Below, piece by piece: positions 1 to 64,000 of a DNA stretch of 64,000 bases. The stretch is from assembly GCA_949283375.1 (NCBI GenBank), contig CASDSM010000031.1, forward strand, positions 1 through 64,000, in the 5' to 3' direction. Under the pieces are notes generated by a model, which made no database searches, was not told where the DNA came from, and worked only from the letters and a program-made list of their open reading frames with translations. This DNA comes from an uncultured Eubacteriales bacterium. GTDB taxonomy: Bacteria > Bacillota > Clostridia > Oscillospirales > Oscillospiraceae. The number at the start of each line of letters is the position of its first letter. Position 1 is the first letter of the stretch. The translations under genes were made by a program, and so were the position numbers.

Positions 1-1
1 C

Positions 2-457
2 ATGAACGAGATCTATGACACCCTCTGGCAGTCCATCCAGGCGGGCGGCTACCGCCTGGAGGACATCCTGCGCCGGATCAACGTGCTCTATGCGGCGGGT
101 CAGCTCTCGGAGGAGGAGCGGTCCGGCCTGATTGATGAGGCAAACGCCCACGCCGACCCGGAGAGCGAGCGCCCGGAGATACAGACCATGCTCAACAGCC
201 TGGCCGCGCGCGTGACCAGCCTGGAGGGGCGCGTGGACGCGCTGGAAGCCGGCGGCGGGGACCCGGGCGGCGGGACGGAGACGCCGGACTATCCGGCCTG
301 GGAGCCGTGGGACGGCATGAGCGACAATTACCAGTACGGGGCCATCGTCAGCCACAACGGGAAGCTCTGGCAGAACGTGCTCCAGGGCATGCAGAATACT
401 TGGGAGCCCGGCGTGGTGGATGAGCGCTACTGGGTGGAGTACACGGAGGAGGCATAA
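2..457 (+). CDS. Phage tail-fibre-like protein with C-terminal carbohydrate-binding-like domain
   Basis: The 151-residue product has a helical N-terminal part (about 1-60), a short heptad-like coiled coil (about 61-83), a Gly/Pro linker and a C-terminal segment (about 97-147). That last segment has the Trp/Tyr spacing of chitin-binding type 5/12 modules (YPAWEP, YQYGAIVSHNGKLWQ, then NTWEP and RYWVEY). Such modules sit on phage tail or lysis-cassette proteins and bind surface glycans. The gene lies directly upstream of a holin/lysozyme cassette, which supports a virion-associated role. The ATG is at base 2, so an upstream start cannot be excluded. Family assignment is by pattern only. Confidence 0.6.
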   Translation: MNEIYDTLWQSIQAGGYRLEDILRRINVLYAAGQLSEEERSGLIDEANAHADPESERPEIQTMLNSLAARVTSLEGRVDALEAGGGDPGGGTETPDYPAWEPWDGMSDNYQYGAIVSHNGKLWQNVLQGMQNTWEPGVVDERYWVEYTEEA

Positions 458-460
458 CGG

Positions 461-865
461 ATGGAAAAACAGCTGAAAAACCGCCAGCTCGTGGCGATCT
501 TGAACGGCCTGAACGACCCGGGCGGGCGCGCGCTGCTGTCGAAGCGTCTGCCGGCCGCGGTGGTGTTTGCCCTGCGGCGGAACATCACCTGGGTGGAGAG
601 CGCCTACCGCGACTACCACGCCGCGCTCGCCGCCATCTGCCGGGCGCACGGCACGGCGGTGGAGGACCTCGGCAAGGTCGCCGACCCCGGCCTGGCCCAC
701 GAGGTGGCCGAACTGCTGGACGCGGAGACAACGGTCAGCGTGCAGGCGGTCTCCCTGGACGCCCTCTCCCGCTGCGGTGACGGCGGTTACGACGCGCTCA
801 GCGTGGCCGACCTCGACCGGCTGGACTGGATGCTGGAGGAGTACACGCCGGAGACGGGCAAATAA
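461..865 (+). CDS. Uncharacterised phage protein of the tail/lysis region
   Basis: This 134-residue soluble protein is mostly alpha-helical and has no signal peptide or membrane segment. I do not recognise a catalytic motif. It starts 3 bases after the previous stop, with a GGAGG-type ribosome binding site inside the end of the upstream gene, and is followed by an XhlA-like gene, so it belongs to the same late phage transcript. A tail assembly or tail-fibre accessory role is an inference from position only. Confidence 0.55.
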   Translation: MEKQLKNRQLVAILNGLNDPGGRALLSKRLPAAVVFALRRNITWVESAYRDYHAALAAICRAHGTAVEDLGKVADPGLAHEVAELLDAETTVSVQAVSLDALSRCGDGGYDALSVADLDRLDWMLEEYTPETGK

Positions 866-883
866 ACTGGAAGGGGGAACGAG

Positions 884-1105
884 ATGGCCAGCGAAATCAT
901 CGTCGCCGCCCTCAGCCTGCTCGGCACCCTGGGCGGCAGCCTGAGCGGCATCCTGGTCTCCAACCGGCTGACGAATTACCGGCTGGAGCAGCTCGAGCGC
1001 CGTGTGCAGACCCACAACAGCCTGATCGAGCGCACTTACAAGCTCGAGGGCGAGGTCGTGGAAATTCAGCACGATATCCGCGACATAAAAGCGCAGAAAG
1101 GATGA
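884..1105 (+). CDS. XhlA-like phage lysis accessory protein
   Basis: The 73-residue protein has an N-terminal hydrophobic helix (about 5-26, with small residues) followed by a charged amphipathic/coiled-coil half ending in EVVEIQHDIRDIKAQKG. This helix-plus-coil layout is that of XhlA/hemolysin-type accessory proteins, which sit at the membrane beside the holin. Topology could place the hydrophobic helix N-terminally here rather than C-terminally as in B. subtilis XhlA, so the family name is tentative. It lies immediately before the holin gene. Confidence 0.5.
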   Translation: MASEIIVAALSLLGTLGGSLSGILVSNRLTNYRLEQLERRVQTHNSLIERTYKLEGEVVEIQHDIRDIKAQKG

Positions 1106-1110
1106 TAGAA

Positions 1111-1311
1111 ATGACAGAAAAGCACCTGAGATGGCTGAAAGCCGCCGGTATCCGCGCGGTGAAGACGGTCGCCCAGACCGCCGCCGCCACGATCGGCACC
1201 GCCGCCGTCCTCGGCGAGGTGGACTGGCTCATGGTCGGCTCCGCCGCCGTGCTGGCGGGGGTCCTGTCGCTCCTCACCAGCGTGGCGGGGCTGCCGGAGG
1301 TGGAGGGATGA
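1111..1311 (+). CDS. Phage holin
   Basis: The 66-residue protein has a basic, Trp-containing N terminus and two hydrophobic helices (about 12-33 and 38-58) separated by a short acidic turn, the layout of small phage holins of the r1t/phi-LC3 type. Holins make the membrane lesions that release the endolysin. I chose the ATG at 1111 rather than 1102 because AAAGGA at 1097-1102 lies 8 bases before it, while 1102 overlaps that site. The lysozyme follows within 100 bases, which supports the lysis-cassette assignment. Confidence 0.65.
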   Translation: MTEKHLRWLKAAGIRAVKTVAQTAAATIGTAAVLGEVDWLMVGSAAVLAGVLSLLTSVAGLPEVEG

Positions 1312-1406
1312 CGGCGGCCCTGCTGGCCGCACTGGCGGCGCTGGAGCTGCCGCTGCTGGTCCTGCTGGCCGTGATGCAGCTCGCGCACTGGAAGGGGTGT
1401 GACTGA
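1308..1406 (+). CDS. Small (32-residue) membrane peptide between holin and lysozyme
   Basis: A 32-codon reading frame starts at an ATG that overlaps the holin stop (ATGA) and ends 1 base before the lysozyme start. The product is almost entirely one Leu/Ala-rich hydrophobic helix with a short polar tail (HWKGCD). Tight coupling on both sides and the membrane-helix composition suggest a translated small lysis-cassette peptide, perhaps a holin partner. No family is recognised. Confidence 0.45.
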   Translation: MTAALLAALAALELPLLVLLAVMQLAHWKGCD

Positions 1407-1407
1407 T

Positions 1408-2313
1408 ATGGCGGACCGGTACGGCATCGACGTCTCCCGCTGGCAGGGGGACATCCAGTGGGCAAAAGTGGCCCAAAACAAGGACTTCGCCATCATCCGC
1501 TGCACTTCCGGCCGCAGCAACGCCCTGGACAGCAAATTTCCGGCGAACCTCCGGGGCGCGCTGGCCCAGGGGCTGCCCGTGGGCGTCTACCGCTACGGCT
1601 ACGCGACCACGGTCGCCGCCGCCAAGGCCGAGGCCGCCGCCGTGCTGGACGCGATCGACGGCTACGACATGCTCTGCGGCGTCTGGTACGACGCGGAGGA
1701 CGCCTCCCAGCGCGCCCTGCCGCGCGCGACCCTGACCGCCATCGTCAAGGCCTTCTGCGAGGCGGTCACGGCGGGGGGCTACCCGGTGGGCATCTACTGT
1801 AATCAGGACTGGTACGACAACGTCCTGGACACGGACGCCCTGGGCAAATACCCCTTCTGGGTGGCGCGCTACGGCAAAAATGACGGGAAAATGCACACGA
1901 AACCGCGCGTAGACGGCGACCTGTGGGGCTGGCAGTACACCAGCCGGGGCCGGGTCTCCGGCATCTCCGGCAACGTCGATCTCGACGTGATGTACGCCGC
2001 CTACCACGACCAGCCCGCCAGCCGTCCTACGCCGGGCAGCGGCGTGACGGTGGACGGCAGCAAGACGGACTATGCCCAGAGCTTTGACAAGGGCTATGCC
2101 GGGGCCTACGCCACCACGGCGGACCTCCACCTGAGGGCCGGCGCGGGGACCGCGAAGAAGTCCCTCACAGTCCTGCCCAAGGGCACCGCCGCCCGGTGCT
2201 ACGGGTACTATACCCGGCAGAGCGACGGGACGGTGTGGCTCTATGTGGTGGCCACTGTCAAGGGGGTCAAGTATACGGGGTTCTGCTCCAAGCGATATCT
2301 GAAAAGGGTGTAA
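1408..2313 (+). CDS. Phage endolysin: GH25 muramidase with C-terminal SH3-like domain
   Basis: The 301-residue enzyme hydrolyses the MurNAc-GlcNAc bond of peptidoglycan. The GH25 core opens with GIDVSRWQG (residues 6-14) and contains the YDAED segment (94-98) that supplies the conserved acidic catalytic pair, then YCNQDWYDN and a WQY near the barrel end. After a Pro/Ser linker (about 205-230) a C-terminal SH3b-like domain (about 233-301) probably binds cell wall. I chose ATG 1408 over GTG 1399 because AAGGGG at 1392-1397 is well spaced from it. It follows the holin and is closed by a hairpin, as expected for a lysis cassette end. Confidence 0.92.
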   Translation: MADRYGIDVSRWQGDIQWAKVAQNKDFAIIRCTSGRSNALDSKFPANLRGALAQGLPVGVYRYGYATTVAAAKAEAAAVLDAIDGYDMLCGVWYDAEDASQRALPRATLTAIVKAFCEAVTAGGYPVGIYCNQDWYDNVLDTDALGKYPFWVARYGKNDGKMHTKPRVDGDLWGWQYTSRGRVSGISGNVDLDVMYAAYHDQPASRPTPGSGVTVDGSKTDYAQSFDKGYAGAYATTADLHLRAGAGTAKKSLTVLPKGTAARCYGYYTRQSDGTVWLYVVATVKGVKYTGFCSKRYLKRV

Positions 2314-2317
2314 AATT

Positions 2318-2345
2318 GGGCCGCCGGGAACACTCCCGGCGGCCC
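2318..2345 (+). terminator. Hairpin after the endolysin gene
   Basis: A perfect 12-bp inverted repeat (2318-2329 with 2334-2345) closes a 4-base loop, 4 bases after the endolysin stop. It is followed only by a weak T stretch, so it could be a terminator or a transcript-stabilising stem at the end of the phage late operon. Confidence 0.7.
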
Positions 2346-2401
2346 ACCTTAATCATCGCAAAAGCTTATAAAACGATCCTCTTTCGCGCACTGAAACTTT
2401 A

Positions 2402-2430
2402 TTGACAACAAGTTTATCCCCAATTACAAT
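2402..2430 (+). promoter_or_regulatory. Strong sigma-A-like promoter for the AT-rich prophage-edge gene
   Basis: TTGACA at 2402-2407 and TACAAT at 2425-2430 are separated by exactly 17 bases, upstream of the GTG at 2465. An independent promoter is typical of lysogenic-conversion (moron) genes at prophage ends. Confidence 0.75.
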
Positions 2431-2464
2431 AAATATTACCAGACAGGAGAGAGGAAGATGCGCT

Positions 2465-3118
2465 GTGAATGATGTAGTAGCGGCTATTCTGGAGGAATAT
2501 AAGATTCTGAAAGATGAGGAAAAGACGATTCATTCGTTGGAATTTACCTGCATCAGCATATAGCTCACCTTTCTTGGCCTGCTGGTCGGTATGGTTTTTT
2601 CGCAGATCAATGACCTGTATGACGCAGTACATACCATATGTCCCAATCTCAACAGTGATGAATTTTACAGTTATTTGTATGACCTGAGCTTTCTGCAGGA
2701 AAACAGAATGATTCTCGCCTTTCTGCTCTATATCATTATTCCGGGCATATGCGGGCTGTTCAGCATCATTTGGATCGATCTGGTTTGCCGGTTTGTCAGG
2801 GAAGGGCATTATCTTTATTTGCTGGAAAAGAGGATCCATTGGCATCTGAAAAACAATCAGGTTTTTACCTATGAGCATTTAATCTATCGAGAAACAAAGA
2901 AGACTAACTTTCCGATAAAACTGAATTATATGTTTTATTGCGTTATGCTGGGCATACAAATTCTGTGCCCGATTACAGTATATTGCTTTGCCTCTTTTAT
3001 TCGTAATATCTTGTTTGTCCCTCTCGGTCTCAAGATTGCTTCTTATTTGATCGTAGCGTTTGTTGCTGGTGTTAATGTTGCCTATTGCCACCGAATCTTA
3101 TCCTATAAATCGAAATGA
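2465..3118 (+). pseudogene. AT-rich membrane-protein gene interrupted by an in-frame TAG
   Basis: Reading from GTG 2465 (AGGAGAG site just upstream) gives about 32 codons, an in-frame TAG at 2561-2563, and then the same frame stays open to 3118. Ignoring the stop, the product would be about 217 residues with hydrophobic segments near the TAG, in the middle (around MILAFLLYIIIPGICGLF) and at the C terminus. The gene is far more AT-rich than its neighbours and has its own promoter, which suggests recent transfer with the prophage. I see no known motif. It may be a nonsense-inactivated moron. Restart at ATG 2591 without a good ribosome binding site would give a 175-residue fragment. Confidence 0.6.
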
Positions 3119-3337
3119 GACGGTCAATGATGATTCCAGGGAGCCGGTGGAAGGCAGGACAGCCCGAGTGACCGGCATGAGAACACCCCGCCACCCGTGA
3201 GGGCCGGCGGGGTTTTGCATTGTCAAATCATCTAACAAATAACTGACAACAGGCGGGAAAGTCCTGCTGTATCCAGCTCGGATGCTGCTCCACAGGCAGC
3301 TCCCGCCGCCCAGGCTGTTGTTATTGCAGCACCCCAT
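3098..3337 (-). pseudogene. Possible truncated small Cys/Asn/Gly-rich gene at the prophage boundary
   Basis: On the minus strand an ATG at 3337 is preceded by a strong AGGAGG (about 11 bases away). It opens a frame starting MGCCNNNSLGGGSCLW, a composition seen in very short Cys/Gly-rich proteins of sporulating Firmicutes. After that point the frame runs on without conserved features through the prophage-side terminator region, as if the rest of the gene had been replaced. Truncation by phage integration is an inference. The remainder of 3119-3439 holds the terminator listed separately and nothing else I can support. Confidence 0.25.
3186..3216 (+). terminator. Intrinsic terminator after the prophage-edge gene
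   Basis: CCCCGCC (3186-3192) pairs with GGCGGGG (3206-3212), with a nested CCC/GGG hairpin inside and TTTT directly after. It is about 70 bases downstream of the interrupted membrane gene. Confidence 0.75.
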
Positions 3338-3439
3338 GATCAGACGTACCTCCTGTCAGTTTACTGTGTGCCGGGTCTGCCGGCCACACTCTAGTCTATG
3401 CACCCGGTGGGAAAGGGTGCCACAGGAGGGGGGCATCGC

Positions 3440-3682
3440 TCAGGGCAGCTCCTCGTACATCGCCCCGGCGTCCGCCTTGCCGACGTTGTCCGCCACGAGC
3501 AGCACGCGCAGGCGGACCGTCTTCTGCCCGAATTGGATCTCCATCACGTCGCCCGGCTTGACGTCGTAGCTCGCCTTCACCGTCCGCCCGTTCACCGAGA
3601 CCCGCCCGGCGTCACAGGCCTCGTTGGCCACGGTGCGCCGCTTGATCAGGCGGGATACCTTGAGATACTTGTCCAGTCTCAT
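3440..3682 (-). CDS. rqcP: RqcP, S4-domain ribosome quality-control factor (YabO family)
   Basis: The 80-residue protein is a stand-alone S4 RNA-binding fold: MRLDKYLKVSRLIKRRTVANEAC at the start, then GRVSVNGRTVKASYDVKPGD. Length and sequence match RqcP, which binds the obstructed 50S subunit and helps RqcH add alanine tails to stalled nascent chains. It is the last gene of a minus-strand group with hup, mazG and a SpoVB-like flippase, matching the Bacillus yabM-yabN-yabO order with HU added. A GGAGGTGACG site precedes the ATG. Confidence 0.93.
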   Translation of the reverse strand: MRLDKYLKVSRLIKRRTVANEACDAGRVSVNGRTVKASYDVKPGDVMEIQFGQKTVRLRVLLVADNVGKADAGAMYEELP

Positions 3683-3700
3683 CTCGTCACCTCCGTCCGC

Positions 3701-3976
3701 TCAGCGCGAGACGGCCTCCTTGAGGCCCTTGCCCGGGCGGAAGGCGACCGAGCGGCTGGCCGCCAGCTCCACCGGCGTGCCGGTGCGCGGGTTGCGGGCC
3801 ACGCGGGCGGCGCGCTCCTTCGGCTCAAAGGCGCCGAAGCCGACGAGCTGGATCTTCTCCCCCTGCGCGAGGGCCTGGGTCATCAGGCCGAGGGCGGTGT
3901 TGATGGCCAGCTCCGCGTCCCGGCGGGAGAGGCCGGACTGGAGGGCGGTCTGTTGGATCAGTTCGGTCTTGTTCAT
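3701..3976 (-). CDS. hup: HU-family DNA-binding protein
   Basis: The 91-residue nucleoid protein has the classic HU layout: helical dimerisation half (MNKTELIQQTALQSGLSRRDAE), the GFGAFEPKERAARVARNPRTG signature and the DNA-intercalating beta arm, then VAFRPGKGLKEAV. The start ATG overlaps the mazG stop by the ATGA arrangement, so it is translationally coupled to mazG. HU wraps and bends DNA without strong sequence preference. Confidence 0.95.
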   Translation of the reverse strand: MNKTELIQQTALQSGLSRRDAELAINTALGLMTQALAQGEKIQLVGFGAFEPKERAARVARNPRTGTPVELAASRSVAFRPGKGLKEAVSR

Positions 3977-4782
3977 GGGTGTGCAGTCTCCTTTTCCATC
4001 TCTTTTGCCCGCTGCCAGTAGGCGGCCAGCTCCCGGGTGGAGAGGGCGCGCAGTCCGCTGCCGTCCGCGGCGGCCAGGGCCTCCATCAGCCCGAAGCGGG
4101 CGATGAATTTCTCCGTCGCCCGGTGCAGGGCCTCCTCCGGGTCGGCGTCCAGATAGCGCGCGGCGTTCACCGCCGCAAAGAGCAGGTCGCCCAGCTCCTC
4201 AACGCTGTCGCCCCCGCCGGAGACTGCCTCGCGCAGCTCGCGCGCCTCCTCGTCCAGCTTGTCCAGCGCGCCCGCGATCTCCGGCCAGGCAAAGCCCGCC
4301 CTGGCGGCCTTTTTCTGCACCTTCTCCGCGCGCCAGAGGGCGGGCAGGGAGCGGGCCACGGCGTTGAGGGTGTCCGTCTCCGTCCGCTGGCCCTTCTCCT
4401 CCCGCTTGAGCTCGTCCCAGTTCTCCAGCACCTGCCCCACGCCGGAGACAGAGCGCTGGCCGAAGACGTGCGGGTGGCGGAAGATCAGCTTCTTCACCGC
4501 CGTGTCCGCCACGTCGTCCACCGTGAAGCGCCCGGCGTCCTCCTCCATCGAGGCGTGGAAGAGGACCTGCATCAGCACGTCCCCCAGCTCCTCGCGCAGG
4601 AGGACGGGGTCCTCCGTGTCGATCGCCTCGCAGGCCTCGTAGACCTCCTCGATGAAGTTGCGGCGGATGGAGTGGTGGTCCTGCGCCTGGTCCCAGGGGC
4701 AGCCGCCGGGGTGGCGGAGGATGGCGATCACCCGGCGGAAGTCGTCCAGGTCATAGCGCTCTTTCCACGGAAAGTCTACCAT
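3973..4782 (-). CDS. mazG: Nucleoside triphosphate pyrophosphohydrolase MazG
   Basis: The 269-residue protein contains two MazG domains. The first (about 12-125) has GGCPWDQAQDHHSIRRN, EEVYE and EELGDVLMQVLFH, and the second (about 165-250) has EEARELREA and EELGDLLFAAVNAARYL. The EExxE and ExxD helices bind Mg2+ and hydrolyse dNTPs/NTPs to monophosphates and PPi, a house-cleaning or stress role. It lies 21 bases after the SpoVB-like gene and overlaps hup, so the genes are probably co-transcribed. Confidence 0.95.
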   Translation of the reverse strand: MVDFPWKERYDLDDFRRVIAILRHPGGCPWDQAQDHHSIRRNFIEEVYEACEAIDTEDPVLLREELGDVLMQVLFHASMEEDAGRFTVDDVADTAVKKLIFRHPHVFGQRSVSGVGQVLENWDELKREEKGQRTETDTLNAVARSLPALWRAEKVQKKAARAGFAWPEIAGALDKLDEEARELREAVSGGGDSVEELGDLLFAAVNAARYLDADPEEALHRATEKFIARFGLMEALAAADGSGLRALSTRELAAYWQRAKEMEKETAHP

Positions 4783-4803
4783 ATCAGTTTGCTCCTTCCC
4801 GAA

Positions 4804-6399
4804 TCATTTGATGCCGAGCAGACGGCCGATCTTCTCCCCCTTGGGCATGAGGGCCAGATCGTCCTTCGTGATCGCCCGCAGCAGGAGCAGCAGGGCAAAG
4901 TAGAGGACCACGGCCAGGCCGATGGCGAGGACGAGGGAGATGGTATTGCTCTGGCTCACGCGGTAGAGCAGCCCATAGGCCGCCCAGGCCGCCGCGCCCA
5001 TCACGGCGGAGGCGAGCAGCGGCTTGCCGAAGACGGTGAGGTAGTTCGGGCAGCCGGGCACGATGCGCGAGACGAGGAAGAGATCCAGACAGCAGGCGAT
5101 GCCGTAGCCGATGCACGAGCCGATGGGCGAGCCGTAGATGTTGACCTCCGGGATGCCGACGACGAAAAAGTCAAAGAAGATCATCACGATCCCGCCGGTC
5201 ACCATGGTGGCGATGGGCAGGTGGAGGATGCCGTGGGACTGGAGGATGGAGTTTGCCACCAGGGTGAGGCAGACGAAGATATTCGCCACGCCGAGGATGG
5301 AGAGGATGGTCCCGGCGATCTGCGCATCGCGCACCGGGAAGAGGAGCTGGACGATGGGCTTGCCGAGCACCAGCATCCCCACCCCGGAGGGGAAGGCGAG
5401 GATGGCCGCCGTCTTGAGCGCCGAGCCCACCACCCGCGCCGCGGCGCGCCGGTTGCCGCGGGTGAAGTAGACGGTGACGGCGGGGATGACGGAGGCGGTG
5501 ATGGCCACCATGAGGGAGGCGGGGATCTGATAGACCGTCTGCACGCTGCTGTAGTTGGCGTAGAGGTCGCGCGCCTGGTCCAGCGTCAGGCCGACGGCGT
5601 TCTGGAGCTGGCGCATGACGAGCGAGGCGTCCACCGTGGTGATGATGGAGGTCGCCGAGGAGGTGAGGGTGATGGGCACGGCGAGGCTGAGGCAGACCTT
5701 CAGGATGCGCTTTGCGCTCCACACCTCCGACCTGTCCGTGAGCGCCTCCTCCGCCCGGCGGCGGCGGAGATACTCCAGGACCATGTAGGCCAGGGCGACC
5801 AGCTCGGAGACGGTCACGCCGACGATGGCGCCCGCCGCGGCGGTGGAGTCGTCCGCACCCCGGCTCACCAGCCACATGGCGAGCGTCAGCCCGACGACCA
5901 GCTTGAAGAGGGCCTCGATGATCTGGGAGACGGAGGAGGGGGTCATGTGCGAGCGCCCCTGCGCATAGCCGCGGAAGCAGGCGAGGCCGGCCACCAGCGC
6001 CACCGATGGGGAGAGCACCCGGATGGAGAGCGCCGCCTTGGGGTTGCCCATCAGGGCGGCGAACCCGTCGGCGAAGAGCAGCATCACCAGCGAGCAGACC
6101 GCGCCCACCGCGAGGAAGAAGAGGGAGGAGGTGCGGAAGATCTTGCGCATCTGCCGGGTGTGCCCCTGGGAGGCCGCCTCCGAGATCATCTTGCTCATCG
6201 CCACCGGGATACCGGCAGTGGAGATCATCAGCAGGATGTTGAAGATGTTGAAGGCGGTGTTGAAGTCGGTATAGCCGCTGTCGAGCAGGTTGACCAGCGG
6301 CATCTTGTACACCGCGCTGATGATCTTCACCAGCACGATGCCGGCGGCCAGGATGGCCGCGCCGCCGAAGAAGGTGTTTTGCTTCTGGGTGTTTGACAT
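4804..6399 (-). CDS. SpoVB/MurJ-like polysaccharide flippase (MOP superfamily)
   Basis: The 531-residue integral membrane protein begins NTFFGGAAILAAGIVLVKIISAVYKMPL, the typical first helix of SpoVB/YabM-type MOP flippases, and continues with about 14 hydrophobic segments. Family members move lipid-linked cell-wall precursors or polysaccharide intermediates across the membrane, and SpoVB is needed for spore cortex formation. Position next to mazG and rqcP matches Bacillus yabM. Which substrate it carries, and whether it acts in sporulation, cannot be read from the sequence. Confidence 0.88.
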   Translation of the reverse strand: MSNTQKQNTFFGGAAILAAGIVLVKIISAVYKMPLVNLLDSGYTDFNTAFNIFNILLMISTAGIPVAMSKMISEAASQGHTRQMRKIFRTSSLFFLAVGAVCSLVMLLFADGFAALMGNPKAALSIRVLSPSVALVAGLACFRGYAQGRSHMTPSSVSQIIEALFKLVVGLTLAMWLVSRGADDSTAAAGAIVGVTVSELVALAYMVLEYLRRRRAEEALTDRSEVWSAKRILKVCLSLAVPITLTSSATSIITTVDASLVMRQLQNAVGLTLDQARDLYANYSSVQTVYQIPASLMVAITASVIPAVTVYFTRGNRRAAARVVGSALKTAAILAFPSGVGMLVLGKPIVQLLFPVRDAQIAGTILSILGVANIFVCLTLVANSILQSHGILHLPIATMVTGGIVMIFFDFFVVGIPEVNIYGSPIGSCIGYGIACCLDLFLVSRIVPGCPNYLTVFGKPLLASAVMGAAAWAAYGLLYRVSQSNTISLVLAIGLAVVLYFALLLLLRAITKDDLALMPKGEKIGRLLGIK

Positions 6400-6490
6400 A
6401 GAAAAGGCTCCTCATCCGGCTGCAGCCGGGGCGTTAGACTGGATACTGGTGGATTATATCCGTTTTGGGCGGGAAAAAGACCGCTCCGGC

Positions 6491-7315
6491 TCAGAGCCGG
6501 GCCACGCAGCGGCGCACCAGGAGGGAGAAGCGGTCCTTCGCCGCATTCGCCGCGGCGATCACCTCGTCCCCGTCCAGCGGCTGGTCGAGGATGCCGGCGG
6601 CCATATTGGTCAGCAGGGAGAAGCCGAGCACCTCCATCCCGCAGTGCCGGGCGGCCAGCGCCTCGGGCACGGTGGACATCCCCACCGCATCCGCGCCCAG
6701 AATGCCCGCCGCGCGCACCTCTGCGGGGGTCTCATACTGCGGGCCGGGGAAGTAGCAGTACACCCCCTCGCGCAGGGTGAGGCCGAGCTCCGAGGCCGCC
6801 GCAAGGGCGGTTTTGCGCAGGGCGGGGGTGTAGAGGGTGGACACGTCGGGGAAGCGCGGGCCGAACTGGTCCAGATTCTCCCCCCGCAGCGGGGAGTCGA
6901 GGAAGAACTTGATGTGGTCCGAGATCACCATCAGGTCCCCTGCCGCCCAGTCGCGCCGGACGCAGCCGGCGGCGTTGGTGACGATCATGGTCTCCGTCCC
7001 CAGCAGCCGGGCCACCCGGACGGGGTAGGCGATCTCCTCGAGGGAGCAGCCCTCATAGTAGTGCATCCGCCCCTGCATGACGGCCACCGGCCGGCCCTCC
7101 AGATAGCCGAAGACAAAGCGGCCCGCGTGCCCCGGCGCGGTGGAGGGGCGGAAGTGGGGGATCTCGCGGTAAGGGACGGCGACGGCCCCCTCCAGCTCGT
7201 CCGCCAGGCCGCCCAGGCCGGAGCCGAGGATGAGCAGGACCTCGGGGACAAAGCCGCCCAGACGGGCGTGGAGCACGGAGGCGGAGCGCTGATAGTCGGC
7301 AAACGAAAACGGCAT
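6491..7315 (-). CDS. punA: Purine nucleoside phosphorylase (trimeric PNP family)
   Basis: The 274-residue cytosolic enzyme converts purine ribo- and deoxynucleosides plus phosphate to base and (deoxy)ribose-1-phosphate in purine salvage. Visible motifs are LILGSGLGGLADE (residues 29-40, phosphate binding), QGRMHYYEGCSLEEIAYPVRV, VTNAAGCVRRDWAAGD and PEALAARHCGMEVLGFSLLTNMAAGI near the purine site. Length is normal for the family. It is preceded by its own promoter (7381-7409) and followed by the SpoVB-like gene 90 bases later, so the two could be separate units. Confidence 0.95.
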   Translation of the reverse strand: MPFSFADYQRSASVLHARLGGFVPEVLLILGSGLGGLADELEGAVAVPYREIPHFRPSTAPGHAGRFVFGYLEGRPVAVMQGRMHYYEGCSLEEIAYPVRVARLLGTETMIVTNAAGCVRRDWAAGDLMVISDHIKFFLDSPLRGENLDQFGPRFPDVSTLYTPALRKTALAAASELGLTLREGVYCYFPGPQYETPAEVRAAGILGADAVGMSTVPEALAARHCGMEVLGFSLLTNMAAGILDQPLDGDEVIAAANAAKDRFSLLVRRCVARL

Positions 7316-7380
7316 AAGACAGTCCTCCCGCAGGTCCGTCCGCCCTCAGGCGGAGGCGGGCCAGTATGACATAATAGGAT

Positions 7381-7409
7381 ATTTTACACCGCCGCGCCCC
7401 CAATTGCAA
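7381..7409 (-). promoter_or_regulatory. Promoter of the purine nucleoside phosphorylase gene
   Basis: Read on the minus strand, TTGCAA (7409-7404) and TAAAAT (7386-7381) are 17 bases apart, about 65 bases upstream of the start codon at 7315. Confidence 0.6.
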
Positions 7410-7463
7410 CCGCAAGCCGGACAAAGATCGCGCCGGAATGGTCCGCCGCGCGCACCGGACAGA

Positions 7464-7504
7464 CAAAAACTGCGGCGAAACGCAAGTTCAGCGTTTCGCC
7501 GCAG
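7464..7504 (-). terminator. Intrinsic terminator of the opp operon
   Basis: A perfect 14-bp stem (7470-7483 with 7491-7504, loop of 7) is followed on the minus strand by five T residues (complement of 7465-7469). It lies just downstream of the last opp-operon gene. Confidence 0.85.
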
Positions 7505-7521
7505 CGGCGTGTCAAAAATCT

Positions 7522-7821
7522 TCATGCCCACAGGGCCAGCATGACCGCGATGGCGATGCCGAGGCCGAGAATGAAGACCAGCGCGATCAGCAGCGCCGCG
7601 CCCAGGGCGCCCAGGGCGTACCAGCGCCGCTCCTGGCCGGTGAGGGCGTCCCCCGTCTCCCAGGGGCGGTCGGGCTGCCCGCCGCCGTCCGGGGGGCGCT
7701 GGAACTCCCGGCGTGTCCGGCGCCCCGTCCCGCCGGGGGCGAACAGTCCGGGGCGGCTCACGTCCCCCATGTCGGCGACGGTGCGGCCGTCGTCATCGTC
7801 ATAGTCCCGCCTGCGCGCCAT
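7522..7821 (-). CDS. Small membrane protein at the end of the opp operon
   Basis: The 99-residue product has a highly charged N-terminal half (Arg/Asp-rich, with a Pro/Gly-rich linker) and a C-terminal hydrophobic helix pair (YALGALGAALLIALVFILGLGIAIAVMLALWA region, about 68-99). No domain is recognised. Its ATG overlaps the oppF stop (TGATG type) and the operon terminator follows, so it is co-expressed with the transporter. A GTG one codon upstream is an alternative start. Function is unknown. Confidence 0.6.
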   Translation of the reverse strand: MARRRDYDDDDGRTVADMGDVSRPGLFAPGGTGRRTRREFQRPPDGGGQPDRPWETGDALTGQERRWYALGALGAALLIALVFILGLGIAIAVMLALWA

Positions 7822-8861
7822 CACTTGTCATAGAGGTGGCAGACCACATAGTGGCCCGGCTCCACCTCGCGCTGGATGGGGGTCTCCTCCCGGCAGCGGG
7901 CGGTGCAGTTGGCGCAGCGGGTGTGGAACTTGCAGCCCTTGGGCGGGTCGGCGGGGGAGGGGATGGACCCCTCGAGGACGATCCGCTTCATCTTCACCGT
8001 CGGGTCGGGGATGGGGATGGCGGAGAAGAGGGCCTTGGTGTACGGGTGCAGGGGGTTGCGGAAGATGTCCTCCGTCGAGCCGTACTCCACCAGGCTGCCG
8101 AGGTACATGACGCCCACCGTGTCCGAGATGTGCTCCACCACCGACAGGTCGTGGGAGATGAAGAGGTAGGTCAGCTTGTACTGCTCCTGGAGCTGCTTGA
8201 GCAGGTTGATGATCTGCGCCTGGATGGACACGTCCAGGGCGGACACCGGCTCGTCGCAGACCACGAATTCGGGGTTGAGGGCGAGGGCGCGGGCGATGCA
8301 GATGCGCTGGCGCTGGCCGCCGGAGAACTCGTGCGGATAGCGGTCCTTGTGGAAGGGCTGCAGGCCGCAGTTGTCCATCACCTGGTCGATGTAGTCGTCA
8401 AACTCCGCCTTGGGGACCAGGCCGTGCTCCCGGACCGCCTCGCCGATGATCTCGCCCACCGGCAGGCGGGGGGAGAGGGAGGAGAAGGGGTCCTGGAAGA
8501 TGATCTGCATCTTGGTGCGCAGCGCGCGCAGCTCCTTCGGGCCGAGGTCGTAGACCTCCTTGCCGTTGAAGAGCACCTGGCCGCCGCTCTTCTCCCCGGC
8601 CAGACGGAGAATGGTGCGTCCGGTGGTGGTCTTGCCGCAGCCGGACTCGCCCACCAGGCCCATCGTGGTGCCCCGCTTGAGGTTGAAGGTGACGCCGTCC
8701 ACCGCCTTCACCCAGCCCACCGTCTTGGTCACCATGCCGCCCTTGATGGGGAAGTACTTCTTGAGCTGGTTGACCATGAGGATGTATTGGGGGTCATACT
8801 GCACGGGGGTATAGGTATCGTCGATGGCGAGCTTCTCATCTCTGATCTTCTGGTTGGCCAT
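7821..8861 (-). CDS. oppF: Oligopeptide ABC transporter ATP-binding protein OppF
   Basis: The 346-residue ATPase has Walker [10 protein letters not shown] (about 71-79), signature FSGGQRQR, Walker B FVVCDEP and the H-loop SHD, then the C-terminal oligopeptide/dipeptide module with the [17 protein letters not shown] segment. A Cys cluster ([14 protein letters not shown]) in this module matches the Fe-S or zinc-type cluster of Opp/Dpp ATPases. With OppD it powers peptide uptake. I chose ATG 8861, one base after the oppD stop, over GTG 8870 because GGCGGG is better spaced. Confidence 0.95.
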
Positions 8862-8862
8862 C

Positions 8863-10014
8863 TTATTCACCCGCCTTTCCGTTTGCGTAGTAGCGGTAGC
8901 AGCTCACCTTGTGGGTGGGCGAGAGGCTGATCTCGCAGGGGTAGTCCCCGTCGCAGGCGGCCACGCACATCTCGCAGCGGTCCTTGAAGTAGCAGTAGTT
9001 GGGCATGTTGATGGGGTTGGGCACCTTGCCGGGGATGGCGTAGAGCTCGTCCACCTTCTTGCCCACCACGGGCTTGGAGGCCATCAGGCCGATCGTGTAG
9101 GGGTGCGCGGGATGGGCGAAGATCTCCTCCACGGTGCCCTTCTCCACCACGCGGCCGGCGTACATGACCACGACATAGTCCGCCATCTCCGCGATCACGC
9201 CGAGGTCATGGGTGATGAACATGATGGAGGAGTTGATCTTGTCCTTCAGATTGCGCAGCAGGTCGAGCACCTGGGCCTGGATGGTCACATCCAGGGCGGT
9301 GGTGGGCTCGTCTGCGATGATGAGCTTGGGGTTGCAGGCCAGGGCCATGGCGATCATGACGCGCTGGCGCATACCGCCGGAGAGCTCGTGGGGGAACATC
9401 CGGTACACGCCCTCGCTGTTGGCGATGCCCACCATCTCCAGCAGCTCGATGGTGCGGGCCTTCACGTCCTCCCTGCTCTTGCCCTCGCCGTCGTGCAGGG
9501 CGATCACCTCGTCCACCTGGTCGCCGATGCGGAAGACGGGGTTGAGCGCCGTCATCGGCTCCTGGAAGATCATGGAGACGTAGTTGCCGCGCAGGTGCTG
9601 CATCCGCTCGGCGGGGGTCTTGGCGATGTCGTAGGCCTTGTCGCCCAGATTCAGGCGGATCTCACCCTGGACGATCTGCCCCTGCGGCCGCTGGAGCAGC
9701 TGCATGAGCGAGAGGCTGGTGACCGACTTGCCGCAGCCGGACTCGCCCACCACGCCCACCGTCTTGCCGGTGGGGACCTCGAAGGTGACCCCGTCCACGC
9801 TCTTGACGGTGCCGGCGTCGGTGAAGAAGTAGGTGTGGAGGTTGTCAAACTCCACGGCGTTGTTCGGGTCGTGCATCTGGGTGAGATACTCCGACTCGGG
9901 GACCTTTTTGCGCTTGCGCTTTTTCTCCAGCGCCGCGGTGATCCGGCGGTTCTCCTTGGAGATGCGCCGGGACTCCCTGGCGGAGAGATAGCCTTCCGCT
10001 TGTTTCTTTGCCAT
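8863..10014 (-). CDS. oppD: Oligopeptide ABC transporter ATP-binding protein OppD
   Basis: The 383-residue ATPase has Walker A GESGCGKS (90-97), signature LSGGMRQR, Walker B LIIADEP and the switch histidine in FITHDLG, plus the C-terminal peptide-transporter module with Cys residues (CYFKDRCEMCVAAC). An unusually basic N-terminal extension of about 50 residues precedes the first beta strand and is not part of the ABC fold. It partners OppF beneath the OppB/OppC permease. Confidence 0.95.
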   Translation of the reverse strand: MAKKQAEGYLSARESRRISKENRRITAALEKKRKRKKVPESEYLTQMHDPNNAVEFDNLHTYFFTDAGTVKSVDGVTFEVPTGKTVGVVGESGCGKSVTSLSLMQLLQRPQGQIVQGEIRLNLGDKAYDIAKTPAERMQHLRGNYVSMIFQEPMTALNPVFRIGDQVDEVIALHDGEGKSREDVKARTIELLEMVGIANSEGVYRMFPHELSGGMRQRVMIAMALACNPKLIIADEPTTALDVTIQAQVLDLLRNLKDKINSSIMFITHDLGVIAEMADYVVVMYAGRVVEKGTVEEIFAHPAHPYTIGLMASKPVVGKKVDELYAIPGKVPNPINMPNYCYFKDRCEMCVAACDGDYPCEISLSPTHKVSCYRYYANGKAGE

Positions 10015-10026
10015 ACGCGCTCCTCC

Positions 10027-11565
10027 TCAGCGTTTCATCTTGGGGTCAAAGGCGTCCCGCAGGCCGTCTCCCACGAAGTTGAAGCCGAGCACCGCGATCA
10101 GCAGGCAGATGCCGGCCGGGATCCAGATGAACCAGTAGTTGGTCATGACATAGGAGTTGTTCACATCGCTGATGATATTGCCCCAGGAGGCGAAGGGGAA
10201 CTTGACGCCCAGGCCGAGGAAGGAGAGCGTCGCCTCCGTGATGATGGTGCTGCCCAGGCCCATCGTGCAGGTGACGATGAGCTGCGGGATGACGTTGGGG
10301 ATCAGGTGGCGGAAGATCCGGCGGGAGGTGCGGATGCCGCAGGCCTCCGTGGCGGTCATGAACTCCTGCTCGCGCAGGGAGAGGATCTGCCCGCGCACCA
10401 GCCGGGCCACGCCGGGCCAGCCGAGGAAGCCGAGGATGAGCATCAGGTAGAACATGCGCAGCGTCGGGTCCATCTGCATCGCGTCCATCGCCGCGCCGAT
10501 GATGATGATGATGGGCATGGAGGGCACGCAGTAGAACACGTCCACCACGCGCATGATGAGGTTGTCGATCCAGCCGCCGAAGTAGCCGGAGACGCCGCCG
10601 AGGATGACGCCGATCACCGTCTCAATGATGACGACCACGAAGCCGATGATGAGCGACACCCGGCCGCCGTACATCAGGCGGGTGAGCATGTCCATGCCGT
10701 TGCCGTCGGTGCCCAGCGGGTGGGCCAGGGAGGGGGCGGAGTACATGTCATAGACGTAGGTGAGCGTCTCCTGCTGGACGGACCAGACCAGCTTGCTCGC
10801 GTCGTAGACGATGGTGTAGTTGTTCTCCGTGCCGTCCTCGCCGGTGTAGGCGAACTCCGCGGCGCCGTCGTTGATGGCCTCCTCCAGCCGCTCCTTGAAG
10901 TCGCGGGAGATGAAGGTGCCGCTCACCTGGGACTGGACGACGAAGCGGCTGATGTAGCCCACCACCTCGCTGCTCTGGAGGATGTTGCCGTCCGCGTCCA
11001 GGGTGTAGTCCGTGCCATCGGCGGTGAAGGCGGTCTCGCCGTTCGTGTAGGCCACCAGCGCGCCGTACTTCACGGCAAAGGCGGGCTCCACGCCGTTGTC
11101 CGGGGCGTTGACGATGTCTTTGTAGGCGATGGCGAGCAGGGTGTCGCCGGTGTAGACGGCGTAGAAGTCCGTCCCCTCCTCCGCCACGCGGTAGGTCACG
11201 TCGCGGTAGGTGAACTCCTCCTGACCGGTGGTCTGGGCCAGCAGGAACTGGGCCTGGGCGGCGGAGCCGAACTCCTGCCCGTCCGCCACGGCATAGCGGA
11301 AGTCGTCGTTGCGGGTGACGGCGACATACTCCTTGGACATCGCCTCATAGGTGTAGAACTGCTCGGCCTGCCCGTAGGGGCTCACCACGCCGCCGATGAA
11401 GGAGAAGATGAACATGGCCGCCAGCATGACCAGCCCGAGCACGGCCAGCCGGTTGCGGAAGAAGCGCTTGGCCACCAGCGCGCCGGGGGAGAGGACCTTC
11501 ACCCGGCGGTCATCGTTGAGGGAGTACTGCTCCTTGGTTTTCTTTTCTGCCCGATTGTCTCGCAT
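10027..11565 (-). CDS. oppC: Oligopeptide ABC transporter permease OppC with a large extracytoplasmic insertion
   Basis: The 512-residue permease is about 200 residues longer than a usual OppC. The first membrane helix (about 38-62, LAVLGLVMLAAMFIFSFIGG) is followed by a hydrophilic, Asp/Thr/Tyr-rich region (about 65-265) before the conserved core resumes at HPLGTDGNGMDMLTRLMYGGRVSLIIG. The core then carries the remaining helices and the EAA loop (TEACGIRTSRRIFRHLIPN) that contacts OppD/F. The insert must lie outside the membrane and could help dock the enlarged OppA. The order oppA-B-C-D-F is standard. Confidence 0.93.
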   Translation of the reverse strand: MRDNRAEKKTKEQYSLNDDRRVKVLSPGALVAKRFFRNRLAVLGLVMLAAMFIFSFIGGVVSPYGQAEQFYTYEAMSKEYVAVTRNDDFRYAVADGQEFGSAAQAQFLLAQTTGQEEFTYRDVTYRVAEEGTDFYAVYTGDTLLAIAYKDIVNAPDNGVEPAFAVKYGALVAYTNGETAFTADGTDYTLDADGNILQSSEVVGYISRFVVQSQVSGTFISRDFKERLEEAINDGAAEFAYTGEDGTENNYTIVYDASKLVWSVQQETLTYVYDMYSAPSLAHPLGTDGNGMDMLTRLMYGGRVSLIIGFVVVIIETVIGVILGGVSGYFGGWIDNLIMRVVDVFYCVPSMPIIIIIGAAMDAMQMDPTLRMFYLMLILGFLGWPGVARLVRGQILSLREQEFMTATEACGIRTSRRIFRHLIPNVIPQLIVTCTMGLGSTIITEATLSFLGLGVKFPFASWGNIISDVNNSYVMTNYWFIWIPAGICLLIAVLGFNFVGDGLRDAFDPKMKR

Positions 11566-11580
11566 GACTGTCCGCCCCCT

Positions 11581-12567
11581 TTACGCGATGCGCACGCGGG
11601 GGTCTACCACCGCGTACAGGATGTCGGAGATCAGGTTCCCCAGCAGGGTCAGGATCGCCAGGAAGGAGAGGTAGAACATGGAGAACGGGATGTCGCCCGC
11701 CACCATGCTCTGGTAGGAGGTGTAGCCGATGCCGGGGATGGCAAACAGCGTCTCCGTGATGAGCGCGCCGGAGAAGAGGCCGGGCAGGCTGCCGCCCACG
11801 ATGGTCACCAGCGGGATGAGGGTGTTGCGGAAGGCGTGGTGATAGATCACCTTGCGCTCGCTCAGGCCCTTGGCCCGGGCGGTGCGGATATAGTCGCTGT
11901 TGAGCACCTCGAGCATGTTCGTGCGGGTATAGCGCATGAGCGAGCCGACCGAGACGATCACCAGCGTCACAATGGGCAGGACGAGGTGATTGGCGATGTC
12001 GAGCATCTGCCCCGTCGCATCGAGCAGGGCGTGGTTGCGCCCCACCAGGCCGGAGACGTCAAACCATCCGAGCTTGACGGAGAAGACCAGCTTGAGCAGG
12101 GTGGCGAAGAAGAAGGTGGGCAGCGAGATGCCGACCAGGGCGCTGGCGGTGATGATGTAGTCCGCCTTGGAGTACTGCTTCGTCGCGGCGATGATGCCGA
12201 GCGGGATGGCGATGATGAGCTCGAAGACCAGCGCGATGGCGCCCATGATGAAGGACAGCCAGATGACCTCCTGGAACTTCTCGATGACCGGCACATTGAA
12301 GCGCCAGCTGTCGCCGAAGTTGCCGGTGAGCAGGTTCTTGAGCTGCACGAAGTAGCCGGGGATGGGGTGCAGGTCCAGGCCGTACTGCACGTTGAGCTGG
12401 GCGACCCACTCCTCATACGGCTTGGAGCCGGGGGCGGTGGCCAGCTGCATCGCCATCGTCTCCACATAGGACGAGGGCAGGCAGCGCAGCAGCATGTAGA
12501 TGATAAAGGTGACAAAAAACAGGATGACGACAGAGAGAAGCAGGCGCTTCAGGATAAATTTTTTCAT
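11581..12567 (-). CDS. oppB: Oligopeptide ABC transporter permease OppB
   Basis: The 328-residue permease has six predicted helices, the extracytoplasmic P-loop-like region and the EAA motif RTARAKGLSERKVIYHHAFRNTLIP. Start is ATG 12567, with GGAGGAG 6 bases upstream and the membrane helix beginning at once (MKKFILKRLLLSVVILFF). Upstream in-frame codons lack a site. OppC follows 15 bases downstream. Confidence 0.95.
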   Translation of the reverse strand: MKKFILKRLLLSVVILFFVTFIIYMLLRCLPSSYVETMAMQLATAPGSKPYEEWVAQLNVQYGLDLHPIPGYFVQLKNLLTGNFGDSWRFNVPVIEKFQEVIWLSFIMGAIALVFELIIAIPLGIIAATKQYSKADYIITASALVGISLPTFFFATLLKLVFSVKLGWFDVSGLVGRNHALLDATGQMLDIANHLVLPIVTLVIVSVGSLMRYTRTNMLEVLNSDYIRTARAKGLSERKVIYHHAFRNTLIPLVTIVGGSLPGLFSGALITETLFAIPGIGYTSYQSMVAGDIPFSMFYLSFLAILTLLGNLISDILYAVVDPRVRIA

Positions 12568-12685
12568 TTGGACTCCTCCAGATTCCCTTTTTTCCGGGAT
12601 GATTTCGGGCACGGCCTGCCGTCAGGCAAGCAACCACCCCCGCGCTCGGCCGGGGTGTTTCCTTGCCGGGCGGAGGAAACGCGGC

Positions 12686-12726
12686 AGGGGTCCCGCCGTC
12701 CCCCCAGAGGAGGAGGGGGGACCCCT
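12686..12726 (-). other. Intercistronic GC hairpin between oppA and oppB
   Basis: GGGGT (12687-12691) pairs with ACCCC (12721-12725) and an inner CCCCCC (12700-12705) with GGGGGG (12715-12720). There is no T run after it, so it is more likely a stabilising or attenuating stem that keeps oppA mRNA more abundant than the permease/ATPase part. The rest of 12568-12771 holds only the oppB ribosome binding site. Confidence 0.6.
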
Positions 12727-12771
12727 GTGGTTCCCCGCTGTGCGCAGACAGCGGAGAGGAATGCGGAAGAG

Positions 12772-15183
12772 TTACTTCAGCGACAGCTTCTCGATCTCGT
12801 TGAGCATGTTCCAGTACGGAGTCATGTCGGTGGGCAGGGTGGTGATGTCCACACGCTCGGAGGAGAACAGATAGCACTCAGAGCGCTGGTAGATGGGGAT
12901 CTCCACGCCCCAGTCCATGATGATCTCCATGGCGGCCTTGTACAGGCCCTTGCGGTAGGTCTGGTTGGTGGACATGCGGCCCGCCTCGATCAGCTCGTCG
13001 AGCTCGGCGTCAGAGATCTGATAGTAGTTGGTGGTGCCGTCGGTGTGGTAGAGCTGATACATATCCGGGTCGGTCGCGGCGCCCCAGGCGGCGCACCACA
13101 GCTCGGCGGCGCCGGTCTGATAGGAGGCGTACAGGTCGTTGGCGTTGGCCAGGTCATTCACGTTCAGGGTGATGCCGATGGTCTCCAGCGCGGCCTTGGC
13201 GTTGTTGAGGATCAGGAAGGTGGGGTGGTCGCCCTGACCGCCGCCGCCGATGTTGACCTGATAGTTCAGCTTCGCGCCCTCGGGGGCGGCCACGGCGACG
13301 CCATTCTCAACGGTGAAGCCGGCGGCCTCCAGATAGCCCAGCGCGGCCTGGAGCGCAGCGGCGTAGCGGTCCTCGGTGCTCATGCCGTCGGTGTAGATGG
13401 GGTTGCCCTCCACGTCGACGGAGTAGGCGACCTGATAGCCGTCGTCCGTCACCTGCGGGGCGGCCCAGGAGGTGCTGGAGATGGGGTAGTTGATGACGGA
13501 AGCGGTCTCGCCGTAGTAGGAGTCGATGCCCTCGTCACGATAGACGGCGATGACGGTGGCGAGCGCCTTGCGCAGGTTGCGGGAGGCCTCGGAGGAGGGA
13601 TCGTCGCCCACCTTCACCAGGTTCGGGTTGACGCCCACATAGCCGTAGCCGAGGAAGTCATAGAGGCGGGTGGTGATGACCGCGCCGTCCTGGTCGGAAG
13701 CGCCGTTGATGTCGGCGACCTGGTCGGCCACGTCGTTGGAGTAGCTGGGCTCAGAGATGTCCAGCGTGCCGCTCTGGATACCGGTGACCATATCGGCCTC
13801 GGAGGTCTCCATGTAGCTGAAATAGCGGATCTGCGGCTGGCCGAGGTAGTAGCCCTCGTAGGACTCGAAGGTGACCACGCCGTTGGCATAGTCGGAGTAG
13901 ATGTAGGGGCCGGCGCCCATCGGGGTGCTGGTCTTGGCCTTCACGGTGGACAGGTCGCCCTTGTTGAAGCCGAACATGTTGTTGTCATAGTCATACAGGC
14001 TCTCATCGCCGTAGTAGTGCATCGGGGCGATGGGGAGCTGGAGCTGGTAGACCATCGTCGCGTCGATCTCGGTGGCCACGATGCGCAGGGAGTAGTCGCC
14101 CGTCTTCTGGATGCCGGAGATGCTCGGGGCGGACTCGCCGGTGCTCACGCCGACGGCGTACTCGGCGGGCATGTAGCTCCACAGAGAGCCGCTGGCGGCC
14201 TCGGTGTCGGAGATGGTGGCGTAGTCACCCTCGTAGGCGAGGACGATGTTCTCCCAGTAGTCGGCGATGGTGGGATACTCGCCGGCGGCGAGGTCATAGG
14301 TGGTGCCGGTGGCGGCGCCGGCGAAGAGGCCGTCCTCGGTGAAGGTGCCGAAGCCCCACTCGATCATACCGGCGGCGACCTGCAGGCCCTCGGTGGAGGT
14401 GAGCTCCTCCGCGCTGTAGCCCAGGTCCTCAACGGCGTAGTCGAGGTAGTTGGTCATCACATAGTCCACGATGGACTGGGCGAAGGCGGCGCCGGCGGTG
14501 GGCAGGCCCTCGGACCAGAAGGCGGTCTGGGTGGCCTCGTCCCAGTTGGTGAAGTCGGTGTTGTCCTCACCGGCGGCGATCAGGAGGTTATACAGGGTGT
14601 CCATGCCGGAGCGGTAGGCATCCAGGCCCTCGATCGGGAGGGTGAACATGGTGGCGTTGCCGTCATAGGTGGGGTCGAGGTAGACATAGATGCCGAAGAT
14701 CACGTCGTCGATCGTCGCCGGCACGCCGTCGGAGAAGACGATGTCCTCCCGCATGGTCATGTCATAGTACACGGTGCCGTCCTCGTTCTCGGTGATGACG
14801 AGGTCGCAGGGCCCGTAATAGGTGTAGTCCGTGCCGTTGTAGGAGCGGGTCTCACCCTCGATGCCCTCGAGCACGGGGTTGCCCACGCGGTCGATGGTCA
14901 GGGTGGAGAGCTGGGTCAGGGAGACAACCTTGTTGTCCGCGTTGGAGAGGTAGAAGAAGGGCGAGAACTTGCCCTCCAGGCCCTGCTCGATGGAGACGAC
15001 CAGGGGGGTGGTGTCGTTGGCAGAGCTGCCGGTCTCGCCGGTATCGCCCGTGTCGCCGGTATCGCCGGTCGAGGCGCCGCCGCCGTCCGTGGCAGTGTCA
15101 CTGCCGCCGCCGCACCCTGCCAGCATGCCCAGGCACATCGCCAGGGCGAGCAGCAGAGCGAGCAGTTTCTTGCTGTTTGTCAT
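12772..15183 (-). CDS. oppA: Oligopeptide-binding lipoprotein OppA (enlarged, SBP family 5)
   Basis: The 803-residue lipoprotein begins with a basic signal peptide and the lipobox LAGC (Cys24), followed by a Gly/Ser/Thr/Asp linker with [11 protein letters not shown] repeats. The mature part is a family-5 solute-binding protein ([22 protein letters not shown] region, [43 protein letters not shown]). Family members are usually 520-600 residues, so this protein carries about 200 extra residues, mainly at 120-330. It is the first gene of the operon and delivers peptides to OppBCDF. Start chosen at ATG 15183 because the signal peptide begins there, behind AGGAGGAG. Confidence 0.95.
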
Positions 15184-15288
15184 GCAAAACTCCTCCTTGA
15201 ATTGGTTTGAACTATGTAAATGGGTCCATCCCATAGTCCACAAAAAAACACATATCTACGGTTTGCCGGCTGCGCTGTATACAGCGCA

Positions 15289-15312
15289 GCAAAAAGCCCA
15301 TGGGCTTTTTGC
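15289..15312 (-). terminator. Palindromic bidirectional terminator
   Basis: A perfect palindrome gives A5-GCC, a CATG loop, then GGC-T5, and lies 27 bases past the stop of the gene at 15339. A second perfect palindrome, TGCGCTGTATACAGCGCA (15271-15288), abuts it on the oppA side and could be an operator upstream of oppA. Confidence 0.75.
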
Positions 15313-15338
15313 TTATGATCTTTGATTGACGGGAGCGC

Positions 15339-15893
15339 TCAGTCCTCCCGCGAGGGGGTCCAGACCACCTTCCTGCCGAGCTGCCGCCAGAGGACAGCGC
15401 CCGACAAAATCAGACCCTGGAGCGCGAGATAGACCGCCGCGCCGATAGGATCGCCCTGAGCCCCGTGCAGGAGCAGGTAGAGCGCCTCACCTCCCAGGGC
15501 GAGGGCGGCGGCGGCGATGGTCAGGGCGGTGCGCAGGGGGAACTGGGCCACCGTGGCCCGGTAGACATAGGCCCGCAGCGGCTCGCCGCCCGCCGCCAGA
15601 CGCCCGAACGCCCAGACGAGGGAGACGGTGGCCGCCAGCGAGGCGGTGTACGGCAGCAGGACATAGGCGCAGCGGTCCAGTCCGGGTACGGAGATGCAGC
15701 CGCAGATCACGGCGGCGGCGGCCATCCCGGCGGCGAGCAGGCCGAAAAAGAACAAACACCTGCGCCGCTGCGCCTCCCTCCCTTGGAAGGCGTAGGTGAC
15801 GCCGGTGTAAACGTATTCCCCGCTGGCAGTGCGGGCGAAGTCGTCCAGGTAGGCCCGGCGTCGTGGCCGCTTGTTTTTATGGGGTCTGTCCAT
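15339..15893 (-). CDS. Uncharacterised membrane protein with four or five helices
   Basis: The 184-residue protein has a basic cytoplasmic N terminus (KNKRPRRR), a Tyr-rich stretch and hydrophobic helices at about 48-66, 76-95, 112-131 and 146-166, with a basic Trp-containing C terminus. I recognise no family. A near-consensus promoter lies about 40 bases upstream, so it is transcribed alone and ends at the palindromic terminator before oppA. Confidence 0.65.
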   Translation of the reverse strand: MDRPHKNKRPRRRAYLDDFARTASGEYVYTGVTYAFQGREAQRRRCLFFFGLLAAGMAAAAVICGCISVPGLDRCAYVLLPYTASLAATVSLVWAFGRLAAGGEPLRAYVYRATVAQFPLRTALTIAAAALALGGEALYLLLHGAQGDPIGAAVYLALQGLILSGAVLWRQLGRKVVWTPSRED

Positions 15894-15932
15894 CCACGCC
15901 TCAGGCCTTCCTGAATCATTTTAATGTATCCC

Positions 15933-15961
15933 ATTATAAAATGAAAATGCGCGCAAGTCAA
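15933..15961 (-). promoter_or_regulatory. Near-consensus promoter of the 15339-15893 gene
   Basis: On the minus strand TTGACT (15961-15956) and TATAAT (15938-15933) have a 17-base spacer. The ATG is about 40 bases downstream. Confidence 0.78.
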
Positions 15962-16070
15962 TGAAGTAACGTGATTTCACACGAAAGAACCCGGAGAAAC
16001 GCGGCCCAATTTCTGGAAAACCGCGCCCCCGGGCACATATTTGTTTGATGAAAGTTATTTGTAAATTATT

Positions 16071-17783
16071 TTAATTCTGGCTGGCAGACCCCTCGTCCAG
16101 CCGGTTCTCCTCCAGCCAGCGGGAGATGGCTCCGCCGACCGAGCGGATGCAGCCGGGCTCGTAGGGGACGCGCAGCCCCGCGTCCTGCACGAGCTGGGCG
16201 AAGGTCTTCGTCCCGCCCGCGTCCACGAAGCCGAGGTAGCGCCGCCAGGCGTCCGCCCGGTCCGCGCGCGAGGCGGTCCAGAACTGGAAAGCCACCGTCT
16301 GGGCCATGCAGTAGTCGATATAGTAGAGGGGATTGAGGTAGATGTGCGTCTGCCGCTGCCAGCCCGCCCCGCGGCCGTAGAAGGGGAGGCGGTCAAAGTC
16401 GATCCAGGGGCGGTATTTTTTCTCCAGGGCCAGCCAGGTCTCGTGGCGCCCGGCGGGGGTGAGGTCAGGGTTCTGATACATCAGGTGCTGGAACTCGTCC
16501 ACCATGCAGCCGTAGGGGAGGAAGATGAGCGCGTCCTCACAGTGGCCCACCTCATACTTCCGGGTGAGCGGGCCGAAGAACCGCTCATGCCAGGGGGCGG
16601 TGAGGAACTCCATCGACATGGAGTGGACCTCGCAGGCCTCGATGGTGGGGTTGCACTGGGCGGAGAGGTAGCCCTGGCGCATCGTGCGGTAGAAGGCGAA
16701 GGCGTGGCCCGCCTCGTGGGTGAGCACGTCCACATCCCCGCTCGTCCCGTTGAAGTTGGAGAAGATGAAGGGGACCTGATAGGACGGCAGGCCGGTGCAG
16801 TAGCCGCCGGGGGCCTTGCCCTCCTTGCTGAGCACGTCGAGCAGCTCGCCGTCCCACAGCGCGGCGGAGAACTCCGCTGTCTCCGGGCTGAGCTCCTGAT
16901 ACATCTGCCGTCCGGCGGCGAGGATCTCCTCCGCCGTGCCCTGAGGGTCGGCGTTCCCGTCGGGGAAGAGGAGGAGGTCGTCGTAATAGCGCAGCTTCTC
17001 CACGCCCAGGCGGCGGCGCTGGGCTTCCTTCACCCCGGCCACGATGGGCACCAGATCGCCGGCGATTTGCGCGCGGAAGGCGGCCACCTCCTCCGGCCCG
17101 TAGCAGTTGCGGCCCAGCCGGTCATAGCCGAGGGGGAGGAAGTTCTCATAGCCCATGTTCCGCGCCTGCTGGGTGCGGTTCTTCACCAGCTTGTCATACA
17201 GCTCGTCGAGCTCCTCCTGATGCTGGTCAAACCACGCGCCCTCCGCCTCGAAGGCGCGGCGGCGCACCGCCCGGTCGGGGCTCTGCTTGTAGGGGCCGAG
17301 CTGGGGCAGGGGGATGGATTTGCCCTCCCACTCCACCAGGGCGGAGGCGTAGAGCTTCTGATACGCGCTCTGGAGCTGGTTCTCCTCCTGCATGAGGGGG
17401 AGATTCACCGGGTCAAAGGCGCGCACGCTGATCTCCAGATCGGTGAAGAGGAGCTTGCCCAGCCGCTCCTCCAGCTCCGGACGGAAGGGGGAGCCGAGCA
17501 GGGCGCGGTTGATGCCGTTGGCCATCTCCTGGATGGCGGGCAGGGCCTGGTCGGCAAAGTCGTTCTCCCGGTCATAGAACTCGTCCCTGGTGTCCACCGT
17601 GTGGCGGATATAGGCCAGGGTGATCTGGGTGCCCACCTCGTCGGAGAGGCGGTCAAACGCGCGGTAGGCCTCCTCCGCCTCCGCGGCGCTCGCGGCGGTC
17701 TCGATGCGCGCGCGCAGGCTGTCGCACTGTGCACGCAGGGCGTCCAGATCGGGCCGCCGGTAAGTCATCTCGCTGAATTTCAT
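16071..17783 (-). CDS. pepF: M3-family oligoendopeptidase (PepF-like zinc peptidase)
   Basis: The 570-residue cytosolic metallopeptidase has the HEAGHAF zinc motif (His356, Glu357, His360), with the third ligand in the IEACEVHSMSMEF segment about 26 residues later, and the M3 helical bowl before it. Such enzymes cleave oligopeptides of roughly 5-20 residues, fitting a partner role to the Opp system encoded next door. A TATACT -10 element lies on the minus strand at 17839-17834. The rest of 17784-18018 shows no gene. Confidence 0.93.
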   Translation of the reverse strand: MKFSEMTYRRPDLDALRAQCDSLRARIETAASAAEAEEAYRAFDRLSDEVGTQITLAYIRHTVDTRDEFYDRENDFADQALPAIQEMANGINRALLGSPFRPELEERLGKLLFTDLEISVRAFDPVNLPLMQEENQLQSAYQKLYASALVEWEGKSIPLPQLGPYKQSPDRAVRRRAFEAEGAWFDQHQEELDELYDKLVKNRTQQARNMGYENFLPLGYDRLGRNCYGPEEVAAFRAQIAGDLVPIVAGVKEAQRRRLGVEKLRYYDDLLLFPDGNADPQGTAEEILAAGRQMYQELSPETAEFSAALWDGELLDVLSKEGKAPGGYCTGLPSYQVPFIFSNFNGTSGDVDVLTHEAGHAFAFYRTMRQGYLSAQCNPTIEACEVHSMSMEFLTAPWHERFFGPLTRKYEVGHCEDALIFLPYGCMVDEFQHLMYQNPDLTPAGRHETWLALEKKYRPWIDFDRLPFYGRGAGWQRQTHIYLNPLYYIDYCMAQTVAFQFWTASRADRADAWRRYLGFVDAGGTKTFAQLVQDAGLRVPYEPGCIRSVGGAISRWLEENRLDEGSASQN

Positions 17784-18018
17784 GGGGTCTCCTTTCCGCC
17801 CCGCCGCAGTCCGGCGGGAGCACTCATTTTGTCAGTATACCACAGACGCGCCGGAAAAGCTACCGCCGCCGCGCGGAGTGCATGTAAGGCAAATATACCT
17901 GACACCATGGATACCCCCGCGCCGCGCGCCCTGACGCCGTTCATTTGACACAATGCACGGCCCGCCGGGCGGGGCGGGTTGACAAACTCTCCAAAATGTG
18001 GACATTTCGAGAGCAGTC

Positions 18019-18047
18019 TTGACAACGCTTCCCCTGACGAGTATAGT
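18019..18047 (+). promoter_or_regulatory. Promoter of the surface-polymer operon
   Basis: TTGACA (18019-18024) and TATAGT (18042-18047) are 17 bases apart. A second TTGACA at 17980 may belong to an overlapping promoter. The start codon is at 18208, leaving a leader of about 150 bases. That leader contains an 8-bp hairpin with a T-rich loop (18095-18102 with 18110-18117) and a GC-rich stem around 18140-18175. Confidence 0.7.
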
Positions 18048-18207
18048 ATATTTGTCTGCTTATAGACAGAGGATTGTCTTTCTTTCGATGCAGAAATGTC
18101 TGTTTTTTCCAGACATTGGGAAAACGCCCGCAAAAAGGGGCCTGCGGGGCCGTTTCGCCCGCCGTGCGGCGGGTATGGCGGCAAACCGCAGCCAGAGAGG
18201 CAAACGC

Positions 18208-20007
18208 ATGGACGAAAACGAAAATAAAGGCCAAAATACCCACCAGAAGGTGCTCTTTGAGTCGCTGAACATCCTGCTCTCCCGCTGGTCGGACGGGACC
18301 TTTTCCGAGATCCTGGACGACTGGAAGTGGATCTTCTCCTACAGCGCCCGCTACAAGTGGGTGATCGTGTTCTACACCGTGCTCGGCCTTGCGGGCACGA
18401 CCCTCGGGCTGGTGAGCAGCGTGGTGAGCAAATACCTGCTCGACGTCATCACCGGCTACCGGACCGACCAGCTCGGCACCCTGATCGCCGTCATGGTGGG
18501 CTCCACCGTGTTCAACCTGGTCATCAACAGCGTGCTCAACCGCTTCAACACCAAGCTCGCCATCTACATCAACAACGACATCCAGGCGGATATCTTTGAC
18601 AAGATCGTGGACGCCGACTGGCTCGCCATCAGCCGCTACGCCAACGGCGACGTGCTCAACCGCTTCAATGCGGATGTGAACACGGTCAGCAGCAACGCCA
18701 TCAGCTGGCTGCCCTCCATTGTCATCGTGATCTATAACTTTATCGCCACCTTCGCCGTCATCCTCTACTATGACTGGGTCATGGCGGTGATCGCCTTCGC
18801 CAGCGCGCCCTTCCTCTTCCTGATGTCCACCGTCGTGCTGAAAAAGCAGCGCGAGTACGGCAAGCGGGTGCGCGAGATGAGCAGCGAGATGATGAGCTTT
18901 GAGGTGGAGACCTTTTACAACTTCGACACCATCAAGTCCTTCGGCATCTCCCCCCACTACAGCAGCAAGATGCGCTGGTGGCAGGAGAAGTTCAAGGACA
19001 TCAGCCTGCGCTACAATATGTTCTCCATCCAGACGGGGGTGCTGACCTCCCTGATCGGCGCGCTGGTGCAGGGGGCCGCCTTTGGCTACTGCCTCTGGCG
19101 GCTGTGGACGGGGGACATCACCTACGGCACCATGACCCTCTTCCTCCAGCAGCGCAGCAAGCTCTCCAGCGCTTTCAGCAATGTGGTCTCCATCGTCCCC
19201 GCCTTCCTCAACAGCTCCATCTCCGCCCACCGCATCCGCGAGCTGGTGGAGCTGCCCAAGGAGGTCCACATTCCGGAGAGCAGCGGGCTCGACGCGCTCA
19301 TCGGGGACGGCTTCACCGTCCAGCTGCGGGATGTGAACTTCTCCTATGTGGAGGGCACGCGGGTGATCACTGACTCCGCCTTCGTCGCCCACCCGGGGGA
19401 GATCGTCGCCCTGGTCGGCCCCTCCGGCGAGGGGAAGACCACCATGATCCGCCTGATCCTCGGCCTGGTGCGCCCGGAGTCGGGCGAGGCGGTCATCCGC
19501 GGCTCGGACGGGACGGAGGTGCCGATGAACGCGGAGACCCGCCACCTCTTCGCCTACGTCCCCCAGGGCAACACCATCCTCTCCGGCACCATCGCCGAGA
19601 ATATGCGCATGGTCCGGCAGGATGCGACGGATGAGGAGATCGTCGAGGCCCTCAAGATCGCCTGCGCCTGGGACTTCGTGAGCAAAATGCCGGAGACCAT
19701 CCACAGTAAGGTGGGCGAGCGGGGGAGAGGCTTCTCCGAGGGGCAGGCCCAGCGCCTGGCGATCGCCCGCGCGGTGCTGCGCGATGCGCCCATCCTCCTG
19801 CTCGACGAGGCCACCTCCGCCTTGGATGTGAGCACTGAGCGGCAGGTCCTGAAAAACATCGTCCGCCAGCGGCCGAACAAGACCTGCATCGTCACCACCC
19901 ACCGGCCCAGTGTGCTGGGCCTCTGCCAGCGGGTCTACCGGGTGATGCAGACCCATGTGACAGAACTGGATGAAGAGACCTCCACCCGGATGGTACAGGA
20001 TTTCTGA
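18208..20007 (+). CDS. ABC exporter half-transporter (membrane domain plus ATPase)
   Basis: The 599-residue protein has six membrane helices (about 45-330) and a C-terminal ATPase with Walker A GPSGEGKT (404-411), a variant signature FSEGQAQR, Walker B ILLLDEATSALD and H-loop TTHRPS. This is the type IV (MsbA-like) exporter layout, working as a dimer. Start ATG 18208 follows AGAGAGG. Upstream in-frame codons have no site. It opens an operon with Wzz/kinase genes, so export of a lipid-linked or surface component is an inference. A peptide substrate is equally possible. Confidence 0.85.
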   Translation: MDENENKGQNTHQKVLFESLNILLSRWSDGTFSEILDDWKWIFSYSARYKWVIVFYTVLGLAGTTLGLVSSVVSKYLLDVITGYRTDQLGTLIAVMVGSTVFNLVINSVLNRFNTKLAIYINNDIQADIFDKIVDADWLAISRYANGDVLNRFNADVNTVSSNAISWLPSIVIVIYNFIATFAVILYYDWVMAVIAFASAPFLFLMSTVVLKKQREYGKRVREMSSEMMSFEVETFYNFDTIKSFGISPHYSSKMRWWQEKFKDISLRYNMFSIQTGVLTSLIGALVQGAAFGYCLWRLWTGDITYGTMTLFLQQRSKLSSAFSNVVSIVPAFLNSSISAHRIRELVELPKEVHIPESSGLDALIGDGFTVQLRDVNFSYVEGTRVITDSAFVAHPGEIVALVGPSGEGKTTMIRLILGLVRPESGEAVIRGSDGTEVPMNAETRHLFAYVPQGNTILSGTIAENMRMVRQDATDEEIVEALKIACAWDFVSKMPETIHSKVGERGRGFSEGQAQRLAIARAVLRDAPILLLDEATSALDVSTERQVLKNIVRQRPNKTCIVTTHRPSVLGLCQRVYRVMQTHVTELDEETSTRMVQDF

Positions 20008-20044
20008 GGCGCACATGCCGCAGATAAAGGAAGGATAAGTGATT

Positions 20045-20851
20045 ATGAGACTGGCTCGAAGGCTGACGGTATTACTGTTTGTGGTGACGGCGATCTGCTT
20101 CGGACTGTACGTCACGAGAGATGAGATGCTCACTGACAAGGTCGCGCCGGTCATCTCCTGCGACTCTGACACGTTCGAGGCGAGCGTGGAGGCGGGAGAT
20201 GAGGAACTGCTGGCGGGGATGACCGCCCAGGACGACCGGGACGGCGACGTCACCGCCTCTCTGGTGGTGGTCTCCAGGTCCAAATTCATCGAGACCGGGC
20301 GCCTGCGCGTGAACTACGCCGCCTTTGACGCCCAGGGCAACGCGGCGACCTATACCCGGACGCTGACCTACAGCGACTACACCTCGCCGCGCTTTGCCCT
20401 CAGCGAGCCGCTGCGCTTCAACGCGTCCACCTGGTCCTACTCGCTGCTCAACGCGCTGCAGGCCGAGGACTGCCTCGACGGCGACATCAGCAATCTGATC
20501 AAATACCGCTTTGACGATGAGAACTGGTACTACGGCGAGGATGGCAGGCTCGGCGTCACCTTCCAGGTGACCAACAGCGCCGGCGACACCGTCCAGCTCC
20601 CGCTGACGGTGGAGGTGCTCGACGAGGAGGACTATGACCTGGAGTATCCCGAGCTGACGGAGTACCTCGTCTACACCTCCGTGGGCGATGAGCTGACGCC
20701 GCGCAGCTATCTGACGGCGGAGGCGAGAGAGGCCGGCACCGTGCGGGTGGATGACAGCGCGGTGGACTATGATGTGCCCGGGGTCTATGAGATCGTCTAT
20801 ACCCTCGTGGGCGAGGGCAGCGTGACGCTGTTCGTCGTCGTAGAGGAATGA
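20045..20851 (+). CDS. Membrane-anchored Ig-like surface protein, module copy 1
   Basis: The 268-residue protein has one N-terminal membrane helix (about 6-24) and an extracytoplasmic part with two Ig-like repeats marked by D-R-D-G-D-V-T-A-S-L (about 64-73) and CLDGDIS. A C-terminal domain begins ELTEYLVYTSVGDELTPRSYL. The DGD pattern is that of DUF5011/Ig-like bacterial domains. It is clearly paralogous to the 28927-29859 gene, which has the same order of elements. It lies just before a Wzz/kinase gene in both copies, so it probably acts at the surface with the chain-length regulators. Function unproven. Confidence 0.75.
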   Translation: MRLARRLTVLLFVVTAICFGLYVTRDEMLTDKVAPVISCDSDTFEASVEAGDEELLAGMTAQDDRDGDVTASLVVVSRSKFIETGRLRVNYAAFDAQGNAATYTRTLTYSDYTSPRFALSEPLRFNASTWSYSLLNALQAEDCLDGDISNLIKYRFDDENWYYGEDGRLGVTFQVTNSAGDTVQLPLTVEVLDEEDYDLEYPELTEYLVYTSVGDELTPRSYLTAEAREAGTVRVDDSAVDYDVPGVYEIVYTLVGEGSVTLFVVVEE

Positions 20852-20862
20852 GGAGTACAGCC

Positions 20863-22323
20863 ATGCAGGAACAACGTCAGGATACCCTTTCCCGCGGCCT
20901 GGAGCGGATCGAGCCGTACAGCATCCTCACCGACATTCTGCGCAACTGGTGGGTGATCCTGCTCGGCGCCCTCGCCGCGGCCATGATCGCCAACGTCGTG
21001 GTGCGCGAGCAGAGCCACGCCGTCTACAGCTATACCACCAGCGCCACCTTTGTCGTCTCCACCCAGGGCAGCAGCAGCAGCGTGTACAGCAACCTCGCCT
21101 CCGCCCAGTCCACGGCCAACACCTTCTCCAACATCCTCAACAGCGGCATCATGCAGGACGCCGTCTGCGAGGACCTCGGCCTGACCAGCTTTGACGCGCA
21201 GGTGAGCGCCCAGGTCATCACTGAGACCAACCTGCTGGTGCTGACGGTGACCGCAGACTCCCCCCGGCTGGCCTATCAGGTGATCCGCTCCATCATGGAC
21301 AACTACGAGACCATCACCCGCTCGGTGGTGGGCAGTACCATCCTGGAGGTGCTCGAGGAGCCGGAGGTCCCCGTCGGGGGCAGCGGCGCGGCGGACACGC
21401 GGGGGGCGATGATCCGCGGCTTCCAGCTCGGACTGCTCGCCTTTGCGCTCCTGTTTGCCTACCTCTCCTACCGGAGCGACACCATCAAGTCCAGCTCCGA
21501 CCTGAATGAGAAGCTGGACGCCGCGGCGCTTGGCACCATCTACCACGAGCGCAAGTACAAGTCGCTCGGCGCCCGCCTGCGCGGGAAGAAGCGCAGCATC
21601 CTGGTGACGGACGCCACCACCAGCTTCGGCTTTGTGGAGAGCTACAAGAAGATCGCCGCCAAGCTCTCCTATCTGCGCCGCGGGGAGGGCGGGCAGCTGA
21701 TCACCGTCACCAGCCTGCTGGAAAACGAGGGCAAGTCCACCGCGGCGGTCAACCTCGCCCTGTCGCTGGCGATGAACGCCAAGCGGGTCCTCCTGCTCGA
21801 CTGCGACCTGCGCCGCCCCTCGCAGTACCTCGTCCTGGAGAAGCGGAAGGAGCGGGTGCGCAATTGGACCGACCTGCTGTCCACCGACTGCTCGGTGCAG
21901 GACGTCATCCAGTATGACAACGACCGCGGCATCTTCCTGCTGCTGGAGACCAGAGAGCACGCCAACTCCACCGAGCTGCTCTCCAGCAAGACGATGGAGG
22001 TGATGCTGCAGACCCTGCGGCACTATTTCGACTACATCGTGCTCGACTCCCCGCCTCTGTCCGTCACCTCCGACGCCGAGGTGCTGGCGGACCGGACCGA
22101 CCTGAGCGTGCTGGTGGTGCGCTATCACCAGGCGCAGGCGGAGGATCTCAACGACGCCATTGACGTCCTCTCCGCCTGCCGTGCGGAGCTGGCCGGCTGC
22201 GTGCTGAACCGGGCGCGGGCCCTGCCGGGCCTGGGCGCGGTCTCCTACGGCTACGGCCATGGGTATGGCGGATATTACAGCTACGGACATTACGGAAAAT
22301 CGGAGAAGCGAAATCATGAGTGA
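20863..22323 (+). CDS. Fused Wzz-like / BY-kinase protein, module copy 1, type A
   Basis: The 486-residue protein has a Wzz/CpsC-type N-terminal half with membrane helices (about 30-48 and 184-205) around an external domain, and a CpsD-type tyrosine kinase half with Walker A ENEGKST (287-293), Walker A' VLLLDCDLRRP and Walker B DYIVLDSPP. The tail is Tyr/Gly-rich (GYGHGYGGYYSYGHYG), the usual autophosphorylation cluster. BY-kinases control polymer length and export by cyclic phosphorylation. ATG 20863 follows AGGAG. The gene overlaps the next by 8 bases. Confidence 0.9.
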   Translation: MQEQRQDTLSRGLERIEPYSILTDILRNWWVILLGALAAAMIANVVVREQSHAVYSYTTSATFVVSTQGSSSSVYSNLASAQSTANTFSNILNSGIMQDAVCEDLGLTSFDAQVSAQVITETNLLVLTVTADSPRLAYQVIRSIMDNYETITRSVVGSTILEVLEEPEVPVGGSGAADTRGAMIRGFQLGLLAFALLFAYLSYRSDTIKSSSDLNEKLDAAALGTIYHERKYKSLGARLRGKKRSILVTDATTSFGFVESYKKIAAKLSYLRRGEGGQLITVTSLLENEGKSTAAVNLALSLAMNAKRVLLLDCDLRRPSQYLVLEKRKERVRNWTDLLSTDCSVQDVIQYDNDRGIFLLLETREHANSTELLSSKTMEVMLQTLRHYFDYIVLDSPPLSVTSDAEVLADRTDLSVLVVRYHQAQAEDLNDAIDVLSACRAELAGCVLNRARALPGLGAVSYGYGHGYGGYYSYGHYGKSEKRNHE

Positions 22324-23767
22324 GCGTACAGAGCGGCATACCGCCAGCCCGGAAACGGTGGAAAAAATTGACCTGACGCACCTGGCAGAGCAGCTCTGGG
22401 AGATGGTCAGGCGCTATTGGTGGATCGTGGCGGCGCTGACGGCGCTGTTTGCCGCGGCGTCCTGGCTCCACGTCAGCAGGACCTATGTCCCCCGCTATGA
22501 GGCGGAGGCCACCCTCGCCATCTATGCCTCCCGCGACAGTCAGGAGTCCGGCTCCAACAGCAGCAACAGCGTGGCGACGGCCCAGCAGCTCGGCAAGGTG
22601 TTTCCCTACATCCTCACCAGCGGCATCCTCTCGGACATGGTGGCCGAGGACCTGGGCACCGTCTCGGTGCCGGGCGAGATCTCGGTGACGGCGGTGGAGG
22701 ACACCAACCTGGTCACCATCCGCGTGACCGCATCGGACGGCCAGACCGCCTATGACGTGCTCCAGTCCGTCCTGGAGAACTATCCCCAGGTCGCCCAGTT
22801 CGTCATCGGCCAGACGGAGTACACCATCCTCAGCGAGAGCGGCGTCCCCACCGACAGCGGCACGGAGTATGTGACGCGCGGCTCGGTGCGCCGGGGCGCG
22901 GCGCTCGGCTTTGCCGCCGGCATGGCCCTCATGGTCTTCTTCACTCTGCTGCGCCGGACGATCCGCCGGCCCAGCGACTTTCAGAGCCTGTTCCACGTCC
23001 CGTGCCTGGGCACGCTGCCGGTCTACCAGGAGAAGAAGCGGAGAAAGAACAAGGGCAAGCAGGCAAACCTCCTGGCCTCCAACGTGCCGCAGAGCTATCT
23101 GGAGGCGATCCGGGCGCTGCGCGCGCGGGTGGAGCGCAAGCTGGAGCAGGCGGGCTGCAAGACCCTGCTCGTCACCAGCTCCATCCCGGAGGAGGGCAAG
23201 TCCACCGTGGCGGCCAATCTCGCCATCGCCATGGCCCAGAAGGGGCTGCGCGTCATCCTGGTGGACTGCGACCTGCGCCACCCCTCCATCCAGAGCCGGA
23301 TGGGCATCGCCGGCGCGTTCCCCGGCCTGGTGGCGGTCCTGAAGGGTCAGGCCGCCCTGGAGGACGCGCTCTATCAGGTACCGGTGAGCGATATCGACCT
23401 GAAGGTGCTCTGCGGCGCGCGCAACACCGCCAAAGAGGTGGAGATCCTCGGCGGCGCGGAGATGAAGCGCCTGATCGCCCACTTCGAGCAGATGGCGGAC
23501 GTGGTGATCCTGGACACCTCGCCGTCGGCTATGCTGGCCGATGCGATGGTGCTCGCGCACAACGTGCCGGCGGCGCTGTATGTCGTGCGCTACGACCACA
23601 CCCGCGTGGAGCATGTGCTCAGCGGCATCGAGGAGCTCTCCGGCAGCCGGATCAACATCATCGGCTGCGTGCTCAACGAGGGGAAATTTGCCGCCCAGAG
23701 CAGCTATGGCTACCGCTATGGCCGCTATGGCTACGGCCGCTCGCGCTACAGCGGCGCGGGCAGATGA
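22316..23767 (+). CDS. Fused Wzz-like / BY-kinase protein, module copy 1, type B
   Basis: The 483-residue protein has the same two-part layout as its neighbour: Wzz-like membrane half (helices about 35-52 and 200-222) and kinase half with EEGKST (292-297), VILVDCDLRHPS and DVVILDTSP. It ends in a Tyr-rich tail (YGYRYGRYGYGRSRYSG). It is closer in order and in its VEQ/VEKIDL N-terminal signature to the 31249-32772 protein than to the gene beside it, so type A and type B were paired before the module was duplicated. Confidence 0.9.
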   Translation: MSERTERHTASPETVEKIDLTHLAEQLWEMVRRYWWIVAALTALFAAASWLHVSRTYVPRYEAEATLAIYASRDSQESGSNSSNSVATAQQLGKVFPYILTSGILSDMVAEDLGTVSVPGEISVTAVEDTNLVTIRVTASDGQTAYDVLQSVLENYPQVAQFVIGQTEYTILSESGVPTDSGTEYVTRGSVRRGAALGFAAGMALMVFFTLLRRTIRRPSDFQSLFHVPCLGTLPVYQEKKRRKNKGKQANLLASNVPQSYLEAIRALRARVERKLEQAGCKTLLVTSSIPEEGKSTVAANLAIAMAQKGLRVILVDCDLRHPSIQSRMGIAGAFPGLVAVLKGQAALEDALYQVPVSDIDLKVLCGARNTAKEVEILGGAEMKRLIAHFEQMADVVILDTSPSAMLADAMVLAHNVPAALYVVRYDHTRVEHVLSGIEELSGSRINIIGCVLNEGKFAAQSSYGYRYGRYGYGRSRYSGAGR

Positions 23768-23845
23768 TCCGCCGCACAGCGGCGGACCGGCGTGTCAGAC
23801 GGCCCTGCCGGTCTGACTTCCGTTGGAGAGAAGAGTGGGGGATCT

Positions 23846-25735
23846 ATGCAAGTAAAGCATAACTATCTGGTTCATCTGACAAAGGTATTTACCCTTGTCT
23901 TCTGTGATATACTGCTGATCGTGGCCAGCATGGTGGGCGCGCTCTGGATCCGGCATGATTTTCAGCTCAGCGCGATCGACCCGGAATTTCTGGAGACGCT
24001 CCTCCTGTATCTGCCGGTCAACCTCTTCTGCACGCTGCTGGTCTTCAAGCTCTGCCGGCTCTACAACAATCTCTGGCAGTTTGCCGGCATCATGGAACTC
24101 AACAGCGTCGTCGCGGCGGTGCTGCTGTCCACCCTGCTGCAGACGGCGGGGATGGCCCTGCTCCGCCTGCGCATCCCGCGCAGCTATCCCTTCCTCTACA
24201 TCCTGCTGCTCTTCCTCGCCGTCTCCGCGAGCCGGTATCTGATCCGCGTCCTCTACCGGGAGCGGCAGAGGAACGCCGCGGCACAGCCGGACATCCGCAC
24301 CCTGATCGTGGGCGCCGGCGGGGCGGGGAACATGCTCCTGCGGGAGATCAAGAGCAGCCGGCAGGTCCACCGCGTCGTCCCCTGTATCGTGGACGACGAC
24401 CCGGTCAAGCGGGGGACCTATCTGCACGGCGTCCCCGTGGTGGGGGACTTTTCGGCGATCCCGCGCTGTGTGCAGGAGTATCAGATCCAGGAGATCGTCA
24501 TCGCCATCCCCTCCCTCAGCCCGGCCAGAAAAAAGGCCCTGCTGGAGATCTGCCAGGAGACGGCCTGCAAGACGCTGACCCTCCCCGGCATCTATCAGAT
24601 CGTCAACGGCGAGGTGAGCGTCTCCATGCTCCGCCAGGTGGACATCAACGACCTGCTGGGCCGCCCGCCGGTGGAGCTGGAGATGGAGGAGATCATGGAC
24701 TATGTCTCCGGCAAGGTGATCCTGGTCACGGGTGGCGGCGGCTCCATCGGCAGCGAGATCTGCCGCCAGCTTGCGCTCCACCGGCCCCGCCTGCTGATCG
24801 TGTTCGACATCTACGAAAACAGCGTGTACGACCTCCAGCACGAGCTGCTCGACCGGCATCCCGACCTGCAGCTGGAGGTGCTCATCGGCTCGGTGCGCAA
24901 CCGCGCGCGTGTGGACAGCATCTTTGAGACCTATCACCCCGACCTGGTCTTCCACGCGGCGGCGCACAAGCACGTCCCGCTGATGGAGGACAGCCCGAAC
25001 GAGGCGGTGAAGAACAACGTCCTCGGCACCTGGGTGGTCGCCCGCGCCGCGGACGCCTTCGGGGCGCGGAAGATGGTGCTCATCTCCACCGACAAGGCGG
25101 TGCGCCCGACGAATGTCATGGGCGCGTCCAAGCGCATCTGTGAGCTGGTCGTCCAGCGGTTCTCTCAGACCTCGAAGACGGAGTTCGCCGCCGTGCGCTT
25201 TGGCAACGTCCTCGGCAGCAACGGCAGCGTGGTCCCTCTCTTCCAGAAGCAGATCGAGGCGGGCGGCCCGGTGACGGTCACCCACCCGGACATCATCCGC
25301 TATTTCATGACCATCCCGGAGGCGGTCAACCTGGTGCTCCAGTGCGGGGCCCTCGCCCGCGGCGGCGAGGTCTTCATCCTGGACATGGGCGAGCCGGTCA
25401 AGATCGACGACCTCGCCCGGAAGATGATCCGCTGCTGCGGCCTGGTGCCCGACCGGGACATCCGGATCGAGTACATCGGCCTGCGCCCGGGGGAGAAGCT
25501 CTATGAGGAGCTGCTGCTCAACGAGGACAATCTGAAAAAAACGGCGAAGGACCGCATCTTCGTCGCTCGCCAGCCGGAGGTGGACACCGCCTGGCTCGAC
25601 CACGAGGTGGAGGAGCTGGTGAGCAATGCCTTCAACGAGACGGGAGACATCCGGGCGCGGATCAAGCGCCTGGTGCCGGAGTATGAGCCGCGGGCGAACC
25701 GCGCGCCGGCGGAGGCGGAGACGCCTGCATCATGA
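23846..25735 (+). CDS. CapD/PglF-type nucleotide-sugar epimerase/dehydratase
   Basis: The 629-residue protein has four N-terminal membrane helices (about 10-130), a CoA-binding-like Rossmann domain (IVGAGGAGNMLLREI) and an SDR domain with TGGGGSIGSE (295-304) and STDKAVRPTNVMGASKR. Met replaces the usual SDR Tyr, as in CapD/WbpM/PglF enzymes that act on UDP-GlcNAc (4,6-dehydration or epimerisation). It supplies an activated sugar for surface polymer or glycan synthesis. It follows the type B kinase after 78 bases containing two GC hairpins and is closed by a terminator. Confidence 0.9.
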   Translation: MQVKHNYLVHLTKVFTLVFCDILLIVASMVGALWIRHDFQLSAIDPEFLETLLLYLPVNLFCTLLVFKLCRLYNNLWQFAGIMELNSVVAAVLLSTLLQTAGMALLRLRIPRSYPFLYILLLFLAVSASRYLIRVLYRERQRNAAAQPDIRTLIVGAGGAGNMLLREIKSSRQVHRVVPCIVDDDPVKRGTYLHGVPVVGDFSAIPRCVQEYQIQEIVIAIPSLSPARKKALLEICQETACKTLTLPGIYQIVNGEVSVSMLRQVDINDLLGRPPVELEMEEIMDYVSGKVILVTGGGGSIGSEICRQLALHRPRLLIVFDIYENSVYDLQHELLDRHPDLQLEVLIGSVRNRARVDSIFETYHPDLVFHAAAHKHVPLMEDSPNEAVKNNVLGTWVVARAADAFGARKMVLISTDKAVRPTNVMGASKRICELVVQRFSQTSKTEFAAVRFGNVLGSNGSVVPLFQKQIEAGGPVTVTHPDIIRYFMTIPEAVNLVLQCGALARGGEVFILDMGEPVKIDDLARKMIRCCGLVPDRDIRIEYIGLRPGEKLYEELLLNEDNLKKTAKDRIFVARQPEVDTAWLDHEVEELVSNAFNETGDIRARIKRLVPEYEPRANRAPAEAETPAS

Positions 25736-25736
25736 C

Positions 25737-25784
25737 AAAAAGACCGCGAAAGACGGAGAGAACATCGTCTTTCGCGGTCTTTTT
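25737..25784 (+). terminator. Strong bidirectional terminator after the CapD-like gene
   Basis: A perfect 19-bp stem (25737-25755 with 25766-25784) is flanked by A5 and T5, right after the stop codon. Confidence 0.92.
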
Positions 25785-25796
25785 GTTCCTGTGGAT

Positions 25797-26637
25797 TCAG
25801 CGGGGCGGCCGGACGGGCGACTGGTCCGGCAGGTGCGGGCTGATGAGCTTCTCCATCCGGATCATGTCGTACCAGCGGCCGAACTTGTAGCCGCAACGGC
25901 GGAAGCGCCCTGCGAGAGAGAAGCCCAGATGCGCGTGAAAATCCGCGCTGTTGGCGGTGAGATATTCGTCCTCCCCGTCGGGGGGATACCCAAAGGGGAT
26001 CGAACCTCTGCCGGTCAGGGCAGATTCATTTCCGCCCATACCGCGGAAAAGGCCTTGGCAATATGGCCGATATTCCCCGCGGCCTTTTTCTTGTCTGGAC
26101 GAAAATGAATTCTGACCTGACTGCGAAGCACCTGTGGGCGAGGCGTTTTCGAGGGATTTTGGACGTTTGCGAAGCAGGTGGGCTGACGCCCACCAATGAG
26201 CGAACGGCAAAAAGCGCCGGAAAGGGCCGCCCACAGGCGGCAGGTGTTCGATCCCCTTTGGGTATAGCCGATGCAGGCGTAGAGATTGGTGACGCCCATC
26301 GCCCGCAGCCGCGCCTCGAGGGCCTCGTAGAGCGCGCGGCCCACGCCGCAGCGGCGGCAGTCCGGGTCGAGGTAGATGGTCAGCTCACAGGACCAGCCAT
26401 AGGCGGCCCGGCCAATGAAGGGGGCGGCGTAGGCATAGCCCAGAAGTGCCCGTCCCGCTCCGCCGTCAGATAGGGATAGCGCGCCGTGATCCGCTCCATC
26501 CGCTCCCGGAAGACGGCGGGGGCGGGGACGTCATACTCAAAGGAGATGGCGGTGTGGGCGACATAGTAGGCGTAGATCTCCAGCAGGCGCTCGGCGTCGG
26601 CGGCGCGCACCTCCCGAATGGTGAGTTCCCCGGCCAT
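25797..26637 (-). pseudogene. GNAT acetyltransferase (phosphinothricin-acetyltransferase-like), doubly disrupted
   Basis: Read on the minus strand from ATG 26637 (GGAGGGG upstream), the product starts MAGELTIREVRAADAERLLEIYAYYV and matches PAT/Bar-type N-acetyltransferases. Near 26440 a single missing base shifts the frame: LTAERDGH is followed in another frame by LGYAYAAPFIGRAAYGW. That frame runs to MGVTNLYACIGY, where the 280-bp repeat at 25986-26265 begins. The far side resumes at YPPDGEDEYLTANSADFHAHLGF and GYKFGRWYDMI. Removing the insert restores G-Y-P-P-D-G-E-D-E-Y in frame. The gene cannot make an intact enzyme. Confidence 0.9.
25986..26265. repeat. 280-bp inverted-repeat element, copy 1 (MITE-like)
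   Basis: The element begins ATACCCAAAGGGGATCGAAC and ends with the exact reverse complement of those 20 bases. The interior has further palindromic pairs and no credible gene. It sits inside the acetyltransferase pseudogene. A second copy at 43093-43372 has exactly the same length and, by eye, about 96% identity in the opposite orientation. The small size, terminal inverted repeats and absence of a transposase suggest a non-autonomous mobile element. Ends adjoin TA dinucleotides, but exact boundaries are uncertain by 1-2 bases. Confidence 0.88.
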
Positions 26638-26672
26638 GCCGCCCCTCCCGCTGCCAGGTGCTCCGGCAGCGC

Positions 26673-27563
26673 TCACGACACCGTCACCCGCAGCTCGACC
26701 GGATTGGAGGAGAGACCACCCGGCGATCTGGCCTGATAGGTGAGGACATACTCCCCGGCGGCGCCGGTGTCCACCTCGCCCTCGATGATGATATAGCGCA
26801 TGAGCGAGCTGCCGTCGGTGTCCACCGCTTCGGCGACGTAGCTGAGGGGGTTGAAGGAGGCGCCGCGCTCCACCGTCACCTCGCTGACAGTCAGCGTGAG
26901 GATGGGCCGGGGGGTGACGCTCACGTCGAGGGCGGCGGTGGCGGTGTCGCCAAACTGATTGGTCACGGTGAAGACAAAGCGGGCGGTGTACGGGTCTTCC
27001 TCCGCGCGGGTGTAGCTGGCGGTGACAGCCGGGGTGATATCATTGCCGAAGCCGTCGTCCGCAGAGAGCTCCCCCGCCTCGATGAGCGACTCCAGCAGGC
27101 CGTCCAGCTCACTGTCCTCCAGCTCGGAGAGGTCCTCCGGCACCGCCAGCGTGGGCCCGGCGTAGCCGGTCAGCTCCAGGCCGCGCACGGCGGTGACCTG
27201 CCCGCCGTCCGTGCCGGCGGAATACTCCACCCACTTCTGCGCGAGCGTCTCGCCCGCCGTGATCTGAACGAAGATGGACTGGGTGGAGAGCGCCCCCTCC
27301 GGCCCGGTCAGGCTGACCCCGTCGAGCAGGTCCAGCGTCCCCGTCCCGTCGTAGACCAGCGGATCGCTGTCAAAGGAGAGGGTATAGTCCCCCGGGGCGG
27401 TCTCCTCCGATGGCGCAGCGGCGTCCTGCGCGGCGGCGGGGGCGGCAGACGCCCGCCCGGCGGGGGAGGAGGGGAGCAGGAAGAGAAACACGAGATTGGC
27501 GATGGCGAGGACGGCGACGGTCAGCGTGACCAGCTGCAGCGTCAGCGGCAGGGTACGGTTCAT
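26673..27563 (-). CDS. Membrane-anchored or secreted Ig-like surface protein
   Basis: The 296-residue protein has an N-terminal membrane helix (about 10-28) and an Ala/Pro-rich stalk. Its external domains include TRAEEDPYTARFVFTVTNQFGDTATAALDVSV and a C-terminal module (VTVERGASFNPLSYV) that resembles the last domain of the two module-associated surface proteins. It lies on the opposite strand between the two kinase modules. ATG 27563 is preferred to 27569 because GGGGAG is 8 bases before it. A TATGAT -10 element is at 27629-27624 on the minus strand. Function is unknown. Confidence 0.65.
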   Translation of the reverse strand: MNRTLPLTLQLVTLTVAVLAIANLVFLFLLPSSPAGRASAAPAAAQDAAAPSEETAPGDYTLSFDSDPLVYDGTGTLDLLDGVSLTGPEGALSTQSIFVQITAGETLAQKWVEYSAGTDGGQVTAVRGLELTGYAGPTLAVPEDLSELEDSELDGLLESLIEAGELSADDGFGNDITPAVTASYTRAEEDPYTARFVFTVTNQFGDTATAALDVSVTPRPILTLTVSEVTVERGASFNPLSYVAEAVDTDGSSLMRYIIIEGEVDTGAAGEYVLTYQARSPGGLSSNPVELRVTVS

Positions 27564-27665
27564 TTCCATGACTCCCCTCAGGCAGGGCGGCGCGCCGCCT
27601 GCACGGTTTCCGGTATTTCCCATATCATACCACAAAACGGGTGAGAAAGAAAGTTATTTTTACTC

Positions 27666-27694
27666 TTTCCAGCGCGTGTGGGATGTGCTATAAT
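27666..27694 (+). promoter_or_regulatory. Promoter upstream of the second regulatory module
   Basis: TTTCCA (27666-27671) and a perfect TATAAT (27689-27694) are 17 bases apart. The next start codon on this strand is 450 bases away (28144). Confidence 0.6.
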
Positions 27695-27699
27695 AATGG

Positions 27700-28143
27700 C
27701 TGCTGAATCAGCCGCAGAGCGGCCGATTCGCGCGGCGGCTGCCGCGCAATCGCATCAAACGGCTTCCCTGAGCCGGTGGATGCGATTTGGCCGTTGTTAC
27801 AATGCGTATTTCTCCCGGTGCACCGCAGCGCGCCGGGGGAAGGCGCGGAGATCCCGGCGCCTCCGGACCCGGGCTCCTTCCGCCGGAACAAAGCCAGATG
27901 GTCTTGAAAGCCGGGGCTTTCAAGGCTTTTGACTTTGTTTTGTACGCATGACAGATGCGCGCTGATGCCTGCGGGATTTGCCGCAGAGCGGCCCGGAGCG
28001 CCCGGAAGGCCGTGCCGGGCCCGCCGCGGCGGGCGGTCAGAGCGCGGTTTGTTTGTGTGCACAGGCCTCCGCGGTCCCGGCCGGATGTCTGGACTTTTTG
28101 CCCTCCGGGGACCCCGGCGGCGGATGATGTGGAAGGAGAAGCG
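27700..28143 (+). ncRNA. Long structured 5' leader of the phosphatase/kinase operon (candidate)
   Basis: About 440 bases without a convincing gene separate the promoter from the phosphatase start. Clear foldable parts are CGCATC (27750-27755) with GATGCG (27779-27784) enclosing CGGCT/AGCCG, and CTTGAAAGC (27903-27911) with GCTTTCAAG (27916-27924) followed by GCTTTTGACTTTG. The second looks like a terminator-like stem. A regulatory leader (attenuator) is possible. I recognise no known riboswitch class. Confidence 0.35.
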
Positions 28144-28908
28144 ATGATCGACCTGCATACCCATATCCTTCCGGGACTGGACGACGGGGCGCAGACGCTG
28201 GAGGAGGCCCTCGGCATGGCGGAGCTCGCCGTGGAGGGCGGCGTGGACATGCTGGTGGCCACGCCGCACAGCAACCAGATGGGCCGGTTTGAAAACTTCT
28301 CCTCCGGCGCGCTGCTGCGCGCCTACCAGCAGCTGGAGCGCGCCATTGAGCGGGAGGGGATCGCTCTGAATCTCTACCTGGGGATGGAGATCTTTGCCTC
28401 CGGCGATATGGCGGAAAAGATCGGGCGCGGCATGCTCTTTGGGCTCAACCGATCGCGCTATTATCTGGTGGAGTTCGCCTTTGACGAGACGCCGGAGGAG
28501 ATAGAGGGCTACCTGCGCCAGATCCTCTCCACCGGCGGCGTGCCCCTCATCGCCCACCCGGAGCGCTACTTCTGCGTCCAGGACTACCCCGCGCTGGTGT
28601 ATGAGTGGCTGCAGATGGGCTGCACGGCCCAGGTCAACAAGGGCAGCGTGTTCGGCCGATTTGGCCGCCGCGCGGCCCGGACGGCGGAGACGCTGCTGCA
28701 CAGCCGCCTGGCCACCTGCGTGGCGAGCGACGCGCACAGCACTCAGCTCCGCACGACCTATATGGATGACATCCGGGTCTACCTGCACGAGCAGTTCGGC
28801 GAGCAGGAGGCGCGCCGCCTCCTGCTGGAGAACCCCGACCACATCCTGCGCGATGAGCCGGTGCCCCCGCACGGGCGGATGCCGGAGCAGCGGAGATTCT
28901 TTTTCTAG
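28144..28908 (+). CDS. PHP-family tyrosine-protein phosphatase (CpsB/YwqE type)
   Basis: The 254-residue metal-dependent phosphatase starts MIDLHTHILPGLDDG, has ATPHSN, a Glu in GMEIF, LIAHPERY and CVASDAH, which are the PHP-domain metal ligands. CpsB enzymes use Mn2+ to dephosphorylate the Tyr cluster of the cognate BY-kinase. It heads the second module, 18 bases before the surface-protein gene, and is the only tyrosine phosphatase seen here, so it probably serves all four kinase proteins. It ends in TAG, showing TAG is a normal stop in this genome. Confidence 0.93.
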   Translation: MIDLHTHILPGLDDGAQTLEEALGMAELAVEGGVDMLVATPHSNQMGRFENFSSGALLRAYQQLERAIEREGIALNLYLGMEIFASGDMAEKIGRGMLFGLNRSRYYLVEFAFDETPEEIEGYLRQILSTGGVPLIAHPERYFCVQDYPALVYEWLQMGCTAQVNKGSVFGRFGRRAARTAETLLHSRLATCVASDAHSTQLRTTYMDDIRVYLHEQFGEQEARRLLLENPDHILRDEPVPPHGRMPEQRRFFF

Positions 28909-28926
28909 GAAGAGGGAGATGCTAAC

Positions 28927-29859
28927 GTGAGGCGCTTACAGCTTTTGAGCGGGATCCTGTTTGTGATCGCCGCAATTTCCTTTGCCGTGTTTCAGATCCG
29001 CGTCAACATGGCGGCGGACCAGACCGGCCCGGAGATCATCATGGAGGAGGAGCAGATCACCGTCTCCGTCGGCGCGGACGAGGCGGAGCTGCTCGCCGGC
29101 ATCCGCGCCGTGGATGAGCGGGACGGAGATGTGTCCGCCAGCCTGATCGTGGAGAGCCTGAGCAACTTCACCGCTGATAACACCCGGCTGCTCACCTTTG
29201 CCGCCAGCGACGCGGACGGGCATATCGTCAAGGGCACCCGGGAGATCGTCTACGAGGACTATCAGCCGCCCCGATTTACCCTCCAGGCCCCGCTCCGGTT
29301 CCAGACCGGCACGGCCGACCTGCTCGCGGTGCTGGGGGCGGAGGACGTGCTCGACGGCGACCTGTCCTCCAAGATCAAGATCTCCAGCAGCTACAGCTTC
29401 TCCGCCAATGAGCCGGGGGACTATATGATGGAGTTCTCCGTGGTCAACAGCGCCGGAGATGTGAGCCGTCTGCCGGTCACGGTGACGGTCTACTCCCCCT
29501 CGGAGGCGTTTGACGCCCCGGTGATCGAGCTGTCGGAGTATCTGATCTACCTCTCGCCCGGCGAGGAGTTCGACCCCTGGGACTATGTGGAGCGCATCAC
29601 GCTGGGCGGCGCCGTGTTCTCCCGGGAGGGCGCGCGCCTGCGCCTGGAGACGGCGGGGGAGACAGAGGAGGACGGCGAAGACGGCGGCTGGGAGGAAGTG
29701 GACAGCGGCCTCAGCCTGACGTCGATCGACTCCTCTGACGTGCGCATCCGCAGCGGTGTGGACCGGCAGACGCCCGGCGTCTATGAGATTACCTATCAGT
29801 TTACGCAGGACGGCTATGGGACCGGCATGGTCCGCCTGGTCGTCGTGGTCAGCGATTGA
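28927..29859 (+). CDS. Membrane-anchored Ig-like surface protein, module copy 2
   Basis: The 310-residue paralogue of the 20045-20851 protein has the same parts: N-terminal membrane helix (about 5-22), a repeat with D-E-R-D-G-D-V-S-A-S-L, a repeat with VLDGDLS, and a C-terminal domain opening ELSEYLIYLSPGEEFDPWDYV. The latter carries an extra acidic insert of about 40 residues (GETEEDGEDGG region). It starts with GTG 28927 behind GAGGGAG. The ATG 8 bases upstream runs into a stop. It is directly followed by a type A kinase gene as in copy 1. Confidence 0.75.
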   Translation: MRRLQLLSGILFVIAAISFAVFQIRVNMAADQTGPEIIMEEEQITVSVGADEAELLAGIRAVDERDGDVSASLIVESLSNFTADNTRLLTFAASDADGHIVKGTREIVYEDYQPPRFTLQAPLRFQTGTADLLAVLGAEDVLDGDLSSKIKISSSYSFSANEPGDYMMEFSVVNSAGDVSRLPVTVTVYSPSEAFDAPVIELSEYLIYLSPGEEFDPWDYVERITLGGAVFSREGARLRLETAGETEEDGEDGGWEEVDSGLSLTSIDSSDVRIRSGVDRQTPGVYEITYQFTQDGYGTGMVRLVVVVSD

Positions 29860-29873
29860 GGAGTGGTGGCCTG

Positions 29874-31268
29874 ATGGAGAGAATACTGGGCAGGGACGTC
29901 AACCTGCCAAGCATCGTCAGGGATGTCCTGCGCGGATGGTCCGTGATCCTGCTCCTGGCGGTCTCGGCCAGCCTGTTTGCCAATATCTGGGTGACGGCGC
30001 GCTATCAGCCGGTCTACAGCACCCGGATCACCTTCGCCGTCACCACACAGGGGACGAACGCCACCATCTATCAGAACCTCACCTCCGCCAAAGAACTGGC
30101 GGAGAAGTTCACCCTCATCCTGCAGAGCAACGTCCTGCGGCGGCGGGTGATGGAGGATCTGGAGCTCGGGCAGTTTGACGCGGAGACCTCCGCCGTGCAG
30201 GTCGCCGAGACAAATATGGTGGAGCTGAAGGTCTCAGCCGGCTCGGCGATGAGGGCCTACCGCATCCTCCAGTCCATCATGGACAACTATGACTCCGTCT
30301 CCGACTACGTCATCGGCGGCGTGGTGCTGGAGGTGATCCAGCAGCCCACCATTCCGCTCACGCCGGACAATCCCCTCAACGTGCGCACCGCCATGCGCAA
30401 CAGCTTCCTCGTGACGGCGGTGCTCGCGGCGCTCTATCTGGCCTGGCGCTCCTACCGGCGCGACACCATCAAGAGCGAGGCGCAGCTCGCCGACAAGGTG
30501 GATGCCCGCCGCCTGGGGACGGTCTACCGCGAGCGCAAGCCGGTGCGCCTCTTTGGGCGGCGGCATGGCTCCGGCGTGTCCATGCTGATCGACAACCCCC
30601 TGCGCAGCTTCTGGTTTGTGGAGTCCAACCGGCTCATGGCCTCCCGGGTGCGCAGCCATCTGGACCGCCGCGGACAGAAGGTGATCATGGTCACCAGCGT
30701 CATGGAGAACGAGGGGAAGTCCACCGTGGCCTCCAACCTGGCCCTCTCCCTGGCGGAGGAGGGCGGCCGGGTGCTGCTGGTGGACTGCGACTTCCGCAAG
30801 CCCTCCCTGCACAAGATCTTCGAGCTGACCCGCCAGGAGGACCGCGACCTGGCCGCAGAGCTGGCCAAACGGGGCGACCCGGAGCGCCTGCTCACCCGCC
30901 GCGGCGAGAGCAGCCTCAGCCTGGTGGTGAATGCCACCCCCTCCGCCTCCGCCGAGACTCTCCTGGAGTCGGGGGCCCTGCGGGCGTTTGTGGAGCAGAT
31001 GCGCGGACGGATGGACTACATCGTGCTCGACACCGCCCCGATGGCGCTGGTCTCGGACACGGAGGACATGGTCAGCCTGGCGGACGCCATCCTGCTGGTC
31101 GTGCGCGAGGATATGGTGCTGGCCGCGCACATCAACGACGCGGTGGACGCCCTCAACCGCGAGGGGGGCAAGGTCGCCGGCTGTGTGCTCAACTATGCGA
31201 CCCGCGGCCTGACCGGCACTACAGGCCGCTACGGATATGGAGGCAAGTATGGAAAAGGAGCGGAATAA
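29874..31268 (+). CDS. Fused Wzz-like / BY-kinase protein, module copy 2, type A
   Basis: The 464-residue protein has membrane helices at about 24-43 and 180-198 around the Wzz-like external domain, then the kinase half with ENEGKST, VLLVDCDFRKPS and DYIVLDTAP. The tail is short (GRYGYGGKYGKGAE). It shares with the copy 1 type A protein the sequence of the external domain (NLTSAKELAEKFTLILQSNVL against NLASAQSTANTFSNILNSGI) and the SYRRDTIKS segment after helix 2. It overlaps the next gene by 20 bases. Confidence 0.9.
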   Translation: MERILGRDVNLPSIVRDVLRGWSVILLLAVSASLFANIWVTARYQPVYSTRITFAVTTQGTNATIYQNLTSAKELAEKFTLILQSNVLRRRVMEDLELGQFDAETSAVQVAETNMVELKVSAGSAMRAYRILQSIMDNYDSVSDYVIGGVVLEVIQQPTIPLTPDNPLNVRTAMRNSFLVTAVLAALYLAWRSYRRDTIKSEAQLADKVDARRLGTVYRERKPVRLFGRRHGSGVSMLIDNPLRSFWFVESNRLMASRVRSHLDRRGQKVIMVTSVMENEGKSTVASNLALSLAEEGGRVLLVDCDFRKPSLHKIFELTRQEDRDLAAELAKRGDPERLLTRRGESSLSLVVNATPSASAETLLESGALRAFVEQMRGRMDYIVLDTAPMALVSDTEDMVSLADAILLVVREDMVLAAHINDAVDALNREGGKVAGCVLNYATRGLTGTTGRYGYGGKYGKGAE

Positions 31269-32772
31269 CAGCCCCGCCGCGGTGGAGCAGATCGACCTCC
31301 TCCGCGTCTTCGCCGACGCCTGGAGCGGCGTGAAGCGGTTCTGGTGGCTCTGCCTGGCGATCGTCAGCCTGTGCGCGACCGTGTTCTACTGGAACGGCGT
31401 GCGCACCTATACCCCCTCCTATCAGGCCTACGCCTCCTTTGTGGTCAACACAAAGACCGCCTACGGCTACAGCGAGAGCTATTACAACCAGACCACCGCC
31501 GCCCAGCTCAGCCGCACCTTCCCCTATATCCTCACCAGCGGCGCGCTCAGTCAGGTGGTGGCCGACAGCCTCGGATTGGAGAGCATCCCCGCCGTCATCA
31601 CCGCCGAGTCGATGGAGGAGACCGCCCTGTTCACCATCACCGTGACCGCCTCCGATGCGCAGACCTCCTATGACGTCCTGCAGGCCGTGATCGAGCACTA
31701 TCCCACCGTGGCGGAGTACATTATTGGGGACACCCAGCTCATCCTGATGGACGAGAGCGGCGTGCCCGAAACAGTGAGCAACCCGCCCGACTTCCGCCGC
31801 GGCGCGCTGCGCGGCATTCTGGTGGGCGGGATGCTCTGCGCCGTCCTCCTCGCCTTCTACGCCCTCACGCGCAACCGCGTCTGGAGCGAGGGCGACCTGA
31901 AAAAACACATCAGCCTCTCCTGTCTGGGCGGAATTCCCCAGACGAAGGTGAAAAAGCGCACCGATACCCGGCAGAACCAGATCGTCCTGGACAGCAAAAA
32001 CAGCGAGAGCGCCTTTGGCGAGAGCCTGCGCGGCGTGCGCAACCGCATCCTTCAGGAGGCGGAGAAGACCGGCGTCCGCCGCATCCTGATCACCAGCGCC
32101 GCGGCGGGGGAGGGGAAGACCACCTTCGCCGTCAACCTGGCCATCTCTCTGGCCAGAAAGGGCAAGCGCGTCCTCCTGCTCGACGGGGACCTGCGCAACC
32201 CCTCCGTGGCCAAGGCGATGGGCATGTCCAGCTTCAGCGCCGCCGAGCATGAGGGGGCGAAGGACGACCCCATGAGCGCCTGGCAGGTGATGCCCTACGG
32301 CGATATGAATCTGGGCGTCTGCTGGAAGGCGGGCAGGAAAAACCGCAGGCCGGACAGCGCCATCACCCAGGCGGAGATCCGGACGCTCGTCGGCACGCTG
32401 GAGCGCGAGTGCGACTTCCTGATCGTGGACACCCCGCCGGCCGGCATCGTCTCGGACGCCTCCCTGTTCGCCCGCTATCTCGACGCCGCCGTGCTGGTGG
32501 TCCGGCAGGACTATGCGCGGGCGGACCGCGTGGTCTCCGCCGTGGAGTCCATCGCGGACACCGGCGTGCAGATGCTCGGCTATGTCCTCAACGGCGTCCG
32601 GCAGGCCGGCGGCGGCTATGGCTACGGGTACGGCTATGGTTACGGCTACGGGTATGGCTACGGCTACGGTTCCCGCCGCTATGGCTATGGCCACTACGGC
32701 CACTACGGCCAGCCGGAGAAGAAGGGCCGGGAGAAAAAAGGGGAGAGCGCCCCCGCCTCGCCCGGAAGATGA
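31249..32772 (+). CDS. Fused Wzz-like / BY-kinase protein, module copy 2, type B, with long Tyr-Gly tail
   Basis: The 507-residue protein has helices at about 28-46 and 184-204, Walker A GEGKTT, VLLLDGDLRNPS and DFLIVDTPP. In Walker A' Gly replaces the usual Cys (LLLDGD). Its C terminus has an unusually long run of alternating Tyr and Gly (about 20 residues) followed by SRRYGYGHYGHYG. ATG 31249 follows GGAGG inside the previous gene. The tail gives many candidate phosphorylation sites, more than in the three sister proteins. Confidence 0.9.
   Translation: MEKERNNSPAAVEQIDLLRVFADAWSGVKRFWWLCLAIVSLCATVFYWNGVRTYTPSYQAYASFVVNTKTAYGYSESYYNQTTAAQLSRTFPYILTSGALSQVVADSLGLESIPAVITAESMEETALFTITVTASDAQTSYDVLQAVIEHYPTVAEYIIGDTQLILMDESGVPETVSNPPDFRRGALRGILVGGMLCAVLLAFYALTRNRVWSEGDLKKHISLSCLGGIPQTKVKKRTDTRQNQIVLDSKNSESAFGESLRGVRNRILQEAEKTGVRRILITSAAAGEGKTTFAVNLAISLARKGKRVLLLDGDLRNPSVAKAMGMSSFSAAEHEGAKDDPMSAWQVMPYGDMNLGVCWKAGRKNRRPDSAITQAEIRTLVGTLERECDFLIVDTPPAGIVSDASLFARYLDAAVLVVRQDYARADRVVSAVESIADTGVQMLGYVLNGVRQAGGGYGYGYGYGYGYGYGYGYGSRRYGYGHYGHYGQPEKKGREKKGESAPASPGR
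32615..32701 (+). repeat. Tandem 6-base repeat coding for the Tyr-Gly tail
   Basis: Units of GGCTAT/GGCTAC/GGTTAC/GGGTAC code for Gly-Tyr and repeat about ten times without interruption. Both codons vary in the third position (TAT/TAC, GGC/GGT/GGG), so the array is imperfect at DNA level but perfect at protein level. Confidence 0.8.
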
Positions 32773-32800
32773 CATGTCCTGCCCGCAGGAGGCCTGAGAG

Positions 32801-33253
32801 ATGAAGATCATTGACACGGTGGAATACGTCTCCGCCCTGCGCGAGCTGACCGAGGCCGGGCGCGAGGTGAGCATGCGCATCGCCGGCAGCAGCATGTCCC
32901 CCTTCCTGATCCACAACCGGGACACGATCACCTTCCGCAAGCCGGACCGCCCCCTGCGCGCGGGCGACATGGTCTTCTACCAGCGCCGGAGCGGCCAGTT
33001 CGTGATGCACCGCATCTGCCGCATCCGCCCGGAGGGCCTCTATATCGTGGGCGACGCCCAGACCGAAATCGAAGGCCCCGTCTGTCCCGATCAGGTCTTC
33101 GCCGTCATCACCCGCGTGCACCGCAAGGGCCGCTGGATCGGCCCCGAGGACTTCTGGTGGCGCTTTTTCGCCGGGCCGTGGCGCTGGCTGCTCCCCCTGC
33201 GGCCCCTGCTCACGCGGCTGTACCGCCCCATTTACCGCATCCGAAACAGATAA
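32801..33253 (+). CDS. S26 signal-peptidase-like protein without membrane anchor
   Basis: The 150-residue protein has the peptidase S24/S26 beta fold with GSSMSP (nucleophile Ser31 expected), GDMVFYQRR and VMHRI (His70), then YIVGDAQT. The Ser/His arrangement is that of SipW/SEC11-type signal peptidases, where His replaces the general-base Lys. However, the usual N-terminal membrane helix is missing; a Trp/Leu-rich C-terminal segment (about 118-145) might attach to the membrane. It follows the type B kinase after 28 bases and is convergent with the PqqD/radical-SAM cassette, to which such peptidases are often linked. Confidence 0.75.
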   Translation: MKIIDTVEYVSALRELTEAGREVSMRIAGSSMSPFLIHNRDTITFRKPDRPLRAGDMVFYQRRSGQFVMHRICRIRPEGLYIVGDAQTEIEGPVCPDQVFAVITRVHRKGRWIGPEDFWWRFFAGPWRWLLPLRPLLTRLYRPIYRIRNR

Positions 33254-33254
33254 A

Positions 33255-33297
33255 AACTGCCGGAGAGGAGGAAAAATCCCCTCTCCGGCAGTTCTTT
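33255..33297. terminator. Bidirectional terminator between the surface-polymer locus and the peptide cassette
   Basis: A 14-bp stem (33255-33268 with 33280-33293) is preceded by A residues and followed by TCTTTT, so it can end transcription from both sides. Confidence 0.88.
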
Positions 33298-33305
33298 TGT
33301 GCGCT

Positions 33306-34157
33306 TCACTTTTCCCCCGGATAGAGCGCCGCCTCCAGGGCGCGCACCGCCCCCTCCGAGATGTCGCAGGTGAGCTGCCAGACGGGGACGCTCCGCACGA
33401 GGTCCTCGATGCCGTCCATCGCCGCGCGCACGAAGTCGGGGTTCCACTGGTTCACCGTGATCTGGCTGTAGAGCTGGCCGAAGGCCCGCATGGGAGAGAG
33501 GCGCTCCACCGTGTTCACCTTCCCCTGCCGGAGCATCACCACGGCGCGGATGGGGGTGTCCCCCAGATGGCAGACATCGGACGAGCCGCAGACCGGCCAG
33601 CCGCAGGCGGTCCACCGACCGTCCACCCGGCGCAGGAGGGACCGGTCCCCGTTCACCGTCCGGCTGCCGCGATGGCGCTCCCACAGCCCCGCCTGGGTGG
33701 ATTTCCCCGTCTCGGACGGGGCGGAGAAGAGGATGGCCTCCCCCTGATAGACGGTATAGGCGCAGTGGAGCACCAGCGCCCCCCGGCCGATCATCCGCCG
33801 CTCGAGCGCGAGAAGGCCGGTAAAGGCGGGGTCGCAGCCGAGCAGCGGCTCCCCCTCCAGCGCCCAGACCTCCGCCGCCTCCTCCGACACCTCATGGTAG
33901 AGGGCGTAGGGGGTGCTCCGCCCCTTCACGCCGGTCAGGCGGCGCTCCAGCGCGCCCTCCCGGAACACCAGCAGGTCGGGCCGCCGGGCGACGCAGTCCC
34001 CCTCCGGCGCGGGGAGGGCGGGCACGGTGTGGAGCCGGTAGCGGTACTCCGCCGTTCCCTCAGAGACGGCAAAGAGCCGGAAGTGCTCCGGCACGGGGAA
34101 GTCCCCCTCCGCCTCCACCCGGAAGCGAAGGCCGCCGATCTCAAAGAGCTGGTTCAT
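33306..34157 (-). CDS. HPr-kinase-like protein of the peptide-modification cassette
   Basis: The 283-residue protein keeps HPr kinase features in its C-terminal half: a His in LVLHCAYTVYQGEAILF (His131), Walker A APSETGKST (146-154) and NGDRSLL (Asp171). The N-terminal half is not the HprK regulatory domain. HprK-like proteins of this kind occur with PqqD and radical SAM genes, and lasso-peptide kinases of this family phosphorylate a C-terminal Ser of the precursor. It overlaps the radical SAM gene by 17 bases and ends the cassette at the shared terminator. A role as precursor kinase is inferred. Confidence 0.75.
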   Translation of the reverse strand: MNQLFEIGGLRFRVEAEGDFPVPEHFRLFAVSEGTAEYRYRLHTVPALPAPEGDCVARRPDLLVFREGALERRLTGVKGRSTPYALYHEVSEEAAEVWALEGEPLLGCDPAFTGLLALERRMIGRGALVLHCAYTVYQGEAILFSAPSETGKSTQAGLWERHRGSRTVNGDRSLLRRVDGRWTACGWPVCGSSDVCHLGDTPIRAVVMLRQGKVNTVERLSPMRAFGQLYSQITVNQWNPDFVRAAMDGIEDLVRSVPVWQLTCDISEGAVRALEAALYPGEK

Positions 34158-35253
34158 GGGATAATTCCTCCTCCAGCAGACGGATAGTCTCCTCTGTATA
34201 GCGGCACATGTACTCCGGCGTCCCGTCAAAGCGGCCGGTCTCCAGATAGGCGCAGGCGGCGCAGGTCTGGCAGACGTCTCTTCTCACACAGGCCCCGCAC
34301 CGGACACTCATGCGGACATCCCCGAACTGCGATGATATCTGCCCCCACGCCTTTGCAAAGCCAAGCTCGAACACCGGCGCTTCCGGCTCAGACAGCATGA
34401 TGCAGGGGCGCATCATCCCCTGCCAGTTGACGACAAGGGAGCTTCTGCCCGCCCGGCACAGAGGGGGCGCGGAGACAGGCTCTCCCGGCTCTGCCTGCGC
34501 GCGGGCGAGGAACGCCGAGGCCGCAGTCCGAAACTGCTCCTTCTCCCGTCTGCGCATCCCTGCCACCCGCGCCGCCGCGGCCCGCTCCGGGGAGAGCCGG
34601 GACTGCATGTCAAACGCCGCTGCGCGCTCCCGTGCGGCGGGATACATATAGGTGTCAAATTTCCAGGCGGTATTGCAGTCCTCCACGATGGAGCACAGCG
34701 CGTCCAAATCGTCCACGTTTTCCGGAGTGATGCTGCCGTTGATTTTGACATCCACATGCCGCTCCGTCAGCAGCTTGACTGCGCGGCGCGCCCGGCGATA
34801 GCCGTCCGGATAGTGGCAGAGCCGCCGGTAAGTCTCCTCATCCTTCCCGTAGAGGGTGATATTCACCCGGCGCGGCAGATGGCGGGCGAAGAAGTCCGCC
34901 CAATCCTCATCAATCAGCGTCCCGTTGGTGTTGACGGTCAGAACCATACCCATTCGCTTCAGGGAGGTATAGATCTCCCGAAAGTCCGGGTGCAGCAGCG
35001 GCTCCCCGCCGGTCAGCAGGACAAAGAGCGTGCCCGCCCGGCAAAGCTCCTGCGCGAGGGCCATCCACTCCGCCCCGCTGCGCAGCCGCCCCCGCTGCGC
35101 CAGCTCCTGAGGGCTGAGACGGACATAGCACATGTCACAGTTCATATTGCACAGCGGCGTCAGCTCCAGAATTGCATTGATGGGGACGTGCATCTGCGTG
35201 GCCCGCTCGCACATCGCCCGCTCAACGTTCCCGCGGTATTCCATCGGCTCCAT
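34141..35253 (-). CDS. Radical SAM/SPASM peptide-modifying enzyme
   Basis: The 370-residue enzyme has the radical SAM CxxxCxxC (Cys35, Cys39, Cys42, in CNMNCDMC), the TGGEP SAM-binding motif (around 81) and a C-terminal SPASM-type Cys cluster (CGACVRRDVCQTCAAC plus a late Cys) that binds auxiliary Fe-S clusters. Such enzymes build thioether, C-C or epimer modifications in ribosomal peptides guided by a PqqD-type recognition element. A PqqD-like gene and a candidate precursor lie just upstream. ATG 35253 follows GAGGG at 7 bases. Confidence 0.9.
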   Translation of the reverse strand: MEPMEYRGNVERAMCERATQMHVPINAILELTPLCNMNCDMCYVRLSPQELAQRGRLRSGAEWMALAQELCRAGTLFVLLTGGEPLLHPDFREIYTSLKRMGMVLTVNTNGTLIDEDWADFFARHLPRRVNITLYGKDEETYRRLCHYPDGYRRARRAVKLLTERHVDVKINGSITPENVDDLDALCSIVEDCNTAWKFDTYMYPAARERAAAFDMQSRLSPERAAAARVAGMRRREKEQFRTAASAFLARAQAEPGEPVSAPPLCRAGRSSLVVNWQGMMRPCIMLSEPEAPVFELGFAKAWGQISSQFGDVRMSVRCGACVRRDVCQTCAACAYLETGRFDGTPEYMCRYTEETIRLLEEELSHEPAL

Positions 35254-35274
35254 ATGATGCCCTCACTGTCACAA

Positions 35275-35302
35275 GGCGGATGACCATCGCTGGTCATCCG
35301 CC
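35275..35302 (-). other. Hairpin between precursor and radical SAM genes
   Basis: A perfect 12-bp stem (35275-35286 with 35291-35302, loop of 4) lies in the 74-base gap. No T run follows on the minus strand. It may protect or partly attenuate the transcript, giving more precursor than enzyme, as is common in ribosomal-peptide operons. Confidence 0.65.
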
Positions 35303-35327
35303 CGTCTTCTCTCAGATATGTATGCGC

Positions 35328-35729
35328 TTACGATGCGTTGGGGTTGGTCTCGTAGTTCTCGTCGCCGGGCGTCATGACGTGGTAGTCAACACTGCCGTCG
35401 TGAAAAGATTCCTGCCACCAGAACACGGCAGATGATCTGTGCCGATTGGGGTTGGTACCACTCGTAACAAAGCCGTTTGCCGACGGGGGATCGTCCCGAA
35501 TCACGCCGCTGTGCCAGTTGCCGCAGCCGCTAAAGCCCCCCAATCCCCCGGAATAAATCCGCCTATCATCGGCGTCCCACACGCCGTTGTTGTTGGTGTC
35601 ATCATACAGATAGCGATAGCTGCTATTGCCGTTCGGCGTCGTGCACTTGATCTTGTAGCACGCAGCCACATACTCGTTGGCGATGAACTTCTGCACCAGG
35701 ACACGCGGCGCTTCCCAAGTCTTCTTCAC
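35328..35729 (-). CDS. Candidate modified-peptide precursor (NEYVAAC leader, EF-hand-like loop, C-terminal Ser)
   Basis: The 133-residue protein starts MKKTWEAPRVLVQKFIANEYVAAC, a leader pattern I recall from many short uncharacterised clostridial proteins. It has three Cys (24, 29, 69), an Asp/Asn-rich loop DTNNNGVWDADD (44-55) that fits a dockerin/EF-hand calcium loop, a Trp/His/Asp-rich C-terminal half and the end YETNPNAS. No signal peptide is evident. The GTG start lies 1 base after the pqqD-like stop with GGAGGAGG inside that gene. The region is less GC-rich than its neighbours. Role as substrate of the adjacent enzymes is inferred from order and coupling. Confidence 0.65.
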   Translation of the reverse strand: MKKTWEAPRVLVQKFIANEYVAACYKIKCTTPNGNSSYRYLYDDTNNNGVWDADDRRIYSGGLGGFSGCGNWHSGVIRDDPPSANGFVTSGTNPNRHRSSAVFWWQESFHDGSVDYHVMTPGDENYETNPNAS

Positions 35730-35730
35730 G

Positions 35731-36021
35731 TTATTCTACCTCCTCCAGAATTCGCACCCCCAGAGATTCCTGTACAAACTGTTCCACAGCCTGCCGCAGG
35801 ACCTCGGGCGGCGCCTCATATTCCTCTTCCAACAGGGTGGTCACATCCTCCACCGTCCGCGCCGTCTCAAACGCGCGCCAGAGGAAGACCGCCGTCTCGT
35901 TCGGGGAGAGCATGGCGTTGGCCAGCACCCCCTCGGCATCCACCGGGATAATGGCGTATTCCCCCACGATCTCACGGAGGATGAAGCCCGGCCGGATGCG
36001 GTATCTCCTGTTCTCGCTCAT
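35731..36021 (-). CDS. PqqD-family peptide-recognition protein
   Basis: The 96-residue protein matches the PqqD fold: YRIRPGFILREIVGEYAIIPV (beta hairpins), NAMLSPNETAVFLWRAFE (first helix, with the typical N-x-T/S-A-x-x-L/I-W) and a helical C-terminal half. PqqD-like domains bind leader peptides and present them to the radical SAM partner. It is first in the cassette. ATG 36021 has AGGAT very close. A GTG at 36039 behind GGAG is an alternative giving six more residues. Confidence 0.82.
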   Translation of the reverse strand: MSENRRYRIRPGFILREIVGEYAIIPVDAEGVLANAMLSPNETAVFLWRAFETARTVEDVTTLLEEEYEAPPEVLRQAVEQFVQESLGVRILEEVE

Positions 36022-36194
36022 ATCCTCAGGCGGCGGCACGGCGCTCCGGCCGGCTCCACCACAGGAGCAGCGTATCAGCCTGTGAACCTCCGCCCATAAA
36101 ACACCTGCCTTGCCTGCATTTTGGCGGCCTCCGCGTGGGGGGTGGGCCTGTCCTTCCCGGCAGCGGGGAGAACCGCCTGTGCTTTACAGAGACT

Positions 36195-36223
36195 ATTATA
36201 GTCCGCCCGTCCGAAGAATGCAA
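36195..36223 (-). promoter_or_regulatory. Promoter of the PqqD/radical-SAM cassette
   Basis: On the minus strand TTGCAT (36223-36218) and a perfect TATAAT (36200-36195) are 17 bases apart, about 170 bases upstream of the first gene. Beyond it, 36224-36432 is AT-rich with poly-T and several GCAAAA repeats and holds no gene I can support. Confidence 0.65.
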
Positions 36224-36432
36224 GCCTTTTTTTTATTTTTTTCTGTCGAAACTGTTCAAAACGTGCGGAAATTGGTTGAAATAATACTTTTGCAACCAAA
36301 TGATGCCGCCAAAAAGTGCAAGAAATCTTCCGATGGGGCAAAAGTGGGGCATTTTGGAGCACAATTGGGAAAAGCTGGATTGGCAAAAATTTCTCCCTCC
36401 GCGCCCGCGCTTTTCGCCCCTCCGGCCCTCTC

Positions 36433-37422
36433 TCAGCGCCGGATACGCCTGTGCGGGCGTCCGTGCCCCGCCCCGGCAACCTGCCCCCAGAAGGAGACCG
36501 CCTGCTCCAGCCAGCCCTCCGCCGCCGTGTCATCGGCGAGGCCGGTCCCGTGGTCCGTGCCGGGATAGGACTGATACCAGTGCGGCGCCCCGGCCTCGGT
36601 CAGCCGGTCGCGCAGCATCCGGCTGTTCACCCCGGGCACCACGGCGTCGTCCGCGCAGTGCCAGAGGAAGGTGGGGGGATAGTCCGGATCGACCTGCTCC
36701 TCCAGGCTGTAGCGGCGCACCAGCGCCTCCGACGGGTCGGGGCCGAGGAGGTTCGCGCGGGTGGACGGCTCGCTCTCCCGCCCCATCGTGACGACGGGAT
36801 AGCACAGCACCAGCGCCCCCGGCCGCGCGAGGCCGTAGTGCCGCCAGCCGAGGGCCCTGGTCCCGAAGCTCCCGGCCAGATGCCCGGCGGCGGAGAAGCC
36901 CATCAGCGCATAGCCGGAGAGGTCCGCCCCCCAGCGCTCCGGCTGGGAGAGGATGCACCGCAGCGCGGCGGCGAGGTCATCCATCGGGCCGGGTGCGCGC
37001 GCCCGGTCCCCGGTCCGGTAGTTCACCACAAAGGCGTGATAGCCCATCCGGTTGAGCCGGGCGGCGACGGGGTAGCCCTCCCCGGGGGACCAGACCAGTC
37101 CGTAGGCCCCTCCGGCGCAGATCACCACCGCCTTCGCCCCGGCGGGGCCGGGAAAGTGGAAGAAGAACTGCTCCGGGTCCTCCCCCGCGCGATAGAGCAG
37201 CGGCGCGCCGGAGCGGCGCACCTCCAGCGCGCGGTTGAGCCCCTCGCAGAGCAGCGGGAGGTTCCAGGTGTCGGAGAGGGCGGCGAGGGGCACATCGCCG
37301 TCCGCCTCCCGGGAGAAGAAGGCGGGGATGAGCAGCTGGTCCCGGATGGGGGCAAATTCCGGCAGGGCGAGCAGAGCGCCGACGGTCATCTCCGGTGTGA
37401 CGGTGACGGGGGTGGGATGCAT
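36433..37422 (-). CDS. Alpha/beta-hydrolase fold esterase
   Basis: The 329-residue protein has the nucleophile elbow GFSAAG, an oxyanion region VVICAGGAYGLVW, and late Asp/His (HCADDAVVPG; GTDHGTGLA) consistent with the catalytic triad. This is the pattern of acetyl-xylan/feruloyl-esterase-like hydrolases that act on acylated sugars. An N-terminal segment of about 85 residues precedes the hydrolase fold and has no clear match. No signal peptide, so cytosolic. It stands alone on the minus strand; substrate is unknown. Confidence 0.82.
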   Translation of the reverse strand: MHPTPVTVTPEMTVGALLALPEFAPIRDQLLIPAFFSREADGDVPLAALSDTWNLPLLCEGLNRALEVRRSGAPLLYRAGEDPEQFFFHFPGPAGAKAVVICAGGAYGLVWSPGEGYPVAARLNRMGYHAFVVNYRTGDRARAPGPMDDLAAALRCILSQPERWGADLSGYALMGFSAAGHLAGSFGTRALGWRHYGLARPGALVLCYPVVTMGRESEPSTRANLLGPDPSEALVRRYSLEEQVDPDYPPTFLWHCADDAVVPGVNSRMLRDRLTEAGAPHWYQSYPGTDHGTGLADDTAAEGWLEQAVSFWGQVAGAGHGRPHRRIRR

Positions 37423-37464
37423 GGCAGACCTCCTGTGGGTGTCAGGGTGGGGGGATGTTCTCCC

Positions 37465-38077
37465 CTAGTCTACACCCCCCGCGCCGGGATGGAAAGGATT
37501 CTTTTGTGGGAGACTATGCCATTTTTTGCGGGCTTTTCCCAGCGGCAGGCGGAGGGTAAAGGTCGCCCCGCCGCCGGGGGTGTCCGTCAGGGCGAGCTGC
37601 GCGCCCAGACTGCCGGCCAGCTCGCGCGCGATGGAGAGGCCGAGGCCGAAGTGCCGCCGGTCCGTCCGGCTCGGGTCGGCGCGGTAGAAGCGGCGAAAGA
37701 CCGCCTGCTTCTCCCCGTCCGGGATGCCGGGGCCGTGGTCCACCACCGAGAGCAGGGCGTGTCCGCCACTCAAGCAGCGCGGCGCGCGCGCCGGTCTGCG
37801 TGCTCACGTTGGAGAAGTGGAGGGGCACGCCGTGCCACTCGGCGTAGAAGAAGGCGTCCTGCTCCTGTGAGAGCTGATTCATCAGTCTGTCGCTCAGCCC
37901 GGTGGGGTTCTGGAGCTGGACGGTGATGGTCTGGAGCTGGGTCTGGTAGAGCATCGAGCGGGTGGTCAGATACTCCGTCCGCGAGATGGAGAGGGTGACG
38001 GCCATCATCCCGGCCAGGACCAGGCTGGTCAGCAGGCCGAACACCAGCGCCAGCCGCCGCCGCAGGGCCCGGATCAT
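37465..38077 (-). pseudogene. Sensor histidine kinase with its central core deleted
   Basis: From ATG 38077 the frame codes for a membrane helix (LALVFGLLTSLVLAGMMAVTL) and about 93 residues of sensor domain, up to GARAALLEW. Then a different frame continues SGGHALLSVVDHGPGIPDGEKQAVFRRFYRADPSRTDRRHFGLGLSIAREL, the G1/F/G2 boxes of an HATPase domain. The second helix, HAMP, the phospho-accepting His domain and the N box are all missing, and the frames do not match. An internal deletion of roughly 500-700 bases near 37775 explains this. The response regulator gene upstream is intact and overlaps by 4 bases. Confidence 0.85.
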
Positions 38078-38748
38078 CTGCCGCCCTCCAGACAGTAGCC
38101 CACGCCCCGGCGGGTGGCGAGGCGGGTGCAGGTCCCCACCGCGCGCAGACGGCGGCGGAGGAAGTAGATGTAGGTGTCCAGCGAGGACTCGCCGATCTCC
38201 GCGCCGGTCCCCCACACCTGACCGAAGAAGCGCTCGCGCGCGACGACCTCCCCCGGAGCGCCCATCAGCAGCAGGAACATGTCCCGCTCCCGCGGCGTGA
38301 GCGAGCAGCTCCCACCCGGACCGGTGAGCAGGAGACCGTCCGGGTCCAGCGTGAGGTCGAAGGCGCGGCAGAGCGGCCCGGACTGCCGCGGTCCGTGCCG
38401 CAGGAGCACCGCCACCCGCGCGAGCAGCTCCGGCATGGCGAAGGGCTTGGCCAGATAGTCGTCCGCGCCGCCCTCCAGGCCCTCCACGAGGTCCTGCGTC
38501 TCGCCCAGCGCGGTGAGCAGGAGCACCGGCGTGCGCACCCCCGCCCCGCGCGCCTCGCGCAGCAGGCTCAGTCCGTCCAGCTGCGGGAGCATCCGGTCGA
38601 GGATGCAGCCGTCGTAGTCCCCCTGCCGGAGCAGGGCCAGACCGGACGGGCCGTCTGCGGCGGTATCGACCGCATAGCCCTGCCGTTGAAGCTGGCGCAC
38701 CAGCAGGCCGGAGAGGGGGAGATCGTCTTCGATGAGCAGCAGCCGCAC
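38074..38748 (-). CDS. OmpR-family response regulator
   Basis: The 224-residue regulator has a receiver domain with the acidic pocket IEDD (6-9), phospho-acceptor Asp51 (CILDRMLP) and Lys in LAKPF, then a winged-helix output domain (SLTPRERDMFLLL ... GESSLDTYIYFLRRRLRAVG ... RGVGYCLEG). It should activate or repress transcription when phosphorylated. Its cognate kinase gene, overlapping at 38077, has lost the phosphotransfer domain, so it may now be an orphan. Confidence 0.92.
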   Translation of the reverse strand: MRLLLIEDDLPLSGLLVRQLQRQGYAVDTAADGPSGLALLRQGDYDGCILDRMLPQLDGLSLLREARGAGVRTPVLLLTALGETQDLVEGLEGGADDYLAKPFAMPELLARVAVLLRHGPRQSGPLCRAFDLTLDPDGLLLTGPGGSCSLTPRERDMFLLLMGAPGEVVARERFFGQVWGTGAEIGESSLDTYIYFLRRRLRAVGTCTRLATRRGVGYCLEGGR

Positions 38749-38880
38749 GGCCTGCCACCTCCTTTTTCCGCGCCTGGCGGCGATGCCGGCGCGTGATCCC
38801 CCTTATTATACCAGACTGCGCCGCCGGAAACCTCAAAAGAATCTCAAAATCGGCGGCAGAAGAAAAAATGATTTTCCCTG

Positions 38881-38909
38881 TTGACAAACGGCGGCGGTTT
38901 GCGTATAAT
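38881..38909 (+). promoter_or_regulatory. Consensus promoter of tRNA-Ala
   Basis: TTGACA (38881-38886), 17 bases, TATAAT (38904-38909): a perfect sigma-A consensus, 44 bases before the tRNA. Confidence 0.92.
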
Positions 38910-38953
38910 ATCCATTGTTCTGATGAGGCCGCGCGGCCGAAGAGAGCGCTTAT

Positions 38954-39026
<73 letters not shown>

Positions 39027-39036
39027 TCGAGAAACA

Positions 39037-39075
39037 CCGAACCCTCTTCCATTGGGAAGAGGGTTCGGATTTTCT
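39037..39075 (+). terminator. Terminator after tRNA-Ala
   Basis: A perfect 14-bp stem (39037-39050 with 39055-39068, loop of 4) is followed by ATTTTCTGTTTTT. Confidence 0.92.
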
Positions 39076-39109
39076 GTTTTTCCGGTACAGATGGAAAGGG
39101 GGAGTGCGC

Positions 39110-40099
39110 ATGAGCAAGGAGAAGGTGCTTGCCCTGCTCAAGGGCGGCGAGGGCTATCTCTCCGGCGCGGAGATGAGCCGTCAGCTCGGCATCAGCCGGG
39201 CGGCGGTCTGGAAGGCGATCGACGCCCTGCGCCAGGAGGGCTATCAGATCGACTCGGCCACCAACCGCGGCTACCGCCTGTGCGCGTCCCCCGACCGCCT
39301 CTCCGAGGGGGAGATCCGCCCCTACTGCACCGGCGAGCTGATCGGTCGGGCGCTGCGGGTCTTTGAGACCATCGACTCCACCAACAGCTACCTCAAGCGC
39401 GAGGCGGCGAATCTGCCGGACGGCACGGCGGCGGTCGCGGACTGTCAGACCGGCGGCCGGGGCCGTCTGGGCCGGAGCTTTCGCTCTGCGCCGGGGGAGG
39501 GGGTCTATCTCTCCGTCCTCCTGCATCCCGCCCTGCCGCCGGAGGAGGCGGTCAACCTGACGGCCTATGTCGCCGTGGCGGTCTGCGACGGGATCGAGGC
39601 CGCCGCCGGGGTCCGCCCCCAGATCAAGTGGACGAACGACATCATCCTCGGCGGCCGCAAAATCTGCGGCATCCTGACCGAGATGGGCATCGAGGGGGAG
39701 AGCGGCGCCCTGCAATACCTCGTCACCGGCATCGGCGTGAACGCCAACCAGCGCGCGGAGGACTGGCCGGAGGAACTGCGGGAGATCGCCGGGTCCATCC
39801 GTCAGGCGACCGGCCGCCCCGTTGCCAGAGGCCGCCTGGCCGCCTGCCTGCTCAACGCATTGGATGAGATGTATGCCCGCTGGCGCGCGGGGGACCGCGC
39901 CCCCTATCTCGCGCGCTACCGGGCGGATTGCCTGACGGTGGGCCGCGAGGTGCGCCTGCTGGAGGCAGGGCGGACGCTCCGGGGCCGGGCGCTCGCCATT
40001 GACGAGCGCTTTGGCCTGGTGGTCCGCCTGGAGGACGGGACGGAGCGCACCGTCACCTCCGGCGAGGTGAGCGTGCGCGGCCTGTACGGCTATCTCTGA
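39110..40099 (+). CDS. birA: Bifunctional biotin ligase/repressor BirA
   Basis: The 329-residue protein has an N-terminal winged helix (about 1-60, LSGAEMSRQLGISRAAVWKAIDALR), the ligase core with STNSYLK, the GGRGRLGRSF adenylate loop and KWTNDIIL(G)GRKICGIL, and a C-terminal SH3-like domain. It activates biotin with ATP and attaches it to carboxylases/decarboxylases, and can repress biotin genes through the winged helix. Start ATG 39110 has AAAGGGGGAG upstream; the longer frame runs back through the tRNA and is not coding. Confidence 0.95.
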   Translation: MSKEKVLALLKGGEGYLSGAEMSRQLGISRAAVWKAIDALRQEGYQIDSATNRGYRLCASPDRLSEGEIRPYCTGELIGRALRVFETIDSTNSYLKREAANLPDGTAAVADCQTGGRGRLGRSFRSAPGEGVYLSVLLHPALPPEEAVNLTAYVAVAVCDGIEAAAGVRPQIKWTNDIILGGRKICGILTEMGIEGESGALQYLVTGIGVNANQRAEDWPEELREIAGSIRQATGRPVARGRLAACLLNALDEMYARWRAGDRAPYLARYRADCLTVGREVRLLEAGRTLRGRALAIDERFGLVVRLEDGTERTVTSGEVSVRGLYGYL

Positions 40100-40143
40100 G
40101 GCGGCGGCATCCCCCGTCAGCCTTCTTCCTGAGTCTCCCGCAA

Positions 40144-40180
40144 GCGAGGCCGTCCCGCAGATGGGGCGGCCTCGCGTTTT
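40144..40180 (+). terminator. Terminator after birA
   Basis: A 13-bp stem with one G-U pair (40144-40156 with 40163-40175) is followed by GTTTTG. Confidence 0.85.
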
Positions 40181-40204
40181 GCGTGTTGAGATGCTGCCGG
40201 ACCC

Positions 40205-41800
40205 TCACCGGTCCCACTTCTGCATCAGGGCGCGGATCTGGTCGGCGAACTTGGCCAGATCCTTGTTCGCCCCGCCCTTGTTCTTCTGAATGACGAGCAT
40301 GAGCTGCCGCCCCGCCTCCTCCAGACGGCGGTAGGCGGGCGAGCCGAGCTGCCACTTGGACTCCTTCTTGCGCGGCAGCTCCATCCCCTCGGCGAGCACC
40401 GCCCCGCGCGCGAGGTCATAGACCTCCTGAAAGAGGGGCGCGTGGGCGCTGTAGCCCAGCCGCCGCAGCTCGGAGGCGAAGGACTGGCTCACCAGATCGT
40501 CCCCGTGGACGACGAAGACCTCCGCCGGGCGGGGGGAGAACTGGTCGATCCAGCGCAGCAGGTGGTCGTGGTCGGCGTGGGAGGAGAGGCCCTGGAAGTT
40601 GACGATCCTGGCGTTCACTGCCACATCCTCCCCGAAGAGGCGGACGAACTTCTTCCCCTCCACCAGCGAGCGGCCCAGCGTCCCCGGCGACTGGAAGCCG
40701 ACGAAGAGGACGGTGCACTCGCTGCGCCAGAGGTTGTGCTTCAGGTGGTGGCGGATGCGCCCGGCGTCGCACATGCCGGAGGCGGAGATGATGACCTTCG
40801 GGCTGCGGTCCTCGTTGAGGAGCTTGGACTCCTCGCTGGTGACGGTGAGGCGCAGGTCCTCCACATGGAACAGCCCCGCGCCCTGCTGGATGACCCCGAT
40901 CGCCTCCTCGTCCAGATAGCCGGTCAGGTCGCCGGAGAAGATGCGCGTGGCCTCCACCGCCAGCGGGCTGTCCACCACGACGGGGAAGTGGGGCAGTTCC
41001 GTCACCAGCCCCTCCTCCTTGATCTCGCGCAGGAAGTAGAGCAGCTCCTGCGTCCGCCCGACGGCAAAGGAGGGGATCACCACGTTGCCGCCGCGGCGGA
41101 AGGTGTCGTTCAGAATGGCGGCCAGCTCGCGGGTATACTCTCCGCTGCCGGAGTGGTTCCGGTCGCCGTAGGTGGACTCCATCACCACATAGTCCGCGTC
41201 TGTGACCGGCTGAGGGTCGCGGATGATGGGCTGGTCCACATTGCCGATGTCCCCGGAGAAGACCACCTTGCGCTTCACGCCGTTCTCCTCCAGCCAGAGC
41301 TCCACATAGGAGCTGCCGAGCAGGTGGCCCGCGTCCGTCAGCCGGAAGGAGATGCCGTTGCCCAGGTCCACCGTCTGCCCGTAGGAGACGGGGTAGAGCA
41401 GGTCGAGGGCCGCCTGCGCGTCGGCGAGGGTGTAGAGCGGTTCCACCGGCGCGCGCCCGGCGCGCTTGCCCTTCTGGTTCTCCCAGGCGGCGTCGCTCTC
41501 CTGGATGTGGGCGGAGTCGCGCAGCATGATGTCCAGCAGGCGGCAGGTCATCCCGGTGGCGTAGATCCGCCCGTGAAAGCCCTCCCTGGCCAGCAGGGGG
41601 AGTCGGCCGGAGTGGTCGATGTGGGCGTGGGTGACGATCACCAGGTCGATCATGGAGGGGACAAAGGGGAGGCTGTGGTTGTCATACTCGTCCCGGCCCT
41701 GCTGCAGGCCGCAGTCGATGAGGATGTGCCTGCCGCAGGCGGAGATGCAGTGGCAGGAACCGGTCACGGCGCGCGCGGCGCCGAAGAAGCTGAGTTTCAT
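40205..41800 (-). CDS. Beta-CASP metallo-beta-lactamase-fold RNA hydrolase
   Basis: The 531-residue protein has the HAHIDH zinc motif (His58, His60, Asp62, His63), a downstream His in DAGHLLGSS and Asp in FSGDIGN, then the beta-CASP insert and SASGMCDAGRIRHHL and SSHADHDHLL motifs. These are the features of YSH1/CPSF73-like nucleases that cut RNA. A C-terminal basic helical tail (about 455-531, KKESKWQLGS ... KNKGGANKD) is unusual in length. Cytosolic; bacterial relatives act in RNA processing or decay, and the target here is unknown. Confidence 0.88.
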   Translation of the reverse strand: MKLSFFGAARAVTGSCHCISACGRHILIDCGLQQGRDEYDNHSLPFVPSMIDLVIVTHAHIDHSGRLPLLAREGFHGRIYATGMTCRLLDIMLRDSAHIQESDAAWENQKGKRAGRAPVEPLYTLADAQAALDLLYPVSYGQTVDLGNGISFRLTDAGHLLGSSYVELWLEENGVKRKVVFSGDIGNVDQPIIRDPQPVTDADYVVMESTYGDRNHSGSGEYTRELAAILNDTFRRGGNVVIPSFAVGRTQELLYFLREIKEEGLVTELPHFPVVVDSPLAVEATRIFSGDLTGYLDEEAIGVIQQGAGLFHVEDLRLTVTSEESKLLNEDRSPKVIISASGMCDAGRIRHHLKHNLWRSECTVLFVGFQSPGTLGRSLVEGKKFVRLFGEDVAVNARIVNFQGLSSHADHDHLLRWIDQFSPRPAEVFVVHGDDLVSQSFASELRRLGYSAHAPLFQEVYDLARGAVLAEGMELPRKKESKWQLGSPAYRRLEEAGRQLMLVIQKNKGGANKDLAKFADQIRALMQKWDR

Positions 41801-41825
41801 GTCAGATGCTCCCTTGCAGATAAAT

Positions 41826-41855
41826 AGTATACAAAAATGCCGCTCCTGTTACCAA
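41826..41855 (-). promoter_or_regulatory. Promoter of the beta-CASP hydrolase gene
   Basis: On the minus strand TTGGTA (41855-41850) and TATACT (41831-41826) are 18 bases apart, about 25 bases before the start codon. A TTGACT further upstream (near 41880) is a weaker alternative. Confidence 0.5.
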
Positions 41856-41972
41856 TAGATTAGTATCATTTTGCCAGTAAGTCAAGAGAAAAAGCGCGGA
41901 AGAAGGCGTCTGGCTTTGGGCGATGGAGCCGGGGCCGATGCCGTCCAAAGCCCCGTCTGCGGGAGGGGGCCC

Positions 41973-42001
41973 TTGCTTTTGCGCGCAATTTCCTCTATAC
42001 T
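41973..42001 (+). promoter_or_regulatory. Promoter of metF
   Basis: TTGCTT (41973-41978) and TATACT (41996-42001) have a 17-base spacer, about 50 bases before the metF ATG. Confidence 0.6.
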
Positions 42002-42052
42002 GGAGAAAAAACGCGGCCATGTCCCGCGCATCAGGCAGGAGGTCCCGTACAG

Positions 42053-42931
42053 ATGTATATTCGCAAGCTGTTTGCGCAAAAGCGCTGTGTCTTCTCCATC
42101 GAGTTCTTCCCCCCCAAGCAGCAGCTCAAATGGGAGCCGCTGCAGGAAACGCTGCGCCAGGTGCAGCGCATCCACCCCGACTTTGTCAGCGTCACCTGCT
42201 CCGCCGGCGGCTCCGGCGTGGGCCAGGTGAGCACCTCACAGGTCGCCTCCTTCCTGAAAAATGAGCTGGACATCGAGCCGCTGGCCCACCTCACCTGCGT
42301 CGGGGCGGACCGCGCGGGGATCGAGGCCTCCCTCGACGAGCTGTTCACCGCCGGGGTGCGCAACCTGATGATCCTGCGCGGGGACCGGCGGCCCGGGGTG
42401 GAGCAGTTCCGCGACTTCCAGCACGCGAGCGACCTGTGCGCCTTCGTGCGCGGGCATTACGGGGCCTTCGGCCTCTCCGGCGCCTGCTATCCGGAGAAGC
42501 ACCCGGAGAGCGAGACCCTGCTGGCGGATATCCGCAACCTGAAGATCAAGCAGGAGTGCGGGGCCACCCACCTGTGCACGCAGATGTTCTTCGACAACTA
42601 CTACTTCTACCGCTACATGACCCTCATCCGCAAGGAGGGGATCGACCTGCCCATCTCGGCGGGCGTGATGCCCATCGTGCGCAAGAGCCAGATCGAGCGC
42701 ACCCTCGCCCTGTCCGACGCGAAGGTGCCGCCTAAGTTCCAGGCCCTGCTTGACCGCTGGCAGGACGACGCGGACGGCCTCTACCGGGCGGGCATCGACT
42801 ATGCCATCGAACAGCTCCGCGACCTGATCGAGGCCGGGGCGGACGGCGTCCACCTCTACGCGATGAACAACGCCGACGTCGCCCTGCGCATCTGCGACGG
42901 CATCGCGGACCTCCTGCCCGGGCGGGCGTGA
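42053..42931 (+). CDS. metF: Methylenetetrahydrofolate reductase
   Basis: The 292-residue TIM-barrel flavoprotein has FSIEFFPPK at the start (Glu as catalytic acid), THLTCVGADRAGIE, LRGDRRP, and AGVMPIVRKSQIER with the C-terminal YAIEQLRDLIEAGADGVHLYAMN. It reduces 5,10-methylene-THF to 5-methyl-THF for methionine synthesis, or in acetogenic/folate one-carbon pathways. An AGGAGG site precedes the ATG. It is a single-gene unit ended by the terminator at 43005. Confidence 0.95.
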   Translation: MYIRKLFAQKRCVFSIEFFPPKQQLKWEPLQETLRQVQRIHPDFVSVTCSAGGSGVGQVSTSQVASFLKNELDIEPLAHLTCVGADRAGIEASLDELFTAGVRNLMILRGDRRPGVEQFRDFQHASDLCAFVRGHYGAFGLSGACYPEKHPESETLLADIRNLKIKQECGATHLCTQMFFDNYYFYRYMTLIRKEGIDLPISAGVMPIVRKSQIERTLALSDAKVPPKFQALLDRWQDDADGLYRAGIDYAIEQLRDLIEAGADGVHLYAMNNADVALRICDGIADLLPGRA

Positions 42932-43004
42932 GTTCTGGCAGTTGATTTCTGCATTTGCTAAAATTTAGGCTGCGCCGCCTGCTTTGAATTGAGCGTTACC
43001 CGAT

Positions 43005-43041
43005 AAAAACTAGCACTCCTATATTTGGAGTGCTAGTTTTT
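43005..43041. terminator. Perfect bidirectional terminator after metF
   Basis: A perfect 15-bp inverted repeat (43005-43019 with 43027-43041, loop of 7) has A5 and T5 ends. Confidence 0.93.
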
Positions 43042-43092
43042 ACAGTTTAGACACGGTCTGTTCATGAATTGTTCACAAGCATCGCTTATCTT

Positions 43093-43372
43093 ATACCCAA
43101 AGAGAATCGAACACCTGCCGCCTGTGGGCGGCCCTTTCCGGCGCTTTTTGCCGTTCGCTCATTGGTGGGCGTCAGCCCACCTGCTTCGCAAACGCCAAAA
43201 ATCCCTCGAAAATGCCTCGCCCACAGGTGCTTCGCAGTCAGGGCAGAATTCATTTTCGTCCAGACAAGAAAAAGGCCGCAGGGAATATCGGCCATATTGC
43301 CAAGGCATTTTCCGCGGTATGGGCGGAAATGAATCTGCCCTGACCGGCAGAGGTTCAATCCTCTTTGGGTAT
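43093..43372. repeat. 280-bp inverted-repeat element, copy 2 (MITE-like)
   Basis: Same element as at 25986-26265, in opposite orientation and of identical length. By eye about ten bases differ. Its terminal repeats (ATACCCAAAG ... CTTTGGGTAT) are intact, with a G-to-A change at position 11 shared by both ends of this copy. It lies between the metF terminator and hsp20 and forms most of the hsp20 upstream region. The interior can be translated in several frames, but these frames simply follow the repeat and are not genes. Confidence 0.9.
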
Positions 43373-43427
43373 AGTCAAACCAAGCGACGGCCGGGGCAAG
43401 ACCACCGGCCGGGAAAGGATGAAAGAT

Positions 43428-43850
43428 ATGTATTACAGCATGATGCCTTTTGGCCGTCGGAACGACAGCCTGAACAACCTGTTTGACCAGATGGAGCGCT
43501 CGTTCTGGAGGGACACCGGGACGGCCTACGCCTCTTTCCCCACCGACATCCGCGACGAGGGCGGACAGTTCGTCCTCACGGCGGAGCTGCCCGGCTTCCG
43601 GAAGGAGGACATCGAGGTGAAGCTGGACAACGGCGTGCTCACCATCGCCGCCGAGCGTAAGGAGGCCGCGCCGGAGAACGGCAGCTACCTCTGCCGCGAG
43701 CGGCACTACGGCAGCTACCGCCGCAGCTTCTCCGTCTCCGGGATCCAGGAGAGCGCGATCCACGCCGCCTATGAAAACGGCGTGCTCACCCTCACCCTCC
43801 CGAAGGAGACGCCGGTGGTGCCGGAGGCGCGCCGGATCAACATCGTCTGA
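43428..43850 (+). CDS. Small heat-shock protein Hsp20 (alpha-crystallin family)
   Basis: The 140-residue chaperone has an N-terminal arm (MPFGRRNDSLNNLFDQMERSFW), a crystallin domain (about 45-130) with AELPGFRKEDIEVKLDNGVLTIAAERK, and the A-Y-E-N-GVLTLTLPKE strand, plus a C-terminal RRINIV with the IxI/V motif used in oligomer contacts. It holds unfolding proteins for refolding. ATG 43428 is 9 bases after AAAGGA; ATG 43419 abuts that site. It is followed by clpB, a natural partner in disaggregation. Confidence 0.93.
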   Translation: MYYSMMPFGRRNDSLNNLFDQMERSFWRDTGTAYASFPTDIRDEGGQFVLTAELPGFRKEDIEVKLDNGVLTIAAERKEAAPENGSYLCRERHYGSYRRSFSVSGIQESAIHAAYENGVLTLTLPKETPVVPEARRINIV

Positions 43851-43861
43851 CCACTCACTCC

Positions 43862-43893
43862 GCCCTCCGGTGTCCCGCATCGGAGGGCCATTT
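43862..43893 (+). terminator. Hairpin between hsp20 and clpB
   Basis: GCCCTCCG (43862-43869) pairs with CGGAGGGC (43881-43888), followed by CATTTTA. A moderate terminator; some readthrough into clpB is possible. No CIRCE operator is seen here. Confidence 0.65.
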
Positions 43894-43939
43894 TACCGGG
43901 AAAATACAGACATTCATTTGATTTAAGGGGGGTTGAACC

Positions 43940-46534
43940 ATGAGCAACCTGAACTATACGCAGAAATCCCAGGCGGCCCTGCTCGCCGCCCAGCGCCTGA
44001 GCGGGGAGTACGGCAGCCCGCAGCTCGAGCAGCCCCACCTGCTCTACGCCCTGCTGGAGGAGGCGGACGGGCTGATCTCCCAGCTCGTGACCGCCATCGG
44101 TCCCGCGCCGGAGAGCCTGCGCGCGGCGGCGAAGGCGGAAGTGGAGCGTTTGCCCAAGGTCTCCGGCGGCGGCCGGGAGGCGGGCAAGGTGTACGTCTCC
44201 GCCGACCTCGACCGCGCGCTCCAGGCCGCCCAGTCGGAGGCCCAGGCGATGCGCGACGAGTTCATCTCGGTCGAGCACCTCTTCCTCGGGCTGGTGGAGC
44301 GGCCGGACCGGACGCTCAAGCGCCTGTTTCAGACCTATCAGATCACGAAGGAGAAGGTCCTCTCCGCCCTCGCCACCGTCCGAGGCAGCCAGCGCGTCAC
44401 CTCGGACAACCCGGAGGAGACCTATGACGCGCTCAAGAAATACGGGACCGACCTGGTCGAGCGGGCGCGCAGTCAGAAGCTGGACCCGGTGATCGGCCGG
44501 GACGACGAGATCCGCAACGTCATCCGCATCCTCTCGCGTAAGACGAAGAACAACCCCGTGCTCATCGGCGAGCCGGGCGTCGGCAAGACCGCCATCGCCG
44601 AGGGCCTCGCCCAGCGCATTGTGAACGGCGACGTCCCCAAGAGCCTGGAGAACAAGACCATCTTCTCCCTCGACATGGGCGCGCTCATCGCGGGGGCGAA
44701 GTACCGCGGCGAGTTTGAGGAGCGGCTCAAGGCGGTGCTGGAGGAGATCCGCAAGTCGGAGGGGCGCATCATCCTCTTCATTGATGAGCTGCACACCATC
44801 GTCGGCGCGGGCAAGACGGAGGGGGCGATGGACGCGGGCAACCTCCTCAAGCCCCTGCTCGCCCGGGGCGAACTGCACTGCATCGGCGCGACCACCCTGA
44901 ACGAGTACCGCCAGTATATCGAAAAGGACGCCGCGCTCGAGCGCCGCTTCCAGCCGGTGCTGGTCCAGGAGCCGTCGGTGGAGGACACCATCGCCATCCT
45001 CCGCGGCCTGAAGGAGCGCTACGAGGTGTTCCACGGCGTAAAGATCCAGGACGGGGCGCTCATCGCCGCCGCCACCCTCTCCGACCGCTATATCTCCGAC
45101 CGCTTCCTGCCGGACAAGGCGATCGACCTGGTGGACGAGGCCTGCGCCCTCATCCGGACGGAGATCGACTCCATGCCCACCGAGCTGGACGTCGTCTCCC
45201 GCAAGATCATCCAGCTCGAGATCGAGGAGACCGCGCTGAAGAAGGAGAGCGACCAGCTCTCGAAGGAGCGGCTCGGCCAGCTCCAGAAGGAGCTCGGCGA
45301 CCTGCGCGAGGACTTCAACGCGAAGAAGGCCCAGTGGGAGAACGAGAAGAACGCCATCGGCCGGGTGCAGCGCCTGCGCGAGCAGATCGAGCAGGTCAAG
45401 CGCGACCTGGAGCTCGCCCAGCGCAGCTATGACTACGACAAGGCCAGCCAGCTCCAGTTCGGCCAGCTACCCAAGCTCCAGCAGGAGCTGGAGGCGGAGG
45501 AGGCGGTCGCCGCCGAGGGCAAGCGCCGCTCCCTCCTGCGCGACCAGGTGACGGAGGAGGAGATCGCCCGCATCATTGAGCGGTGGACCGGCATCCCGGT
45601 CGCCAAGCTGATGGAGGGCGAGCGGGAGAAGCTGCTGCACATGGAGGACATCCTCCACCGCCGCGTGATCGGCCAGGACGAGGCGGTGCAGCGGGTGGCC
45701 GAGGCCATCCTCCGCTCCCGGGCGGGCATCCAGGACCCGAACCGGCCCATCGGCTCCTTCCTCTTCCTCGGCCCCACCGGCGTGGGCAAGACGGAGCTGG
45801 CCAAGACGCTGGCGGAGGTGCTCTTCGACAGCGAGAAAAATCTGGTGCGCATCGACATGAGCGAGTATATGGAGAAGTACTCCGTCTCCCGCCTGATCGG
45901 CGCGCCCCCGGGATACGTCGGCTACGAGGAGGGCGGCCAGCTCACCGAGGCCGTGCGGCGCAAGCCCTACTCCGTCGTCCTCTTTGACGAGGTGGAAAAG
46001 GCCCACCCCGACGTGTTCAACATTCTGCTCCAGGTGCTCGACGACGGCCGCATCACCGACAGCCAGGGCCGGACGGTGGACTTCAAGAACACCATCCTGA
46101 TTCTGACCTCCAACCTCGGCAGCCAGTACCTGCTCGACGGCATCGACGCGGACGGGGAGATCTCCGCCGGGGCGCGGGAGAACGTGGAGCGCCTGCTGCG
46201 CCAGTCCTTCCGTCCGGAGTTCCTGAACCGGCTGGATGAGATCGTCTTCTACAAGCCGCTTACCCGGGCCAACATCGGTCAGATCATCAAGCTGCAGGTG
46301 GATGCGCTCAATGCGCGCCTGGCTGACCGGCAGCTCTCCGTCCGGCTCACACCGGAGGCGGAGGACTATGTGGTGGAAGCCAGCTTTGACCCCGCCTTCG
46401 GCGCCCGGCCCATGCGCCGCTATTTGCAGCACACCGCCGAGACGCTGATCGCCCGGCAGATCATCGCCTCCGACACCGCCCCCGGCACGGAGTTTGTCAT
46501 CGACCGCGGCCCGGACGGGCTGTATGTCCGGTAA
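43940..46534 (+). CDS. clpB: ATP-dependent disaggregase ClpB
   Basis: The 864-residue Hsp100 protein has an N-terminal Clp repeat domain (about 1-140), first AAA+ module with GEPGVGKT (210-217), the coiled-coil M domain (about 400-520), and second AAA+ module with GPTGVGKTE (611-619) and the IDMSEYMEK segment. Full length and an intact M domain distinguish ClpB from ClpC/ClpE. With DnaK it threads proteins out of aggregates. It follows hsp20 in the same direction. Confidence 0.97.
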
Positions 46535-46566
46535 GCGGCCCCGTGGGCACAATCAAACAATACTCT

Positions 46567-46608
46567 GCGGCAGTCCGCCACAATGTGTGCGGGCTGCCGC
46601 GCTTTTTT
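46567..46608 (+). terminator. Terminator after clpB
   Basis: A 12-bp stem with one mismatch (46567-46578 with 46589-46600) is followed by GCTTTTTT. Confidence 0.88.
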
Positions 46609-46619
46609 GTCCGCCTCAC

Positions 46620-46648
46620 TGGTCAGATGGGGGCAAAGCTGGTATAAT
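46620..46648 (+). promoter_or_regulatory. Promoter of the CLC transporter gene
   Basis: TGGTCA (46620-46625) and a perfect TATAAT (46643-46648) are 17 bases apart, 35 bases before the start codon. Confidence 0.65.
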
Positions 46649-46682
46649 GACGTTATCAAAAGAGAGAAGAGGGGGATGCTCT

Positions 46683-47960
46683 ATGCCTGTGCCCTCTGTG
46701 CCGCCGCACCTCCGGAGGTCCTGGAACGCCATCTTTGCCGCCCTGCTCAAGTGGGTGACTTTTGGCGCGCTGGTGGGGGGCGTCGTCGGCGTGGCCGGCG
46801 GCGTGTTTCATCATGCGCTGGAGTGGGCCGCAGAGGCCCGGGGGGAGTTTCCCTGGCTGCTCTGGCTGCTGCCGGCGGCGGGCCTGCTCATCGTGAGCGC
46901 CTACCACCTCACCGGGATGGCGGACGACCCGGGGACCGAGCTGGTGATCACCGCCATCCGCTCCGGCGAGCGGATGCACCTGCGCACCGCGCCGCTCATC
47001 TTCCTGGCCACCTTCCTCACCCACCTCACCGGCGGCAGCGCCGGGCGGGAGGGGGCCGCGCTCCAGCTCGGCGGCAGCATCGCCAACGCCCTGGGCCGCA
47101 TGCTCTCCCTGGAGACGGAGGACGAGGAGGTCATCACCATGTGCGGCATCGCCGCGGGGTTCTCCGCCCTGTTCGGCACGCCGCTGACGGCGGCGGTCTT
47201 CGCGATGGAGGTGAGCTGCGTCGGCGTGATGCAGTATGCCGCCCTCGTCCCCTGCCTGCTCGCCGCCCTGATGGCCCAGGCGTCAGCACGCCTGATCGGC
47301 GTGGAGCCCACCGCGCTCACCTTCACCGGCGTGCCCGCGCTGGACCTCGCGCCGATGGTCTCCATGCTCCTGCTGGGCCTCCTCTGCGGGGTGATCGCCA
47401 ATCTCTTCTGCCGGGTGATGCAGCTCGGCGGGCAGTGCGGGCGCAGGATCCGCAATCCCTGGCTGCGCGCGCTGCTGGGCGGCGCGCTGGTCGCCGCCCT
47501 CTCCCTCGCCCTCGGGACAGGGGACTACAACGGCGCGGGGATGGAGGTGATCGCCCGCGCGCTGGAAGGGGAAGCCGTCCCCGCCGCCTTCGCGCTCAAG
47601 ATGGGCCTCACCGCCCTCACCCTGGGCTTTGGCTTCAAGGGCGGCGAGATCGTCCCCTCCCTCTTCGTGGGGGCCACCTTCGGCTGTACCGTCGCGCCGC
47701 TGCTCTCGCTGGACCCTTCCTTCGCCGCGGCGGCGGGGATGACGGCGGTCTTCTGTGGGGTGACGAACTCCCCCATCACCTCCATCCTCCTCGGCTACGA
47801 GCTCTTTGGGGGGACGGGAGTCTCCTTCCTCGCGATGGTGGCAGCAGTGAGCTACATGACCTCGGGCTATCGCAGCCTGTACCACCAGCAGAAGATCCAG
47901 TTTGCCAAGACCACGTTCAAGGTGGTCGACGTCTACTCCGGCGAAGAGGCGGACGAGTGA
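46683..47960 (+). CDS. CLC-family anion channel/transporter
   Basis: The 425-residue membrane protein has CLC landmarks: GGSAGREGAALQLGG with the gating Glu, LFGTPLTAAVFAMEV, and GFGFKGGEIVPSLFVGATFG. The GREG(A/T) block and the lack of a canonical GSGIP (replaced around MADDPGTELVI) resemble the fluoride-exporting CLC-F branch more than chloride/proton antiporters, but I cannot be sure. ATG 46683 sits 8 bases after GAGGGGG. It precedes a CmpB-family gene by 19 bases and is likely co-transcribed with it. Confidence 0.85.
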   Translation: MPVPSVPPHLRRSWNAIFAALLKWVTFGALVGGVVGVAGGVFHHALEWAAEARGEFPWLLWLLPAAGLLIVSAYHLTGMADDPGTELVITAIRSGERMHLRTAPLIFLATFLTHLTGGSAGREGAALQLGGSIANALGRMLSLETEDEEVITMCGIAAGFSALFGTPLTAAVFAMEVSCVGVMQYAALVPCLLAALMAQASARLIGVEPTALTFTGVPALDLAPMVSMLLLGLLCGVIANLFCRVMQLGGQCGRRIRNPWLRALLGGALVAALSLALGTGDYNGAGMEVIARALEGEAVPAAFALKMGLTALTLGFGFKGGEIVPSLFVGATFGCTVAPLLSLDPSFAAAAGMTAVFCGVTNSPITSILLGYELFGGTGVSFLAMVAAVSYMTSGYRSLYHQQKIQFAKTTFKVVDVYSGEEADE

Positions 47961-47979
47961 ATGAATGGAGGTATCTGAC

Positions 47980-49302
47980 GTGCACTATACCTTTTGGGAA
48001 CAGCTCCTGTTCTTCTTCCTGTACGGCTTTCTCGGCTGGGCCGCCTCGGTGGTGATCCACGCCTTCCGCACCGGGCGCTTTGTCAACCCCGGCATCCTCT
48101 ACGGCCCGATCAGCCTGACGAGCGGCCTCACGATGACCTTTGTCATCGTCTTCATCTCAGACTACGCGGTGCAGTATCTCACCCAGTTTGTCCTCACCTT
48201 TGTCATCATCTCGGCGGCCTCCTCCATCGGCGGCGTGCTGGCCGAGCGGACGGTGGGCCGGAAGCTCTGGGACTACAGCGGCGCGCGCTACTTCGCCCTC
48301 GGCGGCTGGCGCGGCACGCTGCGCACGGCGGGGCTGGCCCTCGCCGCCCTGTTCACCGTCTATCTGCTCCAGCCCTTTGTGATCCTGCTCATCTCCGTCC
48401 TGCCTGAGCTGGCGCTGAAGATCGTGGGCAGCATCCTCCTCTTCGCCCTGACCTGTGACCTCGCCGCCCTGCTGTGGACGGCGCGGGTGGTCCGGCGGCG
48501 CAGCCGGTTGGCAATGGACGTCTCCGCCTCCCTCCAGGACCTGCGCATGACCTGGGGCAACCGCCTGGTCTCCTCTGTGCGCGAGCGTATCTGGAAGGCG
48601 TTCCCTGAGATGGCGGAGCAGCCGACGCCGGGCACCGGCTTCGGCGAGCCGAAGGAGGGGCGCATCTTCGCCCAGGGCCTCGGCTTTTACAAGGTGTTCT
48701 GGATGTTCTTCATCTGCTCGCTGCTGGGAGACTGGATCGAGACGGTCTACGTCTACCTCGTCTCCGGCGTGCTGATGAGCCGCTCGAGCGTGATCTACGG
48801 TACCTTCAGCCTGGTCTGGGGGCTGGGCGGCGCGCTGTTCACCGTCGTGCTCCAGCCGCTGCGCGAGCGCAACGACCGGATGGTCTTCCTCGGCGGCTTC
48901 TTCCTCGGCGGCGCGTTTGAGTACCTGTGCAGCGTGTTCACCGAGGTGGTCTTCGGCACCGTCTTCTGGGACTACAGCGACATGCCCTTCAACATCCAGG
49001 GGCGGACCAACCTGCTGTTCATGTTCTTCTGGGGCGTGCTCGCCCTGGTGTGGGTCAAGGCGGTCTATCCCCGGCTGAACCGGTGGATCGAGCGCATCCC
49101 GCCGGTGACGGGGACGGTGCTCACCTGGTGCCTGGTGGTCTTCATGGTGCTCAACGCCCTGCTCTCCGGCATGGCGATGGGCCGGTACATCGAGCGGCAG
49201 GCCGGCGCGGCGGAGCAGACGCTGCTCGGCGCCTTCCTGGACAGCCAGTATCCCGACTCCGTGATCGAGTTCCTCTGGCCGAACATGCGCATCCGCCCGT
49301 GA
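47980..49302 (+). CDS. CmpB-type multi-pass membrane protein (duplicated domain)
   Basis: The 440-residue protein has two homologous blocks, each with the pattern F-L-Y-G-F-L-G-W ... N-P-G-x-L-Y-G-P-I-S and later F-I-C-S-L-L-G-D-W-I-E ... S-S-V-I-Y-G-T-F-S (starts near residues 10 and 235). This is the putative ABC-transporter permease family CmpB (PF06541), here fused in tandem. No transport partner is nearby; function is unclear. GTG 47980 is chosen because GGAGG ends 8 bases before; ATG 47965 lacks a site. Confidence 0.75.
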   Translation: MHYTFWEQLLFFFLYGFLGWAASVVIHAFRTGRFVNPGILYGPISLTSGLTMTFVIVFISDYAVQYLTQFVLTFVIISAASSIGGVLAERTVGRKLWDYSGARYFALGGWRGTLRTAGLALAALFTVYLLQPFVILLISVLPELALKIVGSILLFALTCDLAALLWTARVVRRRSRLAMDVSASLQDLRMTWGNRLVSSVRERIWKAFPEMAEQPTPGTGFGEPKEGRIFAQGLGFYKVFWMFFICSLLGDWIETVYVYLVSGVLMSRSSVIYGTFSLVWGLGGALFTVVLQPLRERNDRMVFLGGFFLGGAFEYLCSVFTEVVFGTVFWDYSDMPFNIQGRTNLLFMFFWGVLALVWVKAVYPRLNRWIERIPPVTGTVLTWCLVVFMVLNALLSGMAMGRYIERQAGAAEQTLLGAFLDSQYPDSVIEFLWPNMRIRP

Positions 49303-49337
49303 GCGGCGGCAGCGCCGTCCGGCAAAAAGAAAGACAG

Positions 49338-49405
49338 AAAAAGCTCCCCGCGGGGGAGAGAGGCGCGCACAGGCGGGCCGCTCTTCTCCGGGGGAGTTTT
49401 CTCTT
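49338..49405. terminator. Terminator region between the CmpB gene and mscL
   Basis: AAAAGCTCCCCG (49339-49350) can pair with CGGGGGAGTTTT (49389-49400), with smaller GC hairpins inside. It separates two convergent genes. Confidence 0.65.
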
Positions 49406-49427
49406 GTCTCTTGTCTGGGGACAGGGC

Positions 49428-49841
49428 TCAGGCGTCCTTTTGCTCCTCCTCCAGATGGGAGGTGCAGTGCGGGCAGCGGACCGCCCCGATGGGGATCTCG
49501 CTGCTGCAATAGGGGCAGACCTTGGTGGTGGGGGCGGCGGGGGCCTCCGGCTTGTGGCCCAGGCCCATCAGCTTGTTCACCGCCTTGAGCAGGAAGAACA
49601 GGATGAGGGCGGTGATGAAGAAATTGAGCACTGCGGAGACAAAATTCGACCCGAACTGCGCGGCGTCCTGCAGGGTATAGGTGGCCGCGCCGGTGATCAG
49701 GCTGATGATCGGGTTGATGAAGTTGTCGGTGAGGGACGTGACGATGCCGGAGAAGGCTGCGCCGATCAGAACGCCGACCGCCATGTCCATCACGTTGCCG
49801 CGCAGGGCAAATGCTTTGAATTCTTCGATAAACTTTTTCAT
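49428..49841 (-). CDS. mscL: Large-conductance mechanosensitive channel MscL with C-terminal zinc ribbon
   Basis: The 137-residue protein has MscL features: N-terminal amphipathic MKKFIEEFKAFALRGNVMDMAVGVLIGAAF, the pore helix, a periplasm-type loop and second helix (FFITALILFFLLKAVNKL). After the usual end (about 97) it continues with a Pro/Ala linker and a zinc-ribbon-like CPYCSSEIPIGAVRCPHC (about 109-126). That extension is not part of the standard channel and would sit in the cytoplasm. MscL opens to release osmolytes under hypo-osmotic shock. Confidence 0.93.
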   Translation of the reverse strand: MKKFIEEFKAFALRGNVMDMAVGVLIGAAFSGIVTSLTDNFINPIISLITGAATYTLQDAAQFGSNFVSAVLNFFITALILFFLLKAVNKLMGLGHKPEAPAAPTTKVCPYCSSEIPIGAVRCPHCTSHLEEEQKDA

Positions 49842-49869
49842 GGAATGCTCTTCTCTCTCAGTTTTCACC

Positions 49870-49898
49870 ATCATAGCACGGCGCGGGGAGGCATGCAA
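49870..49898 (-). promoter_or_regulatory. Promoter of mscL
   Basis: On the minus strand TTGCAT (49898-49893) and TATGAT (49875-49870) are 17 bases apart, about 30 bases before the ATG. Confidence 0.7.
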
Positions 49899-49925
49899 GA
49901 GCGATGCGCTATTTTTCTGCGCGCC

Positions 49926-51023
49926 TCAGATCACGCCGAGGCCCTTGGCCACGATCATGATGAAGTCCTGCACATTGGTCACGATGGTGGTGGCCGAGAG
50001 GCTGCCCCGGTCGAGCAGCTTGTTCACCACGAACTCATCGGCGTCCACCGTGTAGAGGAAGACGGGGCGCACCGTCCCGTCCTCCAGCACCCGGTAGGAC
50101 GGGGTCATATTCCCGGTGGCGATGGTGTGGAGCATGGTGGCCAGACAGACCACGGTGGTCGCTTTCTTCACCATCTCCCGCATGGCGGTCTGGCCATCGT
50201 AGGCGTTCCCGATCACCTCGGGCAGGGGGCCGTCGTCCCGGATGGAGCCGGTGAGCACGAAGGGGACGCCGTTTTTCACGCAGCTGTACATGATGCCGTT
50301 GTCGATCTGGTAGTCGTTGATGAACTGCCGGATGGAGCCGCTGCGGCGGACGCGGTTGATCACGTCCAGATGGTTGTAGTGCCCATTGGCCTGGGAGCGC
50401 TGGGTGTAGATGTCCTGCCCCAGGGCGGTGTGGAACATCGCACCCTCCAGGTCATGGGTGGCGAGGGCGTTGCCTGCCATCAGCCCATCTACATAGCCGT
50501 GCTCCACCATGGACTGCATTGCCCGCCGGGCGTCCGCGTCAAAGGCGAAGGCGGGGCCCATCACCCAGAGGATGCGGCCGTGCTCCCGCTCGTACTTCAG
50601 CAGCTCAAAGAGGCGGTCATAGTCCCGGGCGAAGGAGGTCTCCCGGCTGCGGCCCTGCCGGAAGACGAACTGGTCCTCCCCGGCCTCCTCCGGCGCGCCG
50701 AAGCCGGTGCTGTGGAGGTAGATGCCCTCCTCGCCGTTCTCCGTCCGGCCGAGGATCACCCGGTCGCCCACCTTCAGGTTGCGGTTTTCCACCACGCGCA
50801 GCGCCCCGTCTCCGTCCAGAACTACGCTGGAGTCCATCCGGCTCTCCTCGGCCAGACGCCACACGCCGCCGATCTTGAAATACTCAGGGTACATGGAGGT
50901 GCTGTGATAGCCCTCCGGGGCCACCCCGTCCACCGTCACCGCCTCCCAGGCGGCGTCCGGGGCGGCGGCGAATCGCCTTTCACTAAAATCCGGCGCTCTG
51001 TAGACCGGCATCTCAAACATCAT
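49926..51023 (-). CDS. LOR/SDH-domain protein (TIGR00300 type), ornithine cyclodeaminase-like
   Basis: The 365-residue protein carries the conserved LOR/SDH region (EMPVYRAPDFSERRF ... HSTSMYPEYFKIGG), an internal SFARDYDRLF, and the Rossmann-like VDGLMAGNALATHDLEGA and LGQDIYTQ segments of the TIGR00300 family. Archaeal and cyanobacterial relatives are linked to ornithine-to-proline conversion. It is the last gene of a minus-strand pair with an amidohydrolase, divergent from an M20 hydrolase and YfcC transporter. ATG 51023 has GAGG about 6 bases upstream. Activity is inferred from the family. Confidence 0.75.
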   Translation of the reverse strand: MMFEMPVYRAPDFSERRFAAAPDAAWEAVTVDGVAPEGYHSTSMYPEYFKIGGVWRLAEESRMDSSVVLDGDGALRVVENRNLKVGDRVILGRTENGEEGIYLHSTGFGAPEEAGEDQFVFRQGRSRETSFARDYDRLFELLKYEREHGRILWVMGPAFAFDADARRAMQSMVEHGYVDGLMAGNALATHDLEGAMFHTALGQDIYTQRSQANGHYNHLDVINRVRRSGSIRQFINDYQIDNGIMYSCVKNGVPFVLTGSIRDDGPLPEVIGNAYDGQTAMREMVKKATTVVCLATMLHTIATGNMTPSYRVLEDGTVRPVFLYTVDADEFVVNKLLDRGSLSATTIVTNVQDFIMIVAKGLGVI

Positions 51024-51041
51024 TTCCACCTCGCCTTTCTG

Positions 51042-52661
51042 TCAATCTGTGCCTCTCTGATAGACGCATGCCCCGTCCACATAGGTCTCGAGCACCTGCA
51101 CCCGGTCGATCTCCTCCGCAGGGACGGAGAGAATGTCCTCGCTGAGCACGGCGAAGTCCGCCCGATAGCCGGCTGCCAGCGTCCCGATGCCGGGGAAGCC
51201 CGCCGCCCGCGCCGCGCCGCGGGTGTAGAGGCGCAGGGCGGTCTCAATGTCCACCGCCTGCTCCTGCCCGCAGTCCACCCCGCTCGCGGAGGTGCGCGTC
51301 ACCGCCTGCTTCAGCCCCGGGAAGGGGTCAGAGGGGTCAGACCAGAAGGTGGCGGGCGCGTCGGTGGAGAATCCGAGCTCCACCCCGTGCGCCAGAATGG
51401 TGCAGATGGGGTAGCATCTGCGCATCCACTCCGGCCCCAGGTTGGCCAGATAGCTGGAGCTCTCGGCATACTGGAAGATGGGCTGTGTCACAAAGGAGAG
51501 CCCGTGGGCGGCGGCTTTCTCAATGCTCTCGGCAGATGGGTCGGTCACATGCTCGATGCGGACGTAGGGGATGCCCTCCGCTGTCCAGGGTTCCTCCCGG
51601 CAGGCCCGGTCCACCATCCGCGCAATCGCCCGGCCCCCCATGGCGTGCATGGAGAGCTGGCAGCGGTGGGCCTTGCAGTATGCAATGGCGGTCTCCACCA
51701 GATGGTCGCTGCACACCGAGATGCCGAACTCGTCCTCACTGCCCCGGTAGGGCCGGTCCATCCAGGCGGTGCGGCCGGAGATGCTGCCGTCGCCGATCAG
51801 CTTGAGCCCGGCAATATGGATCTGCCGCCGCCGGTCGAGCAGCTCCTCCGGGATGCGGAAGCCGGGGTCATCGGCAAAGAAGTCCCACATGTAATAGACC
51901 CCCACCCTCTGGCAAAAGCCCCGCCGGACGGCGGCCTCGTAGATGGGGATATTGTCCGAGCTGTCCAGATTGCCCATGTCGCAGATGGCGGTGATCCCCT
52001 GGCTGGTGAGCACCTCTCCCAGCTCGAGCAGGTGATCCACCTTGTGCTCCGGCGGATCCAGGGGCAGCAGGGAGGCAAAGAGGGTGCTGGCCTTCTCCTT
52101 GAGGACGCCGGTGGGCTCGCCGCGCTCGTCCCGCTCGATCTCCCCACCGGGCGGGTCCGGCGTGTTCCGGTCGATGCCGGCCAGGGCCAGGGCCCTGCTG
52201 TTCACGCAGCGGATGTGCGCGCAGGTGCGCATGATGGAGACCGGCGCGTCGCTGCACCCCCGGTCGAGATCGTACCGGGTGGGGGAGCGCCGCTCGAGCA
52301 GCTCGCGCTCGTCATAGCCCCAGCCCTCGATCCAGCCGCCCGGCCCCTGGGCCGCCCGGCGCGCACGCACTGCCCGGACCAGGTCCTCGATGGAGCGGAT
52401 GCCGGGCGGCATGGCGGTGATCTTCTTGCGAAAGTCCGCCAGCATCACCGGGTGCATGTGCGCGTCCACAAAGCCGGGGATCACCCGTCTTCCCCCGAGG
52501 TCCACCCGCCGTGCCCTGGCGCGGTACTCCTGCGGCAGTTCGTCCGCCTCCCCGACCCAGAGGATGCGCCCGTCCGCCACCGCCATCGCGCCGGCATAGG
52601 GCCGGGCGGGGTCGGAGGTAAAGATGCGGGCATGTTCAAATATTGTCACACTGTGCTCCAT
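51042..52661 (-). CDS. YtcJ-like metal-dependent amidohydrolase
   Basis: The 539-residue enzyme has the amidohydrolase N-terminal beta sandwich, PGFVDAHMHP (metal-binding HxH), a Lys-containing KLIGDGSISGRTAW segment, downstream metal His residues (LSMHAMGG, IEHVTD) and a final Asp (FSTDAPATF). Such enzymes cleave amide bonds of N-acyl or cyclic compounds. Substrate is unknown. It is followed after 18 bases by the LOR/SDH gene and shares a 244-base divergent promoter region with the M20 gene. Confidence 0.85.
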   Translation of the reverse strand: MEHSVTIFEHARIFTSDPARPYAGAMAVADGRILWVGEADELPQEYRARARRVDLGGRRVIPGFVDAHMHPVMLADFRKKITAMPPGIRSIEDLVRAVRARRAAQGPGGWIEGWGYDERELLERRSPTRYDLDRGCSDAPVSIMRTCAHIRCVNSRALALAGIDRNTPDPPGGEIERDERGEPTGVLKEKASTLFASLLPLDPPEHKVDHLLELGEVLTSQGITAICDMGNLDSSDNIPIYEAAVRRGFCQRVGVYYMWDFFADDPGFRIPEELLDRRRQIHIAGLKLIGDGSISGRTAWMDRPYRGSEDEFGISVCSDHLVETAIAYCKAHRCQLSMHAMGGRAIARMVDRACREEPWTAEGIPYVRIEHVTDPSAESIEKAAAHGLSFVTQPIFQYAESSSYLANLGPEWMRRCYPICTILAHGVELGFSTDAPATFWSDPSDPFPGLKQAVTRTSASGVDCGQEQAVDIETALRLYTRGAARAAGFPGIGTLAAGYRADFAVLSEDILSVPAEEIDRVQVLETYVDGACVYQRGTD

Positions 52662-52683
52662 GCTTTTCTCACCCCTTTTGTAA

Positions 52684-52712
52684 ATCATAACAGAACCGGG
52701 CGGATTTGTCAG
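52684..52712 (-). promoter_or_regulatory. Promoter of the amidohydrolase - LOR/SDH operon
   Basis: On the minus strand CTGACA (52712-52707) and TATGAT (52689-52684) are 17 bases apart, about 25 bases before the start codon. Confidence 0.75.
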
Positions 52713-52755
52713 CAGAAAAATTTTCGGCATTTCAGAAGAAAATTCTTCAAAACGG

Positions 52756-52784
52756 TTGCAAGCGGAGAAAAAAGGTGATAGGAT
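52756..52784 (+). promoter_or_regulatory. Promoter of the M20 hydrolase - YfcC operon
   Basis: TTGCAA (52756-52761) and TAGGAT (52779-52784) have a 17-base spacer. It lies 45 bases from the divergent promoter, so one regulator bound between could control both operons. Confidence 0.6.
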
Positions 52785-52905
52785 AGAGCATATTTATTCA
52801 CCGTGCTAGCGCATTGCTCTGCAAAACATACAGATGAATTCACGGCTTCCGGGATGAAGATTCATTTTCGGGGGCTTTTTGTCTTTTACGGGAGGGAAAA
52901 GCAGT

Positions 52906-54150
52906 ATGGAAGATTCCGCAAAAAAAATCACGACGGACGCGCGGCGCATCCTGGAGCAGATCCGCGCCGACCGCCGCCGCCTCCACCAGATCCCGGAGAT
53001 CGGGACCGATCTGCCGCAGACGAGCGAGTACATCAAGCTTCGCCTCAACGAGATGGGGATCCCCTGGCGCAGCTGCGGCGGCCCGCTCCCGGCGAAGATG
53101 ACGGCGGACTATGTGGAGGCCGGCTTTCCCCGGATGGAGAAGGAGACCGGCATTATCGCCATGATCGGGCAGGGGAATCCCTGCATCCTCCTCCGGGCGG
53201 ACATGGACGCCCTGCCGGTCCAGGAGAAAAACGACCTGGACTACCGGGCCTCCGGCCCCTACGGCCACATGTGCGGGCACGACAGCCACACCGCCATGCT
53301 CCTCGGGGCGGCCAGGATCCTCAAGGGGATGGAGCGGGAGCTCAGGGGCTCGGTCAAGCTGATGTTCCAGCCCGGAGAGGAGACAGGGGCCGGGGCACGG
53401 CTGATGGTGGAGGACGGCGCGCTGGAAAATCCCCGGGTGGACGCCGCCTTCTCCATGCATGTCCAGCCCACCGACGAGACCGGGCGGGTGGGCTACGCCG
53501 TAGGCATCAACTCCGCCTCTCTGGACACCTTTATCCTCAAGGTCCACGGCAAGGGGGGCCACAGCTCTCAGCCGCAGCTCTGTGTGGACCCGCTGATGGT
53601 GGTCAATCAGGTCTATCAGGCCCTCAATCTGCTCGTCACCCGAGAGGCGGACCCCGCCGCCATGGTCACGCTCACCTGCGGCGTGGCGAAGGGGGGCACG
53701 GCGGTGAACATCATCCCCAGCGAGGCGGAGCTGCACATCGGCCTGCGCACCCTGGATGTGGCCTCCGCCAAGCACCTGGCGCGGCGCATCCCGGAGGTGA
53801 TCGAGCACTATGTGAAGGCGTGGCGCGCGGAGTACGACCTGACGGTGTTTCACACCCCGTCCACCCTCTCGGATGTGTCCCTCTGCCGGGAGGTGGTGCC
53901 CTACATCCGCGAGGTGGTGGGGGAGTACCGCATCCACGAGATCCCGGCCATCACGGGGACGGAGGACTTCGGCTATGTGACGGAGAAGGTCCCCGGAATG
54001 TTCGTCTTCATCGGCGCGGGCCGCCCGGGCAATCCCCCATTGCACAGCCCGAAGATGGTGCTCGACGAGGACGTGCTCCCGGTGGGCGCGGCGGTCTACG
54101 CCAACGTCGCCGCGGCCTGGCTGGAGGCGCACGGGGAGGACGCGCCCTGA
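52906..54150 (+). CDS. M20-family amidohydrolase (N-acyl amino acid / hippurate hydrolase type)
   Basis: The 414-residue enzyme has the M20D pattern: RRRLHQIPEIG, RADMDALPVQE, GHMCGHDSHTAMLLGAARIL (metal Cys/His), FQPGEETGAGARLMVEDG and a late IPAITGTEDFGY. These hydrolases release free amino acids from N-acyl amino acids, IAA conjugates or dipeptides. It precedes a YfcC-type transporter by 54 bases, suggesting uptake and hydrolysis of such substrates. ATG 52906 has GGGAGGG upstream. Confidence 0.9.
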   Translation: MEDSAKKITTDARRILEQIRADRRRLHQIPEIGTDLPQTSEYIKLRLNEMGIPWRSCGGPLPAKMTADYVEAGFPRMEKETGIIAMIGQGNPCILLRADMDALPVQEKNDLDYRASGPYGHMCGHDSHTAMLLGAARILKGMERELRGSVKLMFQPGEETGAGARLMVEDGALENPRVDAAFSMHVQPTDETGRVGYAVGINSASLDTFILKVHGKGGHSSQPQLCVDPLMVVNQVYQALNLLVTREADPAAMVTLTCGVAKGGTAVNIIPSEAELHIGLRTLDVASAKHLARRIPEVIEHYVKAWRAEYDLTVFHTPSTLSDVSLCREVVPYIREVVGEYRIHEIPAITGTEDFGYVTEKVPGMFVFIGAGRPGNPPLHSPKMVLDEDVLPVGAAVYANVAAAWLEAHGEDAP

Positions 54151-54204
54151 CGGCGCAGGAGAGAGAAGGGGCCGCGGCAGGCGGCCCGGAGGGAGGAGCG
54201 TATC

Positions 54205-55608
54205 ATGTCAAAGAATGTCAAGCAGAGCCGGGGCTTCCGGATGCCCCATGTCTTTATCATCCTGCTGCTCATCATGCTGCTGGTGGCGGCGCTGTCCTAT
54301 CTCGTCCCCAGCGGGTCCTATGACCGGGTGGTGGACGAGTCCACCGGCATCTCGGTGGTGGACCCGGACACCTTCCGCTATGTGGAAAATGAAAATCCCG
54401 TCACCTTCCTGGACTACTTCGAGGCGGTCTACTCCGGCTTTGTGAACGGCGCGTCCATCATGGGGACGCTGTTCATCAGCTCGGGCATGATCTATCTCCT
54501 TGAGGTGAGTGGGGCCTTCGGGGCGGGCATCCACCTGATTTTGAACCGGACGAAGGGGAGGGAGTTCTCCGTCGTCTGCATCTTCTATACCATCTTCGTC
54601 ATCTTCGGCGTGCTGGGCTACGGCGAGGCGGCCTATCCCTTCTACCCGCTGGCGGTGACGGTGGGCTTCGCCCTGGGCTATGACCGGATGGTGGGGACCG
54701 CCCTCGCCATCGTGGGCAGCACGGTCGGCTTCACCGCCGGGCTGATGAACACCTTCACCACCGGCGTGGCCCAGCAGATCGTGGGTCTCCCCCTCTTCTC
54801 CGGCATCGGCTACCGCGCGGTGGGCCTCGCGGTGTTCTATGTGATCGGCCTCGTCGGACTTTACACCTACTGCAGGAAGATCAAGCGCGATCCCCGGCAG
54901 AGCCTGATGGCGGAGGAGTACCTGAACCAGAAGCAGCAGGCCGGGACAGAGCAGATGGAGGAGATGACCCCGCGCCGGGCGCTCGGCCTGCTCCTCTTCC
55001 TCTGCACCATCATCGCGCAGGGCTATGGCTGCCTCCGCCTCGGCTGGGGGCTGGCGCAGATCGCGGCAATCTACCTCATCATGGGTATGCTGCTGGCCGT
55101 CGTCTTCCGCATCCCACCCAGCGAGGCCTGCCAGCTCTTCTGCAAGGGGGCCACGCGGGTGTTCGCCGCCGCCTTCGCCGTGGGCATGGCCCAGGCCGTG
55201 GTGGTGCTCATGAATCAGGCCTGCATTATGGACACCATCGTGCACGCCATGGCGGTCCTTCTGGAGAACAAGAGCGCCATTCTCGCCCTGCTCATCATCT
55301 TCGTCTTCGTCACCCTCTTTAACTTCCTGGTGGTCTCCGGCAGCGGCAAGGCGGTCATCATCATGCCCATCCTCCAGCCGCTGGGGAGCCTGCTGCACAT
55401 CAACCAGCAGGTGCTGGTGCTGGCCTACCAGTACGGGGACGGGATCACCAACAGCTTCTGGCCGGGCAGCTCCCTCGTCCAGCTCGCCATGTGCGGGGTG
55501 GACTACGGCTCCTGGATCAAATTCTGCTGGAAGATCTATCTCTCCTTTATTGTGAGCGCCTTTCTCCTGGTCGCCGTCGCCTACACCATCGGGTACGGCC
55601 CGTTCTGA
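54205..55608 (+). CDS. YfcC-family carboxylate/amino-acid transporter
   Basis: The 467-residue protein has about 12 membrane helices and the YfcC/DcuC-like features PSGSYDR, GYGEAAYPFYPL, STVGFTAGLMNTFTTGVAQQIVGLPLFSGIGYR and VVSGSGKAVIIMPILQPLG. Relatives move basic amino acids or C4-dicarboxylates. Together with the hydrolases and the LOR/SDH protein it suggests import of arginine/ornithine-type or N-acylated amino acids. AGGAGCG precedes the ATG. Confidence 0.85.
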   Translation: MSKNVKQSRGFRMPHVFIILLLIMLLVAALSYLVPSGSYDRVVDESTGISVVDPDTFRYVENENPVTFLDYFEAVYSGFVNGASIMGTLFISSGMIYLLEVSGAFGAGIHLILNRTKGREFSVVCIFYTIFVIFGVLGYGEAAYPFYPLAVTVGFALGYDRMVGTALAIVGSTVGFTAGLMNTFTTGVAQQIVGLPLFSGIGYRAVGLAVFYVIGLVGLYTYCRKIKRDPRQSLMAEEYLNQKQQAGTEQMEEMTPRRALGLLLFLCTIIAQGYGCLRLGWGLAQIAAIYLIMGMLLAVVFRIPPSEACQLFCKGATRVFAAAFAVGMAQAVVVLMNQACIMDTIVHAMAVLLENKSAILALLIIFVFVTLFNFLVVSGSGKAVIIMPILQPLGSLLHINQQVLVLAYQYGDGITNSFWPGSSLVQLAMCGVDYGSWIKFCWKIYLSFIVSAFLLVAVAYTIGYGPF

Positions 55609-55733
55609 GCCGGACGCCGGGCAGAGAGGAGCATCCCACAGCCGCGTCCCGTCCCCTCGCCCAGAGGGCCGGGGCGCGGCCGCTTTGCGCCCCGCCCGCC
55701 GCCCGGAGCGCCTCCGGCGACGGAAAAAAGCTC

Positions 55734-55762
55734 TTGACGGCGGTGCGGAATGCGGGTAAACT
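55734..55762 (+). promoter_or_regulatory. Promoter of the LytTR/GHKL two-component genes
   Basis: TTGACG (55734-55739) and TAAACT (55757-55762) are 17 bases apart, about 80 bases before the regulator start. Confidence 0.6.
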
Positions 55763-55843
55763 TTTCTAAAAAGGGGACGGAAAAGGCCCGCGTTCTGGTG
55801 AATCTGCCGGGAAAAGCGGGAACAGGGAAGGGGAGAAGAGAGG

Positions 55844-56554
55844 ATGCTTCGAGTCGCCCTGGTGGAGGACGATCCGGTCTATGTCCGGCAGCTCCAGGAC
55901 TATCTGGACAGATACGGGAGGTCGATTGGGGAGAAGATCGTTGTCACCTGCTTTTCCGATGGGGACGAGATCGCCATCGGCTATAAGGCGGAGTACGACA
56001 TCATCCTCATGGACATCGAGATGGGCTTTATGGACGGCATGACCGCCGCCGAGGAGATCCGCAAGCTGGACACCGAGGTGGTCATCATCTTCATCACCAA
56101 CATGCCCCAGTACGCCATCCGCGGCTACGCGGTGGACGCCCTGGACTATGTGCTCAAGCCGGTCTCCTATTACGCCTTCACCCAGCGCATCGAGCGGGCG
56201 CTCGGGCGTATGCGGCGGCGGAGCGCGCGTTATCTCTATGTCACCGGGAAGGAGGGCACCCAGAAGCTGGAGTTCTCCCGCATCTGCTTCGTGGAGGTGG
56301 ACGGGCGCCGGCTGATCTACCACACGCTGGACGGGGAGATCACCGCCGCCGGCACCATGAAGGAGGCGGAGAGCAGCCTGGACAGCAAGATGTTCTTCCG
56401 CTGCAACAAGGGCTATCTGGTCAATCTGGAGCAGGTGGACCGCATCCGCGAGGACAGCGCCGTCGTCGGCGGTCAGGAGGTGCAGATCAGCCGCTCGAAG
56501 AAGAAGGCCTTTCTGGACGCCCTGAACAACTATATCAACGAGGTGGGCAAATGA
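55844..56554 (+). CDS. LytTR-type response regulator
   Basis: The 236-residue protein has a receiver domain (VEDD at 7-10, phospho-acceptor Asp57 in ILMDIEM, LKP) and a LytTR DNA-binding domain (about 130-236, FVEVDGRRLIYHT ... FFRCNKGYLVNLEQVDRI). LytTR regulators bind pairs of short direct repeats. It overlaps the kinase gene by 4 bases. Its closeness to the M20/YfcC and amidohydrolase operons suggests these are targets. Confidence 0.92.
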   Translation: MLRVALVEDDPVYVRQLQDYLDRYGRSIGEKIVVTCFSDGDEIAIGYKAEYDIILMDIEMGFMDGMTAAEEIRKLDTEVVIIFITNMPQYAIRGYAVDALDYVLKPVSYYAFTQRIERALGRMRRRSARYLYVTGKEGTQKLEFSRICFVEVDGRRLIYHTLDGEITAAGTMKEAESSLDSKMFFRCNKGYLVNLEQVDRIREDSAVVGGQEVQISRSKKKAFLDALNNYINEVGK

Positions 56555-57882
56555 GCCCGGAACTCCAGAATATCCCGCCTATCTGGACGGTGACCGCCCA
56601 CTGGATGGCCTATCTGCTCTACCTCCTGCTCCTCCCCCGGCGGGAAAAGGGGTGGAAGTTCTGGCTCACGCTGCTGCTCCTCTTTGCCGCGCAGGCGGTC
56701 TTCCTCCAGCACACCGGATACTATGACGGGCTGCTCTTCAACCTGGCGATGGGCACGCTCGCCCTCTCCACCTTCCTGCCCTTCGCCCTGTTGAGCCGCA
56801 CCTGGTGGACCAACCGGGTGTATTACTGCGCCCGGGCCTTTATTCTGGGCGGCTTCACCGCCTCTCTGGCCTGGCAGCTGGAGGTCTTCCTCGCCCCGAG
56901 TCTCCCCGCGCTGAACCATCCCGTGGGGCAGAGCCTGTTTATGCTCTCCCTCTACTGCCTGACGATGGGGGGCATGCTTCTGCTCGAGCGGGGCCACCGG
57001 GAGGAGATCGCGGAGATGCCGGTCTCCACCCTCTCCAGCGCCGCCGTCACCCTGATCGCCTTTATCATCTATGTGCTCAGCAGCCTGAGCTTCACCTCGC
57101 TGGAGACGCCCTTTGGCGGCTCCACCTATGCCGAGGCGTTCAATATCCGCACGATGGTCTATCTGGGAGGGGTGGCCATTCTCTACGCCTATCACCTCCA
57201 GCTCTGCGACTCACACGCGCGCACCGAGGTGGACGCCCTGCAAAGCATGCTGGAGATGCAGTATGCCAACTACCGCCTCAGCCAGGAGTCCATCGACCTG
57301 GTGAACCGGAAGTACCATGACCTCAAGCACCAGATCGCCGTCCTCCGGGCGGGCATCGGCGCGGAGCAGAAGCTGGAGTATCTCGACCGGATGGAGCGGG
57401 AGATCAGTGCCTACGAGGCCCAGAACAAGACGGGCAACAAGGTGCTCGACACCATCCTCACCAGCAAGAGCCTCCTCTGTCAGGACCAGGACATCCGCCT
57501 CACCTGCGTCGCCGACGGCGCGGCGCTCGACTTCATGGACGTGATGGACCTCAGCACCCTCTTCGGAAACGCCCTGGACAACGCGATGGAGAGCGTGGCC
57601 AAGCTGCCCGACCCGGAGGAGCGGTTGATCCACCTCTCCGTCGCCCGGCAGAAGGGCTTCCTGCGCATCCGGGTGGAGAACCGGTGCAGCACCGCTCTGG
57701 TCACCGGCAAGAGCCTGCCCCGGACCACCAAGGCGGATTCCCGCTTCCACGGCTACGGCCTCAAGAGCATCCGCCACACGGCGGAGAAGTACGGCGGCTC
57801 CGCCACCGTCCGCGCGGAGAACGGATGGTTCGAGCTGCGTGTGCTCATCCCGCTGGACGAGGAGAAAACAGAAGATAAATGA
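56551..57882 (+). CDS. GHKL-domain sensor histidine kinase (AgrC/YpdA-like)
   Basis: The 443-residue kinase has about six N-terminal membrane helices (about 10-215) and no long outer domain. It has a coiled region with the phospho-acceptor in KYHDLKHQIAVLR, and a GHKL ATPase domain (LFGNALDNAMESV N-box; RFHGYGLKSI). Such membrane-embedded sensors detect small ligands or peptides at the membrane and phosphorylate LytTR partners. The upstream regulator is the clear partner. Confidence 0.92.
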   Translation: MSPELQNIPPIWTVTAHWMAYLLYLLLLPRREKGWKFWLTLLLLFAAQAVFLQHTGYYDGLLFNLAMGTLALSTFLPFALLSRTWWTNRVYYCARAFILGGFTASLAWQLEVFLAPSLPALNHPVGQSLFMLSLYCLTMGGMLLLERGHREEIAEMPVSTLSSAAVTLIAFIIYVLSSLSFTSLETPFGGSTYAEAFNIRTMVYLGGVAILYAYHLQLCDSHARTEVDALQSMLEMQYANYRLSQESIDLVNRKYHDLKHQIAVLRAGIGAEQKLEYLDRMEREISAYEAQNKTGNKVLDTILTSKSLLCQDQDIRLTCVADGAALDFMDVMDLSTLFGNALDNAMESVAKLPDPEERLIHLSVARQKGFLRIRVENRCSTALVTGKSLPRTTKADSRFHGYGLKSIRHTAEKYGGSATVRAENGWFELRVLIPLDEEKTEDK

Positions 57883-57910
57883 CTGACCGGAACGCGATGC
57901 GCGCCGGCGA

Positions 57911-57959
57911 GAAGGCCCCTGGAACTGGCGATTTGCCAGAGTTCCGGGGGCTTTCTTTA
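57911..57959 (+). terminator. Terminator after the sensor kinase
   Basis: A 16-bp stem with minor mismatches (57911-57926 with 57940-57955) is followed by TTTAT. The remaining 57960-58171 is AT-richer and ends with the GH78 ribosome binding site; a TAAGAT at 58044 may be its -10 element. Confidence 0.8.
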
Positions 57960-58171
57960 TGCAATCTGCACATGGGGACCCCCGGATTATGCGCCCAAAA
58001 CGACGGATTGCGCGGTTTTTGGTAAAAATGGGAAAAAGGATGCTAAGATATGTTTTAGAAAAAGCGTTCATGAAACGGAGGGGGATGGAAGGCGCGGGCC
58101 GGCCCTGCGCCCAACGCCGATCCGGTCCGGCCGCCCCGTCCGGCGGCATCGTGAGAGAAAAGGAGGAACCC

Positions 58172-60730
58172 ATGCTGAAAATCACCCGTTTTACCGTAGA
58201 AAACCTCACCTCCGGCTGCGTCACCGACCTGGCGCACCCCCGCTTCTCCTTCGCCCTGGAGAGCGATGGGAAGAATGTGACTCTGGAAAAGGCGGTCATC
58301 CAGGTGGGGGAGTGGAGCACGGAGACCCGGGAGCAGATCGCCGTCGCCTATGACGGCCCCGTTCTCCAGCCCTTCACCGGCTATACCGCCACCGTCACCG
58401 CCACCGACAGCCGGGGGGAGACCGCCGAGGCCAGCCTCACCTTTGAGACCGGGCGGATGGAGCTCCCCTGGGCCGGGGAGTGGATCTCTGACCCCGCCTT
58501 CCGGTTCACGGAAAAGAAGGTCTCGCCCGTCCCCATGGTCTTCCGCAGGGAGGTCCGGACGGCCAGGCCCATCGCCCGGGCGCGCATCTACGCCACCGCC
58601 ATGGGCATCTATGAGCTGACCCTCAACGGGGAGAAGGTGGGCAGCCAGTACTTCGCCCCCGGCTTCACCTCCTACGCCTCCCACCTGCAATATCAGACCT
58701 ATGACGTCACCGGCATGCTCACCGGAGAGGACACCCTCTGCGCGGTGGTGGCCGGCGGCTGGGCGGTGGGCGCCTTCGTCTTCACCCGGAAGAACCGGGT
58801 GACCGCCGACCGGCAGGCCCTCCTGCTCGAGCTGCGCATCACCTACGCCGACGGCAGCGAGGAGGTCATCGGCACCGACGGGAGCTGGCAGGTCACCGAG
58901 GAGAGCGGCTACCGGATGGCCGACCTCTACGATGGCGAGACCTATGACGCCACGGTGGACCCCGGCCAGATCTCCTGGCGGAAGGCCGGGCCGGAGAAGC
59001 TCCGCGTCTCGCCCAAAATCACGGCGGACTACGGGGCCCCCGTCCGGGCGCAGGAGGAGCTGCGGCCCATCTCCTGTGAGCGCCTGCCCTCCGGCGAGCG
59101 GATCTACGACTTTGGCCAGAACTTCGCCGGCGTGGTCCGGCTCAAGCTGAACGGGAAGCGGGGGCAGAAGGTGACCGTCCGCCACGCCGAGATCTTGAAC
59201 CCGGACGGCACGCTCAACACCGCCTTCCTCCGCACCGCCAAGGCGACGGCGACCTACATCTGCCGCGACGGCGCGCAGGAGTACTCCCCCCGGCTGACCT
59301 ACATGGGCTTTCGCTATATCAGCGTGGAGGGAATCGAGGAGGAACAGGTGGAGGTCTCCGCCCTCGCCCTCTACTCCGACCTGGAGCAGACCGGCGCTTT
59401 TTCCTGTTCCAACCAGATGCTCAACCAGCTTCAGAGCAACATCGTCTGGGGGGCCAAGTCCAACTTTGTGGACATCCCCACCGACTGCCCTCAGCGGGAC
59501 GAGCGGATGGGCTGGACGGGGGATATCGCCGTGTTCGCCCCCACCGCCTGCTACAACTTTGACATGAGCCGCTTCCTGGAAAAGTGGCTGCTCGACGTCA
59601 AGGCGGAGCAGCTCCCCACCGGCGGCATCCCCAACACGGTGCCGGTGCAGGGCTACGGATTCCCCGCCACCATGCCCTCCATGGCGATCGACTGGTGGGG
59701 GGATGCCTGCGTGCTCGTCCCCTGGGCGGAGTATCAGGCCCGGGGAGACGTGGAGATCCTCCGCAAGCTCTACCCCACCATGAAGCGCTATATCAAGGCC
59801 TGCAAGTGGTGGGCCGGCCTCTTTGGCACGGGGAAGAAGAAGTACATCTGGCATACCCCCTCCGTCCTCCACTTCGGCGACTGGGTGGCCCCGGATGTGC
59901 CCAAGATGTCCCAGTGGCAGGCCCGGAGCAAGTGGACCGCCACCGCCAGCCTGTGCAACACGAGCGCCGTCGCCGCCCAGGTGGCGGAGATCCTGGGGGA
60001 GGCGGAGGATGCCGCCTACTACCGCGACCTGAGCGCGAAGGTGGCGGACGCCTACTGCTCCGTCTTCACCGACGGGAGGGGCAAGCTGCTCGAGGAGTTC
60101 CAGACCGCCTACGTCCTGCCGCTGCACCTGAAGATGTTCCCCACGGAGGAGGTCCAGCGCGCCGCGGCGGAGAATCTCGCCCGGCTGGCGGCGAAGGGGG
60201 ACTACTGCATCGGCACCGGCTTCCCCGGCACCCCCTACATCCTCTTTGCCCTCACGGACAACGGCCAGAAGGAGACCGCCTACCGGATGCTGATGAACAC
60301 GAAGTGCCCCTCCTGGCTCTACGAGGTGAAGGTGGGGGCCACCACCATCTGGGAGCGCTGGGACGGCCTGGACGAGAACGGGGTCTGCCCCATCGGGGAC
60401 GACGGCACCGACATGATGATCTCCTACAACCACTACGCCAGCGGGGCGGTGGGCGACTTCCTCTACCGCCGCATCGCGGGCATCGAGCCGGCGGCGCCGG
60501 GCTACAGGACCTTCCGCATCCGCCCCGTCCCCGGCGGCGGGCTGACCTGGGCCAGGGGGAGCGTCAACACCCCCTACGGCGAGATCCGCTCGGAGTGGAA
60601 GATGCAGGACGGCCGCTTTGCCATCCGCATCCAGGTGCCGGTGAACACCCGCTGCGAGCTCACCCTCCCGGACGGCAGCACACAGACCTATGGCAGCGGC
60701 AGCTATGACTGCGTCTGCCGCATCTCCTGA
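58172..60730 (+). CDS. GH78 alpha-L-rhamnosidase
   Basis: The 852-residue enzyme has N-terminal beta-sandwich domains (about 1-330, including RARIYATAMGIYELTLNGEKVG and the FGQNFAGVV segment) and the six-hairpin catalytic barrel with DCPQRDERMGWTGD (Asp443-Glu444), WWGDAC, and a late VKVGATTIWERWDG. It releases terminal L-rhamnose from glycosides or polysaccharides. No signal peptide is visible, so it acts in the cytoplasm on imported glycosides. ATG 58172 follows AAGGAGG. It is 24 bases from a GPH symporter gene. Confidence 0.92.
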   Translation: MLKITRFTVENLTSGCVTDLAHPRFSFALESDGKNVTLEKAVIQVGEWSTETREQIAVAYDGPVLQPFTGYTATVTATDSRGETAEASLTFETGRMELPWAGEWISDPAFRFTEKKVSPVPMVFRREVRTARPIARARIYATAMGIYELTLNGEKVGSQYFAPGFTSYASHLQYQTYDVTGMLTGEDTLCAVVAGGWAVGAFVFTRKNRVTADRQALLLELRITYADGSEEVIGTDGSWQVTEESGYRMADLYDGETYDATVDPGQISWRKAGPEKLRVSPKITADYGAPVRAQEELRPISCERLPSGERIYDFGQNFAGVVRLKLNGKRGQKVTVRHAEILNPDGTLNTAFLRTAKATATYICRDGAQEYSPRLTYMGFRYISVEGIEEEQVEVSALALYSDLEQTGAFSCSNQMLNQLQSNIVWGAKSNFVDIPTDCPQRDERMGWTGDIAVFAPTACYNFDMSRFLEKWLLDVKAEQLPTGGIPNTVPVQGYGFPATMPSMAIDWWGDACVLVPWAEYQARGDVEILRKLYPTMKRYIKACKWWAGLFGTGKKKYIWHTPSVLHFGDWVAPDVPKMSQWQARSKWTATASLCNTSAVAAQVAEILGEAEDAAYYRDLSAKVADAYCSVFTDGRGKLLEEFQTAYVLPLHLKMFPTEEVQRAAAENLARLAAKGDYCIGTGFPGTPYILFALTDNGQKETAYRMLMNTKCPSWLYEVKVGATTIWERWDGLDENGVCPIGDDGTDMMISYNHYASGAVGDFLYRRIAGIEPAAPGYRTFRIRPVPGGGLTWARGSVNTPYGEIRSEWKMQDGRFAIRIQVPVNTRCELTLPDGSTQTYGSGSYDCVCRIS

Positions 60731-60754
60731 CAAAAGAAAGAGAGGCTCACGACC

Positions 60755-62221
60755 ATGCAAAGCAAATCCAACTTCTGGAGCACACCGCTGACCAGCTCCC
60801 GCATCAAGAGCGCGGATGTGAAGCTGCCGGAGATGCTGCTCGGCTACTTCATCGGCCCCTTCGGCGCGCTGCTCTCCTCCGGCATCTTCACCAGCATCCT
60901 GCAAAACTACTTCACCGACGTCCTCAAGCTGGACCTCACCTTCCTGACCACCCTCCAGCTCTTCTCCACCATCCTGATCGTGGCGGCCAACCTGGTGGTC
61001 GGACAGCTCATCGAGCGGACGCGCGCCCTGGCGGGCAAGGCCCGGCCCTGGATTTTGCTCTCCGCGCTGACCCTCTCCGTCTCCAGCGTGCTGATGTTCA
61101 TCGTCCCCTTTGAGGGCGTGGCCAAGATGGTGTGGATCGCCGTGGCCTATAACCTCTACTACGCGGTGGCCTATCCCATCTACAACACCGCCAACTCCAC
61201 CCTCATCCCTGTCTCCACCCGCAACAGCCAGCAGCGCGGCGCGCTGGCCTCCTTCACCAATGTGGCGGGCCTCGCGGACATGGGCGTCGGCTCCATGATC
61301 TTCCCCATGCTGGTCTCTTTCGCCCTGAAGGAGAACCAGGGCACCTGGTTCCTCGCCATGCTGGCGGTGGCCGTCTTCACCGCCCTCACCGTCTACCTCC
61401 AGTTCATGTTCACCCGTGAGAGAGTCACCGAGGAGACGCTGAACGCCTCCGCCGCCGGGGCGGAGAGCAAGCCCTCCGTCTCCCTCGGCGCGCAGCTCAA
61501 GGCGGTGACCGGCGAGCGCTGGTGGTGGATCGTCATCCTCTTCTACCTGATCTTCCAGTGCTCCGGCGCGATCAAGAACGGGTCCATGTCCTTCTTCTGC
61601 AAGTGGGTGCTGGACAACACCTTCTTCGGCTCCGCCGACGCCTGGGGCGCCTCCCAGTCCCTGCTCAGCCTGCTCGGCGCCATCCCGATGGCGGTGGCCG
61701 CCGCCTTTGTGGTGCCCCTCTCCAACAAGTTCGGCAAGCGCCCGGTGGTTTTCGCCGGTATGATCGTCGGCGTGGCCGGCGGCGTGATCGCCGGTCTCGG
61801 CAATGGGCAGATCATCCCCGTCGCCGTGGGCGTGGCCCTCAAGTGCTTCGGCTCCGCCCCCGCCTGCTATGTGATCCTCGCCATGCTGGCCGATGTCATT
61901 GACCATATCGAGTACACCAGCGGCATCCGCACCGACGGGCTGACGATGTCCATCTACAGCTCCATCATGGTGGCCGCCACCCCCATCTGCAACGCCATCT
62001 TCAGCGCCATCCTGAACGCCAGCGGCTATGACCAGGCCGCCGACGTGGCCCTGGGCACCGCCGCCCAGACCGCCGGGGTGCAGGCCGCCATCACCACCAG
62101 CTATATCTGGGTGGAGACCGCAGCCTACGCCGTCTGCGCCGTGCTTATCTTCCTCTTCACGGTGGAGAAAAACCTGCCCCAGGAGCAGGCGGAGATCGCC
62201 GCGCGCAAGGGCGGCAAGTGA
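60755..62221 (+). CDS. GPH-family glycoside/cation symporter
   Basis: The 488-residue protein has about 12 membrane helices and the melibiose-permease-like features RTRALAGKARPWILLSA, YNTANSTLIPVSTRNSQQRGALAS and DVIDHIEYTSGIRTDGLTMSIYSS. GPH symporters import di- and trisaccharides or glycosides with Na+ or H+. Position between GH78 and GH3 suggests it imports rhamnosyl/glucosyl glycosides for the adjacent enzymes. Confidence 0.92.
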   Translation: MQSKSNFWSTPLTSSRIKSADVKLPEMLLGYFIGPFGALLSSGIFTSILQNYFTDVLKLDLTFLTTLQLFSTILIVAANLVVGQLIERTRALAGKARPWILLSALTLSVSSVLMFIVPFEGVAKMVWIAVAYNLYYAVAYPIYNTANSTLIPVSTRNSQQRGALASFTNVAGLADMGVGSMIFPMLVSFALKENQGTWFLAMLAVAVFTALTVYLQFMFTRERVTEETLNASAAGAESKPSVSLGAQLKAVTGERWWWIVILFYLIFQCSGAIKNGSMSFFCKWVLDNTFFGSADAWGASQSLLSLLGAIPMAVAAAFVVPLSNKFGKRPVVFAGMIVGVAGGVIAGLGNGQIIPVAVGVALKCFGSAPACYVILAMLADVIDHIEYTSGIRTDGLTMSIYSSIMVAATPICNAIFSAILNASGYDQAADVALGTAAQTAGVQAAITTSYIWVETAAYAVCAVLIFLFTVEKNLPQEQAEIAARKGGK

Positions 62222-62347
62222 TCCCATGAAGCATCGCCGGGCCCGGCCTGACAGGGAGGAACGGGCGGACCCGGCGTGTGGATAACAGGGGAATCGCTGA
62301 CCCCGTCGTCTTCGGCTCAGCGGCGGATCTTTTGCCCCATCCGTGCC

Positions 62348-62393
62348 GTTGGAAAACCGGGGAATACACAAAGTATTCCCTCGTTTTCCCAAC
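62348..62393. other. Two-part hairpin between the symporter and GH3 genes
   Basis: GTTGGAAAAC (62348-62357) pairs with GTTTTCCCAAC (62383-62393) with one bulge, enclosing GGGAATAC (62360-62367) and GTATTCCC (62373-62380). It has no T tail. It may be a processing or regulatory stem. The rest of 62222-62471 holds only the GH3 ribosome binding site. Confidence 0.55.
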
Positions 62394-62471
62394 GTTCGCC
62401 TGGAACAAAATCTCTCGCCGTCAGCTCTCGCCGATGGGATCAGCGCTTCCCAAAAGATTAGGAGGTAACAC

Positions 62472-64000
62472 ATGAAAGACACAAGCAAGAAGAGTGGCCG
62501 CGCCGCTCAGCGCCGCTGGCGCGGTCTCACCGCCGTCACGGCGTCCCTGCTGGCCCTGGCCCTCACCGGACAGGTGATCGTCGGCGGTTTCCGGACGGAC
62601 ATCGACAAGTTCCTGGGCACCCAGAGCACGATGGTGGTCACGGACGAGGACGCCGACACCGGCGATGCCTACACCTATCAGTCCGACTACTCCAGCACCA
62701 CCGAGCTGCTCGACGCGATCGAGGACCTCGGCGAGCGGATGAACGAGGAGGGCAGCGTCCTGCTCAAGAACAACGGCGCCCTTCCCCTCACCGAGGAGGA
62801 GACCCAGAAGGTGAGCCTGCTCGGCTTCTCCAGCTACTACCCCGTCCGGGGCGGCGACATGGGCTCCAGCTTTGTCGCCAATACCGGCACCGACGCCGAC
62901 ACGGTGGACCTGGTCCAGGCCCTCACCGCCAAGGGCTTTGCCTTCAACCCCACCCTGCAGGAGATGTATGAGGCCCTGCAGCCCCTCTTCAAGTCCGAGG
63001 TGGAGAGCTGGGGCGGCGTGATCGAGTACAACAACATCGTGGCCCCCGCCATCGGCGGCGTCTTCACCAGCAAGGAGCCCTCCCAGGCCGCGATGGACGG
63101 GGAGAACGCCTCCTGGCGGGACACCCTGGCCGAGTACAACGTGATGGTGGTCACCATCGCCCGCTCCGGCGGCGAGAACCGGGACTACACCCCCGGCACT
63201 GCCGGCGTGGACCCCACCCAGGACCTGAACCAGACCGATCCTCTGGGCCTCTCCGACGATGAGCGGGATCTGATCCAGGCTGCCATCGATGCCAAGGAGG
63301 CCAACGGCGGCAAGGTCATCGTCCTGCTCAACAACTCCAGCGCCATGGAGATCCAGGAGCTGGCGGACAACGAGGGCGTGGACGCCATCCTGCAGATCGG
63401 CCTGCCCGGCGGCTACGGCTTCTACGGCGTGGCGGACATCCTCTCCGGCGCGGTCAACCCCTCCGGCCACCTCACCGACACCTACGCCGTGGTGAACGCC
63501 AACTCCCCTGCGGCGCAGAACTATGGCAACAACCAGTGGACCAATCCCAACCCGGAGTATTCCATCAACTCTGCCGTGGTGGAGGCCGAGGGCATCTACA
63601 CCGGCTACAAGTACTATGAGACCCGCTATGCCGACACCGTTCTGGGCCAGGGCAACGCCTCTGACGCCGTGGGCAGCGCGGACGGCGTGGCCTGGAGCTA
63701 TGCCAATGAGGTCACCTACTCCTTCGGCTATGGCCTGAGCTACACCACCTTCTCCCAGACCCTCGACAGCCTCTCGGTCGACCTGGCGGCCCAGACGGTC
63801 ACCGCCACCGTCACCGTCACCAACACCGGCGATGTGGCGGGCAAGGACGCCGTCCAGCTCTACGTCTCCCTCCCGTACACCGACTATGACCGCGAGCATC
63901 TGGTGGAGAAGTCCGCCATCCAGCTCTTGGACTACGCCAAGACGAACGAGCTCCAGCCCGGCGAGAGCCAGACCATCACCATCACCGCCGACGCCCAGAA
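62472..64000 (+). CDS. GH3 beta-glucosidase-like protein, domain-permuted and membrane-anchored (3' end outside window)
   Basis: At least 509 residues are encoded and the frame runs off the window. A basic N terminus and membrane helix (about 18-39) precede the GH3 C-domain (EGSVLLKNNGALPL from residue 93, ILQIGLPGGYGFYGVADIL around 305-317). The fibronectin-like segment follows (YSFGYGLSYTTF around 416-427; VTVTNTGDVAGKDAVQLYVS). In ordinary GH3 enzymes the TIM barrel comes first; here no barrel precedes, so it must lie downstream, giving the permuted order known in some beta-glucosidases. The helix suggests extracytoplasmic action. AGGAGG precedes ATG 62472. Confidence 0.88.
   Translation, partial: MKDTSKKSGRAAQRRWRGLTAVTASLLALALTGQVIVGGFRTDIDKFLGTQSTMVVTDEDADTGDAYTYQSDYSSTTELLDAIEDLGERMNEEGSVLLKNNGALPLTEEETQKVSLLGFSSYYPVRGGDMGSSFVANTGTDADTVDLVQALTAKGFAFNPTLQEMYEALQPLFKSEVESWGGVIEYNNIVAPAIGGVFTSKEPSQAAMDGENASWRDTLAEYNVMVVTIARSGGENRDYTPGTAGVDPTQDLNQTDPLGLSDDERDLIQAAIDAKEANGGKVIVLLNNSSAMEIQELADNEGVDAILQIGLPGGYGFYGVADILSGAVNPSGHLTDTYAVVNANSPAAQNYGNNQWTNPNPEYSINSAVVEAEGIYTGYKYYETRYADTVLGQGNASDAVGSADGVAWSYANEVTYSFGYGLSYTTFSQTLDSLSVDLAAQTVTATVTVTNTGDVAGKDAVQLYVSLPYTDYDREHLVEKSAIQLLDYAKTNELQPGESQTITITADAQ

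Follow-up and report, generated by a model that had tools for sequence, protein, structure and literature searches.

Gene content and signals at the locus

The window, by which we mean the entire 64,000-nucleotide stretch of DNA that was analyzed, contains a cassette of four minus-strand genes encoding a PqqD-like protein, a 133-amino-acid (aa) protein, a radical SAM/SPASM enzyme, and an HprK-like kinase (Table 1). The four-gene cassette described in the initial annotation is real, its coordinates are correct, and its genes belong together. The 133-aa open reading frame (ORF) starts 1 base past the PqqD stop codon, and the HprK-like gene and the radical SAM gene overlap by 17 nt. Reading frames are open in all five genes at the cassette site and in the exporter gene described below.

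Table 1. Positions in the window of the cassette genes, associated genes, and signals
Feature	Position	Strand	Evidence
ABC exporter of cassette family	18208..20007 (ORF opens GTG 17998, probable ATG 18208)	+	Profile, 1143.5 bits
S26/archaeal-type signal-peptidase-like protease, probable leader peptidase (LppS-like)	32801..33253	+	TIGR02228; Ser/His/Asp triad
Probable shared terminator of convergent kinase and S26 genes	33252..33296	.	19-bp stem; fold z -6.85
HprK-like peptide kinase (HPrK/PEPCK fold)	33306..34157	-	35-sequence profile and AlphaFold model
Radical SAM/SPASM maturase, CNMNCDMC (CX3CX2C) plus seven SPASM-type Cys	34141..35253	-	Pfam Radical_SAM, 85 bits
Hairpin between precursor and radical SAM genes	35275..35302 (13-pair form at about 35274-35303)	-	Scan and minus-strand fold
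133-aa precursor, GTG start, leader MKKTWEAPRVLVQKFIANEYVAAC, last residue Ser133	35328..35729	-	ORF and relatives
Ser133 codon, proposed phosphoacceptor	35331..35333	-	C-terminal Ser conservation
Leader segment M1-A23 (predicted cleavage site), WxxPxV RRE-binding motif W5-V10	35661..35729	-	[W/Y]xxP conservation
PqqD-like discrete RiPP recognition element (RRE)	35731..36039	-	Pfam PqqD, 53 bits (cut-off 23.4)
Promoter-like TTGCAT-17-TATAAT	36195..36223	-	Read directly from sequence

The cassette had been placed behind a single promoter. The TTGCAT-17-TATAAT sequence is present, but it is absent from the promoter scan because its -35 box matches at 3/6 only. A shared terminator had also been proposed; its stem does lie between the convergent kinase and S26 genes, but the scan lists it for the minus strand alone, and use in both directions is predicted from the palindrome. 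The hairpin between the precursor and radical SAM genes, which the earlier account lacked, is a possible attenuator or RNA-stability element; the scan lists this palindrome as a plus-strand site with 12 pairs, and folding of the minus strand gives 13 (z, -3.59). A tRNA was the only match in the window to Rfam at gathering scores, and ARAGORN was consistent with this; a riboswitch or RNA leader was rejected on these grounds.

The S26-type peptidase said to face the cassette was confirmed. The best NCBIfam model for this protein is TIGR02228 (sigpep_I_arch), at 19.1 bits and thus below the cut-off of 51.85, and the triad Ser31/His70/Asp85 is invariant in 12/12 sequences. The statement that no exporter is recognizable does not hold, since a profile built from three cassette-adjacent transporters identified an ABC transporter of the cassette family in the window, about 12.8 kb away from the S26 gene. 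Transporters of this family adjoin the kinase or S26 gene in stretches L004, L018, L020, L052, L069, L073, and L121, and the one in L004 has ABC_membrane and ABC_tran domains.

Enzymes of the cassette and their co-occurrence

The identification of the PqqD-like protein is borne out by its Pfam score, and the best PDB matches of the RRE family profile (A4) were 9x8z_B (“PqqD family protein”), TbiB1, and the lasso PqqD chaperone. N47 and A84 of the window protein align with N33 and D70, respectively, of LppB from the linear polyphosphorylated peptide (LPP) system. Asp occupies the LppB D70 position in 21/21 RREs that accompany Tyr leaders and in 5/15 that accompany Trp leaders, a pairing that agrees with the D70 prediction of the LppB/PbaB1 work. 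The second published RRE discriminator fails: paeninodin RREs have Gly at the N33 position, whereas Asn is kept there in 15/15 of the Trp-leader RREs. Recognition of the leader by the RRE is well supported, as is the co-occurrence described below.

The radical SAM protein has both the CX3CX2C motif and the SPASM Cys pattern of a radical SAM/SPASM maturase, in agreement with the initial annotation. Although the Pfam SPASM score (17.1 bits) is under the cut-off of 21.5, C35, C39, and C42 and the seven C-terminal residues C266, C284, C319, C322, C328, C331, and C350 are all invariant in 9/9 sequences (alignment A3). The best PDB match is SkfB, the sporulation-killing-factor maturase. No NCBIfam radical SAM model scored above its cut-off among the matches listed (25 of 77), the top one being the mycofactocin maturase (89.1 bits versus a cut-off of 265). 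Family membership therefore does not reveal the reaction.

Assignment of the fourth protein as HprK-like also stands, though Pfam gave no match with the single kinase sequence and a six-sequence profile did not find HPrK. A 35-sequence profile reached HPr kinase (E, 0.0045), and structure comparison of an AlphaFold model (pLDDT, 96.4) returned the PEPCK/HPrK fold. H131, G151, K152, T154, and D171 are invariant in 35/35 kinases. A radical SAM gene lies within 1 kb of 48/61 kinases, and the radical SAM and kinase distance matrices are correlated (r, 0.82), a value matched by 0/2000 permutations. A single 633-aa ORF (L177:6861-8762) carries both domains. The case is a single one, from one assembly, and given the usual overlap of the two genes, a fusion could be mimicked by a base error.

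We then counted neighbors within 5 kb of 48 related radical SAM genes from 48 stretches, with the gene in the window included. An HprK-like kinase was present in 42/48, the precursor in 40/48, PqqD in 36/48, the ABC transporter in 15/48, S26 in 13/48, and the NTP transferase (PF14907) in 11/48; these counts cover related sequences, so nominal significance overstates their independence. We conclude that the radical SAM enzyme and the kinase are regular partners. A second sample, drawn kinase first from the class of the Thomasclavelia metagenome-assembled genome (MAG), gave PqqD in 19, S26 in 17, radical SAM in 13, and NTP transferase in 12 of 22 cases.

A putative precursor family with a constant leader and variable core

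The 133-aa protein matched nothing in Pfam or NCBIfam. Members of its family share little beyond a constant, RRE-motif leader ([W/Y]xxP...A.C) followed by a highly variable core, and their genes lie beside radical SAM, PqqD, and kinase genes, which upholds the proposal that the protein is the substrate; by sequence, it belongs to a putative substrate family. Homologues occurring mostly without PqqD and radical SAM neighbors had been named beforehand as evidence against that role, and this pattern was not observed. The precursor profile alone found 21 places, 16 of which have at least one partner within 5 kb (radical SAM in 15, PqqD in 14, and kinase in 13).

Relatives in L003 and L004, from hosts named Thomasclavelia and Blautia, are 64-65% identical to the window protein over the full length, and AlphaFold modeled the latter as an all-beta domain (pLDDT, 79.8; pTM, 0.67). 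These properties, together with Wzz/BY-kinase-like genes within 5 kb in 12/48 stretches, would suit a small folded protein, secreted or at the surface, that is left unprocessed and tagged by the kinase, its whole-domain core being tied to capsule regulation. We consider this quite unlikely: the combination of a constant leader, hypervariable cores, an RRE, and an S26 protease typically marks a leader that is cleaved off, the confidence of the model is moderate, and structure comparison matched no solved fold.

The distribution of the family is patchy. The 130-aa precursor occurs in 12/298 genomes of the family to which the Blautia MAG belongs, a count that covers this MAG itself, and in 0/392 other genomes of the class, which rules out wide presence. 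Among relatives of the genome holding the window, 3/147 others have the precursor. A scan of viral contigs with the precursor alignment found no relative, and a phage origin was rejected.

Every precursor has at least 2 Cys residues, and 26/50 have four. Such Cys content, the SPASM architecture, and the SkfB match could instead indicate a new ranthipeptide- or sactipeptide-like class, in which Cys-centered thioether or other crosslinks define the product, with phosphate serving solely to gate leader cleavage before being removed or capped; according to the main text of the lpp study, precursor without phosphate is poorly cleaved (PMC13381572). We regard this as possible but rather doubtful, given that the spacing of core Cys residues varies between precursor subtypes (alignment A8) and that the NCBIfam models all fell short among those matches listed.

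All 50 leaders have the [W/Y]xxP motif, 26 with Trp and 24 with Tyr, and the C-terminal residue is Ser in 45/50 precursors, including that of the window, versus 29/508 other ORFs of the same stretches. Four of the five precursors with another ending are apparently intact (L118:17978, L054, L126, and L070). In the 28 sequences of alignment A8, Cys24 is invariant, and the last Ser column is the sole invariant hydroxyl residue. A universal C-terminal Ser is ruled out by the kinase-first sample, in which 1/10 leader-type ORFs end in Ser, several of the ten being weak leader matches; the phosphosite may thus differ from the C terminus in some systems. Most short leader-type ORFs of that sample have a Ser a few residues past the leader IA, and from their sequences a Ser directly following the leader seems the better candidate for phosphorylation there.

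The kinase-first ORFs and the identity of the core genes would also fit a plain LPP pathway here, with the kinase acting on a Ser/Thr early in the core, like LppK on Ser3, and the radical SAM enzyme providing accessory tailoring. For the window family this is unlikely, as the residue at that place is the invariant Cys24, the only invariant hydroxyl is at the other end of the protein, the leader lacks the Px9Fx[T/A] pattern, and the radical SAM enzyme and kinase are regular partners.

The genome holding the window has 2 PqqD genes, 2 such kinase genes, and 3 such radical SAM genes. One of these radical SAM genes, on a 16-kb stretch of contig C29, is accompanied by precursors, with PqqD and the kinase absent; one precursor copy is interrupted by in-frame stops. 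That interruption, the distance of the exporter from the cassette, and the lack of an NTP transferase might suggest that the cassette is decaying or nonfunctional in this genome. We consider this very improbable, since reading frames are uninterrupted in the exporter gene and all five window genes and the invariant residues of the radical SAM enzyme, kinase, and S26 protease are intact.

Proposed pathway and comparison with known systems

We conclude that the cassette probably encodes a RiPP-type pathway on an LPP/paeninodin-like phosphopeptide chassis to which a radical SAM/SPASM enzyme has been added, in which PqqD would recruit both enzymes, and the kinase would phosphorylate the C-terminal Ser133. 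In this pathway, the PqqD-like RRE would bind the WxxPxV leader of the precursor and hand the ~110-residue core to the radical SAM/SPASM enzyme and to the kinase. The former probably makes a radical modification, with a Cys- or aromatic-centered crosslink being likeliest; the latter would phosphorylate or polyphosphorylate Ser133. Cleavage by the S26 protease close to the VAA/C junction would then release the leader. The product would leave the cell through the ABC transporter at 18.2-20.0 kb and might end up on the cell surface, next to capsule/EPS machinery apparently encoded by neighboring genes. The PqqD protein and kinase of the window probably also act in trans on the C29 radical SAM enzyme and precursors.

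More tentatively, the system could be a hybrid class of modified secreted proteins, in which one RRE delivers a folded ~110-residue core to the radical SAM/SPASM enzyme as well as to the kinase, and the product bears a radical crosslink along with one or more phosphates on its C-terminal Ser; we take this as a serious possibility that is nonetheless somewhat improbable. If so, it would be, to our knowledge, the first RiPP family to combine radical and phosphate chemistry, its product would perhaps be a capsule-linked surface or signaling molecule of Bacillota, and the fused ORF, should it be real, would represent a single-chain version of the system. The cassette would join PqqD-guided radical SAM maturation, lasso/LPP-type peptide kinases, and S26 leader peptidases in one pathway. 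Fifty substrate sequences with a sharp phosphosite prediction are now available, the possible radical SAM-kinase fusion is a lead for structural work, and the role of phosphate-bearing, capsule-linked RiPPs becomes testable in a further set of bacteria.

The same combination of genes is found in SynChlorMet, with ScmC, the PqqD-related ScmD, and the radical SAM/SPASM proteins ScmE/ScmF. ScmC was matched weakly by 31/35 kinases, and scores of the cassette are far under the curated cut-offs (ScmC, 25.2 versus 125; ScmD, 22.5 versus 100; ScmE, 80.1 versus 400). The name SynChlorMet was not found in the open-license literature searched. MftC and SkfB likewise combine radical SAM and SPASM domains, and their systems use PqqD-type recognition. 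The cassette differs from these systems in its precursor, its maturase scores under the mycofactocin cut-off, and we know of no HprK-like kinase in mycofactocin or sactipeptide (MftC, SkfB) systems. In the main texts of the open-license literature, we found no description of a radical SAM enzyme, PqqD, and HprK-like kinase together; PMC10352776, as far as its main text goes, concerns other systems.

Phosphorylated lasso peptide pathways (paeninodin, pseudomycoidin, and Bsf), as presented in the main text of PMC10368454, share with the cassette a PqqD-like B1 protein, an HprK-like kinase, and a YxxP/WxxP leader. According to that text, the kinase BsfK is boosted by an RRE, and every lasso peptide phosphorylation reported prior to BsfK involved the C-terminal Ser, the residue conserved in the precursors here. 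Unlike those pathways, the cassette has a radical SAM enzyme and a core of ~110 aa, and no lasso macrolactam synthetase or B2 peptidase was recognized among the ORFs viewed around it.

The closest parallel in gene content is LPP, described for the lpp cluster of Paenibacillus alginolyticus (Nat Commun, May 2026), whose core comprises an RRE, an HprK-like kinase, an S26 protease, an ABC exporter, and an NTP transferase (PMC13381572). The window has a discrete PqqD-type RRE by Pfam and PDB matches, an HprK-like kinase by profile and fold, an archaeal-type S26 protease with Ser/His/Asp, and an MsbA-like ABC exporter (17998-20007). NTP_transf_5 (PF14907) has 0 matches across the whole genome, whereas several relatives have one. 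The suggestion that the product class may be new is unsupported as worded, because the set of kinase, discrete RRE, S26 peptidase, and ABC exporter is the LPP core and resembles the phosphorylated lasso pathways, so far as the main texts describe them (PMC13381572; PMC10368454). Variable cores, a site beside apparent capsule/EPS genes, and a patchy spread are further likenesses to LPP as its main text presents it. The window leader WEAPRVLVQKFIANEYVAAC departs from the LPP consensus (YxxPxVLxHQxIxFETxxS / Px9Fx[T/A]); it has Px6F...AxC and agrees only in the [Y/W]xxPx[V/L] part, with Cys24 in the region corresponding to the core Ser3 that is polyphosphorylated in LPP (PMC13381572). The terms “radical SAM,” “rSAM,” and “SPASM” are absent from the main text of that paper, whereas here a gene for a radical SAM/SPASM enzyme regularly occurs with the others, the C-terminal Ser is conserved, and leaders carry Trp as well as Tyr. 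What is unusual here is a radical SAM/SPASM enzyme on an LPP-type core, together with the large peptide core and its C-terminal Ser.

Gene content of the window and its exporter

The window carries genes for a PqqD-like RiPP recognition element (RRE), a precursor, a radical SAM enzyme, a kinase, an S26-type peptidase, and an exporter. The sequence does contain the promoter that the initial annotation had assigned to the cassette; its −10 element is perfect and its −35 element weak. A 74-nt gap containing a 13-pair hairpin separates the precursor and radical SAM genes, and a 19-bp hairpin terminator stands at the end of the HprK-like gene, with the S26-type gene ending on its far side. The SPASM region of the radical SAM protein scores below the Pfam cut-off, and its seven Cys residues are invariant in nine aligned sequences.

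Features of the cassette, the window, and related stretches
Feature	Coordinates	Strand	Remark
PqqD-like RRE	35731-36039	minus	above Pfam cut-off
133-aa ORF (precursor)	35328-35729	minus	GTG start, 1 base after PqqD gene
Radical SAM gene	34141-35253	minus	above Pfam cut-off
HprK-like gene	33306-34157	minus	17-nt overlap with radical SAM gene
S26-type gene	32801-33253	plus	
ABC transporter ORF	17998-20007	plus	heads gene run
First presumed Wzz/BY-kinase-like set	20039-25735	plus	
Second presumed Wzz/BY-kinase-like set	28927-32772	plus	
tRNA-Ala (anticodon ggc)	38953-39028	plus	sole Rfam match in window at gathering scores
Contig C29 locus (L016), same genome	7731-10546		radical SAM gene, two tandem precursors
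Contig C36 locus (L017), same genome	6907-10151		second PqqD/radical SAM/kinase/precursor cassette
Apparently fused frame (L177)	6861-8762	plus	633 aa

No exporter had been recognized initially; this no longer holds. An ABC transporter gene adjoins the kinase or S26 gene in several cassette relatives (e.g., fetched stretches L004, L018, L052, and L069), and a profile of three such transporters, which themselves score 1268 to 1299 bits on it, matched the window ORF at 1143.5 bits. The run of plus-strand genes that this ORF heads is broken at about 25.7 to 28.0 kb, and its far end abuts the S26 gene. We take the genes behind the exporter to be putative EPS/BY-kinase genes. Each of the two sets presumably consists of a small membrane-protein-like gene and Wzz/BY-kinase-like genes with Gly-Tyr-rich tails; there also appears to be a CapD-like gene.

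The precursor family and its genomic partners

As first annotated, the 133-aa protein is the putative substrate: it belongs to a family with a common leader, unlike cores, and genes beside those for radical SAM, PqqD, and kinase proteins. Its N-terminus recurs in other ORFs of the same genome, two beside the C29 radical SAM gene, of which one is interrupted by in-frame stops, and a third in the C36 cassette. A 24-residue leader profile applied to 48 fetched stretches yielded 50 distinct precursor ORFs, the window's included. These share [W/Y]xxP, usually Phe or Tyr at about position 15, and Ala plus Cys in the low twenties, and are dissimilar beyond the leader except within subtypes. A final Ser occurs in 45 of the 50 (long, 29/32; short, 16/18), with a slight bias toward Ser enders because some of the long precursors came from a full-length profile, C-terminus included; the short ones came chiefly via the radical SAM profile. 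Among other ORFs of the same stretches, chosen mechanically as the longest non-overlapping ORFs of at least 120 aa, 29 of 508 end in Ser. Five precursors end otherwise: the broken C29 copy (N), L118:17978 (..PNASV), L054 (Y), L126 (W), and L070 (F), the last with a weak leader score and on the strand opposite to its radical SAM gene.

The core is predicted with moderate confidence to be an all-beta domain (AlphaFold, 28 precursors; pLDDT 79.8, pTM 0.67), and solved structures gave no match to this domain. Residues 44 to 55 of the window precursor form a DxNxNGxxDxxD stretch, calcium-binding-loop-like by appearance, with comparable stretches in further long precursors (L018, L052, and type-2 cores). 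The window precursor shares 64 to 65% full-length identity with those of a Blautia MAG and a Thomasclavelia MAG, which suggests that the entire core matters and moves between lineages, mis-binning of the MAGs being possible. At L112 (a Thomasclavelia MAG contig, the same as L003), one radical SAM gene lies amid four different long precursors, suggesting one maturase with several substrates. The C29 stretch contains neither PqqD nor kinase, and its radical SAM protein and precursors probably depend in trans on the window cassette. The C36 cassette, of the short-precursor, Tyr-leader type, adjoins a 1739-aa ORF with a signal-like N-terminal stretch.

At E ≤ 1e-60, the radical SAM profile (A3) matched at 29 places, spread over 18 of the order's 394 genomes, the window's own counted. 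These matches and precursor-led stretches gave 48 radical SAM genes, a set thus chosen by radical SAM or precursor; within 5 kb lay HprK (42), precursor (40), PqqD (36), ABC (15), S26 (13), Wzz/BY-kinase-like (12), and NTP transferase (11) genes. The proposed co-occurrence was borne out in a precursor-only sample (21 places, spread over 12 of 298 genomes), where radical SAM (15), PqqD (14), or kinase (13) genes lay within 5 kb, at least one of them at 16 places; two of the five places lacking all three are on contigs of <7 kb. For a kinase-only sample, 376 genomes of the Thomasclavelia MAG's class were searched; 67 had a match, at 80 places in all, and 20 stretches were fetched. Neighbors of 22 kinases in this sample were PqqD (19), S26 (17), radical SAM (13), NTP transferase (12), leader-type ORF (7), and ABC (5). 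A radical SAM gene lies within 1 kb of 48 of 61 kinases, and the distance matrices of the two families correlate (r = 0.82, reached by 0 of 2,000 permutations), shared ancestry contributing. In L177, radical SAM/SPASM and HprK-like kinase domains occupy one uninterrupted ORF, the only one of its kind among the stretches searched. The fusion could be true or the product of one wrong base where the two genes usually overlap, and we therefore give it little weight. A second, unfused pair lies 3 kb further on.

Proposed phosphosite

Lasso kinases reported before BsfK are described as targeting the C-terminal Ser, and BsfK as targeting Ser3 with activity raised by the RRE (PMC10368454). For linear polyphosphorylated peptides (LPP), the account describes polyphosphorylation of Ser3 by LppK, leader cleavage by LppS with the RRE present, and poor cleavage of unphosphorylated precursor in vivo (PMC13381572). 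Because an alignment of 28 long precursors (A8) has an invariant Cys directly after the leader and the last Ser column as its sole invariant hydroxyl residue, we propose that the C-terminal Ser would be the phosphosite and the core the target of the radical SAM enzyme, whose reaction type cannot be read from family membership. Short leader-type ORFs of the kinase-only sample tend to reverse the pattern: Ser follows soon after the leader Ala, and 9 of 10 lack a C-terminal Ser, which suggests that the phosphosite has moved. This is consistent with the C-terminal Ser proposal without proving it.

Leader recognition and relation to known systems

The LPP RRE is reported to hold the leader Pro by N33 and to bond the leader Tyr by D70; paeninodin RREs, with Trp leaders, are described as conserving Gly at the position of N33, and PbaB1 as having Gln at that of D70 (PMC13381572). 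We infer that PDB chain 9x8z_B is LppB because it aligns with the RREs here and 37 positions separate its Asn from its Asp, like N33 and D70; the alignment locates both positions in the present RREs. Each of 41 RREs was paired with the nearest same-strand precursor, 5 having none. The D70 position is Asp in 21 of 21 RREs with Tyr leaders versus 5 of 15 with Trp leaders, the counts coming from related, not independent, sequences with some pairs kilobases apart; the window RRE (Trp leader) has Ala. This is the pattern that RRE-leader co-adaptation predicts for this position. The N33 position departs from the paeninodin pattern, Asn being retained in 15 of 15 Trp-leader RREs.

SynChlorMet cassette models resemble the radical SAM combination here only far below cut-off. 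LPP and phosphorylated lasso peptides have the same gene set and leader logic as this cassette, but three LPP features fail or differ: the NTP transferase, the leader consensus, and Ser3. We keep the cassette apart from LPP members and file it as a variant of the LPP/phosphorylated lasso type.
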